Below, piece after piece: positions 1 through 46,796 of a stretch of 46,796 bases of DNA; position 1 is the first letter of the stretch, and each line of letters begins with the position of its first letter. Position numbers and translations under genes: made by a program. The stretch comes from Candidatus Woesearchaeota archaeon (GTDB taxonomy: Archaea > Nanobdellota > Nanobdellia > Woesearchaeales > ARS49). A model generated the notes under the pieces. That model searched no databases. It was not told the DNA's origin and worked only from the letters and a program-made list of their open reading frames with translations. Where the stretch lies: contig WJJT01000041.1 of NCBI GenBank assembly GCA_014729555.1, positions 1 to 46,796 of the forward strand, read 5' to 3'.

Positions 1-1386
1 CCAGAGGGAACTATTCGCTTTAAGGTTGCGCAGATGCTTTCTGTCACTCTTATAAGTCCTCCTGATAATTCTGTTTTCACTATTTCAGGAACAACACTGA
101 ATGTCAGCCTGACCTGCAGGGTTTCAAATCTTTCTCCTGCAAACATAACTCAGGTTAAGCTTTATACTGATATTTTTGGGCCTTTCAGCATAACCCAGGT
201 TGTTAATGTGACAGGCCCTCCTCCTCACACTGTTGCTTTTAATGTTTCCAGTGTTCCTTTGGGAACTTATCAATGGAATTGTGAAGGCATAACTTCCACA
301 GGATTCAATGCTTTTGCTCCTTCAAACTGGCGTTTTACTGTAAGGACAACACCGCCAGCACCCACTCCTGGCGGAGGGGGAGGCGGTGCAGGACGGGTTC
401 AGCCTCCTGTTGTAGAGACTGCAGGGTTTCCTCTGCCGTGCATAATGCCTCCTGTTGGCCTGAAGAGCTGGTGGACTTTTGATTCAGGCCTGGATGATTT
501 CTGGAATGAATCCAATACAGGCCTGCCTGCTGGCCAGCCAAGATACATCAAAAGAAAAGATAATCTTGCTGTGGTTCTCAATGGAAAAGAGGATTACCTG
601 ATGGTTTCTCCTGAAAATGCATACAATGATTTTGCTCAGGGAACAATTGACGGCTGGATAAGTTACAGGAACAAGCAGGATTATGCAGTTATCTTTAGCT
701 ATTCAGATTCTTCAAAAAGCGAGGCTCTTGCAAAGCACCTGCAGCTGCGAATAAATCCTGGAGGCAATATCGAGTTAGAATACAGGGATGGAAAAAACTT
801 AAGGATTGTCCAGCCAGATGCAAAGTTTAATTTCAGGAAGAGTGCAAAGAAGTGGGTGCATTTTGCAGTAACTTATGAAAAAGGCGAGTACACCTGGTAC
901 CTGAATGGAGTGCAGTACGGCTCTAAGACTGTTGTTGAACAGGGCAGTCCTTTGTATTGGTTTAATGATTTAACCAGCAGTCCTGCCCTGTCTGGTGCGA
1001 TTGGTGCTGGTATTGAGGGCAGCCAGCCTGCTGATTTTTTCCATGGCAGTGTTGACGAGCTTGAGATTTACAATCGTGCTCTTGATTTTTATGAGGTTAA
1101 TGCTGTTTATTCAAGGTCTAAGTGCAAGATTAAGCCTCCTAAACCTCCTGTAAAAGAGCAGCCGGAACTGCCTGTTATAGAAGAGGCTGAAAAGGTTTTA
1201 AAAGAGACCAAGTTATACCAGCCTGAGCTAATCACTCCTATTCCTTGGTGGCTGTTATTGCTTGCCCTGCTTGGTATTGCAGCAGTCCTTTTTGCTTATT
1301 ACAAGGGCGTAAAGAATAAGCATACTGCTAAGAAAAAGCCAAAGAAATCAGGAAAGAAAAGAAAAAAACATAAAAGAAAGAAATAA
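1..1386 (+). CDS. LamG/concanavalin-like domain surface protein, C-terminal TM and Lys-rich tail; 5' end lies outside the window
   Basis: Frame is open to base 1 (PEGTIRFKVAQ before the first Met at 34). LamG-like region (WWTFDSGLDDFWNESNTG...VHFAVTYEKGEYTWYLNGVQYGS...GSVDELEIYNRAL), then TM WWLLLLALLGIAAVLFAYY and a KKKPKKSGKKRKKHKRKK tail. Confidence 0.85.
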   Translation, partial: PEGTIRFKVAQMLSVTLISPPDNSVFTISGTTLNVSLTCRVSNLSPANITQVKLYTDIFGPFSITQVVNVTGPPPHTVAFNVSSVPLGTYQWNCEGITSTGFNAFAPSNWRFTVRTTPPAPTPGGGGGGAGRVQPPVVETAGFPLPCIMPPVGLKSWWTFDSGLDDFWNESNTGLPAGQPRYIKRKDNLAVVLNGKEDYLMVSPENAYNDFAQGTIDGWISYRNKQDYAVIFSYSDSSKSEALAKHLQLRINPGGNIELEYRDGKNLRIVQPDAKFNFRKSAKKWVHFAVTYEKGEYTWYLNGVQYGSKTVVEQGSPLYWFNDLTSSPALSGAIGAGIEGSQPADFFHGSVDELEIYNRALDFYEVNAVYSRSKCKIKPPKPPVKEQPELPVIEEAEKVLKETKLYQPELITPIPWWLLLLALLGIAAVLFAYYKGVKNKHTAKKKPKKSGKKRKKHKRKK

Positions 1387-1388
1387 TT

Positions 1389-2489
1389 TTAGCGCATGCG
1401 TTTTCTAGTCTGCCTGCTGATGTTTCCTGTCCATTTCTTGACTACGTCTGATAGTATTAATGGTTCTGGAATGTCTCCTGATTTTTTCTTGCCAAGCCAT
1501 CTTGATAACAGGCCTACTTCTGAAACACATCTCTCGCTCAATATTGAGCCAAGCGCATCTTTCACAGCAGTCTTCAGCTCTTCTGCTGTCTGGTATCTGT
1601 TGTCCGGGTCTGTTTGCATGCATTTTTCTACTATGTCTCTTAGTTCTTGCAATGCTACTTTGCTTGTGTCTATCCTGTTTCTTCTGTCTCTTATTGGCGG
1701 TTCTCCTGTCAGTCCCTCGTATAGTATTCCTGCAAGAAGGTATATGTCTGTTCTTTCATCTGCAGCCATTCCCACTTTTTGCTCTGGCGCCATGTATGCT
1801 TCTGTGCCCATTATAGCGCCTTCTATTGTATTGACTTGTGCATTGACATTAAGCAGGGATATTTTGTCATCTGCTCCTGGTGTTTTTGTTTGCTGGCTTG
1901 TCAGTATTTTCGCAAGCCCCCAGTCTATTACTTTTAGTGCACCATATTTTCCTAATAGCACGTTTGCTGGTTTAATGTCCCTGTTTATTATTCTTTTTTT
2001 GTGCGCAACATCCATTGTGTCGCATATTTCATAGAATATCAATAAAAGTTCCTCATCCTGGAACTGCTGTGATGCTCGCACGAATTCTATTGCTTTTTCC
2101 AGGTCCTGCCCGTCTATGAATTCCATTGTCATGAAAGGGGCATACCCTGCAATTGTTCCAGCTTCATATACGCGCACAGTATGCGGGTGGTTCAGCTGTG
2201 CAGATACCTCTGATTCCAGCTGAAAGCGTGCTGCAAGGTCTTGCACAAGCCTTTTTGCAGTCTTTGCACCATGCATTTCGCGGTATTCCTTTTCTTTAGT
2301 AAAATCAAAGAATTTAAGCACGACTTTTCTGGAATATTCTAAGTCTGTTGCCCAGCGTACCTTGCTCATTCCTCCTTTTAAAGAGCCCCAGGTATTGTTC
2401 CTGCTGCCGTCTTCCATATCCATAGGAAAGCGTTCCTTGAACTCATCAATAGGCATGTCATACTTTATGTGATTAAAATTTCCAGCCAT
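1389..2489 (-). CDS. Ser/Thr protein kinase
   Basis: Kinase motifs NRDIKPANVLLGKYGALKVIDWGLAK, MGTEAYMAPEQ, DERTDIYLLAGILYEGLTGEPP. The ORF opens at 2537, but a TATA-like tatatatt adjoins that Met, so the downstream Met at 2489 (MAGNFNHIKYD) is the likelier start. Confidence 0.88.
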   Translation of the reverse strand: MAGNFNHIKYDMPIDEFKERFPMDMEDGSRNNTWGSLKGGMSKVRWATDLEYSRKVVLKFFDFTKEKEYREMHGAKTAKRLVQDLAARFQLESEVSAQLNHPHTVRVYEAGTIAGYAPFMTMEFIDGQDLEKAIEFVRASQQFQDEELLLIFYEICDTMDVAHKKRIINRDIKPANVLLGKYGALKVIDWGLAKILTSQQTKTPGADDKISLLNVNAQVNTIEGAIMGTEAYMAPEQKVGMAADERTDIYLLAGILYEGLTGEPPIRDRRNRIDTSKVALQELRDIVEKCMQTDPDNRYQTAEELKTAVKDALGSILSERCVSEVGLLSRWLGKKKSGDIPEPLILSDVVKKWTGNISRQTRKRMR

Positions 2490-2575
2490 AATTGATAATA
2501 AAATCTCTTTTCTTTTAAATTGATTGCGAGTCTCCAATATATAGAAACGAAATCCTGAAAAATTTGTTTTTAGAG

Positions 2576-2666
2576 AGTTCCAAAAATGCTTTTGGCATTT
2601 TTCGAAAGCTATAAAAAATCGCAGATTTTTTAAGGTTCAAAAATTGTGTAAACAATTTTCGAAACC
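2576..2666. repeat. Three consecutive AT-rich stem-loops between divergent genes
   Basis: aaaaatgc(2582-2589)/gcattttt(2595-2602); aaaaaatc(2613-2620)/gatttttt(2624-2631); ggttcaaaaattgt...acaattttcgaaacc (2634-2666). Confidence 0.75.
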
Positions 2667-2748
2667 TTTTTAAATGACAAGTAATTTCTGGATATTCGAG
2701 AGAAAAGGAGCGAGAGTAAAAAGAGATTGCTTTTTTCTCACCAAATGA

Positions 2749-3111
2749 ATGGTGTTTTCAATGGCAAAAATTAAACCTGTTTTACCGAGTTTAAGAGAAA
2801 AAAAACGGTATCTGGCTTTTGAGATAATCTCAAAAGAGCCGATTAAGGACTTTTCAGATGTTTCCAGGGCTGTTTGGAAGGCTTTACTAGATTTATCTGG
2901 TGTTCTGGGCGCTGCAAAAGCAGGAATCTGGCTCTTGAGCGATAAATTTTATAAAGATAAGCAAAAAGGCCTTATCAAGGTGAATCACAGGAATGTTGAT
3001 TTGCTTAAGTCTGCTTTATGCACAATAAGGCAGATTAATGGAACTGATGTTATTGTACGCTCAGTTGGTTTGAGCGGGATTTTGAAAAAAGCAGAAAAGG
3101 TGATGACATAA
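2749..3111 (+). CDS. rnp2: Ribonuclease P protein component 2 (Pop5/Rpp14 family)
   Basis: LPSLREKKRYLAFEIISKEP... pattern and position directly upstream of psmA. The start may be Met at 2761 (MAKIKP). Confidence 0.85.
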   Translation: MVFSMAKIKPVLPSLREKKRYLAFEIISKEPIKDFSDVSRAVWKALLDLSGVLGAAKAGIWLLSDKFYKDKQKGLIKVNHRNVDLLKSALCTIRQINGTDVIVRSVGLSGILKKAEKVMT

Positions 3112-3842
3112 TGCAGGCAATGCCTCATCAATTAATGGGTTATGACAGGGCGATTACAATGTTCAGCCCTGATGGAAGATTACTGCAGGTAGAGTATGCA
3201 AAGAAGACTGTTAGGCAGGGTTCTACTGCAATTGGTATAGTGTGCAAGGATGGTGTTCTTCTTGTTGCAGACAAAAGAATCGCTGAAAAATTGATAATTC
3301 CAGAGTCTGTTGAAAAGATTTTCAAGATGGATAATCATATTGGAGCAACTGCTTCTGGTATTTTGTCAGACGCAAGGGTTTTGATAGAGCGCGGCCAGTT
3401 AAAGGCCCAGCAGCACAGTGTTACGTATGATACCCCTGTTGACGTGATTACTATTGTCAAGGAGATTTGCTCTCTGCAGCAGATTTGCACTCAGTCAGCA
3501 GGATTAAGGCCTTTTGGCGTCTCTATCCTGGTCGCAGGAATTGACAGGGATGGTCCTGCCTTGTTTGAGACAGACCCCACTGGTATTTATTTTCAGTACC
3601 AGGCAACTGCTATCGGCGAGGGTGAGATAGAGGTAGAGGAGATACTTAACAAGGAGTATAGCACGAGTATGACTATTGAGGACGGTCTTAAGCTTGCCTT
3701 GTCTGCATTGATGAAAGTTCTTGGAAAGGATTTCAGCACTCAGAGGATTGATGCTGCTTATATCAAGACAGATGAGAAAATGTTTACCCAGGTCAAGAAG
3801 GACAGGCTTGACAAGGTCTGCAAGGAATGTAAGAAAAAATGA
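3111..3842 (+). CDS. psmA: Proteasome subunit alpha
   Basis: [34 protein letters not shown] signature. Confidence 0.97.
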
Positions 3843-4534
3843 GTTCAGACAGTATTAATGTTGCCAGGTTAAAGAAAGGCTCAGATGTTTTTGAGGTTGT
3901 GGTAGACCCTGACAAGGCTGTTTTGGCAAGGCAGAATCCTGAATTAGCAGGTGATGCCCTGTCTTTTCCAAGAGTGTTTTCAGATGCAAAAAAAGGCCTT
4001 CAGGCCTCTGATGAAAAACTGCAGAAACTGTTCAAGACAACAGATCCTGTAGAGGTTGCAAAGGTGATTATCAAGGAAGGAGATATCCAGGTGACCTCTG
4101 AATACAGGCAGAAGATGGTTGAGCAGAAGAAAAAGCAGTTGATTAACAGGATTCACAAGTATGGTGTTGATCCAAGGACTAATGCTCCGCATCCTGCCTC
4201 AAGGATTGAGGCTGCACTGGAGCAGGCAAAAGTCAGGATTGATGAGTTAAAGAGTGTTGATGTTCAGGTCAAGGATGCTCTTAAGAAGCTTCAGCCGGTG
4301 ATTCCGATTAAATTTGTAACAAAGGATATAGAGCTTGTGATTCCTGCGCAGCATGCTGCAAAGGCATACTCTGCCATTAAGATGCTTGGAAAGATAAAGA
4401 AAGAATCCTGGAATTCTGACGGCTCATGGAGAGGTGTTATTGAGGTTCCTGGGGGAATAGAGCAGGAGGTTTACGACAGGCTGAACAGTATTACGCATGG
4501 AGAGGTTCAGGCTAAAATAGTATCAATAAGGTGA
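3839..4534 (+). CDS. sdo1: SBDS-family ribosome maturation protein
   Basis: [50 protein letters not shown]; overlaps the psmA stop (ATGA). Confidence 0.95.
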
Positions 4535-5268
4535 AGAAGATGACAGATAAACTAAAAATTAAAAACAAGGAAATTGCAGTGCCTGGAGAGGTGCTTGCAG
4601 AAGGCATGGGCTTTGTACCCAGCAAGGGTATCAGCAGAGAGAATGACAAGCTCGTTGCAGAACAGGTTGGCATGATAGGCATTGAGGGAAAGGTGATAAA
4701 GCTGATTTCTCTGCGGGGTGTTTACATCCCTAAAGCCGGTGACAAGATTATTGCAAAAGTGATTGATGTGCTGATGACTGGCTGGCGTCTTGACATAAGA
4801 GGCCCGTACTCAGCAGTGCTGTCAATGAAGGATGCCACAAGCGACTTTATCCAGCGCGGGGCAGACCTTACGCAGTATTTTGCGCTTGGTGACTATGTGC
4901 TTACAAAGATTACAAATGTTACAAGCCAGAAGCTTGTTGATGTCACAATGAAAGGCCCTGGCCTGAGAAAACTCAAGGGCGGAAGAATACTAAAGGTTAA
5001 CTCTCACAAGGTTCCGAGAGTTATAGGAAAAGATGGCTCTATGGTTGTGATGATAAAGCAGGCAACTGGGTGCAATATCCTGGTTGGCCAGAATGGCTGG
5101 ATTTGGCTTGACGGTGAGCCTAAGCAGGAAGTCATTGCTGAAAAGGCTATCAAGAAGATAGAGTCAGAGGCGCATCTGTCTGGATTGACAGACAGGATCA
5201 AGGATTTTCTTGAAAAGCAGACTAAAAAGAAAATAACAGTTGAGGGTGGAAAAAATGAAAAGAACTGA
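4531..5268 (+). CDS. rrp4: Exosome RNA-binding subunit Rrp4
   Basis: [18 protein letters not shown]1-type and KH domains ([33 protein letters not shown]). GTG at 4531 or ATG at 4540. Confidence 0.95.
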
Positions 5269-5944
5269 TGGAAGAACACCTGATCAGATGAGGCCTATAA
5301 AGGCAGAAGTGGGTGTAATCCCTAATGCAGACGGCAGTGCAATGTTCAGCGCTGGAAAAACAATCGCTTATGCAGCTGTTTACGGCCCAAGAGAGATGTA
5401 TCCCAGATTTATGCAAAATCCTAAGCAGGGTGTTTTGAGATGCACATATAACATGATGCCTTTTTCAGGCCATGGTGACAGGGTTAGGCCTGGAGGCTCA
5501 AGAAGATCCAAGGAGATATCTGCTGTTACAGAGAATGCATTAAGGCCTGTTCTGGACTTGAGCGACTACCCTAATGCAGCTGTTGATGTTTTTATAGAGC
5601 TCACTCAGACAGACGGCGGCACAAGGTGTGCTGGCATAACTGCAGCAGCAATGGCTCTTGCAGATGCAGGTCTTAAGATGAAGGATCTTGTTTCAGCAAT
5701 GTCTATGGGCATGCTTGAGGGAGAGATGGTTGTAGATATCAATGGCACAGAGGATTGTGTGCTTGGTGCAACTGATGTTCCTATTGCGCTTATTCCAAAC
5801 ATGGACAAGATATCTTTGCTGCAATTGGACGGTGAGATTTCAAGAGAGACACTGAAGAAACTGCTGGACACAGGCAAGAAGAAATGCCTTGAGATTTATA
5901 AGGCACAGCAGAATGCATTAAAGGAAAAATACAAGGTTGATTAA
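5255..5944 (+). CDS. rrp41: Exosome catalytic subunit Rrp41
   Basis: [35 protein letters not shown]; RNase PH fold; ATG at 5255 preceded by gagggtgga. Confidence 0.96.
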   Translation: MKRTDGRTPDQMRPIKAEVGVIPNADGSAMFSAGKTIAYAAVYGPREMYPRFMQNPKQGVLRCTYNMMPFSGHGDRVRPGGSRRSKEISAVTENALRPVLDLSDYPNAAVDVFIELTQTDGGTRCAGITAAAMALADAGLKMKDLVSAMSMGMLEGEMVVDINGTEDCVLGATDVPIALIPNMDKISLLQLDGEISRETLKKLLDTGKKKCLEIYKAQQNALKEKYKVD

Positions 5945-5945
5945 A

Positions 5946-6716
5946 ATGGCAGAAAAAGAACATATATTAAAATCATTGAAAGCAGGAGTGAGATATGACG
6001 GCAGGAAGCTGCTTGATTACAGAGAGGTTTCTGTAGAGCCTAATGTGACAAATGCAGAAGGAAGCGCAAGAGTCAAGATAGGGGATACAGAGGTTCTTGT
6101 TGGTGTAAAGCTGGCTGTTGAAGAGCCTTATCCAGACACTCCTGAAGAGGGAAAGCTGATGGTCAATACAGAGCTAAGGCCTATTGCAAGCCCTGATTTT
6201 GAGTCAGGCCCGCCTGGAGAGCAGGCGATTGACATTGCAAGGGTTGTTGACAGGGGCTTGAGAGAGAGCAAGGCCCTTGCTCCAGAAAAGCTCTGCATCA
6301 AGGCAGGAGAAAAGGTTTGGAGTGTCATGATTGATGTTGTTCCACTGAATGACGCAGGCAACATTCTTGATGCAGCCTCTATTGGCGCGCTTGCTGCCCT
6401 GAAAAACACGAGATTTCCTGTGGTGAAAGAGGACGGTAATATTGACTGGGAGGCTGAGCTTACAGACAAGAAGCTTGAGCTTGGCAAAGAGCCTATTGAG
6501 GTAACTGTGCTTAAAATAGGGGAGTTTTATATAGTTGACCCTATCTTAAAGGAAGAAGAGCTTGCAGATACCAGTATAACTATTGCTGTTTCAAAAGAAG
6601 GCCTGGTTTATGCAATGCAGAAGCGGGGAGATTCCCCTTTGTCAGTTGATGAGATAGATAAGATGGTTGAGATTGCAGTTAAGAAGTCTGGTGAGTTGAG
6701 AAAAATCATTGGGTGA
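5946..6716 (+). CDS. rrp42: Exosome subunit Rrp42
   Basis: GVRYDGRKLLDYREVSVEPNVTNAEGSARVKIGDTEVLVGVK; follows rrp41. Confidence 0.95.
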   Translation: MAEKEHILKSLKAGVRYDGRKLLDYREVSVEPNVTNAEGSARVKIGDTEVLVGVKLAVEEPYPDTPEEGKLMVNTELRPIASPDFESGPPGEQAIDIARVVDRGLRESKALAPEKLCIKAGEKVWSVMIDVVPLNDAGNILDAASIGALAALKNTRFPVVKEDGNIDWEAELTDKKLELGKEPIEVTVLKIGEFYIVDPILKEEELADTSITIAVSKEGLVYAMQKRGDSPLSVDEIDKMVEIAVKKSGELRKIIG

Positions 6717-6722
6717 TTGCTT

Positions 6723-6956
6723 ATGTCAGAAGAGAAATACACAAAATTTGAGGTTGCCAGGATGCTTGGCTCAAGAGCCCTGCAGATTTCCATGGGAGCC
6801 CCTTTTTTGGTAAAGCTTTCAGAAAAGCAGCTGGAGGATCTTTCATTTAATCCTATTGAGATTGCAAAGCTTGAATTAGAGCAGGATGCTCTTCCCTTGA
6901 CTGTCAAGAGGCCTTTGCCTGGCAAGAAAAAGGCTTCTGGAAAGCCTGCTGCTTGA
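6723..6956 (+). CDS. rpoK: DNA-directed RNA polymerase subunit K (Rpb6)
   Basis: YTKFEVARMLGSRALQISMGAPFLV...PIEIAKLELEQDALPLTVKRPLP. Confidence 0.93.
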   Translation: MSEEKYTKFEVARMLGSRALQISMGAPFLVKLSEKQLEDLSFNPIEIAKLELEQDALPLTVKRPLPGKKKASGKPAA

Positions 6957-6972
6957 TTTTTTTATTTTATTT

Positions 6973-7860
6973 TTATCTTGTTCTTTTGTATATTTTCCAG
7001 CGCGCGTATGTTTCTTTAAGTTCCTGCATTTTTTTCCTGTTCCTGAATAATTTGTATTCCATCACTTTCTCAATGCTTTTTATTTCATTTATGGCTATCT
7101 GGTCTGGTGTATTGCGAGGGTTATATCTGGAGTTTATTCCAAGCATGTGAAGCGCAGTATTGACTGCAGAAAGAAGGCATTCATTTCCTGATTTTGTTAT
7201 TGTTATTCTTGGCTGCACTCTTAGTATTCGTGATTTTTGTGTTGTTCTTGGTATGTAGCTTGGTGTGGCTCTTGAATCAAAGAATCCCTGCAGATACTTG
7301 ATAAGCAGATTTTGTTGCTGCATAAACTCTTTTGGTATGCTTGTGTTGTCCTCTGTTGCCTCTTTTATAAGGCTCATTAGGTTTTTTGAGTCGTAATATA
7401 CCCTTTCTGCGCTGCGGCTGGCATAATGTACTGTTGCTTGGGAGTATTTTAGCTTGAGAGCATTCAGGCTTTGCTTCACTGTTTTCTCCAGTCCTTTGTC
7501 ATTTGTGGCTATTGTAAATCTCTCTGGGTGTATTTCTTCAACTTTTGACTGGTAAACTCCAAGGAGATATGCAAACTGCAGTCTTTGCTTTAGTCTTGCA
7601 GGTATTTCTTTTGTTCTTGTAGCTGACTGCCTGAAAGACAGGGGTGTTATTCCTCTTTTAATCCAGCCGTATACTGTTGAGAAACAGTCCATTAATTCAC
7701 AGCATTCCCTGTATGTTTTGCCTTGGAGAAGAAGAAAAATGCCTTTGTCAAATCTTTGCAGGTCTTTCTGCATCAGTGCAGAATTGTTGCTCAAGAGGCT
7801 TCTTTTTTTGAATGTTTTGTGCACTTCTTCCTTTCTTTCTAAAAGTTCCTGCCTGTTCAT
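6973..7860 (-). CDS. LAGLIDADG-fold protein with N-terminal HTH-like region, probably not an active nuclease
   Basis: Two LAGLIDADG-like helices: AYLLGVYQSKVEE and KYLQGFFDSRATPS. Start MNRQELLERKEE at 7860; the longer ORF start would overlap the divergent DUF357 gene. Confidence 0.7.
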   Translation of the reverse strand: MNRQELLERKEEVHKTFKKRSLLSNNSALMQKDLQRFDKGIFLLLQGKTYRECCELMDCFSTVYGWIKRGITPLSFRQSATRTKEIPARLKQRLQFAYLLGVYQSKVEEIHPERFTIATNDKGLEKTVKQSLNALKLKYSQATVHYASRSAERVYYDSKNLMSLIKEATEDNTSIPKEFMQQQNLLIKYLQGFFDSRATPSYIPRTTQKSRILRVQPRITITKSGNECLLSAVNTALHMLGINSRYNPRNTPDQIAINEIKSIEKVMEYKLFRNRKKMQELKETYARWKIYKRTR

Positions 7861-7912
7861 TGTTATGGTTATGTGGGGAAACTTTATAAATCTTAAGTTA
7901 CTTTCTGAATTT

Positions 7913-8296
7913 ATGGACAAGATAACCAATGAGAAGCTTGACAGGTATTTTGATGTTACCAAGAGGGCTTTAGCTAAAGTAAAGATAGGCGAGAAGCAGG
8001 ATTTTGACTGGAAAGAAAAAGCAGAAGATTTCTTAGACATGTCAGAAATGCAGGGCATTTCTGAGCATGCTCAAAAACCGCATGATAAGGATAAGTGCAA
8101 CTGCAGGCACTGCCAAGCAGTGGTGGTTTTTGACATGGCTAAGAGATACTTTGAGGATGCAAAGCACTTCAGGGAAAAAGGTGATGTTGTGACTGCCTTT
8201 GCTGCTTTAAACTACGCGCATGGCTGGCTTGATGCAGGCGCCAGACTAGGGTTGTTTGATGTCGGAAGGGATTCAGAGCTTTTCACAGTGGATTAG
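7913..8296 (+). CDS. DUF357 domain protein
   Basis: CNCRHCQAVVVFDMAKRYFEDAKHFREKGDVVTAFAALNYAHGWLDAGARLGLFDV; ATG at 7913 with TATA-like ctttataaatc about 30 nt upstream. Confidence 0.8.
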   Translation: MDKITNEKLDRYFDVTKRALAKVKIGEKQDFDWKEKAEDFLDMSEMQGISEHAQKPHDKDKCNCRHCQAVVVFDMAKRYFEDAKHFREKGDVVTAFAALNYAHGWLDAGARLGLFDVGRDSELFTVD

Positions 8297-8302
8297 GTTT
8301 GA

Positions 8303-8386
8303 ACTACAATAGCGATATCAAGCAAAAATGCCTTGTTTGATGTCGGCGGCAACAATGAATTGTTCACAGTTGATGAAAAGATTTAA
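8303..8386 (+). pseudogene. Duplicated C-terminal tail of the DUF357 protein (fragment)
   Basis: In frame with the upstream gene, after TAG(8294-8296) and gtt-tga: TTIAISSKNALFDVGGNNELFTVDEKI*, compared with ARLGLFDVGRDSELFTVD* of the intact gene. Confidence 0.7.
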
Positions 8387-8411
8387 ATAAGCCAAACTTA
8401 ATTTCTATAGT

Positions 8412-8960
8412 ATGCGTAAGGTAATAAAAGAGGATATAATTGCTGTGTTAAAGAAAGCAGTGGCCATACTTAATTCTGCTGAGGCGCCTGTCCAGGACCT
8501 GAGCGAATTGAGCAATCATGTTATTCATGATGCATCTATCTTTCAGGATGAGGATTCTGTCTCTATTGCTGTTTTGATTTATGCGCTTTCAAATGTCGCA
8601 GAATATTGTCATGAGAAAAACATCAGTTACCAGCCCTTGATTAAGAATGTTGAGAAAGCGCATGATAAGCTTGAAAAGAACGACATAACAAATTACAGGA
8701 AGACCATAAAACTGCTGTTCAGGCAGATAAAGGATATTGACAAGAAGCTGAAGGTTTATGTCAAGGAAGTGATTGACAGGGCAAGGATAAAGAAAGGAAG
8801 CAAGCTTCACCAGCACGGAATCAGTATTGCAAAGGCCTCAGAGCTTCTCGGCTTGACTCAGTGGGAATTGCAGGATTATGTGGGCAAGCAGAAGTATTTT
8901 GATATCAGGGAGATCCCTGCAAAAAAAAGATTAAAGACTGCGAGGGAGATGTTTAAATGA
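8412..8960 (+). CDS. Conserved-looking helical protein with C-terminal HTH-like segment, paired with a PIN protein
   Basis: HQHGISIAKASELLGLTQWELQDYVGK resembles the short HTH of antitoxin-like proteins; its TGA overlaps the ATG of the next gene. Confidence 0.65.
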   Translation: MRKVIKEDIIAVLKKAVAILNSAEAPVQDLSELSNHVIHDASIFQDEDSVSIAVLIYALSNVAEYCHEKNISYQPLIKNVEKAHDKLEKNDITNYRKTIKLLFRQIKDIDKKLKVYVKEVIDRARIKKGSKLHQHGISIAKASELLGLTQWELQDYVGKQKYFDIREIPAKKRLKTAREMFK

Positions 8961-9664
8961 AGGCAGTTTTGTTTGATGCAGGACCTATCATAAGCCTTAC
9001 AACAAATAATTTGTTGTGGCTGTTAGAGCCTCTGAAAGAGAAATTTAACGGTGAGTTCTATCTCACAGAGGGTGTTCGCAAGGAGATTGTTGAAAAGCCC
9101 ATAAAGACAAAGAAGTTTAAGTTTGAGGCTCTGCAGGTCCAGCACATGATTGAAAAAGGTGTTCTCAAGGTCATCAGCAGTGATAAGATTAAAGGCACGG
9201 CAGAGCACCTGCTTGACTTGTCCAGCAGTATTTTTTATGTGCACGGCAATCCCTTGAAGCCCCTTCAGCTGGGTGAGCTTGAGTGTCTTGCTGCTGCAAG
9301 GATAATGAACATTCCTTATATTGTTGTTGATGAGCGCGTTACCAGGCTTTTGCTGGAGAATCCTGGCCAGCTTGAGGAGCTTCTTGAGAAAAGAATGCAC
9401 GCAGATGTTCACGTCAAGAGTGCAAAGCTTGCCAAACTGCACAAGGAAGTGGCGGGTGTTAAACTGATTCGTTCTTTTGAGCTTGTCGCGATTGCTTATG
9501 AGCTCGGGCTTTTGGACAGGTATCTTGTCAAGATTCCAAAGGCAAGAAAGCAGCTGCTGCAGGCAGTTCTTTGGGGAATAAAGCTGAACGGCTGTTCAGT
9601 CGGCCACAAGGAGATTGATGAGGTTGTGAGTCTTGAGCTGAATAAAAAACAAAAAAATTTATAA
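8957..9664 (+). CDS. PIN-domain nuclease
   Basis: VLFDAGPIISLTTNNLLWLL, VRKEIVEKP, LGELECLAAARIMNIPYIVVDERVTR: PIN-like acidic residues in the expected order. Confidence 0.78.
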   Translation: MKAVLFDAGPIISLTTNNLLWLLEPLKEKFNGEFYLTEGVRKEIVEKPIKTKKFKFEALQVQHMIEKGVLKVISSDKIKGTAEHLLDLSSSIFYVHGNPLKPLQLGELECLAAARIMNIPYIVVDERVTRLLLENPGQLEELLEKRMHADVHVKSAKLAKLHKEVAGVKLIRSFELVAIAYELGLLDRYLVKIPKARKQLLQAVLWGIKLNGCSVGHKEIDEVVSLELNKKQKNL

Positions 9665-9728
9665 ATTAAGCAGGTTAAATTATTTTGATCAGATAAAAAA
9701 AGAGGTAAATTCAGATTTTGGGTGGACG

Positions 9729-10310
9729 GTGAAGATGAATTATGAAAAAATCAAGGATCCTCCAAAAATCAAGGACCCGCCGGCCTTGGTTGGCAACAGA
9801 ATTCCTAAAGATTTCTTTATAACTTCTGGTGTTGGCCAGAGTGATATCACGATTCATGCTGGTTCTTTTCATCTGGCTTTAAGGGATGCAGAAATAGAGC
9901 GCTGCAATATAATGACTTATTCTTCTATTCTTCCTGCGATTGCAAACAAGATAGGCTTTGATAAAGAGCTGTTGACTCATGGGGCAGAGCTCAAGACAAT
10001 TATGGCGTGCTCAAATGCAGAAAAAGGAGGTAGGGCAACCGCAGTGATTGTGTTTGGCTGGCTTTATAGTAAAAAGACCAAAGAAAAATACGGCGGCCTT
10101 GTTGCTGAGTATTCTGGAAGCAAGACAGAAAAAGAGGCTGTAGAGGAGGTAAAGGCAAGTCTTGATGAACTGTATGAGAATGGTTGTTCTGATGATTTTG
10201 AGCTTAAAGAGATTGAGATTCACTCTAAGAGTTTTGTTCCTGAGAAAAAATTTGGGACTGCTCTTGTTGCCTTGTGCTTTGTCAGTTTTGAGCAGCCACT
10301 TTTTAAATGA
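9729..10310 (+). CDS. pdaD: Pyruvoyl-dependent arginine decarboxylase
   Basis: FFITSGVGQSDITIHAGSFHLALRDAEIERCNIMTYSSILP includes the Ser-Ser self-cleavage context; EYSGSKTEKEAVEEVKASL. GTG at 9729 or ATG at 9735. Confidence 0.88.
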   Translation: MKMNYEKIKDPPKIKDPPALVGNRIPKDFFITSGVGQSDITIHAGSFHLALRDAEIERCNIMTYSSILPAIANKIGFDKELLTHGAELKTIMACSNAEKGGRATAVIVFGWLYSKKTKEKYGGLVAEYSGSKTEKEAVEEVKASLDELYENGCSDDFELKEIEIHSKSFVPEKKFGTALVALCFVSFEQPLFK

Positions 10311-10314
10311 AAAA

Positions 10315-10962
10315 TTAATTTACGTTTGTTACTTTCCAGTCCTTTAGTGTTACCTGGATTGGCCTGTTGTCTGCATCTGTTAGTTTTACTGTGAAGCATC
10401 CAGGGCATCCTGCAGTCATTACTTCAACCACAGTCAGGCCGTACTGCTGCCCTATCTTGTCTATTGCTGTTTTTGCAGCGAATTTCTGCTGGTCATCCAG
10501 CTCCCAGGTTCTTACACACCCGCCTATTGATGCAACCCATGTGTATCCTGCAGGCCCAAGGCATCCTTGCTCGTCCCTCTGCCCGCCGATTGGCTCAGCT
10601 GCTTCCTTGAATATTCTTCCGTCTGGTGTCCTGCATTGTCTTGGGTGGCTTTCCATTACTGGGTATCCTGCGTCAACACACTGTGCAAAGTTTGTTATCT
10701 TGAAATAATCCTCGAATTTTGTCTGCCCTGGAAAGCATTTGCCGTAGTAATAATCCCATATAGGGCATTCGCTTCCGTCATTGAACACGCAGTATCCTGC
10801 AGTCTCTCCTGCAGGCCCCTGCCTTATTTTGTATTCAAACCCGCTTTCCACGCATTTTACTGCTGCAGGGTTTGCCTGCCTTTGGGGGTATTGCTCCTGC
10901 ACAAAGTAAATCAGTGCAATAAGTGCTATTATTATTAATATTGGGGCTATTGTTCTTTTCAT
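10315..10962 (-). CDS. Membrane-anchored DUF333-like secreted protein
   Basis: N-terminal TM IAPILIIIALIALIYFV; NPAAVKCVESGFEYKIRQGPAGETAGYCVFNDGSECPIWDYYYGKC resembles DUF333. Confidence 0.72.
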   Translation of the reverse strand: MKRTIAPILIIIALIALIYFVQEQYPQRQANPAAVKCVESGFEYKIRQGPAGETAGYCVFNDGSECPIWDYYYGKCFPGQTKFEDYFKITNFAQCVDAGYPVMESHPRQCRTPDGRIFKEAAEPIGGQRDEQGCLGPAGYTWVASIGGCVRTWELDDQQKFAAKTAIDKIGQQYGLTVVEVMTAGCPGCFTVKLTDADNRPIQVTLKDWKVTNVN

Positions 10963-10968
10963 TCTTAT

Positions 10969-11886
10969 TCACCTCTTTTTTTGAAATTCAACTAGCTGCA
11001 GTGGTTTGCTGCAGGCAAGCATCACCCTTAACTGGTTTTTTTCAGGCCCTGCTGTGCCAGGGCATAAAAGCAGGCCTGGAATTGCTTTGTGGTATCTTAA
11101 TCCTTCCAGGCACCAGCGGTGAAGGTAAGGAAGTATGTCGCCGTGGTCTCTTCCTTCTGCAAAGATGACTGCTTTAGTGTTTCCCTGGCTGTCCAGGACC
11201 TTTTTATCAAAAATGTCTGTGAATATTCTTTTTGCAGGGTCTATTCCATACCAGTTTCCATCTACGTATACCTGTGCATAGACGTGGCCTGATGTTTTTC
11301 CATCCCAGCAGCCTTGTTTTTTTTGCTGGGTTGACCACCCTGTGCTGTATGCTTGCAGGTATTTTGCAGGAATTCCTGTGTTTCTTGCAAGCGCAACAAA
11401 CATTCTGCCGTACTGCCCGCAGTAATTTTCATTAAGCCCTTTTTTGAAAATGTCATTGACTGTTAAGCTCCATGAAGTATCATCTTCTTCTTTGTAGGTT
11501 GGAAAGTTATCCAGGAATTTGAAAATTCCCCTTATTTGATTGAATTCTGCTTTGTTTTGCTCCCATGGTTTTGTTGTTTCTCCTTCTTTTGCTCCGCCTG
11601 TTGAGATCGGCTTGATTTTAATCTGTTTTATCTCATCAATAGGTGTGGTGTATCTGCCTTGCTGGAGATAGTATGCTGCTTCTGGGCTTAATTCAGGTTT
11701 TCTTGTTTCTGTTAAAATTGCTATTCTTTGCACAGGAATGCCTGGCAGCGGGGCTGGTGCAGGAACATAGCTTGGCTGCGCTAATTCCCATGCTTTTCCA
11801 GAGGCTTCTAAATAAATCATGCCTGCAATTCCTGCTAGTGCTATTAACAAGAAAATGACTACTAGTATCACCTCTTCTTTTTTCAT
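10969..11886 (-). CDS. Membrane-anchored transglutaminase-like (cysteine protease fold) protein
   Basis: YCGQYGRMFVALARNTGIPAKYLQAYSTGW...GHVYAQVYVDGNWYGIDPAKR (Cys/His/Asp order). Confidence 0.85.
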   Translation of the reverse strand: MKKEEVILVVIFLLIALAGIAGMIYLEASGKAWELAQPSYVPAPAPLPGIPVQRIAILTETRKPELSPEAAYYLQQGRYTTPIDEIKQIKIKPISTGGAKEGETTKPWEQNKAEFNQIRGIFKFLDNFPTYKEEDDTSWSLTVNDIFKKGLNENYCGQYGRMFVALARNTGIPAKYLQAYSTGWSTQQKKQGCWDGKTSGHVYAQVYVDGNWYGIDPAKRIFTDIFDKKVLDSQGNTKAVIFAEGRDHGDILPYLHRWCLEGLRYHKAIPGLLLCPGTAGPEKNQLRVMLACSKPLQLVEFQKKR

Positions 11887-12734
11887 CTTAGCATCTCATA
11901 AAAAGCGTCAAATACCGGATAGTTTGTGCTGAAGCTGAAGAATTTTGCCCCTACTTCATCGCAGGCGTTTTTTATCTCTGCCTTGTGTTCTTTAAGCTGT
12001 TCAAGGTATTTTTGTCTTGAGTATGGTGTTATGAATGTTCTCATGTGGTCTTTTGTTTCTGAGTCAACCAGCTTGAAGTCTCCTTCAAGGTCAAGGTCTG
12101 TTTCTATCTTGTCAAGCACCTGCACCAGTATTATGTCGTGCTGTTTGTACCTGTACAGCACTGATTTTATCTGTTCCGCATCATAGAGAAAGTCAGATAC
12201 TATCACTATCATTGATCTTGTGTTTATCAGCTGCTTGTATTTCCCCAGGCTCAGGGAAAAGTTGCTTGTTCCTTGTGGTTTTCTGTTGTTCAGGTAGTCC
12301 AGTATTGTGAGTATTTGTTTTTTTCCTTTTTTTGGCTTGAACATCTCTAATTTCTCGGCAAAAGTAGACAGCACGAATTTCTCATTGTTTTTCAGGGCCA
12401 TGTATGCATATCCCAGGCCTATCATTGATGCATAGTCTGATTTTTTTGTTTTTCCTATTCCAAATCCCATGCTGCCTGAGAAGTCTACCACTATGTGCAC
12501 CTGCAGGTTTCTTTCCTCTTCATAGCTTTTCACAAATAACTTGTCTGTTCTTGCAAATACTTTCCAGTCTATTGTCCTGAAATCATCTCCTGGCGTGTAG
12601 ATGCTGTGGTCTTTGAAGAGCATTCCTCTTCCTGCTGCATTTGTCTGGTGGTCTCCTGCAAAGTTGGATGTTATTCTTTTGTTTATTATAATGCTTAATT
12701 TGTCCAACTGCCGCAGGAAGCTTAAATCGATCAT
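11883..12734 (-). CDS. DUF58 / VWA-like protein
   Basis: YTPGDDFRTIDWKVFARTDKLFVKSYEEERNLQVHIVVDFSGSMGFG is the DUF58 signature. Confidence 0.95.
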   Translation of the reverse strand: MIDLSFLRQLDKLSIIINKRITSNFAGDHQTNAAGRGMLFKDHSIYTPGDDFRTIDWKVFARTDKLFVKSYEEERNLQVHIVVDFSGSMGFGIGKTKKSDYASMIGLGYAYMALKNNEKFVLSTFAEKLEMFKPKKGKKQILTILDYLNNRKPQGTSNFSLSLGKYKQLINTRSMIVIVSDFLYDAEQIKSVLYRYKQHDIILVQVLDKIETDLDLEGDFKLVDSETKDHMRTFITPYSRQKYLEQLKEHKAEIKNACDEVGAKFFSFSTNYPVFDAFYEMLR

Positions 12735-13666
12735 TTTAGTATGGATTTTATTACCGCGTCTTCGTCCATGTTCTGTCTCTCTGCTTCAAAGCTTAGTATT
12801 ATCCTGTGCCTTAAGATAGGATACGCCATTGTGTTTATGTCTGTTTTTGATACGTATTTTCTTCCTTCCATTAATGCTCTTGCTTTTGATGCAAGCACGA
12901 GCCCTATTGATGCTCTTGGTGATGCCCCGTATTCTATCGTGTCTTTTTTCTTTCTTGTGTTGGTGATTATCTGCACTGCGTATTTTTTCAGGTCATTTGC
13001 TATTGGCACCTGTCTTGTTATGCCCTGCAGATAAACCAGATTATCTTTCTTAAGAATTGGCTTCAGGTTTATTTGCTTTACTTCTTCTGCATACCTGTTG
13101 ACTATCTCTACTTCGTCCTTGAATTCTGGATAGTCTGTTTTTATTTTCAGCAGGAACCTGTCGCTCTGCGCCTCTGGAAGAGGGTATGTTCCTTCCTGCT
13201 CTATTGGGTTTTGTGTTGCAAGCACAAAGAACGGCTCTTCCAGCTTGTATGTTGATGTTCCCAGTGTTACCTGTCTCTCCTGCATTGCCTCAAGCAGGGC
13301 TGATTGTGTTTTTGGTGTTGCCCTGTTTATCTCGTCTGCCAAAACAATGTTTGCAAAGATTGGCCCTGGCTGGAACTTGAAGTTTCTTTTGCCTGCGCTG
13401 GTCTCTTCTATTATGTATGTTCCTGTTATGTCTGAGGGCATCAGGTCTGGTGTGTTCTGTATTCTTGAGAACTTGAGGTCCATCAGGTCTGACATTGTCT
13501 TGACTGCAAGTGTTTTCGCGAGTCCTGGGTATCCTTCTAGTATTGAGTGTGAGTTTGTCAGCAGTGATACTGTCATCTGCTTTAGTACCTCTTCCTGCCC
13601 TACTATCACCTTGCCTATTTCGTGCATTATTCGGTCAAATGCTCGTTTTGTTTCCTCGATTTTCAT
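12731..13666 (-). CDS. MoxR-family AAA+ ATPase
   Basis: VIVGQEEVLKQMTVSLLTNSHSILEGYPGLAKTLAVK; VLADEINRATPKTQSALLEAMQERQVTLG; overlaps the DUF58 start. Confidence 0.96.
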   Translation of the reverse strand: MKIEETKRAFDRIMHEIGKVIVGQEEVLKQMTVSLLTNSHSILEGYPGLAKTLAVKTMSDLMDLKFSRIQNTPDLMPSDITGTYIIEETSAGKRNFKFQPGPIFANIVLADEINRATPKTQSALLEAMQERQVTLGTSTYKLEEPFFVLATQNPIEQEGTYPLPEAQSDRFLLKIKTDYPEFKDEVEIVNRYAEEVKQINLKPILKKDNLVYLQGITRQVPIANDLKKYAVQIITNTRKKKDTIEYGASPRASIGLVLASKARALMEGRKYVSKTDINTMAYPILRHRIILSFEAERQNMDEDAVIKSILK

Positions 13667-13744
13667 ATTAACTCAACCTCCTGTTAGCTTTCTTTTGTTA
13701 TGCTTAAAAAGGGCAGGAAACATGTTCTATTTGCCCTTTTAAAG

Positions 13745-13789
13745 ATCAGCAAAGAAGGAGTTTTATATATTTTAACCTTCTTTGCTGAT
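13745..13789. repeat. Perfect 14-bp inverted repeat enclosing a TATA-like loop
   Basis: atcagcaaagaagg (13745-13758) / ccttctttgctgat (13776-13789); the loop contains ttttatatatttt. Confidence 0.85.
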
Positions 13790-14563
13790 TTCGCGAAAAT
13801 AACTTTTTACGATTTTTTGGTATCCTTTTGGTATGCTTTCTTCATAGCTTGCGTCTGTTGATGCTTTTATCTCTGTCGGCACTGTGCTCCTGAATTTCCT
13901 GTGCTCTGGCTCTTTTGTCTTGCTTATGTCTGCGTCGCTTTTTATGGGGTTCAGCTCTAGCTGAAGCTGCTCATTTCCGAGTTCTGCTATTGATTTTTCT
14001 CCGTATATATCGTCTTCATCAGGGTCTCCCTCCTCAAATGCAAGCAGTGTCTTGTCTATTTCATACTCTTTTGAGTTCTTGCTGAATTCTTTTATCTCCT
14101 CTATTGCCTTGTGTGTGTCAAGGAATCTTACATTGTATGCTGATGCCCCTATTATGAGGAATGCAACAACGAACAGCAGGAACAGCTCTCTTGAGAGTTT
14201 TCCAAAGCTGAAGAAGTATGATGTCATTGTGTGCTTCATTCCTTTTAGCACGTCCTTGTTCAGGCTCTCTACTATTTCATATTCCTTGTCTGTGTTGTCT
14301 GCTGCTGTTATTAATTGTTCTTTTAGCTCTGGGACTTTTTCCTCTACATATCTGTATGTCGTGTTTTTTCTTCCGTGGTATGCATGCGCTATTGCGTATA
14401 TGCCTGCTGGTATGAATGAGTAAACCCATGGAAGTGTCAAGAGAAAGAACACCAGGTTTGACACAAGAAACACTACGAGTGTGTCAAGAAACCACGCGAG
14501 TACAGTTATCTGCAGTAATGTGAGTTTCAGTTCCCTTAGTGCTTGTTGTATTGGTTTGGCCAT
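13772..14563 (-). CDS. Membrane protein of the MoxR/VWA cluster, unknown function
   Basis: Hydrophobic pairs near the N-terminus and at LFLLFVVAFLIIGASAYNV; cotranscribed arrangement. Confidence 0.75.
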   Translation of the reverse strand: MAKPIQQALRELKLTLLQITVLAWFLDTLVVFLVSNLVFFLLTLPWVYSFIPAGIYAIAHAYHGRKNTTYRYVEEKVPELKEQLITAADNTDKEYEIVESLNKDVLKGMKHTMTSYFFSFGKLSRELFLLFVVAFLIIGASAYNVRFLDTHKAIEEIKEFSKNSKEYEIDKTLLAFEEGDPDEDDIYGEKSIAELGNEQLQLELNPIKSDADISKTKEPEHRKFRSTVPTEIKASTDASYEESIPKGYQKIVKSYFREISKEG

Positions 14564-14566
14564 TTT

Positions 14567-15112
14567 TTAGCATGTGTTTTCATCATCATCTGCTGTGTTT
14601 TCAAGGCAGTCTATTAAGTCCTGAAGATCGCTTACTGTTTCCTGCAGCTGGTCTTTGTCGTCTTTTAGTATGTCGTTTTCCAGTGCAAGCGCCTCTTTCT
14701 CTGTTTCAAGCTGGTTTGCCAGTGCTTTTTTCGCTGCAAGGTCGTTTTGTGTCTTGTGCAGTGTTTGTTCTGTTTTCTGGAGCTCTGTCTGCAGTTCATC
14801 TTTTTCTGTTGTCAGTCTTTTCTTTTGCTGTTCAAGGCTCTCTTTTTCTGTTCTTACTTCTGTGTATTGCCCTGACAACTGCTCCTCTCTCTGCGACTTG
14901 ATAGACAGGTCATCGCTTAATTTTTTCAGCTCGAATTGTTTTGCTTCAAGCTCGTCAGATATCTTGTTCAGCTGTTCGAGTTTCAGGGTGTATGCCCCGT
15001 TTATCCTGTCAAAGTTCAGCTGGAAGTATACTGTTGCCCCGACCAGTGCTGCTGCGCTGAAGATTATCAATAACAGCAGGAGCAGGTTTGCGTTTCGTGT
15101 TATATAGCTCAT
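14567..15112 (-). CDS. Single-TM coiled-coil protein
   Basis: TM LLLLLIIFSAAALVGATVYF followed by a long heptad-like coiled coil. Confidence 0.78.
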   Translation of the reverse strand: MSYITRNANLLLLLLIIFSAAALVGATVYFQLNFDRINGAYTLKLEQLNKISDELEAKQFELKKLSDDLSIKSQREEQLSGQYTEVRTEKESLEQQKKRLTTEKDELQTELQKTEQTLHKTQNDLAAKKALANQLETEKEALALENDILKDDKDQLQETVSDLQDLIDCLENTADDDENTC

Positions 15113-15129
15113 TTTTTCACCAGTTCTTA

Positions 15130-17514
15130 TTAATCTTTTCGTGTAATTCTCCTTATAAATATTTCGATAAGCAGGAGTATTATTGCTGCGATTATGAATG
15201 GCTGCCTGATTGTTTCTTTTGTGACTACTGTTCTTTTTGCCCTTGTTTTTGTGAACTGTATTATTGCGTCTATGTCGTTTTTTCCGAATATCTTTCCCCC
15301 TGTGCTTTCTGTTATGCTTTTCAGTACTGGGTTAAATCCCATCATTTCATATTCTGACGGGTAGTTTGCAGCAAATGTTGCAGTGAGTATGTTCTGGAAT
15401 CCTGTCTCTGTTGGAGTGATTGTTGTTGCATACATGTTTTCGTCTATTTTGTGGAACACGCCCTGGTCTGATTTTGGGACTGTTTTTGATTTTACTATGA
15501 CTTCTGTTGGCTCGTTTATTCTGGTGTCTGGTATCTCTATGAATTCCTGGCTTTTTCTTTCCGGGTCTCCTATTGCCCAGTTGAATGTTCTTGTTATGAG
15601 GTTTGAGTTTGCTTTTCCCAGCAGGTCTCCTGCCCAGTCGCTTCCGTCATCTGTGGTCAGTGCTGCTATTCTTCCAAGCCCGAGTCTCCACACTGTGAGT
15701 ATTGGCTCTCCTGTTGATGTTGTTGCAAGCAGTCTTGCTGTTGTTTTTGGGACTGCGTTGTTGAATCCGTAGATGAATGCTTTTGGGTCTATTCCTGCTG
15801 TGATGAAATGGTTTGAGTCCAGTATCTGCAGGTTCATCTTGTTTGACTGCCTCTCTTCTTCATCAAGGTCTCCGAATAAGATTTTTAATCTTGAGCTGTC
15901 TGTTGCCCTGAAGTATATTCCGTTTGCAAGGTTTGCTACCTGCTGCATGAGTTCTTCGTTTGTTGTGGGCCCTACTCCTACTGTGTAGATTTTTATTCCC
16001 ATTGACTGCGCGAGTTTTGCTGCTTCTGTTGCTGCTGCTTCTGCCTGTGTTTTTCCGTCGCTGATTAGTATGATGTTTTTTCCTCCTGCCATTTCTTCAA
16101 GTATCTGTATTGCTTTAAGGAGTCCTGCGCTTACCAGTGTTCCTCCGCCGTGGGACAGCCTTCCTATCTTGTCTTCCAGCCCTTGTTTTTCATAGACATA
16201 TGATGGTTCTGATATCAGGTATGCTTTTGTGTTGAACGCAACCAATGCAAGCCTTGTGTTCATGGACAGGTCCTTGTATGCTCCGAGTGCCAGTGCTTTT
16301 TCCATGTCTACTGTTGTTGCGTCCCCGAATGATGCGCTTGTGCTGCCGCTGATGTCTACCACTAGTACTATGCTTGTCTCTCCCTCTTTTTTGCCTGGCG
16401 CTGCCACATGCACTGGGAGTATTGTTTCAAATAATGAGTTTTTGTAGTCTCCTCTCTCAAATGAGTTGTCTCCTCCTATTGCCACCATTCCGTTTCCGTC
16501 TGCAACAAATTCATTCAGCACGTCTGTTGTTGCTTTTAGTGTCTCAGCGTTTATGTTGTTTACTGCAACTGCATAATAGTCTTTTAGCGGCGGAAGGCTG
16601 TTTCCGCTTTCCACTATGTATATCTGGTCAAGCAGTTTTTTCATTGGCGACGGGTTTTCTGTGTAAAAGAATATTTTTGGTCTTTCCACTACTTTTACTG
16701 TCTTGTGGAACACGTTGTTTTGCAGAAAGTAGTCGCTTGATTGTATCTGTGCGACTATTTTGTGGTATCCTGGTGTGAGCAGTTTTGTGAACTGGAGTAT
16801 TGGCTTGTCTGTTGTTTTTTCAATCACTGTTTCTCCGTCAAATGTGACTTTTACTGGTATTTTTTTTACTGCTCCTACTGTGTTGATTATCACACTGAAC
16901 TTGTTTTCCACTCCTTCCTGGCTTTTTGACGGGCCTATCACTACCACTCCTGCGTCATTGTGTATTGGGCTGAGGTCTATTGCGTTTATTGTGGAGTTTA
17001 GTTTTGATGCAAACAAGGCAACATCGCCCATGCTTGCTCCTGCATTTGCATTTCCGTCTGATATGAGCAGTATGCTGTCGCGCGGCTCAAGATTGTTTAG
17101 TATTGAGTCTCCTATTGCTGAGTGCTCTCCCTGTCCTATTGTTTCTGTTTCTACTGTGAGTTTTTTTTCAAGTGCTTTTGCAAGCTCGTTTGCATTGCTC
17201 TCGAATAATTCCATTGATGTGGAGTTGTCTGCCAGTATCTTGACATATGTGTCTCCCTCTATTACCTTGCTTGTCTGGTGGTAGGGTGCTGCAAGTGCAA
17301 TTAACAATAATATGATTATTGCTGCTCTTGTGAAGAAAATCACTCTTCTCAGGAATCTTTTCTGTTTTACGACTTCTTTGTCTTCTTTTATTTTCACGAA
17401 TTTTTTCTTTAGCACAAGATAAAGTATTATTATGATGGGTATGAATAGCAGTATTGCCCAGGGCTGTTCAAAATACCTGTATGCGATTTCCAGTGCTGTT
17501 CTTACAAATGTCAT
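15130..17514 (-). CDS. Large membrane VWA-domain protein (BatA/BatB-like)
   Basis: SIVLVVDISGSTSASFGDATTVDMEKALALGAY (MIDAS), a second degenerate VWA-like region (VKILADNSTSMELF...ILLISDGNAN), and TM segments at both ends. Confidence 0.88.
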   Translation of the reverse strand: MTFVRTALEIAYRYFEQPWAILLFIPIIIILYLVLKKKFVKIKEDKEVVKQKRFLRRVIFFTRAAIIILLLIALAAPYHQTSKVIEGDTYVKILADNSTSMELFESNANELAKALEKKLTVETETIGQGEHSAIGDSILNNLEPRDSILLISDGNANAGASMGDVALFASKLNSTINAIDLSPIHNDAGVVVIGPSKSQEGVENKFSVIINTVGAVKKIPVKVTFDGETVIEKTTDKPILQFTKLLTPGYHKIVAQIQSSDYFLQNNVFHKTVKVVERPKIFFYTENPSPMKKLLDQIYIVESGNSLPPLKDYYAVAVNNINAETLKATTDVLNEFVADGNGMVAIGGDNSFERGDYKNSLFETILPVHVAAPGKKEGETSIVLVVDISGSTSASFGDATTVDMEKALALGAYKDLSMNTRLALVAFNTKAYLISEPSYVYEKQGLEDKIGRLSHGGGTLVSAGLLKAIQILEEMAGGKNIILISDGKTQAEAAATEAAKLAQSMGIKIYTVGVGPTTNEELMQQVANLANGIYFRATDSSRLKILFGDLDEEERQSNKMNLQILDSNHFITAGIDPKAFIYGFNNAVPKTTARLLATTSTGEPILTVWRLGLGRIAALTTDDGSDWAGDLLGKANSNLITRTFNWAIGDPERKSQEFIEIPDTRINEPTEVIVKSKTVPKSDQGVFHKIDENMYATTITPTETGFQNILTATFAANYPSEYEMMGFNPVLKSITESTGGKIFGKNDIDAIIQFTKTRAKRTVVTKETIRQPFIIAAIILLLIEIFIRRITRKD

Positions 17515-19313
17515 ACATCCCCCCTCATTTTGATGTACATTATTTCCAGCAGTATTATTATTCCTGCTGCAAGTATCAGTAATGGCTCTAGTTCTAGTTT
17601 TCTTGTCTCTTTTACCGGTTTTAGCTCGAATTCTGTTGATTTTGCTCCAAGTATTGTTTCTGCGTTTATGTCTGATTCTTTTTCATCAAGCAGGTTTGCT
17701 GCGATTTTTCTGTCTTCAAGTTCATAGATTCCTGAGTTTTCCAGTATTATTGTTGCCTGTTTTACTGTTTTTACCGGCGTCTTTACTGCCTGCTCTCCTT
17801 CAAGTATCAGCGTGTCTTTTGTTTGGTAGTTCAGGTTTTTAAGGTCTAATTGTCCTGCGAGGTATCTCAGCAGCTCTGTCCAGAATATTGGGTAGCTGGG
17901 GGAGTACTTGAAGTCTGCTGTGCTTTCTGGTATTCCGTAATACACTATTTTTCCGCTTCCTGCTTTTCCAAGTGATATTATTGTGTCATTTCCAAGGGAT
18001 ACGATTGGGGTGAATCTCTTGTTTTGTTCTTTTGTTTTAAAGTGTGTTTTTATGCTTCCAAAGTCTATGTTTTTTGTGAACTTGTTAAGTTGTTCTACAG
18101 ATGCAAAACCGCCTTTTCCTTTTTCGGTTATTTTCAGCGGCAGCAGGTTTTTGTAGTTTATCTTGTCAGAGTTGTCCTGCACATGCACTACAACGCTTGC
18201 CCCGTTGTTTTCAACTGTGTGGTGTAGTGCGTCAAATGTTCCTGGAAGTATTTCATTCATGTCTATGTTGTGAAGTATGTAGACATCATACCCCTCTACA
18301 GGCACTACTGGCGGCTTTGTTATTGTTGCTTTTACATCTCCTGATGCCTCTAGTGCGTTTTTCAGGAATACAGATGCATTGTTTGTGACAAGGGCTGCTT
18401 TTGTTTTTTCTGTCTCTGGGGCGCTCAGGTATGCTAGGTTGTCTGTCTTAAAGTCGTCATCTGCTATTAATAGCATTTGTGTTATGCTGTTTGGTGTCTT
18501 GAATGTGAATGTTTCAGTGCTTTTTGCTCCAAGGTTTAGTTCTTTTTGATAGTCTCCTACCTTTAGTGTTGCGGTTCTTGCTGTGTCATCAAAGTTTTTT
18601 ATGTATACTGTTGCCTCTTCCCTGTCTGCTGCAAGGTCTATTATGCCTATGTTTGATGCTTTTTTCTCTGCCACATTCACAAAGTTTACTGCAAGCCCTT
18701 TTGCTTCTATTATTGATTTTGCTATGTTTGGTTCCTGGCCTCCTGTGTTTATGAAGTCGCTCAGCACTGTTACTGCGCCTTCTTTTCCAAGTGCTTCTCC
18801 TGCGAGTATTATTGAGTCTCCTATTCTTGATGTTGATTCTGTCGGCTGTGCCTTGTTTATGTATTTTGCTGCCTCTGATGCTGTTGCCTCTTTCACGATT
18901 ATTGACGGGACTTCTTTTGCAAGTATTATTGTGTTTTTTGCTCCAAGCATCTGTTTTGCCTTGTCTTTTGCCTTTTCAAACCTGCTGTATTTTCCTTCCA
19001 GGGCCTGCATTGAGGCGCTTGCATCAAGGACTATGACTGTGTTTTGTGCTGTTATGTCCTGCTGGTAGTTTGTGTATGGCTTTGCTATGCTTATTGCAAG
19101 AAGCAGGAGTATCAGGAGTTGTATGAGAAAGAGCCAGTCTCTTATGAATTTCTTGAAAAATGAGCTTAATTTGTTTCTGCCAGATGTCTGTATGAAGAAC
19201 ATGAGGCTTGGAATCTCTATTGTCTGCGGTCTTGGCCGTATTAAATAGAGCAGAATAAGAGGAATGAAACTTATCAGTGCTAATAATCCAATCATGCTCC
19301 CTATATGTATCAC
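17511..19313 (-). CDS. BatA-like N-terminal TM plus VWA protein
   Basis: IGLLALISFIPLILLYLIRPRPQTIEIPSLMFF; VIVLDASASMQALEGKYSRFEKAKDKAKQML; C-terminal TM; overlaps the next gene. Confidence 0.88.
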   Translation of the reverse strand: MIHIGSMIGLLALISFIPLILLYLIRPRPQTIEIPSLMFFIQTSGRNKLSSFFKKFIRDWLFLIQLLILLLLAISIAKPYTNYQQDITAQNTVIVLDASASMQALEGKYSRFEKAKDKAKQMLGAKNTIILAKEVPSIIVKEATASEAAKYINKAQPTESTSRIGDSIILAGEALGKEGAVTVLSDFINTGGQEPNIAKSIIEAKGLAVNFVNVAEKKASNIGIIDLAADREEATVYIKNFDDTARTATLKVGDYQKELNLGAKSTETFTFKTPNSITQMLLIADDDFKTDNLAYLSAPETEKTKAALVTNNASVFLKNALEASGDVKATITKPPVVPVEGYDVYILHNIDMNEILPGTFDALHHTVENNGASVVVHVQDNSDKINYKNLLPLKITEKGKGGFASVEQLNKFTKNIDFGSIKTHFKTKEQNKRFTPIVSLGNDTIISLGKAGSGKIVYYGIPESTADFKYSPSYPIFWTELLRYLAGQLDLKNLNYQTKDTLILEGEQAVKTPVKTVKQATIILENSGIYELEDRKIAANLLDEKESDINAETILGAKSTEFELKPVKETRKLELEPLLILAAGIIILLEIMYIKMRGDV

Positions 19314-19358
19314 TTTAAGAATGCGAGTATAAGACCGCCTATATATACCTTACGATTT

Positions 19359-19958
19359 TTATGGTGCTGAGCTGCGTCTTGTGAGTGTGTCTATATCTAT
19401 GGTTTTTGCAGGTATGTCTTTATCAGCTGCTTTTTTAGATCTTGCCAGCATTCCCTGCCTGATTGCCTCTCCCTGCAGAGATAATGGCTCGTCTGGCAGT
19501 GCGCTCTCTGCTTCAGGTTTTTCATAAGCAGTTATCTGTTCTGACAAAGGCACTGATACATAGGTTATTCTGCGTCCATTTATTGCAGCACTGTCTTTAT
19601 TCAATTCTGCTTGTGCGTCATAAAGCTGTTCTACGGCTGCCTGGTCCATTGCTAAAACTATCAGGTGGCTTGGGTCTCTTGGAGGATTTTGTATTGTTGC
19701 TGCAATATCCTGGGCGCTTTTAAGGCAGTTTGCAAGGCTGCTGTCTCTTGGAACAGGCTCAAAATTAATTATATTCTCTCCTATTGAATACAGAACAAGA
19801 TCATGGCTTACCAGAGTTTTGCCTGCATAAAATACGCCCATTAAAGGAGCATCTCCTTTCTGAATAAGATCTTTGATTATTGTAAAGCCTTGTGTAGACT
19901 TGTGTTCTTTTCCCAGAAACCGTTCTAGCCTTGCTATGTATCCATCCATTATCTTCAA
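19359..19958 (-). CDS. Hypothetical protein
   Basis: 199-aa ORF with coding-like composition and its own gene-sized slot; no family recognised. Confidence 0.6.
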   Translation of the reverse strand: MKIMDGYIARLERFLGKEHKSTQGFTIIKDLIQKGDAPLMGVFYAGKTLVSHDLVLYSIGENIINFEPVPRDSSLANCLKSAQDIAATIQNPPRDPSHLIVLAMDQAAVEQLYDAQAELNKDSAAINGRRITYVSVPLSEQITAYEKPEAESALPDEPLSLQGEAIRQGMLARSKKAADKDIPAKTIDIDTLTRRSSAP

Positions 19959-20030
19959 CCTGCAATTTTATATAAATTATATAAAGATAGTGTGTTGGAG
20001 TATATAAATATTTCGGTGATGTTAGGGGTA

Positions 20031-21131
20031 TTATTCAAAGAATTTAGCTGTTTCCTTGAAATTTCCTTTTGTGTGCGGCAGTGCAAGCATCAATAGAATT
20101 CTTGCTTTTGGGCTTGTTAAATCCCCTGCCAGTATTGCTCCTGCTTTTTGCAGTGTCTCTCCTCCTCCTTTGTCTCCGTATATTGGCCACACACCGCCGT
20201 GGTAAACCCTTGTTGTTATTGCCACTGGTACTCCTTTGCCCATTGCATACTCTATTGCTTCATAGACTTTTGCATTCACGTTTCCTGCCCCTACTGCTTC
20301 AACAACTATTGCTTTTGCTCCTGTGTCAACAGCATATCTTACAAACCTGCCGTCATCGCCTGCATATGATTTAAGCAGTGCCACCTCTGGCAGTTTTTCT
20401 GGCAATGGTATTTTTTGTCTTTCTGGAGCTTCATTATACCTGTGTACTTTTCCTTGTTCTATGTATCCAAGGTAGCCGTGTTCTCCTGAGTTAAAGGTCT
20501 GGACATTTGTTGATTGTGTTTTTCTTACGTTTCTTGCTGAATTGATGTACTGGTTCATTGTTACTGTTACTCCTAAATCTTTTGCCTCTGGTGATGCTGC
20601 CTGCAGTACTGCATTGTAGATGTTTGCCGGCCCGTCTGGGGAAAGGTCGCTTGCGTCTCTCATTGCTCCTGCAAAAACCACTGGCTTGCTGCTTTGCAGT
20701 GTTAGGTCAAGAAAGTATGCGCCTGTTGCTATTGTGTCTGTTCCATGCGTTACCACTGCTCCTGATGTTTTTGGGTCTTTGAGCAGTCCATCAACTGTCC
20801 TGCTTAGTCCTGCCCAGAGCTCTGGGGTCATGTGTGAGCTGTCTATGTTTGAGTACTGCGCAACCTTTATGTTTGCAAGCTTCAGCAGTCCTGGAACTGC
20901 CTCAACAAGGTCTTTTCCGCTGACAGCAGGCACTGCCCCTCCTGTTTTTGGGTCTGTTTTTTCTGCAATTGTTCCGCCTGTGGTTATTATTGCAACTGTC
21001 GGCAGGTTAGGGTTATTGCCTGCAGAATCTATCTTCAGTTTTTGTGCAGGTGCTGAGGCAGCTGTATAAACAAGAATAAAGAATGCAAGGAAAACTATTG
21101 CTGTTGTTAGTTTTCTCATTTTTTCTTCCAT
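20031..21131 (-). CDS. ansB: L-asparaginase (type II-like) with N-terminal signal/anchor
   Basis: VAIITTGGTIAEKTDPKTGGAVPAVSGKDLVEAVPGL; GAVVTHGTDTIATGAYFLDLTL; N-terminal hydrophobic TTAIVFLAFFILVYTAASA. Confidence 0.92.
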   Translation of the reverse strand: MEEKMRKLTTAIVFLAFFILVYTAASAPAQKLKIDSAGNNPNLPTVAIITTGGTIAEKTDPKTGGAVPAVSGKDLVEAVPGLLKLANIKVAQYSNIDSSHMTPELWAGLSRTVDGLLKDPKTSGAVVTHGTDTIATGAYFLDLTLQSSKPVVFAGAMRDASDLSPDGPANIYNAVLQAASPEAKDLGVTVTMNQYINSARNVRKTQSTNVQTFNSGEHGYLGYIEQGKVHRYNEAPERQKIPLPEKLPEVALLKSYAGDDGRFVRYAVDTGAKAIVVEAVGAGNVNAKVYEAIEYAMGKGVPVAITTRVYHGGVWPIYGDKGGGETLQKAGAILAGDLTSPKARILLMLALPHTKGNFKETAKFFE

Positions 21132-22720
21132 TTGTCATGATATTCCTTTAGGATAAAGCTGATGTTCTTTCCTACATTTATGTAATCCTTGTCTGCCAGA
21201 TTTGCTAATGAGACCCGCAGTGACCATTTTGGTCCTGCAAACCCCTCTCCTGGAAGGCACACTGTTGCTCTTTCCTTTGCCAGCCTGAAAAGGAATTGGT
21301 CCATTACAAAGTTTTTCTGGATATATTCTGCAAATGCCCTGCCGTATTTTTTCTCTGCAACTTTTGCAATGTCAATCAGTGCATAGTAGTATGTGTGTTC
21401 AGAGCCTTTTGGCAGTGGAACTCCAAGGTTCTTGTACAGGTGCTTGACTCTTGTTTTTAGTATTGATTGTATTGATTTTTTGTATTTTTTCTTCTTGTCC
21501 ATCAGATAAAAGAGCGAGAACAGTGTCATTATTGTCTGCTGAGGCCCTGACAGGCCTCCTGTGTGTGCTAAGGCCACGTCTCTGCTGTCCATCTCCAGCC
21601 TGTCAATGAATTTTATCTTGTCTGGCTGTGTTGATGTCATCTGGTATCTTTTTCTTAGCTCTGCCTTGTCTTTTGCAGGCAGTTTTGCAAGCAGTTTGTC
21701 TATTATGTTGTCTTTGTGCAGCATTATTGCCCCTAGTCTCCAGCCTGTCACCCCAAAGAATTTAGAATATGAGTAAACGCATATTGTGTTGTGCGGAACC
21801 ATTTCTGCAAATGAGTTGAACTTATCAACAAAGGTTGCATACACTGTGTCAGTGAGCACTATCATGTCTTTTCTTTTCTTGATTATTTTTGCTATCTTGT
21901 TGAGTGTCTCTTTCTTGAGCTTGATTGATGTTGGGTTTGTCGGGTGCACCATGAAGAATGCCTTTATTTTCTTGTTTTTCAGCTTCTCCATTTCTGAATC
22001 AGGAACCTGCCATCCTTTTTCTTCATCCCCTTTAACATAGACTTCAACAAGGTTATAGTCTGACAGTGCTGGTATTTCCAGGTATGGTGAGAATATTGGT
22101 GTCATTATTGCGATAGAGTCTTTTTTCTTGAGTATTTTGTTTTCTTTCAGGGATTTAAAGACATACACCATTGCTGCTGTTGCTCCTTCTGTTGCAAACA
22201 GGTCAAAGTTTTTTACAAAATGCTTTTTGTCAGAGCACAGAACCTCTGCGAGGTATTCATTCACTATTTTTGCCATGTTTGGGAATATTCTTGGTGGTGA
22301 CGGATAAAAGTCCCCTCTTGCTGCGTCAGTCATCTCATCAACAAAGCCATCTGGGTTTAGCTTGAATTTTTTTTCTGCAAATGATATTGATTTTTTCAAA
22401 AAGCCTGCCCCCTCCCCTTTTTGCTTTGCAAGAAACCTGTTGAGTTTTTTTGCAATGCCTTTTTTGTCAGGCCTCATGCCAAGGTCTTTTTTGGATGTTT
22501 GTTTGCCTGCTTCTTGTGTTGCAAACAGGTTTAGGTGGCTGAACCCCTCTCTCGCAGTTGTGTTCAGGAAGTTTGGGTTTCCTCTTCCTGCATTGAGAAA
22601 TGGTATCTTGTTTTTTTTTGCAGACGCCTCTGCCATCTTGATAAAGACGTTTTTTATTTCAAATGGGCTCATCTGCAGGTATTCCCGCATTTTTTGGCTG
22701 GGTTTCATTTTGCCTGCCAC
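21116..22720 (-). CDS. asd: Aspartate 4-decarboxylase / aspartate aminotransferase-like PLP enzyme
   Basis: SPFEIKNVFIKMAEASAKKNKIPFLNAGRGNPNFLNTTAREGF; VYSYSKFFGVTGWRLGAIMLH; the 534-aa size fits the AspD family. Confidence 0.85.
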   Translation of the reverse strand: MAGKMKPSQKMREYLQMSPFEIKNVFIKMAEASAKKNKIPFLNAGRGNPNFLNTTAREGFSHLNLFATQEAGKQTSKKDLGMRPDKKGIAKKLNRFLAKQKGEGAGFLKKSISFAEKKFKLNPDGFVDEMTDAARGDFYPSPPRIFPNMAKIVNEYLAEVLCSDKKHFVKNFDLFATEGATAAMVYVFKSLKENKILKKKDSIAIMTPIFSPYLEIPALSDYNLVEVYVKGDEEKGWQVPDSEMEKLKNKKIKAFFMVHPTNPTSIKLKKETLNKIAKIIKKRKDMIVLTDTVYATFVDKFNSFAEMVPHNTICVYSYSKFFGVTGWRLGAIMLHKDNIIDKLLAKLPAKDKAELRKRYQMTSTQPDKIKFIDRLEMDSRDVALAHTGGLSGPQQTIMTLFSLFYLMDKKKKYKKSIQSILKTRVKHLYKNLGVPLPKGSEHTYYYALIDIAKVAEKKYGRAFAEYIQKNFVMDQFLFRLAKERATVCLPGEGFAGPKWSLRVSLANLADKDYINVGKNISFILKEYHDKWKKK

Positions 22721-24117
22721 ACTCTTCTTAATGCGAATATTATGAATGGTATCAGAAGCAGTGTAGTGATTCCTCCTATTGTTATTGTAAGGTATGCTGT
22801 TGTGTCAACCACGTGAAGCTGTGCAGGCGGCAGGAATGCTATTACAAAGCCGAATGCAAGTGTTGCAAGGCCTGTTATTGATAACAGCCATATGCCGAAC
22901 CATCCTCCTGGTATTTTGTATGCTCTTTTTGCTTTTGGCATTGTGTATCTCAGTTTTAGGCACGCCAGTATCATAAGTGCATACATGAAGAAGTATATGC
23001 AGCACGCGACTGCATTTGCCATCCAGAATGCTGTGTTTAATTTTGGCATGAGCAGCAGCCCGCACCCGATCAGTGAAATTACTGCTGCCTGGACAATCAA
23101 TAATCTTGTTGGTATTCCTTTTTTGTTTGCTTTGTTAAAGAATTTAGGGAGTGCTCCTGTTTTTGCGCTTGCATAAACTGCTTTTACAGGGCCGAGTGTC
23201 CATGTTGTTATCTCTCCTATTGCGCCGATTGCTGTCAGTATGCCGAGCACTGGAACAAGCCATGCCAGGTGGAATTGGTGAAAGAATACCTTGAATGCCT
23301 CCATTATTCCTGATGCAAGGCTTATCTGCTGCTGCGGGACTACTGCTGCAACTGACAGTGAGCCGAGTATGTTTAGTGCAAGCCCGAGAATCACTACAAA
23401 AAGGATTGCAAGAGGATAGCTTCTTTTTGGGTTTGTTACCTCATTTGCATGGCTTCCTGAGACCTCTATTCCTGTGAATGTTCTCATAAAGCCTACTAAT
23501 AATACCAGTGTTGTGAGCTTGCTTAGGTCTGGTATCATGTTTTTTGTTGAGAGTGTCATGTCAAGATGGAGTGGGTTTCCTGTCAGCCAGTAAACTATTC
23601 CAAATATGATTATCAGTGCTCCTGGAATCAGGACCCCGAGCAGGAAGCCGAATGTGCTTACTTTTCCAGATGCTTTCAGCCCCCTGAAGTTGAATATTGT
23701 TGTTCCCCATGTCAGGAGCAGTACAATCAGTGCCATGAACAGCTTGTTGTGCGCAAGTGCTGGCATGAAAACAAATGCAAGGCTTCCTCCTACAAAGTAA
23801 AGCATTGGTATGCTTCCTATCATCATGTAGCACCACTGGAGCCAGCTGCTCACAAACCCGAACCTTTCCCCAAATGCTGCTTTTACCCATGCAAATATTC
23901 CTCCTTGTTTTGGCAGCAGTGTTGCCAGCTCTGCTGACACCAGTGCTACTGGTATGAAGAATCCTATTGCAGCAAACAGTGCAAAGAATATCATATGCAT
24001 TCCTGTTTCTGCTTCTGTTGGAAAATTACGAACGCTTATTACGATTGCAGAAGAGATCATGATAAGTGTGAACAGGCTTATCTTGTTTTTTATTGCTGAA
24101 AGATGTTTTTTCACCAT
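22705..24117 (-). CDS. APC-superfamily amino acid permease/antiporter (GadC-like)
   Basis: NFPTEAETGMHMIFFALFAAIGFFIPVALVSAELATLLPKQGGIFAWVKAAFGERFGFVSSWLQW; about 12 hydrophobic segments. Confidence 0.9.
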   Translation of the reverse strand: MVKKHLSAIKNKISLFTLIMISSAIVISVRNFPTEAETGMHMIFFALFAAIGFFIPVALVSAELATLLPKQGGIFAWVKAAFGERFGFVSSWLQWCYMMIGSIPMLYFVGGSLAFVFMPALAHNKLFMALIVLLLTWGTTIFNFRGLKASGKVSTFGFLLGVLIPGALIIIFGIVYWLTGNPLHLDMTLSTKNMIPDLSKLTTLVLLVGFMRTFTGIEVSGSHANEVTNPKRSYPLAILFVVILGLALNILGSLSVAAVVPQQQISLASGIMEAFKVFFHQFHLAWLVPVLGILTAIGAIGEITTWTLGPVKAVYASAKTGALPKFFNKANKKGIPTRLLIVQAAVISLIGCGLLLMPKLNTAFWMANAVACCIYFFMYALMILACLKLRYTMPKAKRAYKIPGGWFGIWLLSITGLATLAFGFVIAFLPPAQLHVVDTTAYLTITIGGITTLLLIPFIIFALRRVWQAK

Positions 24118-24168
24118 TTTTGCCTCTTTTTTTGGTTTTTTGGTTTTGTGAATATAAAAGTGTTTTGT

Positions 24169-25122
24169 TTAAAGTGTCATCATTCCGAGTTTTGCAAGCA
24201 CATATGCAATATACACCAGCATTAAGGTGACTGCCTCTCTTTTTTCCAGTTTCATCTTTGTTCTTAGCAGGAAGACGGCGAGTACTGATACCCCTATCAT
24301 TATTGGTATGTCAAATTCTATCAGTACATCGTTTACTGTGAATCCTTTTGCTATTGCAGAGCTCAGGCCTAGTGTGAAAAGTATATCAAATATGTTGCTT
24401 CCTATGAGGTTTCCTATTGAAAGGCTTCCTGCTTTTTTCATCACTGCATTTGCGCAGATTGTGAGTTCTGGAAGGCTTGTTCCAAATCCTACTATCAGCA
24501 GTCCTATGAATGTCTGGCTCAGGCCCCATATACTTGCAAGCGCCACTGCATTGTCTACTGTTACCTTTGCTCCGTATATAAGGAATATGAATCCTGCTAT
24601 GAGCGATACTGTGGCCCATATCATTTTTCCAAATCCTTTGTTATTTCTTATTTTTTGCGTTATTTTTTCTTCTCTTGTGACTGTCATGAAATAGAACGCG
24701 TATATTATGACCATTATCATGCCGTCCATTGCGCTTATCTGGCCGTCCAGGCCCATGAGCAGGTATACTGCTGCTGCTCCCACCATTATCAGTCCGTCTC
24801 TTAAGAACTCTCTTTTTGATATAATTACTGTGCCAAAGAGCCCGATGATCCCCAGAATTATTGTTGTCTGGCTGATTACTGTTCCTACTGTCTCTCCTGT
24901 TATGAGCCCTGATGTATCTATGCCTTGTAGTTTTTGCAGTGCAGCTGTTACGTTGATGAATAGTTCTGGCAGGTCGCTTCCTATTGCAAGGACTGTCAGC
25001 CCTATGAACATGTGAGATATTCTCAGTTTTTTGGCTATTGTTATTGCTCCTCTTGTTGTTAACTCAGAGCCCAGCCATAATACTGCCAGTCCTAATATAA
25101 GATATAATACTGCATACTGCAA
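24169..25122 (-). CDS. CaCA-family sodium/calcium exchanger
   Basis: Alpha repeats VLAIGSDLPELFINVTAAL and VGFGTSLPELTICANAVMKK...IGNLIGSNIFDILFTLGL. Confidence 0.93.
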   Translation of the reverse strand: MQYAVLYLILGLAVLWLGSELTTRGAITIAKKLRISHMFIGLTVLAIGSDLPELFINVTAALQKLQGIDTSGLITGETVGTVISQTTIILGIIGLFGTVIISKREFLRDGLIMVGAAAVYLLMGLDGQISAMDGMIMVIIYAFYFMTVTREEKITQKIRNNKGFGKMIWATVSLIAGFIFLIYGAKVTVDNAVALASIWGLSQTFIGLLIVGFGTSLPELTICANAVMKKAGSLSIGNLIGSNIFDILFTLGLSSAIAKGFTVNDVLIEFDIPIMIGVSVLAVFLLRTKMKLEKREAVTLMLVYIAYVLAKLGMMTL

Positions 25123-25158
25123 ATAATCACCTTTTTTTTTATGTCTTAAACATGCTTG

Positions 25159-26190
25159 TTATTTATTAAATTTTGGGTATGTTCCTGCTTCCATAAATAC
25201 TTTGTGTGTTTTTACTGCAATGCCTTTTTCTTTTTCAAGCATTTCTTTTGTTTCCATTTCTGCAGCTCCTAATGCAATTAGTTCATCTTTAAGGCTCATT
25301 ATTGCGACAGTGTCTCCTTTTTTGATTTCTTTGTGCAGTTTTGATATGCCTGGTGTTTTTAGGTCAGAGCCGTGGCACACTGTGTCTGCTGCATTGTCCA
25401 GTATCCATACTTTTGCCACTTGCGGTATTGCCTCTTCTACAGGCTTGATGTATTCTTTTATTGCAGGGGCTTTTTTTTCTTTTGCAAAATTTTGTTTTGC
25501 GGATTTTGAATCTTTGATTCCAGTTTTCCAGAGCCAGTATGCATCTGATAATTCCTGGAGTGTCACCATGTCTTTTTCTGTGAATGGCCCTGCTTTTGTT
25601 CTCGTCAATTGCGCCATGTGCGCTCCTGTCCCTAATTTTTTGCCGGCATCATGGCAGAATTTTCTTATGTATGTTCCTGCCTGGCACCCTATCCTGAAGA
25701 GAACATCCTGTTCCTCTATTTCAAGTATTTCTATGTAGTATATTTTTCTCTCCCTTATCTGTCTTTTTACTGCTGATTTTATCGGTGGAAGCTGTTTTAT
25801 GCTCCCAACAAATTCATCAAGAACCTTTTTGAGTTTTTTTGTGTCAACTGGCTTGTGCAGGTGCATTATGCCTATGTATTCTTTTCCTATCGGCAGGAGT
25901 GTCTGCACTATTCTTGTTGCTCTTCCCAGTGCCATTGGCAGCACTCCTGTCACTGCTGGGTCTAGTGTTCCAGAGTGTCCTGCTTTGCTGATGTGAAGTA
26001 TTTTCTGGACATACTCTGCAGCCTGGTGTGCTGTGGGCCCTTTTGGCTTGTTGATGTTTACAACACCGTAGTTTATCAGGACTTCCATAGGCCTTTCCTC
26101 TGGCCTGCATCCGCAGGAGGGGTCTGTCTCTGATTCTTTTTTTGTTAGAATTTCTCTTTTGATTGTTTCAAAAGGTAAAAGATTTTTCAT
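25159..26190 (-). CDS. cbf5: tRNA/rRNA pseudouridine synthase Cbf5 (TruB family, PUA domain)
   Basis: GVVNINKPKGPTAHQAAEYVQKILHISKAGHSGTLDPAVTGVLPMALGRATRIVQTLL; PUA-like C-terminus. Confidence 0.94.
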   Translation of the reverse strand: MKNLLPFETIKREILTKKESETDPSCGCRPEERPMEVLINYGVVNINKPKGPTAHQAAEYVQKILHISKAGHSGTLDPAVTGVLPMALGRATRIVQTLLPIGKEYIGIMHLHKPVDTKKLKKVLDEFVGSIKQLPPIKSAVKRQIRERKIYYIEILEIEEQDVLFRIGCQAGTYIRKFCHDAGKKLGTGAHMAQLTRTKAGPFTEKDMVTLQELSDAYWLWKTGIKDSKSAKQNFAKEKKAPAIKEYIKPVEEAIPQVAKVWILDNAADTVCHGSDLKTPGISKLHKEIKKGDTVAIMSLKDELIALGAAEMETKEMLEKEKGIAVKTHKVFMEAGTYPKFNK

Positions 26191-26204
26191 CGAGAGTTGG
26201 GTTA

Positions 26205-26750
26205 TTATTCCTTTTTTTCAGCAGGCTTTTCTTCTGCTGGTTCTTTCTTTGTCTCAGCCTTGGCTTCTTTTGTTTCTTCTTTTTTCTCTGGCTCTGCTTT
26301 TGTTTTTTCTTTTGCTCCCTCTTCTTTCTTTTCTTCTTTAGCTGGTTCTTCTTTTTTCTCTTCAGTTTTCTCTTCTTTTTTCTTTTTCTTCACAGGCGCT
26401 TTCTTGTCTTCTTTCTTTCCTGTGATTGTTTCTTTCATTTTGTCTGCTATCCCTTTTTTCTCTTCTTCTTGTTTCTTCTCTGCCACTATTTCCTTGCCAA
26501 AGATTTCTGCCCGCACTACTTCTTTCTCGTCTTTTTGAACATTTACTTTTATTTTTCCCGGCGGGTTTTTTATTCCGTGCTTCCATAATTCCTCATTAAG
26601 GTGTTTGCCAAGCCTTACATCTTCTGATTTCATGTGCTTGATCAGGAATTCTTTTATGGCTGTGGCTGCTTTTTTTGCTCTCCTGTATCTTGGAGCTTTC
26701 AGCCACTCTTTTCTCAGAGGTATTGTGTATGTTCTCTCTGTTTTTGCCAT
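26205..26750 (-). CDS. rpl31e: Ribosomal protein L31e with long Lys/Glu-rich C-terminal extension
   Basis: ERTYTIPLRKEWLKAPRYRRAKKAATAIKEFLIKHMK...VRLGKHLNEELWKHGIKNPPGKIKV, followed by a low-complexity KE tail. Confidence 0.92.
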   Translation of the reverse strand: MAKTERTYTIPLRKEWLKAPRYRRAKKAATAIKEFLIKHMKSEDVRLGKHLNEELWKHGIKNPPGKIKVNVQKDEKEVVRAEIFGKEIVAEKKQEEEKKGIADKMKETITGKKEDKKAPVKKKKKEEKTEEKKEEPAKEEKKEEGAKEKTKAEPEKKEETKEAKAETKKEPAEEKPAEKKE

Positions 26751-26751
26751 T

Positions 26752-26925
26752 TTATGCCTTTATTTTTGTCCTTCTCCAGCTTCTCTTGACTGTTGTGTGC
26801 CTTCCAGGGTGGACTCTTCTGCCTTTTCCGAATTTTTTTGGCACTGTCCAGTAGGGCGCCCATCTTGTCTGCCTGCCTGCTTTCACAAGCCTTTGTTTTC
26901 TGCTTGGGTGTTTGTATCGTGCCAT
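26752..26925 (-). CDS. rpl39e: Ribosomal protein L39e (absent from supplied ORF track)
   Basis: Manual translation: MARYKHPSRKQRLVKAGRQTRWAPYWTVPKKFGKGRRVHPGRHTTVKRSWRRTKIKA*; fits exactly between S19e and L31e. Confidence 0.93.
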   Translation of the reverse strand: MARYKHPSRKQRLVKAGRQTRWAPYWTVPKKFGKGRRVHPGRHTTVKRSWRRTKIKA

Positions 26926-26926
26926 T

Positions 26927-27586
26927 TTATACTTCGTCTGCTGGTTTCAGCTCTTCTTTGTTTTGTGAATATGAAGTCTGTGGTTCTGATTTTTTTGGTG
27001 CTTCTTTTGTTTTCTTTTTTGCCGCTGCTTTTTTTGTTTTCTTTTTTGCTGTTTTTTTCCTTGTTTTTTTCGCTGTTTTTTTCTTTGTTTTTTTCTTCTT
27101 TTTCACAGCAGGGTATTCTGCCGGAAGCTCTGTTGTGCTTTTCTTTGGGATTATGATTTTCTTTTCTTTCATTATCTCTTCAGCTATTTTTCCAAGAAGC
27201 TTGCTTCCCTGGGGTGTTATCACTCTTCCTTTGTGCGTCCCTTTTTCTCCTTTTGCTGCAAGTCCTGCTTTCTCTAACTGCTGAAGTATTTTTCTTATGA
27301 TGTTTCCTGATGCCCTGAAGAATTTTTCAGGCTGGTGCCCTCTGTTTTTTCTTCCGCCGTATTTTATCCTTAGCTTTGACACCCCTATTGGCCCTCTTTT
27401 CTGCAGTGCCTGCAGTATTGCGGCAGCCCGTATGTGCCACCAGTTCTTCTGCACAGGAGCCCTTTCCTTGCTTACGCCTGTCTTTACAAAGTCAGACCAT
27501 GCCGGCGGAGTTAATTCTGGCATTTTCTCCAGCTCTGCAGCTGTCTGTAGGATTAGTTCATTTGCTGGTACATCATATCTTGTCAT
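26927..27586 (-). CDS. rps19e: Ribosomal protein S19e with Lys-rich histone-H1-like extension
   Basis: VPANELILQTAAELEKMPELTPPAWSDFVKTGVSKERAPVQKNWWHIRAAAILQAL...GPIGVSKLRIKYGGRKNRG. Confidence 0.95.
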   Translation of the reverse strand: MTRYDVPANELILQTAAELEKMPELTPPAWSDFVKTGVSKERAPVQKNWWHIRAAAILQALQKRGPIGVSKLRIKYGGRKNRGHQPEKFFRASGNIIRKILQQLEKAGLAAKGEKGTHKGRVITPQGSKLLGKIAEEIMKEKKIIIPKKSTTELPAEYPAVKKKKKTKKKTAKKTRKKTAKKKTKKAAAKKKTKEAPKKSEPQTSYSQNKEELKPADEV

Positions 27587-27599
27587 TTTGTATCACTTA

Positions 27600-27645
27600 T
27601 TCCGGCCTTTCGGCCTACTCAGGGTGTCTTAGGTGATCACCCAGA
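27600..27645 (-). promoter_or_regulatory. Structured 5' leader candidate of the S19e-L39e-L31e operon
   Basis: Minus-strand RNA would contain GGGTG...CACCC and GGCC-GAAA-GGCC (GNRA tetraloop) hairpins; TATA-like tttttaaac upstream near 27670. Confidence 0.4.
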
Positions 27646-27699
27646 ATGTAAAGAAAGAAACAGAACCTGTTTAAAAAGGTTGTGGTTTTGGATCGCTGT

Positions 27700-27768
27700 T
27701 GTTAGTTTTTTGTTTGTATGTGGTTATTCGGAATTGGTTATTTGGCAACTACTTACTACGAACTACTT
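27700..27768 (-). repeat. Dispersed intergenic repeat, copy 1 (inverted relative to the other copies)
   Basis: Reverse complement reads agtagttcgtagtaagtagttgccaaataaccaattccgaataaccac... Confidence 0.7.
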
Positions 27769-27786
27769 GCTCGCTATTCAGTAAAG

Positions 27787-27796
27787 TTTATATAAA
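27787..27796 (+). promoter_or_regulatory. TATA box of thrS (probably leaderless mRNA)
   Basis: aagtttatataaag about 25 nt before the ATG at 27817. Confidence 0.65.
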
Positions 27797-27816
27797 GATA
27801 CTTTATCTTTGAGTGT

Positions 27817-29547
27817 ATGGCAAAGAAAGAATCAAAAGAAGATTTGGATGTTCTTAGGCATAGTGCTGCCCATATTCTTGCTCATGCTGTTCAGGAACTT
27901 TATCCTGAGGCAAGGAATACTATCGGCCCTGCTGTTGAGGATGGCTTTTATTATGATTTTGATAATCTTCAGATAACGCCTGAGGATTTTCCCAAGATTG
28001 AGAAAAAGATGAAGGAGATTGTCAGGAAAAAATATCCTTTTGAGAAGAAAGAGGTCACTTTGGCAGAGGCCAAGAAGATTTTCAAGAATAATCCTTTTAA
28101 GATTGAGATTGCTGATGAGTTTGAAAAGCTTGGGGGGAAATTGACTGTTTACAAGAGCGGTGATTTTGTTGACTTGTGCAAAGGGCCGCATGTCAAGTCT
28201 ACTGGTGATGTAAAGGCTTTCAAGCTAACAAAGATTGCAGGTGCATACTGGCGCGGTGACCCTAAGAACAAGCAGTTGACAAGGGTGTATGGTGTTGCTT
28301 TTCCCTCAAAAGAAGAATTGAAAGAGTATATTACGAGAATGCAGGAGGCTGCAAAGAGGGACCACAGGAAGATTGGAAGGGATTTGGATTTATTCTCATT
28401 CCATGACTGCGCTCCTGGAATGCCTTTCTGGCACCCTAAAGGAACCATCATCTGGAATGAATTGATTAAGTACTGGAGAGAGGAGCATTTTAATGCAGGT
28501 TATGGTGAGATAAGGACTCCTGTTATTTTGAGCAAATGCTTGTGGGAGCAGTCTGGCCACTGGAAGCATTTTAAGGAGAATATGTATTTTACCAAGATTG
28601 ATGAGGTTGAGTGTGCTGTCAAGCCAATGAATTGCCCTGGAGGGATACAGGTTTACATGAATCGCGTGAGAAGTTATAAGGAGTTTCCTATTCGAATGGC
28701 TGAATTGGGTTTGGTTCACAGGCATGAATTAAGCGGTGTTTTAAGCGGCCTTTTCAGGGTAAGGTCTTTTACCCAGGATGATGCGCATATTTACTGCGCA
28801 GATGACGAGCAGTTGAAACAAGAGATTAAGGGTGTTATTGTATTGGCTGACAGGATTTACAAGAAGTTTGGTTTTGATTATCATGTTGAGTTGAGCACAA
28901 TGCCTGAAAAGGCAATGGGTACAAAGGCTCAGTGGGACAGGGCTGAGAAGGCTTTAGGAGATGCAATGAAGGAATTAAAGAAAGATTTCACAGTCAATCC
29001 TGGTGATGGTGCTTTCTATGGCCCAAAGCTTGATTTTCATTTAAAGGATGCCTTGGGAAGGACATGGCAGTGCGGCACTCTGCAGTTAGACTTTCAGATG
29101 CCTGTCCAGTTTGATTTAAAGTTCATGGGTGCTGACGGCACTGAGAAGCACAAGCCTGCACTGCTTCACAGGACTATCTATGGAAGCATTGAGAGATTCA
29201 TTGGGGTTCTGTTAGAGCACACTGCTGGAAAGCTTGCTTTGTGGTGCTCTCCTGTTCAGGTCAGGATATTGACTGTTGCAGACAGGTTTAATGATTATGC
29301 AGACAAGGCTGCTGAGCAGATGAAAAAAGAAAACATAAGGGTTGAGGTTGATGACAGGTCTGAGAGCATCAGCAGGAAAGTCAGGGAAGCGCAATTGCAG
29401 CAGATTAATTACATCCTTGTTGTTGGCGAGAAAGAATTAAAAGACAAGACTGTCACTGTCAGGACAAGGGATAACAAGATTCATGGTGCTAAAAAAGTTG
29501 AGTCTTTTGTCAAGGAATTGGTTAAAGAGATTCAGGAACGAAAATGA
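27817..29547 (+). CDS. thrS: Threonyl-tRNA synthetase, bacterial-type editing domain, no TGS domain
   Basis: LRHSAAHILAHAVQELYPEARNTIGPAVEDGFYYDFD; MNCPGGIQVYMNRVRSYKEFPIRMAELGLVHRHELSGVLSGLFRVRSFTQDDAHIYC. Confidence 0.96.
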   Translation: MAKKESKEDLDVLRHSAAHILAHAVQELYPEARNTIGPAVEDGFYYDFDNLQITPEDFPKIEKKMKEIVRKKYPFEKKEVTLAEAKKIFKNNPFKIEIADEFEKLGGKLTVYKSGDFVDLCKGPHVKSTGDVKAFKLTKIAGAYWRGDPKNKQLTRVYGVAFPSKEELKEYITRMQEAAKRDHRKIGRDLDLFSFHDCAPGMPFWHPKGTIIWNELIKYWREEHFNAGYGEIRTPVILSKCLWEQSGHWKHFKENMYFTKIDEVECAVKPMNCPGGIQVYMNRVRSYKEFPIRMAELGLVHRHELSGVLSGLFRVRSFTQDDAHIYCADDEQLKQEIKGVIVLADRIYKKFGFDYHVELSTMPEKAMGTKAQWDRAEKALGDAMKELKKDFTVNPGDGAFYGPKLDFHLKDALGRTWQCGTLQLDFQMPVQFDLKFMGADGTEKHKPALLHRTIYGSIERFIGVLLEHTAGKLALWCSPVQVRILTVADRFNDYADKAAEQMKKENIRVEVDDRSESISRKVREAQLQQINYILVVGEKELKDKTVTVRTRDNKIHGAKKVESFVKELVKEIQERK

Positions 29548-29894
29548 AAGACTATAAACAAGTAATACTCGTACGTAAAGATCTTAATTTGAGCCGAGGC
29601 AAATTAGCCTCGCAAGCAGCTCATGCCTCTACAGATGCCCTGCTTAAGTCGCACAAGGATGACATCAAGAAATGGCAGGACCAGGGCATGAAAAAAGTTA
29701 TTCTTGGTGTTGATTCTCAGGAAGAACTGCTTAAGCTCAAGATTCAGGCACAGGATGCAGGGCTTGTTGCTATAATAATTGCAGACGCAGGCAGGACAGA
29801 ATTAGCTCCTGGCACTGTAACCGCAGTAGGCATTGGCCCTGATGTTGAGGAAAAGATTGACAGGGTTACTGGGCATTTGAAGCTGATTTCTTAG
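29544..29894 (+). CDS. pth2: Peptidyl-tRNA hydrolase Pth2
   Basis: KQVILVRKDLNLSRGKLASQAAHAS...DAGRTELAPGTVTAVGIGP. Confidence 0.96.
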   Translation: MKDYKQVILVRKDLNLSRGKLASQAAHASTDALLKSHKDDIKKWQDQGMKKVILGVDSQEELLKLKIQAQDAGLVAIIIADAGRTELAPGTVTAVGIGPDVEEKIDRVTGHLKLIS

Positions 29895-29898
29895 AAAA

Positions 29899-30138
29899 CT
29901 AGATGCACCCCCTGCTCTCCATCTCTACTCTTAGTCCTGCGCACACTGGCTGTTCTGGCAGCCAGTTGCAGTTGTATTTGTGATAGTCCTGGTATAATTG
30001 CTGGCATGGGTGATAAACAACTCTTCCTGCTGCTCCTGTTGTTCCGCTGTAGTGCAATGCAACTGCCCCTACTGTTGCAATCACTAGTATTAAGACTGCT
30101 GTGAAAAACAGGTAATCATGTTTTTGGTGTGGTATCAT
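29899..30138 (-). CDS. Small single-TM protein
   Basis: TM YLFFTAVLILVIATVGAVALHY then a Cys-containing exterior segment; start overlaps the end of the C39-like gene. Confidence 0.6.
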   Translation of the reverse strand: MIPHQKHDYLFFTAVLILVIATVGAVALHYSGTTGAAGRVVYHPCQQLYQDYHKYNCNWLPEQPVCAGLRVEMESRGCI

Positions 30139-30824
30139 TGTAATCTGCCCTGTATTATTATTGCATCATTGTCTGTTCCTTTTGCATTCCAGGCATTGAT
30201 GAAATCTTGTTTTAATGCTTTTTGGTTTGGGCCTTTTGCACTGTTGTGGAACAAGACGTGTGTCTGGTTTATGTATGTTACTGTCACTCCGTGCCCTGAG
30301 TAGATGCCTGGGTTTCCCATGACTGTGTTGTAATCTATTATCATCAGGATTACATTGCCTCTGTCAAAAGCCTGCTCTACTTCCTGCCAGGTTAGTTTTC
30401 TGTTTTCATATCTGTCTGTTGTTTCAAGAAATACTATTGATTTGTTTAGCAGTTTCCAGTCTGTGACTTCATTTATCAGCCTGCCGTCCTCCTCTCCATA
30501 ATACTCAATCACGAATTCTGGGCTTAATTGATAGTATGGTGTTGTTGAGTAATAGTATGGGTCTAGCCCTTCCTGCACCAATACTGGCAGTGCCTGTGAA
30601 AACCAGGTCCATTTCTCTCCTTTTCTTCCAATCATTGAATTAACTTGCTCCAGGGTGTACTGTTTTTCTGGATAATAATAATAATTAAGCGCCATTGTCA
30701 CCTGGCTTGGCACGCAGGACGGGCCTTTTTGGTGTGTGTACGGAATATTTAATGGCGGTCTTGTTACAGCTGCGCAAGAAGTAGCAAGCACTAAAAATAG
30801 TAATATCACCAGTTCTTTTTTCAT
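30135..30824 (-). CDS. Secreted C39-like (papain-fold) peptidase domain protein
   Basis: Signal peptide; PYTHQKGPSCVPSQVTMALNYYYY (Cys) and GHGVTVTYINQTHVLFHNSAKGPN (His/Asn). Confidence 0.78.
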   Translation of the reverse strand: MKKELVILLFLVLATSCAAVTRPPLNIPYTHQKGPSCVPSQVTMALNYYYYPEKQYTLEQVNSMIGRKGEKWTWFSQALPVLVQEGLDPYYYSTTPYYQLSPEFVIEYYGEEDGRLINEVTDWKLLNKSIVFLETTDRYENRKLTWQEVEQAFDRGNVILMIIDYNTVMGNPGIYSGHGVTVTYINQTHVLFHNSAKGPNQKALKQDFINAWNAKGTDNDAIIIQGRLQ

Positions 30825-30878
30825 ATTTGTTGTTGTATATATTTAAGTATAAATATTTTGCCCTGTTCAACCGCAATA

Positions 30879-30888
30879 TTTATAAACA
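30879..30888 (+). promoter_or_regulatory. TATA box of rps6e
   Basis: aatatttataaac about 25-30 nt upstream of the ATG at 30909; suggests a leaderless transcript. Confidence 0.6.
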
Positions 30889-30908
30889 ACTGTCAAATCT
30901 AATATTTC

Positions 30909-31388
30909 ATGGTCGGTTTTAAAGTTGTTATAGGGACAAAGGACGGCAAGTGCCATCAGAAAGAGATTTCAGAAGAGGATTCCAAGAGTCTGGTTGGCAG
31001 GAAGATAGGGGATACTATCAAGGGAGAGCTTATAGGCCTTACTGGTTATGAGTTTGCTATAACCGGCGGTACTGATCATGCAGGCTTTCCTATGAGAAAG
31101 GATATTGCAGGCACAGCAAGAAAGCGTATTCTTGCAGTTTCTGGTGTCGGCCTTAAGAAAAAGGCAAGAGGCATAAGAAAGAGAAAGACTGTCTGCGGCA
31201 ACACGATTCACCCTAAGATTTCCCAGATTAATCTCAAGATCCTGAAAGAGGGCAGTGAAAAGCTTGGTGCTGCTCCTAAGGAAGGAGAGGCTCCTGCAGA
31301 AGGAGAAGCTCCAAAAAAGGCGCCTAAGAAAGAGGAGAAAAAAGAAGAAAAGCCAAAAGAAGCTCCTAAGGAAGAGAAGAAAGAATAA
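30909..31388 (+). CDS. rps6e: Ribosomal protein S6e with KEAP-rich extension
   Basis: FKVVIGTKDGKCHQKEISEEDSKSLVGRKIGDTIKGELIGLTGYEFAITGGTDHAGFPMRKD. Confidence 0.96.
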   Translation: MVGFKVVIGTKDGKCHQKEISEEDSKSLVGRKIGDTIKGELIGLTGYEFAITGGTDHAGFPMRKDIAGTARKRILAVSGVGLKKKARGIRKRKTVCGNTIHPKISQINLKILKEGSEKLGAAPKEGEAPAEGEAPKKAPKKEEKKEEKPKEAPKEEKKE

Positions 31389-31393
31389 TTCTG

Positions 31394-31465
31394 TAAGTGG
31401 CAAGTAGCTGCCGAATAACCAATTCCTGAATAACTACAAACTAAAATCCATAAACCACTGACTAA
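31394..31465 (+). repeat. Dispersed intergenic repeat, copy 2
   Basis: gtaagtggcaagtagctgccgaataaccaattcctgaataactacaaactaaaa. Confidence 0.7.
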
Positions 31466-31510
31466 AATCGCAAAGTTTATAAATAAGTCTTTCTCATTTT
31501 ATTAAAAAGG

Positions 31511-32149
31511 GTGGTAACAATCGACAAAGTAGACTTGATTCACAAGTTTGTTCAGACATATAATTCTGCACAAGATAGTATTGATGCAAACAGGATGGAT
31601 GAGGCTAAGCAGAAGTACAGTGAGCTTATGTCTGTCTACAAACAGATTTCTGGCTCTGACCTGGAGTCTGTGCATAAAGAGCTTGCTTATGACCAGGTCA
31701 TGAAGGTCTTTAATGGTGTCAGGGGCATGAAGCCAAGGCAGAATATTAATTCAAAGTCTATTGCTGTTGCTGTTGTTATCATTATCATAAGCCTGGTTAT
31801 TTTCATTAAGCCGGAAATTATTGGCATGGTTGCTTTTGAAGCAAATCAGGCGCCTGTCTGGACTGGTGACGGCAACCTTTTTGTGATTACAGGAGTGTCT
31901 GAGAGTTCTATGTTTGTTGGAGGTACAGGCAGGACAATAAACCTGGATGCTTTTTTCAATGATGCCAATGGTGATGAATTGACTTATCTTGCAACGTCCA
32001 CAGACGGACTGAACGTGAAGATTAGCGGGAATCACCTTACTTTTCTTCCTGAGCCGGGTGTTTTTGGGGAGAGGACAGTCACTGTTGTTGCTTCTGATGG
32101 AGAAGAAGTTGTTCAGCAGGATCTTTTGGTGAGGATTGTCAGGAGATAA
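31511..32149 (+). CDS. TM protein with extracellular cadherin/Ig-like domain
   Basis: GTG start after aaaaagg; cytosolic helices, TM SIAVAVVIIIISLVIFI, then INLDAFFNDANGDELTYLATSTDGLNVKISGNHLTFLPEPGVFGERTVTVVASDG. Confidence 0.78.
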   Translation: MVTIDKVDLIHKFVQTYNSAQDSIDANRMDEAKQKYSELMSVYKQISGSDLESVHKELAYDQVMKVFNGVRGMKPRQNINSKSIAVAVVIIIISLVIFIKPEIIGMVAFEANQAPVWTGDGNLFVITGVSESSMFVGGTGRTINLDAFFNDANGDELTYLATSTDGLNVKISGNHLTFLPEPGVFGERTVTVVASDGEEVVQQDLLVRIVRR

Positions 32150-32307
32150 ATTGCTAATGCTGCGCTGCGTTCCGCTCCTTTAACCGCTTGAAAACCAGTT
32201 TATCAAATTCGTACAAAACACTAAGAACTTCGCAGGCGGCATTAAGAGCAAAGTTTATAAATAAAACCTCTATTCAATTTCTTATTTGTGTAAAAAGGGG
32301 GATTTGA

Positions 32308-35300
32308 TTGAAATTACTTAGATTTGCAGCCATTTTCATGTTGTTTCTTGTAATTACTCTGCCTGTTTGTGCTGCACAATCTCTTGAGATCAAGAGTTTT
32401 GCTGGAAAGGATAATGTTCAGGGTTATGCTCGGCCTGATGATTCTGTTACAATGCAGGTTGAGGCCCTGATTCCGCGTGACTTGGTTATCAGTGAGTCGC
32501 AAGTGCAGATCTGCAGGGACAGCCTGTGTTCTTTTCCAGATTCCTGCACTCCTGGAGAGTCTTTTACAAAGGATATTTACAATACCTGTGTTTACAGGGA
32601 AACTTTTACTGATGAAACAGGAATTTTTCCTTATTCTGTCAGGCTCTCAAATGATGATGGCAGGCCTGTTAAGGCTGTCTCAACAGAGTTGGGCATTGAC
32701 AAGCTTGCTCCAAGAATTTTAAAGTTCAGCATAACCCCTGAAGTGGCAGGCGGCACTGCTTTTATTGAGATTGCTGCTCAGGATTATGGCTCTCTTCTTG
32801 GTGATGCAAGTTACTGCACTGGCATAAAGCAGGTTGATTTTTATGATGCAGATACTGGAAAGACTTTGTTCACTAAAGAGTTTGGTTATGAAGAGTGTGA
32901 TATAATAGATTCTTTTGAATACACTCACAAGACAGGCAGGAAGTCTGAAAAAATTAATTTGTGTGCAAAGGCTGTTGATTTGTTTGGGCAGGAGAGCGAG
33001 CCTGTCTGCAATGATTTTGTTTATGATGAAGAAGGCCCGAGGTTTGTCAGCCTTGGCCTGGCTGACAAAGAAGGCAATCCCATAAGCCATATTCCCAGTT
33101 CTGGAATGCCTGTTGATGTTGTTGTTGAGATTGATGATGTTTCAGAACTGCAGAGTGTTACTGCCGACCTCTCAAGGATTTCTGGAAAATCCTCTGACAA
33201 GAACAGGGAGTTTGGTTACAAGAGAGACAATAAGTTTTATTGGTCTAATTTCCAGGTCAGTCCTGATACTGTTTGTTCTGGTGATGTAAAGGCAGTTGAT
33301 GTGCTTGGCAATAAGGGCTCTGCATCTCTTGAGTGCAGTATTCGTGTTGATGATAAAGGCCCAGAGGTTCAGGAAATCACCTCTAGTTATGAGGATTATG
33401 TTGGCCAGCCTGTTATTGCTCCGGGTGCACAGTTGAGGGTGAAGATTGTTGAAGAGGATGTTGGGCTTTATAAGAATGAAATGTATATGGACTTTAGTGA
33501 GATTGGTCTTGGCACTCTTCAGGCAGATTCTTGTGAAAAAAAAGATGCTTTCTGGATGTGCTACTGGAATGACATCAGCCCTAAAGTCAGTGATGGTGAT
33601 TATCAGATCAGGATTACAGAGGATTCAAGAGATGATTTAGGCAATAAGATTTTCAAAGAGGCGAGCCTGGATGTTGTGGTTTACACCAAGGCTGCAAGGA
33701 TTACTGCTGTGAGCCAGTATCCTGTTGCCCCTGCTTATGATAATATTCTTGAGTTTACTTTGCGTGTTGAGAATTCAAAGACAGAGCCTGATGTTTTTGT
33801 TGATGCCTCTTCAATTAGTTCTGATGCTTATCCTAAAGAGGCTTCCTGCACCAGCGCTGGCATTGATGAGTGGGAGTGTTATGTTGATGTTGACCTGCTT
33901 AATCAGATGTATAGGAAGGAAACAATTACTTTTTTTACTAAATCAGGGGAGTCCCGGCAAGAGGTTCTTTTTGAAATCACAGTGTATGAACCAGAACCAG
34001 AGGGCGGTGCTGATTTTTACACTTTAGCCAGCACAAGAATAATGCCTAAAAAGGGTTTTGACAAGAGGCTTGTTTATAATATTCCTGCTCCTGTTTACAT
34101 TCAGCCAAAATTAAGCAAGAAGTCAGGGGATCCTGATGTTTCCATACTTGAGACAAGTGCAGAGTGCACTGCTGATGGAACATCTGAGATTTATTTGGTT
34201 CCTGGCAATTCTGAAAATCCTTACATTGTTGTCAAGAGTTCTCCTGCTATTGCAGAGCAGGACTCTCCTGTTCAGGTTGACTGCACTCTTTCTTTAAGAG
34301 TCAGGCAGGGCCAGAGGGTCTTTAAGAATTTAGAGACAGAACAGTTTAGTGTTAAGATTCCTGTTTATAATAATCCTTTGGGAACAATCAGGGAGAATGC
34401 TCAGGCCCAGATTGATGGTATTAACAATAGGGTTGAGGATTTGCAGAAGAGAACAAAGAGATGGTCTGATATTAATGATTGGGTTGGTACGATTGTTTGG
34501 GGTGCACAGTCACTGGCGCAGGCAGATGCTGTTTGGGCTTATGTTGGCAGTGCTCTTTGGTTGATTGCAGTGGTGTTTTATGAGCTTAAGTCTGTTCCTT
34601 ATATTGGTCCTGTTCTTAAGGCGCTTTCAAAGGTGCTCTGGAAAGGCATTGCCTGCGGTCTTATATTCACAGAAGCACACACCTTTGTTTTGGATTACAT
34701 CTGGAATCCTGGAATTGTTGGAACTGAAATTTTTTCAGCTGATTTGGATGTTTCTGCGAGCAAGTTATGGACTACCCTGATTAAGACTGTCTCGATTATT
34801 TATTCATGCCAGTTGTGTGATTACAGCTCTACTTTGTATGCCGGAACAAAAAAGATTATTTATGGTGACACGATATTTAATGTCGGCTCAAGCCAGGGCA
34901 AACCCACAGAGCTTGAGAGATTTACTGTTTATGATTGGGATCCTTACAGGAGCATTCATGTTTCAATGGGCTGCTTGTGTGTTCCTGGAATGGTTTACAA
35001 TATGAGAAAAGAGGTTCAGGTCAATTGTATTTATCGTAATTGCATTGAGCAGAGTGCAGAGCTTGGCCTGCCTTTTGATTCCTGCCAGCAGACTTTCAAA
35101 GAGCAGAATTGCCTGTATGTTGATGGTGCTGCCTGGCGTGTTGCAGGCGGTTCTGGAATTGCTTTTACAATGAACATGCTGCTGACTTTTATTTTGGATC
35201 ATCTGCCTTTGATGGCTGCAAGCAAGGCCTGGAGTTATGTGTGCGACCCTGACTGCGGTGCATTTGGCAGGGAGACAGAAGAAGGAGAAAGCAAGGGCGG

Positions 35301-35517
35301 TGATTGCGGCAGGTATGGCATGGCTTCTGTAAAAGGAAGTGGTGAATCTGCTTATCCTGAGCAGTGCAGGGATTATCCTGCAGATGACTGGCGTGTTCCT
35401 TTGTGCGGTGTCTGGACAAGCACAATGCTTTTGATGGAGACTGATTTTTTTGGCTCTAACAAGTTTGACTGGAGCAAATACACTGCTGATTTAGAAGGAG
35501 AGGATTTTTGTGATTAA
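32308..35517 (+). CDS. Giant secreted/membrane protein, Ig-like repeats plus C-terminal TM and Cys-rich domain (paralogue of 43185-46400)
   Basis: Signal peptide; SLEIKSFAGKDNVQ; CLCVPGMVYNMRKEVQVNCIYRNC. TTG start at 32308. Confidence 0.82.
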   Translation: MKLLRFAAIFMLFLVITLPVCAAQSLEIKSFAGKDNVQGYARPDDSVTMQVEALIPRDLVISESQVQICRDSLCSFPDSCTPGESFTKDIYNTCVYRETFTDETGIFPYSVRLSNDDGRPVKAVSTELGIDKLAPRILKFSITPEVAGGTAFIEIAAQDYGSLLGDASYCTGIKQVDFYDADTGKTLFTKEFGYEECDIIDSFEYTHKTGRKSEKINLCAKAVDLFGQESEPVCNDFVYDEEGPRFVSLGLADKEGNPISHIPSSGMPVDVVVEIDDVSELQSVTADLSRISGKSSDKNREFGYKRDNKFYWSNFQVSPDTVCSGDVKAVDVLGNKGSASLECSIRVDDKGPEVQEITSSYEDYVGQPVIAPGAQLRVKIVEEDVGLYKNEMYMDFSEIGLGTLQADSCEKKDAFWMCYWNDISPKVSDGDYQIRITEDSRDDLGNKIFKEASLDVVVYTKAARITAVSQYPVAPAYDNILEFTLRVENSKTEPDVFVDASSISSDAYPKEASCTSAGIDEWECYVDVDLLNQMYRKETITFFTKSGESRQEVLFEITVYEPEPEGGADFYTLASTRIMPKKGFDKRLVYNIPAPVYIQPKLSKKSGDPDVSILETSAECTADGTSEIYLVPGNSENPYIVVKSSPAIAEQDSPVQVDCTLSLRVRQGQRVFKNLETEQFSVKIPVYNNPLGTIRENAQAQIDGINNRVEDLQKRTKRWSDINDWVGTIVWGAQSLAQADAVWAYVGSALWLIAVVFYELKSVPYIGPVLKALSKVLWKGIACGLIFTEAHTFVLDYIWNPGIVGTEIFSADLDVSASKLWTTLIKTVSIIYSCQLCDYSSTLYAGTKKIIYGDTIFNVGSSQGKPTELERFTVYDWDPYRSIHVSMGCLCVPGMVYNMRKEVQVNCIYRNCIEQSAELGLPFDSCQQTFKEQNCLYVDGAAWRVAGGSGIAFTMNMLLTFILDHLPLMAASKAWSYVCDPDCGAFGRETEEGESKGGDCGRYGMASVKGSGESAYPEQCRDYPADDWRVPLCGVWTSTMLLMETDFFGSNKFDWSKYTADLEGEDFCD

Positions 35518-35995
35518 GAGCGCTTTTGTTGTGCTGGCATTTGCTGTTTTGTTTTTGCTAGTTGTGCTTGCAAATACTATTACTGCTCCTACTCCTACAA
35601 CTCCCTGGTATCAGGTTGAGGATTGGGAAAAAGAGGTTTGCTCTAAATGGGGCGGAACTCAGTTCTCTGGACAGGCTGTTGTGACCCTGGGCAGGAAGCT
35701 GTCTTTTGGTGCCTTGAGTGCTACAATGCAGGCTAAGAAGTTCAGGACTCCTGAGAATTATTATTTGTATGAGGTTGGCTGGTATATTGATTCTTTTGCA
35801 GAGGACATGGATTATGATGTTATAATGCTTGATCCTGAAAAGCCTGATGTTTTCAAGCGTGTTGTTTCTGGCAGGCTTGTTCCTGATGCAGGAACAACTG
35901 GTTTTGAGACGTATAATTTGACGCAGGATTTTACTCATTTAAGGTTTAAGTACACTGGAGGGGAGATGTTGATTCCGATAATAAGGGTGAAATGA
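35510..35995 (+). CDS. Small signal-anchored secreted protein
   Basis: SAFVVLAFAVLFLLVVLANTITAPTPTTPW; start overlaps the upstream stop. Confidence 0.7.
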   Translation: MIKSAFVVLAFAVLFLLVVLANTITAPTPTTPWYQVEDWEKEVCSKWGGTQFSGQAVVTLGRKLSFGALSATMQAKKFRTPENYYLYEVGWYIDSFAEDMDYDVIMLDPEKPDVFKRVVSGRLVPDAGTTGFETYNLTQDFTHLRFKYTGGEMLIPIIRVK

Positions 35996-35996
35996 T

Positions 35997-36761
35997 ATGA
36001 AGATGTTGTTTATTGAGAGTTTTAAGAAGATTGACAAGAAGTTTGTTTATGTTGTCTTGTTTGATTTATTGTTTTATGCAGGTCTTGCACTGTCTGTTGT
36101 TTTGTTTTCAAAGCTTTTGATTTGGGCATTTGGCTCTTTTCTGCAGATTCCTGGAAAACTGCTTGCCTTGTCAAAGATGACTGAGTTTTCACAGCTTGAG
36201 GCTGGTTTTGAGGGTGCTGGCATGCTGCTTGACCAGTTCAGGTCAAAGCTTGTGATTAGCTTTGCAGTGCTTTGGGTTTTGGTTGTTGCTGTGTTTACTT
36301 TTTTCAAGGGTTCTGCCTGGGCTTTTGTCTCAAAAACCCGGCTTGACAAGAAATATTTTATCAAGCTTCTAAAACTGAATTTATGGTGGTTTGGTGTTAT
36401 TGGATTGCTTGTGCTGGTTATTTTTTGGTTCACAAAGCCTGCTGCAACTGGCTTTTCTGTTTTGCTTTTGGCAGGTCTTTCAATATGCTTTACTGCTGTG
36501 TTTTATTCAGTCTTTGATCCAAAGAAGAGTGTCAGGGAGTTGTTTCAGAAATTATGGTATGTTGGTGTGGAGAGGATTTATTATTTTATTTTGCCTTTTT
36601 TGCTTGCAAAGGTTATCTTGATTTTATACTTGGGAATTATTGCTTTTATTGCAATGCTTGTGGTGCCTGATATTGCATTGTATGTCTTGTTTGCTTTTTT
36701 TGTTGTTTGGCAGGCCTGGTTCAAGTATTATATTTATTTGGTTGCGAGGGGCATTAAATGA
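35997..36761 (+). CDS. Multi-pass membrane protein
   Basis: Several hydrophobic segments, e.g. VYVVLFDLLFYAGLALSVVLF and LLAKVILILYLGIIAFIAMLVV. Confidence 0.75.
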   Translation: MKMLFIESFKKIDKKFVYVVLFDLLFYAGLALSVVLFSKLLIWAFGSFLQIPGKLLALSKMTEFSQLEAGFEGAGMLLDQFRSKLVISFAVLWVLVVAVFTFFKGSAWAFVSKTRLDKKYFIKLLKLNLWWFGVIGLLVLVIFWFTKPAATGFSVLLLAGLSICFTAVFYSVFDPKKSVRELFQKLWYVGVERIYYFILPFLLAKVILILYLGIIAFIAMLVVPDIALYVLFAFFVVWQAWFKYYIYLVARGIK

Positions 36762-39307
36762 ATAAAAGAGCGCAGGTTACGGTTTACATAATCATCGGGA
36801 TTGTTATCCTGTTTTCAATAGCCACTGCTATTTATGTTGCAAACAGGATGCTTGCCCAGCCTGGAGAGATTTCTGCTGTTGACAGGCCTATACAGGATTA
36901 TGTTGAGTCTTGTGTTCAGCAGGTTGGAAAAGAGGCTTTGGTTAAGATTGGGGCTCATGCTGGGTATCTTGACCCAGGTGCTCCTGAGCATGATATTTTT
37001 GTCTCTGATGCTCCTGCAGAGGGTGATGCCCTGCTTGTCTCTGAGATTACAAGAGAGGCTGTTCCGTATTGGTTTTACATGTCCACTCAAAATGACTGCA
37101 GGGAGTGTTTGCTTGAGTCTCTTCAGCCCCCTATTGAAAAAATAAAGGAACAGGTTGATGGTTATGTTGAATTGAATCTTGAGAAGTGCCTTAATTCTTT
37201 TGAGCCTTTTCTTGAGCAGGGTTATGTTTTTGAGACTGGTGATGTGGGTTCAGATGTCCTGCTTGCAGAGGAGAGCACAAGGTTTGTTGTTGATTATCCT
37301 GTTGAAATCAAGAAGCTTGATACAACCACCAGGATTGAGCAGTTTGCTGCTGTTGTTGATGTTCCTTTCAAGAGGATGTATGATCTTGCCAGCGAGATAA
37401 CTGCGCAGGAAAGGGACAAGGCTTTTCTTGAGAGTGTTTTGTTTCATTTTATTTCTCTGCATACTGGCCTGGAGATGTCAAAGCTTCCTCCTCTTGGAGG
37501 ACTTACTCATGACAAGGTTCTTGTCACGTGGTTTAAGCCAATGGTTGAGGATAATGTTAATCAGTTGCTGCTTAGTTATGTTCCTTTGATTCAGTTGTAT
37601 AACACAAAAGATGCAGAACAGGTTTCTTCAGGAGAGAATTCTTTTGAGCAGGGTTTTTTCAAGGCACTTTATCTTAAGTTTTTGAAAGAGAAGTATCCTT
37701 TTGATGTTGATTTTATGTATTTTGATTGGCCTTTTTATTTTGATATTACCCCGAGAAATGGTGATGTCCTGACTGGAGAGGTTCATGTCCAGGAGTTTCC
37801 TTATAATTTTGCTCCTGCGTTCCAGACTAATTATTATGAGTTTTATTATGATGTCTCTGCTCCTGTCCTGGTTGAGATTCGTGATTCAGATGCCCTGAAG
37901 GGAGAGGGTTATTCTTTCTTGTTTGCTCTTGAGGCCAATGTCAGGGATAACAAGGATTTTATTGAGTGGAACAAGGGAGAGGGGACGATTGGTTACTGGG
38001 ATCCTGCTGATGCTGTTGTTGAGAAAAAGGAGTCAGAGACCACTCCTGGCATTTGTTCTGAAAAATCAGGAAACTGGTTGTGTGATATAACTGGAAAGTC
38101 TTATTCAGGGCAGCTGCAGTGTGTTCAGAATTGTTATGTCTCAAAGACAAAGCGGGTTCCTTTCAGGCCTGTGAAGAAGTTGTTTAATGATGAAGAGCAA
38201 AAAGTCAGCAACACAATCAAGATTTCTGTTCTTGATGCCGTTACAAGGCAGGGTGTTAATGAGGTTGGCATATTGTTTACCTGTGGCAGGTATCAGTCTG
38301 CTGCCTTGGGAGGAACTAATCTCAAAGGCGAGTTAAAGACAAAAATGCCTGTGTGCATTAATGGCCAGTTGTCTTTTGACAAAGAGGGTTATGCAAAAAA
38401 GATTATTCCTTTTACTGTCAAGCCAGATGACAGGAAAGATGTTGAGGTTTTTCTTGAGCCAGAGGCTGTTCTCAGGACTGTGATAAAGAAGTACCCGATT
38501 CAGATAAAGAATTTAAGAGAGCTTGAGTATGAGCAGGAGCCAGAGCCTCAGCTTTCCACAAGTTATGCTGATATTGATTCCTGGGAGTCTCTTGGCATGT
38601 CTGCCTTGACTGGTTTTTCAGACCAGGTGATTTCTCCTCTTAAGTTTAGTATGCATTGGGAGGAAGAGGGTTATAAGGTTGGAAGAGAGCAGGAGAACAT
38701 GATGATTTATGACAGGTATTGCTGTGATGCGCCTGAGTCCTTGAATGAAAGTTATAAGGCGATTTTAATGGTTGAGAAGATTCCAGAGGCTCCTCTTGAG
38801 CCGAATTATTTTCAGACAGTTATGCTTGACGGTGTTCAGCAGGGCAGCATTAGTTTGGTTCCTGGTGTTTACAAGGTTACTGGTATGCTGGTTGACAAGG
38901 AGGGTTTTGTTATTGAGCCTGGCTGTCAGGAGATTTGTCTTGAGTATGACACTGATACTGGGTATTATGCAGAAGAGATTGTTGAGGGAACAACAGACAT
39001 CTTTAATGTTCTGCCTGATGAAAAGCCTGACTGCAAAAAGTGGGGTTCTTTTCCTGAGAAAGAGATTGTTGCAAGGCCGTCCTTGATGGGAGGTGTTCAG
39101 CTTGATAATGCCACTGGCTACTGGAACATAACTCGCGCAGACTTGAACAAGGGCGCTGTTGAGTTTTATTTTATCCAGACACTTAAGCCTACCTGCACTG
39201 TTGTCCAGGATTGTGTTCTTGATGTGTGTGTTGATGTCGGAGAGATTCAGGCCACTGGCCCTTACTCATTAAAGTATAGAGAATATCTTGAGCCAGAGTT
39301 TAGGTAG
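36758..39307 (+). CDS. Giant prepilin-like protein (class III signal peptide) with carboxypeptidase-regulatory-like domain
   Basis: MNKRA/QVTVYIIIGIVILFSIATAIYV; APVLVEIRDSDALKGEGYSFLFALEANVRDN shared with 40954-43188. Confidence 0.8.
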   Translation: MNKRAQVTVYIIIGIVILFSIATAIYVANRMLAQPGEISAVDRPIQDYVESCVQQVGKEALVKIGAHAGYLDPGAPEHDIFVSDAPAEGDALLVSEITREAVPYWFYMSTQNDCRECLLESLQPPIEKIKEQVDGYVELNLEKCLNSFEPFLEQGYVFETGDVGSDVLLAEESTRFVVDYPVEIKKLDTTTRIEQFAAVVDVPFKRMYDLASEITAQERDKAFLESVLFHFISLHTGLEMSKLPPLGGLTHDKVLVTWFKPMVEDNVNQLLLSYVPLIQLYNTKDAEQVSSGENSFEQGFFKALYLKFLKEKYPFDVDFMYFDWPFYFDITPRNGDVLTGEVHVQEFPYNFAPAFQTNYYEFYYDVSAPVLVEIRDSDALKGEGYSFLFALEANVRDNKDFIEWNKGEGTIGYWDPADAVVEKKESETTPGICSEKSGNWLCDITGKSYSGQLQCVQNCYVSKTKRVPFRPVKKLFNDEEQKVSNTIKISVLDAVTRQGVNEVGILFTCGRYQSAALGGTNLKGELKTKMPVCINGQLSFDKEGYAKKIIPFTVKPDDRKDVEVFLEPEAVLRTVIKKYPIQIKNLRELEYEQEPEPQLSTSYADIDSWESLGMSALTGFSDQVISPLKFSMHWEEEGYKVGREQENMMIYDRYCCDAPESLNESYKAILMVEKIPEAPLEPNYFQTVMLDGVQQGSISLVPGVYKVTGMLVDKEGFVIEPGCQEICLEYDTDTGYYAEEIVEGTTDIFNVLPDEKPDCKKWGSFPEKEIVARPSLMGGVQLDNATGYWNITRADLNKGAVEFYFIQTLKPTCTVVQDCVLDVCVDVGEIQATGPYSLKYREYLEPEFR

Positions 39308-39370
39308 TGTATTGCTGCTGTAATACCAAAAACTTTAAATATCCCTTAGTATATACAAATAAGCATACTC

Positions 39371-39404
39371 CCCATTATTCACGGCTTCGGTTGTGAATGA
39401 TGGG
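39371..39404 (+). promoter_or_regulatory. 12-bp stem-loop in presumptive 5' leader of NYN gene
   Basis: cccattattcac / gtgaatgatggg (one G-T wobble), loop ggcttcggtt; TATA-like ctttaaatat near 39333-39342. Confidence 0.65.
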
Positions 39405-39423
39405 ATTAATACTTTGACTTAAA

Positions 39424-39963
39424 ATGTTTGAAAAATCTGCTATTTTTATTGATGGAGGATACTTTAATAGACTTTTAAAGGAGTTTTTTGGTGGTGCTCA
39501 ATTCGATTATCTTAAATTCTCTAAAAGGCTGGGAGAACTTACAGGCACAGCTGTTTTAAGAACACACTACTATACGTGTATGCCCATTAAAAGGCAAGGC
39601 AACGAAAAAGATAAAGAAAGACACGCGAATATGCAGAGATTTATTACTAAATTGCATCGTTTGCCCAGGTTTTCAGTTAAGCGCGGCAGGTTGCAGTTCA
39701 TCAATGGTGTATTCAAGCAGAAGATGGTTGATGTGCATATGTCCTTGGATTTAGTGGATATGAGTTTTGATAATCAAATTCAGCACGCGATTATAGTTGC
39801 AGGCGACTCAGATTTTATTCCTGCTATTGAGCGGGCAAAAAATCATGGCACAATAGTACACTTGTTTTATCATCCGAATACAGTGCATCATCAATTGTTG
39901 GACATGGTTGATGAATTGCATGTTATTGGCGAGTCATTGATTACTTCTTGTAAACTGGATTAA
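39424..39963 (+). CDS. NYN/LabA-like (DUF88) PIN-fold ribonuclease
   Basis: SAIFIDGGYFNRLLKEFF; KQKMVDVHMSLDLVDMSFDNQIQHAIIVAGDSDFIPAIERAKNHGTIVHLFY. Confidence 0.9.
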   Translation: MFEKSAIFIDGGYFNRLLKEFFGGAQFDYLKFSKRLGELTGTAVLRTHYYTCMPIKRQGNEKDKERHANMQRFITKLHRLPRFSVKRGRLQFINGVFKQKMVDVHMSLDLVDMSFDNQIQHAIIVAGDSDFIPAIERAKNHGTIVHLFYHPNTVHHQLLDMVDELHVIGESLITSCKLD

Positions 39964-39986
39964 TCAAAAGCAGTCCAAAATCAAGG

Positions 39987-40694
39987 TTAAGTCATTGTGA
40001 TGTTTAGTGATAGAAAATTTTTGCAGGACTTTTTGATTTCTTCATCTTTTATGTTGTCACAGGTCTTGCGGCCCTGCACTGCAAAGTTGAAATAGCACTG
40101 GTCCCTCACTGTTTGCTCGCTTATTTTTGCGCATAGTGCAGGCTTTGCTGCTGCGCCTGCGATTTGGACATAACAGTTGTCTTTTTCCATTTTTGTATTT
40201 AAATCACTGCATAGGGCTTCTGCCCTGTCTGGCTCTGTCAGGCTTATCTCTTTTATTTCCTCTATTTTCATTGATGCCTCAAATTCCTGTGTTTCTTCAA
40301 TTTTGATTTCTGGTATTTTTTCTGCAGGAGGGACTGGTATTTTTTCTAGGTCTATTTCTTCTTTTTCAATTATTTCTTCTGCAGGAATCTCTTCTTTTTC
40401 TGGCATTTTTATTTCTTCTTTTGGAACAAGGATTTCTTTTTCAGGTGCCTGTATTTTAATGTAAACAAGAATGCTCAGCACTATTATCACTGCAGCAACA
40501 AGTAGGATTGCTATCCAGGCAAGTGGTATTCCTGGCTTTGCTTGTTTTATTGCTGTATTAACATCTGTTTTGCTGTGTCCCTGCCTTAGAAGGCTCTGTT
40601 TTATTTCCTTCTTGCTGTATCCTGTTTTTAATTGGTCTTTGACATATTTAGTAAGGCTTGTGTTTACCATATTTTCAAGGCGTGTTATTTGCAT
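39987..40694 (-). CDS. Single-TM protein with cytosolic helical N-terminus and exterior Cys-repeat domain
   Basis: LTKYVKDQLKTGYSKKEIKQSLLRQGHSKTDVNTAI; TM; PE-rich linker; CSDLNTKMEKDNCYVQIA...CAKISEQTVRDQCYFNFA. Start may be Met at 40670. Confidence 0.75.
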   Translation of the reverse strand: MQITRLENMVNTSLTKYVKDQLKTGYSKKEIKQSLLRQGHSKTDVNTAIKQAKPGIPLAWIAILLVAAVIIVLSILVYIKIQAPEKEILVPKEEIKMPEKEEIPAEEIIEKEEIDLEKIPVPPAEKIPEIKIEETQEFEASMKIEEIKEISLTEPDRAEALCSDLNTKMEKDNCYVQIAGAAAKPALCAKISEQTVRDQCYFNFAVQGRKTCDNIKDEEIKKSCKNFLSLNITMT

Positions 40695-40715
40695 TATAAA
40701 TATCTTTGTGTTAGT

Positions 40716-40892
40716 ATCTGGTAAGTAGTATGTGGTAAGTGGCTGGTAGTTGCCGAATGCAATTAGTATGTAATTGGTAGTGAGTAGTTGCCGAATACCA
40801 ATTCCCGAATAACTACAAACAACAAACTAAAGACTACTAACCAAAAAACTACAAACTAATAACTACTGACCAAAAGCTAGCAACCAATTATC
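40716..40892 (+). repeat. Dispersed intergenic repeat, copy 3 (expanded, at least two partial units)
   Basis: ggtagttgccgaatgcaatta and gagtagttgccgaataccaattcccgaataactacaaac, followed by degenerate aactac/actaac-rich sequence. Confidence 0.7.
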
Positions 40893-40953
40893 GTTAAATT
40901 TATAAATGGGACAAAGATAAAATCATATATTATAGAAAAAAAGGGTTGATTGT

Positions 40954-43188
40954 GTGGTTTTTAAAAAGGGGCAGGTTACAATATTTATAATTATAGGGAT
41001 TATTCTTGTGATTAGTGTAGGTGTTTTTATCTATCTTTATCAGGCAGAGGTCATCAGGCCTTTTGAAGAGGTTGTTGTTCCTTCTGTTGAAAAGGCTCCT
41101 TCAGAGATAAGGCCTGTTCAGGATTTTGTCACTGCTTGTGTTGAGGCTGTTGGAAAAGAGGGCCTGAGAAAGGTTGGTGATTATGGCGGTTATGTTGACA
41201 CTTCGCAGTTCTTGTATAATCCTTTTATTCCTACAGAGGGTGATGCAGTGCAGTTCAGTCCTGATTCTGACCTGATTATTCCGTATTGGTGGTATTTGAA
41301 GTCATCAAATGAATGCACTGGTGAGTGTTCTTTTTCAAGCATGAGGCCAGAACTGCACAGGGCTTCTGGAAAGGTTAGTATTGAGTCACAGCTTGACCAG
41401 TACATTAATGAGAATCTTGAGGTTTGTCTTGCTGGTTTTGCTCCTTTTATTGAGCAGGATTTTGAGTTCAGGGAGCTTGGTCCTGTTGATACAGAGACAA
41501 CTGTTGCTAAAGAGCAGGTTTATTTTCTTGTGAAGTATCCTTTGAGGATTTCAAGGGGAGACCAGAGCTGGAATCTTAATGAGTATCTTGCTGAGCTTGA
41601 TTTGAATCTTGGAAGGATTTATGAGCTTGGCACTGAGATTGTTAATCTGCAGGCAGAGCACCAGATGCTTGAGAAATTTACTATTGAAATGATTGCTTCT
41701 TTTTCAGGTGTTGACAAGAACATGCTTCCGCCTACAAATGATTTTGATGTCTCTATTGGCCAGGGTGTTATCTGGTTTAAGTCAAGGATTGCTAACGGGC
41801 TTAAGGAGGTTCTTGCGAGTTATGTTCCTATGCTTCAGATTGGCAACACCCGGCTTTACATGCCTGTTGATGCTCCTGAGGACAAGGATGTTCGTGATAA
41901 AGATTTGTACAGTGTTATTTACAATAGGAACATGCTGATTCCTCTTGAGAATGAGTATAGGGATGTTTCTGCCACTCTTTCTTACATTCCGTGGTGGAAT
42001 ATTTATTTTGATGCCAATTGCGAGGGAGAGGTTTGCATGGCACAGAGTGTGTCATCTAATCTGAGGTTTCTGCAGATTGGTTTGCAAAAGTATGATTTTG
42101 CTTATGACGTGAGTTATCCTGTTCTTGTTGAGCTGAGGAATCCTGATGCCTTGAAGGGAGAGGGTTATTCTTTCAAGTTTTTTATTGAGGCTAATGTGCG
42201 GAATAATTTTCCCATGCCTTCTGTTTTTGAGCCTCTTGAGGCTTATGAGCTTTCATTCAACAGCATGCTTTGTGACCAGCAGCAGAAAACTTCTGGTAAT
42301 GTGACTGTTTTTGTGCGTGATGCAAGAAACCAGAAAGGTGTTGATGAGGCTCTTGTCGGTTATACCTGCGGCAGGGAGTCATGCACTCTTGGACAGACAT
42401 CTGATGGTGTTCTTGTGGCAAGGCTTCCAAGGTGTATTGGTGGTATGCTTTCTGCAGCTAAGATTGGTTATGATACAAGGATGGTGCCTTTGGATGTTCT
42501 TGATGACAGGTCTATGGATGCAGAGATTTTGCTTGAGCCTTACAGGTATGTGGATTTTAGTGTAAAAAAATACTTGTTGAGCAAGGGTGCAAGAGAGTGG
42601 AGTCTTGATGCTAACAAGACTGTTAATCAGGCCATGGATGAGGATACGATTATTATGCTGAGGAAAAGGGTGGACAGGTTCTCTGCTCCTTTTGCTGCTG
42701 TTGCAGAGGTTTGCGGCATGCCTAATGCAAAATCTCCTGCTGCCTGCGGCTCTCCTCCTTCTGAAAGGTCAGAGGGCATTGCATTGGTTCCTGGAGAGTA
42801 TCAGGTCAGCATTTATTCAATGAAGTTTCCGCAGCCAAGCATCACCATTCCAAGGGATTTGAGGACTGCTGGCAGTGGCTTGGTTAAAGAGGAGTTTTTT
42901 GTTCCAGAAGAGCCGATTGTTTTTGATGAGAGCAATCCGTTTCCTTCTGGTTTTGCAAATTTTAACTGGAGCCTGACTGCAGAACAATTGGACAGCGGTA
43001 ATGCTGTTGAGTTTTATTATATCAATGTTGCTTTGGACAAGGTTCCTAAGCATAGGAGAAAGATTGAGGACCTGGGCCAGATTGGAAAGGCTCTTGAGTA
43101 TTCCTCTCTTTACAAAAAGGCGCTTGTGCCAAGGGTTTTTCGCAGGTCAAAGGCTAAAGAGAGCACTATAACTGTTGAGATAGAATGA
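40954..43188 (+). CDS. Giant prepilin-like protein, paralogue of 36758-39307
   Basis: GTG start; MVFKKG/QVTIFIIIGIILVISVGVFIYL; YPVLVELRNPDALKGEGYSFKFFIEANVRNN. Confidence 0.82.
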   Translation: MVFKKGQVTIFIIIGIILVISVGVFIYLYQAEVIRPFEEVVVPSVEKAPSEIRPVQDFVTACVEAVGKEGLRKVGDYGGYVDTSQFLYNPFIPTEGDAVQFSPDSDLIIPYWWYLKSSNECTGECSFSSMRPELHRASGKVSIESQLDQYINENLEVCLAGFAPFIEQDFEFRELGPVDTETTVAKEQVYFLVKYPLRISRGDQSWNLNEYLAELDLNLGRIYELGTEIVNLQAEHQMLEKFTIEMIASFSGVDKNMLPPTNDFDVSIGQGVIWFKSRIANGLKEVLASYVPMLQIGNTRLYMPVDAPEDKDVRDKDLYSVIYNRNMLIPLENEYRDVSATLSYIPWWNIYFDANCEGEVCMAQSVSSNLRFLQIGLQKYDFAYDVSYPVLVELRNPDALKGEGYSFKFFIEANVRNNFPMPSVFEPLEAYELSFNSMLCDQQQKTSGNVTVFVRDARNQKGVDEALVGYTCGRESCTLGQTSDGVLVARLPRCIGGMLSAAKIGYDTRMVPLDVLDDRSMDAEILLEPYRYVDFSVKKYLLSKGAREWSLDANKTVNQAMDEDTIIMLRKRVDRFSAPFAAVAEVCGMPNAKSPAACGSPPSERSEGIALVPGEYQVSIYSMKFPQPSITIPRDLRTAGSGLVKEEFFVPEEPIVFDESNPFPSGFANFNWSLTAEQLDSGNAVEFYYINVALDKVPKHRRKIEDLGQIGKALEYSSLYKKALVPRVFRRSKAKESTITVEIE

Positions 43189-46100
43189 AGATGCAAGTAA
43201 GGTTTGCGGCATTTGTTATGATTTTTCTAGTTTTGTGCATGCCTGCTGCTTTTGCGCAGAGGCTTGATGTCACAAGGTTTAGTGGAAAGGATAATGTTGA
43301 AGAGGTTATCAGTTCAGAGGGTGATGAATTGCATGTTGTTGTTTCTGCAGAATTGCAGGGAGACCCAAGCCTTGATGTTGCAAGGACAAGGCTTTTGGTG
43401 AGGCATGCTGGGGAAGAAGAGTATTTTAGTGAGTGCTCTCGCCAGGATTCATTGTATAAGTGCACTTATGTTTCTGATGACTTGATTAGTTTTGGTTCTG
43501 AGGATTATGTTATTGTGTTGCTTGATGCAGATAATAATGAGCTTAAGTCTGTCAAGAAAGTGTTGGGTGTTGACAGGATTGCTCCTGAGATTTTGCAGTT
43601 CTCTGTTGAGCCTCAGATGTCAAGGACTGGTGAGATGGATATTTCTTACCTGATTGAGGATTATGGGGCTTCTGTTGGTGATACTGCTTTTTGTTCAGGT
43701 GTTAAGGAGATTAGGATTACTGCTGGCGAGTCTCTTGTCAAGAAGGTTGATTATGATAATCCAAAGGTTTGTGATTCTGAAGAGCAGAGAGTTGATTATA
43801 AATATTCTACAGCTGACAATTTTGTTGGTTTTGACGTGTGCATTATTGCAGAGGATTACCTTGGCCAGGTAAGTGATGTTGAGTGTAAATCTTATAGCAT
43901 TGATAACTCTCCTCCGAGGATTAAGTCTGTTCAGTTCAGTGATAGCAGGGGTTATGCCTTGTCTCATATCAAGACAGGACAGGAGGTTGTTGCAGATATG
44001 TCTGTTGTTATTGAGGGTGAGGATGATGTTGTTCTTGAGAGTGTTAAGGCAGATCTTTCAAAGATTCATCCTGGTGCTGGTGTTCGTGCTGCAGATGATG
44101 TGATTGAAGATGCTTTTATCTGGAATGATGTTAAGATTACAAGCCCTTCAACGTGTGAGGTTCCTGTGAGTGCAAGTGATGAGATGGGTAATAATGCCTC
44201 TGCTGTTTTAGAATGCTCTCTTCCTGTTGATGATACTGGTCCTGTTGTTCAGGCTGTTTATGCAGGTGCTGCAGGTGCTAATGCCACTCCTTTGATTGGT
44301 GTTAATGGAACTGTTTATGTTGACTTGCTTGAAGAGGGTGCTGGGATGGACAAGGCAGATGCTTTTCTTGATTTGCATAATCTTGGGCTTGGCACTGTTG
44401 TTCAGGCAGATGAGTGTGTTGATCAGGGTGCTAATGTCTGGAGATGCGCATGGCAGGTTGTTCCTGATGTTGGCACTGGCAGGCATAAGATTACTGTTAT
44501 CGACGGCACAAGTGATGATCTTGGAAATTATGTTGATTCTCGTGTCAGCCAGGAGGTTCTTGTTGACACTACTCCTCCTGATATTAATTCAGTCGATATT
44601 ACTTTTATTCATGAGAATGCTGATTACGGTCCTTATGCTGTTTATGGAGACACTATTGAGTTCTTGTTCAATGTCACAGATGGTATGGAGGGTTATGCTA
44701 ATCTCTCTATGATTGGCGGGAATTATTCCCCTGCTTTGGAGTGCACTGGTGATTTTTGCAAGTTTTATGCCTTGATTGATGTTTCAGGCCCTTTGAATGC
44801 TACTATTCATTTTGATTTTTTTGACCTGGCTGGTAATCAGGAGTCTTATGATCATAGTTTCTTTGTTTATGGTGTTCTCTTGAATGACACTGTCACGAAT
44901 TACTGGGATGCGCGCGTGAGGTGCTCTCCTAAGATGATTGACAGGAATACTGCTGAATTGTATAATCACCCGCTTTACTGTCATATTAAGCTGACTCCTA
45001 ATAATCCAGAGGCAGAGACTGTTTTTGTCTCTCTTGGAGAGCTTGGCGAGTGTATTGGGGATGATGTTGGTTATGTTGTTGACCTGGAGGTCATAAATAA
45101 TAATTTTGGCTCTAGAGACCCGTATGCTGTGTTTACTCTTGCTGCAACCCCTTTTGAGATTAATGATTTGAAGTTTAATTGTCCTTTGTATGTTGCCACG
45201 CGTGTTGGTGATTTTTTCTCTCCTGTTGTTGAGGTTGAGAACATAACTGCAAAAACAGAGTTTTATAATCTTCCTTATGGAGAGGCTTATGATAATATTG
45301 AGGATAGCATAAAGGATGCTATGGAAAAGGCAATGAAGAACTGGGAGTGGGTCGGCACTGTTGAGGATGTAATGAACAGTTTGAGGTCTATGTGCCATAC
45401 AAAGAACACGGTTACCTCTGCTTTTGCTGTTCTTGAGTCTGCGATTCATTTGTTGATTGTAGCTGCTGCAGCTGTCCGTCTTATCAAGAAAAAGCCTGCA
45501 GAAGCTTTGTTAGACCAGGCGCAGTATCTCTGCAACAAGGCAGTCGGCCCTCTTGAACAATTATTTACACCTGAGCCTGAAAAAGACGAAGAAGGAAAAC
45601 CCAAGCCTAAGAAAAAGTCAATCACGCGCGGAGACTTCCAGAGCTTGTTTAATTTGCTGGATTTGGCCTGCAAGATGGCTAACTGTCAGTTGTCTACAGA
45701 AGAGGCTAAAGAGTATGAAGAGGAGATTGTTGTTGGAGCTTCTTATTTTTTTGGGTCAGGCCAGGAAGATGCCTGCAGGGCGTACAAAGAGACTGTTTCA
45801 GGAGCATACCTGGTTGATTATGATACACTTACTGAAGGTTCTGAGATTGGGGAGACAGAAAGCCCTGTTGATGTAAAGGAGAGTTTTATCGGCAGTCTTA
45901 TGTGCACGTGTCTTCCTGGAATAACTTATAATTTGAACAAGATCAGGCAGATTCATTGCGGTTATGCTTATTGTCTTGGCAAGAGGGTTCTTGAAGAGGG
46001 CTTGCAAAGGTCTTACTGCAGTAATGAAAAGGCTTACTTGACTTGCAATTATGTCACTGGCCAGATTTTTGAGGTGTTTCCTTTTGCTTCACTTGTTGAC

Positions 46101-46400
46101 AGGTATGTTTCAGTGATTCAAGAGGCTTATGCTAATCCTATTTCCTTGGTTACTATGCTGTCCTCTCTTGTCTGCGGAGGCAACAGGGGTACTGGAGGGT
46201 TTTATGATTACTGCATGGATAGGGGTTCATTTGAGGTTGAAGCAGGCAACATGGGTATGTATTTAATCTGCTCTGTTCCAAAGACTGCTGCAAAGATTGG
46301 TGATGCTGTTGCAAGCTATCAATTGAGTGAGTCAGAGCGTTTTGGTGCAAAGCCTGTTTCAGAGGATTATTGTGACATGGCAGAGGAGATGCTGGAATGA
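43185..46400 (+). CDS. Giant secreted protein with Ig-like repeats and Cys motif, paralogue of 32308-35517
   Basis: Signal peptide; RLDVTRFSGKDNVEE; CTCLPGITYNLNKIRQIHCGYAYC; ATG overlaps the upstream stop. Confidence 0.82.
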   Translation: MKMQVRFAAFVMIFLVLCMPAAFAQRLDVTRFSGKDNVEEVISSEGDELHVVVSAELQGDPSLDVARTRLLVRHAGEEEYFSECSRQDSLYKCTYVSDDLISFGSEDYVIVLLDADNNELKSVKKVLGVDRIAPEILQFSVEPQMSRTGEMDISYLIEDYGASVGDTAFCSGVKEIRITAGESLVKKVDYDNPKVCDSEEQRVDYKYSTADNFVGFDVCIIAEDYLGQVSDVECKSYSIDNSPPRIKSVQFSDSRGYALSHIKTGQEVVADMSVVIEGEDDVVLESVKADLSKIHPGAGVRAADDVIEDAFIWNDVKITSPSTCEVPVSASDEMGNNASAVLECSLPVDDTGPVVQAVYAGAAGANATPLIGVNGTVYVDLLEEGAGMDKADAFLDLHNLGLGTVVQADECVDQGANVWRCAWQVVPDVGTGRHKITVIDGTSDDLGNYVDSRVSQEVLVDTTPPDINSVDITFIHENADYGPYAVYGDTIEFLFNVTDGMEGYANLSMIGGNYSPALECTGDFCKFYALIDVSGPLNATIHFDFFDLAGNQESYDHSFFVYGVLLNDTVTNYWDARVRCSPKMIDRNTAELYNHPLYCHIKLTPNNPEAETVFVSLGELGECIGDDVGYVVDLEVINNNFGSRDPYAVFTLAATPFEINDLKFNCPLYVATRVGDFFSPVVEVENITAKTEFYNLPYGEAYDNIEDSIKDAMEKAMKNWEWVGTVEDVMNSLRSMCHTKNTVTSAFAVLESAIHLLIVAAAAVRLIKKKPAEALLDQAQYLCNKAVGPLEQLFTPEPEKDEEGKPKPKKKSITRGDFQSLFNLLDLACKMANCQLSTEEAKEYEEEIVVGASYFFGSGQEDACRAYKETVSGAYLVDYDTLTEGSEIGETESPVDVKESFIGSLMCTCLPGITYNLNKIRQIHCGYAYCLGKRVLEEGLQRSYCSNEKAYLTCNYVTGQIFEVFPFASLVDRYVSVIQEAYANPISLVTMLSSLVCGGNRGTGGFYDYCMDRGSFEVEAGNMGMYLICSVPKTAAKIGDAVASYQLSESERFGAKPVSEDYCDMAEEMLE

Positions 46401-46796
46401 AGTTTAAGATATTGTTTGTGGTTTTTGTTGTGGTTTTGTTAAGTGCGAGTGTTATTGCTGACGAGCCAAAGGTTAAAGTTAGTCATGCAGATAAAAGGCG
46501 TGCAAAAATTAGTGAAGTTGAGTCGCATACATCTAAAGGACTGATGTATATAGCGCCTGCTTTTGCTGGCCCTTTAGCCGCAGCTGTTAATATAAAAAGC
46601 ATTTCCAAAGGTCTTGAGCATTTTGAAAAGGCTAAAGCAGGAAAAGCTCAGCTTGAAAGGATGCGCACTAATATCTATGCAAGAGGCTGGTATTCTGTTT
46701 ATGATGTTATTGATGCTTATGAGGATTATTCTGGTATTAATCAATACAGTGCTCTTTTCTTTGGTGAGGAGTGGCTTGCTAAGAGGCGTAAGATGG
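46397..46796 (+). CDS. Secreted protein, truncated by window end
   Basis: ATGA overlap; MKFKILFVVFVVVLLSASVIADEPKVKVSHADKRRAKISEVESHTSKGLMYIAPAFAG...; open to the last base, not in ORF track. Confidence 0.75.
   Translation, partial: MKFKILFVVFVVVLLSASVIADEPKVKVSHADKRRAKISEVESHTSKGLMYIAPAFAGPLAAAVNIKSISKGLEHFEKAKAGKAQLERMRTNIYARGWYSVYDVIDAYEDYSGINQYSALFFGEEWLAKRRKM

Follow-up and report, generated by a model that had tools for sequence, protein, structure and literature searches.

Two modules of a candidate class III-leader surface complex in a Woesearchaeota genome and their distribution across a DPANN class

The genes at the end of this contig are best explained as encoding a surface complex that occurs here in two forms and goes back to the ancestor of most of a DPANN class, a huge group of tiny, probably host-dependent archaea. 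We tentatively read the complex as one anchored through class III leaders, which would probably be served by an engine encoded on another contig (C42) and might act in contact or adhesion. The surface location and the partnership of the proteins named here A, B and C rest on sequence features and synteny. In the open-licence literature, within the main-text portions available, we found no earlier description of the A-B-C cassette, and one may exist.

Gene order and the two modules

The window, that is, the whole stretch of 46,796 nucleotides analysed here, is the entire contig C29 of a Woesearchaeota MAG (1.04 Mb, 58 contigs). As it is a complete contig, the locus is truncated at position 46796; the contig ends within the X gene, and the rest of module I (X-C-A'-D) sits on contig C37. 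All genes reported by a first-pass annotation (B1, the small protein, the multi-pass protein, A1, A2 and B2) are present where it had placed them and in the sizes it claimed. The locus reads as follows:

31511..32149, plus strand: accessory membrane protein, 212 aa (Pfam Big_9, 5.4e-6; cluster c4 gene orders)
32308..35517, plus strand: B1 (module II), 1069 aa; signal peptide, Ig-like repeats, C-terminal Cys-rich helical core (32 Cys)
35510..35995, plus strand: S, small N-terminally anchored protein, specific to module II (cluster c5, 11 loci)
35997..36761, plus strand: C, multi-pass membrane protein with about 7 hydrophobic segments (cluster c2, 23 loci)
36758..39307, plus strand: A1 (module II), 849 aa; class III prepilin-like leader KRAQVTVYIIIG and large ectodomain
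39987..40694, minus strand: Z, convergent gene; helical N-terminus, one TM segment, Cys motifs
40954..43188, plus strand: A2 (module I), 744 aa; class III prepilin-like leader KKGQVTIFIIIG; AF2 pLDDT 87.7
43185..46400, plus strand: B2 (module I), 1071 aa; signal peptide, Ig-like repeats, Cys-rich helical core at residues 690-1071
46397..46796, plus strand: X (module I), 5' part only, ending at the contig end; a variant starts contig C37

The overlaps between these genes are genuine: B1 overlaps the gene of the small protein by 8 bp, and the overlap is 4 bp at C/A1, A2/B2 and B2/next ORF. The "short break" described between the two gene sets is not empty, as Z and a 179 aa NYN-domain gene lie in the gap between A1 and A2. 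The NYN gene was not seen in other loci, whereas of the 12 loci that have sequence past A, 11 have Z near the module II A gene and oppositely oriented to it. The upstream 212 aa protein, which combines a cytoplasmic helical part, one TM segment and an extracellular Big_9 Ig-like domain, precedes module II or I in 13 loci; its Big_9 match and the NYN match are the sole useful Pfam/NCBIfam matches at the locus. S carries the motif WYxVExWExxVC.

The proposed paralogy of the large proteins is far above chance, with 32% identity between A1 and A2 (615 columns, E 5e-75) and 28% between B1 and B2 (756 columns, E 9e-69). Expansion by duplication stands. What finds no support is a local duplication and rearrangement of one locus: the orders B-S-C-A and A-B-X-C-A'-D belong to distinct order-wide modules, with their A proteins in separate clades. 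Gene orders across 40 loci from 60 relatives define module I as A-B-X-C-A'-D and module II as B-S-C-A followed by the convergent Z. When 45 A proteins are placed in a tree, each syntenic label coincides with a clade (support 96 for I, 96 for II and 99 for A'), and A' joins A proteins from other orders with support 100. The B tree has long branches and splits I from II at 94, just below the tool's star level; the C tree gives no resolved grouping of modules. To judge from the sequences, modules I and II are anciently separated and distinct across the order, and recent local duplication is rejected on the A clades and, more weakly, on the B tree.

A MAG contig whose last gene is cut off and recurs in variant form on another contig invites the suspicion of a false duplication, arising as an assembly artefact or as mobile-element cargo. 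This we hold to be highly improbable, and for the core finding it is refuted: the order II then I recurs in an independent genome, G022, where the modules are adjacent and module I extends to A' and D; many genomes carry each module, several of them (G031, G034, G059) on different contigs; and a tblastn search with A1 against 50,697 phage records gave no match.

Following the X variant, contig C37 continues with C, an open frame without an ATG start, then A' (658 aa) and D (at least 1600 aa). The first 139 bp of C37 match window positions 46365-46503 exactly. Compared along their length, the X variants (window 46397-46796 and C37 1-447) share 139 identical bp, followed by about 120 bp of divergent sequence and 172 bp at 97%; strain variation, a tandem copy or a hypervariable cassette are alternative explanations.

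The proteins of the cassette

The N-terminus of protein A consists of K/R-G/A-Q-x-T followed by a hydrophobic helix (residues 4-34 in the AF2 model), the arrangement of a class III, or type IV prepilin-type, leader. The motif is present in 52 of 54 and 12 of 13 A proteins, in two sets that were not selected on it, and in 0 of 266 other proteins having an N-terminal TM segment; K/R/H-G/A-Q occurs in 45/45 aligned A rows, a set partly chosen on the motif. At position +5, those 45 rows hold 43 Phe and 2 Tyr, and no Glu as in pilins. With 650-850 aa, A is 3-5 times the normal pilin size and is not a small pilin subunit with Glu at +5; this size and the Phe/Tyr at +5 count against the reading that we favour, of a leader-anchored complex served by an engine.

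The AF2 model of A (pLDDT 87.7) comprises the N-terminal helix, a mixed alpha/beta region and beta domains toward the C terminus. Foldseek matched it in the PDB to CnaB, transthyretin-like, pilin Ig-type and carbohydrate-binding-type beta domains with poor global superposition. As a whole, A could not be equated with a known protein, the matches being generic beta domains such as CnaB and transthyretin-like ones at query-normalised TM-scores of 0.05-0.15. One designed protein matches the A profile at 3e-4.

Protein B has a signal peptide, Ig-like repeats and many invariant cysteines. Its Ig-like Big_3_3/Big_13 repeats are the named-family exception in B, Big_3_3 being found in 9 of 26 family members, and the sole exception in C is a Rifin match in one member; A, the B core and C otherwise match no named family in profile and sequence searches, in keeping with the first-pass view that the locus cannot be assigned to a named system. 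The C-terminal 382 residues of B2 model as all-helical with moderate confidence (AF2 74.6), and no known fold could be assigned to this core, which has no PDB Foldseek match below E 0.4. In two genomes (G022 and G007) the module II B is 474-491 aa long, about half length, with its own hydrophobic N-terminus, which suggests that the B core can stand alone. In a single member of the B family (alignment A5, loci L098-L172), the B architecture includes a cupredoxin-like domain (PF13473, 1.4e-9). Neither Pfam nor a convincing PDB match identifies C as a TadC-like platform, and the D proteins examined lack the B-type Cys-core motif that would make D a second B.

The beta domains modelled in A (CnaB/transthyretin-like and carbohydrate-binding-type), the Glucodextran_B and Big domains of D, and the class III leaders of Sulfolobus sugar-binding proteins would all fit a set of independent anchored surface enzymes or binding proteins, for example in polymer or nutrient capture, in which the leader is an anchor and no assembly takes place. 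We think this improbable, since no catalytic domain was found with Pfam in A, B or C and since A and B are strictly adjacent and share their module history; that adjacency and history instead suggest that A and B form a stoichiometric complex.

The bindosome of Sulfolobus, in which class III-leader sugar-binding proteins are served by the Bas ATPase/membrane protein, is a parallel by description, as there too large functional proteins rather than small pilins bear the leaders. It differs in that A has no visible solute-binding domain, and B and C have no known bindosome counterpart.

Distribution across the phylum

Among 198 genomes of the phylum with at least 80% completeness, A is present in 173 and the B core in 145; all genomes with B also have A, according to printed lists compared by eye. 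B matches outside the order are weak and, among the listed hits, mostly limited to the central Cys motif. An initial scan of the genome contigs with A1 alone as query gave no match. Within the set of loci collected with A as the sole criterion, 44 have B directly after A in the same orientation, and the two frames often overlap. The first-pass proposal of a surface complex in which prepilin-like and Cys-rich secreted proteins are inherited together would have been refuted by a lack of conserved co-occurrence of the two families; they do co-occur and adjoin across other genomes, and the proposal is borne out to that extent.

Other orders carry a minimal cassette made of an A'-type protein (~630-715 aa), a giant B-like Cys-core protein of 1200-2540 aa and C, which again lies 3' of the giant B. 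The multi-pass C is present in several cases (L226, L227, L235, L239), and the A-B pair is found in L228, L230, L231, L233 and L234. Whatever its function, the locus holds several protein families without a Pfam/NCBIfam match, one of them having the near-class-wide distribution given above.

Near-universal presence in the class would be well explained by a two-component S-layer or envelope lattice, with A as the membrane-anchored stalk and B (or D) as the Ig-like lattice protein. In the Sulfolobus S-layer, SlaB holds SlaA, and the likeness lies in a membrane-anchored partner and a large secreted Ig-domain partner, here encoded in one operon. The beta domains of A also match the SlaA/SlaB entry 8qox locally (E 1e-4, TM only 0.12-0.18), but this match is a generic beta-sandwich. 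An S-layer anchor has no need of a class III leader, but in A few features are conserved as well as that leader; genomes hold up to three A and two B paralogues, in several paralogous modules; the B core is undetected in many A-bearing genomes; and B has a Cys-rich helical core, unlike the SlaA/SlaB pair. We regard such a lattice, the main rival to a leader-anchored contact complex, as rather unlikely.

Candidate peptidase and assembly engines

The first-pass annotation saw no pilus ATPase or platform gene, and this holds for the window, where no such Pfam match was obtained among the scanned ORFs, and not for the genome. The latter encodes an A24 prepilin peptidase (G000:C9:406-720, E 1.2e-14, above cut-off), as do 58 of 60 relatives, and an ATPase with a candidate platform on contig C42 that were reached by T2SSE and T2SSF searches. 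The C42 ATPase is of TadA/GspE type and 753 aa long (Pfam T2SSE 2.4e-13; AfGspE 2oap 6.8e-30; CpaF 1e-19). Its 718 aa multi-pass neighbour resembles a divergent TadC-like platform, the T2SSF match being sub-threshold (18.4 bits vs a cut-off of 25.2). The set is completed by three small proteins of multi-pass type and a pair predicted to be cytoplasmic, of which one has coiled-coil-type matches, and no pilin-like gene was seen beside this engine in the window genome.

Pilin, ATPase and platform are not in one locus: no ATPase adjoins A within the window, and no case was found of A genes (on C29 and C37) lying next to C42-type engine genes. A platform ortholog (E<1e-150) occurs in 175 of 198 genomes, or 169/173 genomes with A vs 6/25 without it, as read by eye from the lists. 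When 30 genomes are placed on an RpoB tree, in which 12 inner branches are poorly supported, nearly all genomes lacking both A and the engine fall into one clade plus one pair, and A is absent without the engine in two lineages, so that the co-distribution comes down to about two concordant and two discordant events. Given so few events and such weak branches, the link between A and the C42 engine is suggestive only. Counted in its favour is a short helical N-terminal domain shared by Z (39987-40694) and the engine-locus protein h3 (L176 4701-5378), with E 1.3e-7 in the window genome and 8.6e-11 at best; the domain also matches two genes outside the h3 cluster. Counting against it is a second ATPase/platform pair on contig C31 (L193 2228-10292, minus strand), which has seven small single-TM pilin-like proteins of its own.

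The genome holds the class III leader, A24 peptidase, TadA-like ATPase and, as a candidate, the TadC-like platform found in archaeal type IV pili and Tad systems as far as Makarova et al. 2016 (PMC4858521) describe them in the text available. The differences are the 650-850 aa length of A, its Phe/Tyr at +5, the unlinked engine, and the extra Cys-rich B and multi-pass C. A parallel in gene content is the type IV pilus-like "locus 2" of DPANN archaea, including Woesearchaeota and Pacearchaeota, for which the available part of Hamm et al. 2024 (PMC11291902) gives a CpaF-type ATPase, a TadC-type platform, coiled-coil proteins and no listed pilins. The set on C42 resembles it in composition; what that part of the paper describes is engine loci, not an A-B-C cassette. 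A parallel by description is offered by the SPEARE-type giant proteins of Nanohaloarchaeota (PMC9563170, available part), which are likewise very large surface proteins in DPANN and have been proposed to act in cell contact, whereas B and D here have 1000-2500 aa and are operon-linked to a prepilin-like protein.

In the leader-anchored contact complex that we favour, the A24 peptidase would clip A, whose N-terminal helix would hold it in the membrane. B would be exported by Sec, fixed by disulfides through its helical core and docked on A, while C would form the base at the membrane. Assembly or movement of A would fall to the unlinked ATPase/platform, so that A may replace the missing pilins in a structure like a bindosome or a short filament; contact with other cells or surfaces might be made by the Ig-like ends of B and D. 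Modules I and II would be divergent versions, perhaps for different partners. It is a bolder and doubtful step to propose a class-wide DPANN surface organelle, a contact apparatus in which the prepilin-like A is the substrate of the pilin-less "locus 2" engine and presents the Cys-rich giant protein. If A is that substrate, the missing partner of the engine is found. How DPANN archaea contact their hosts is an open question, and the cassette is a good candidate for a part of cell contact.

Elsewhere in the window, positions 1-2537 hold a LamG-type (Laminin_G_3) protein truncated by the contig start and then a convergent Ser/Thr/Tyr-type kinase (Pkinase 8e-32). A 361 aa ORF on the minus strand (6973-8058) has no Pfam match at E 0.01 and may be no gene. 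On the same strand, positions 10315-19313 carry a gene run of MoxR AAA ATPase, DUF58, VWA, BatA-type, transglutaminase-like and DUF333 proteins.
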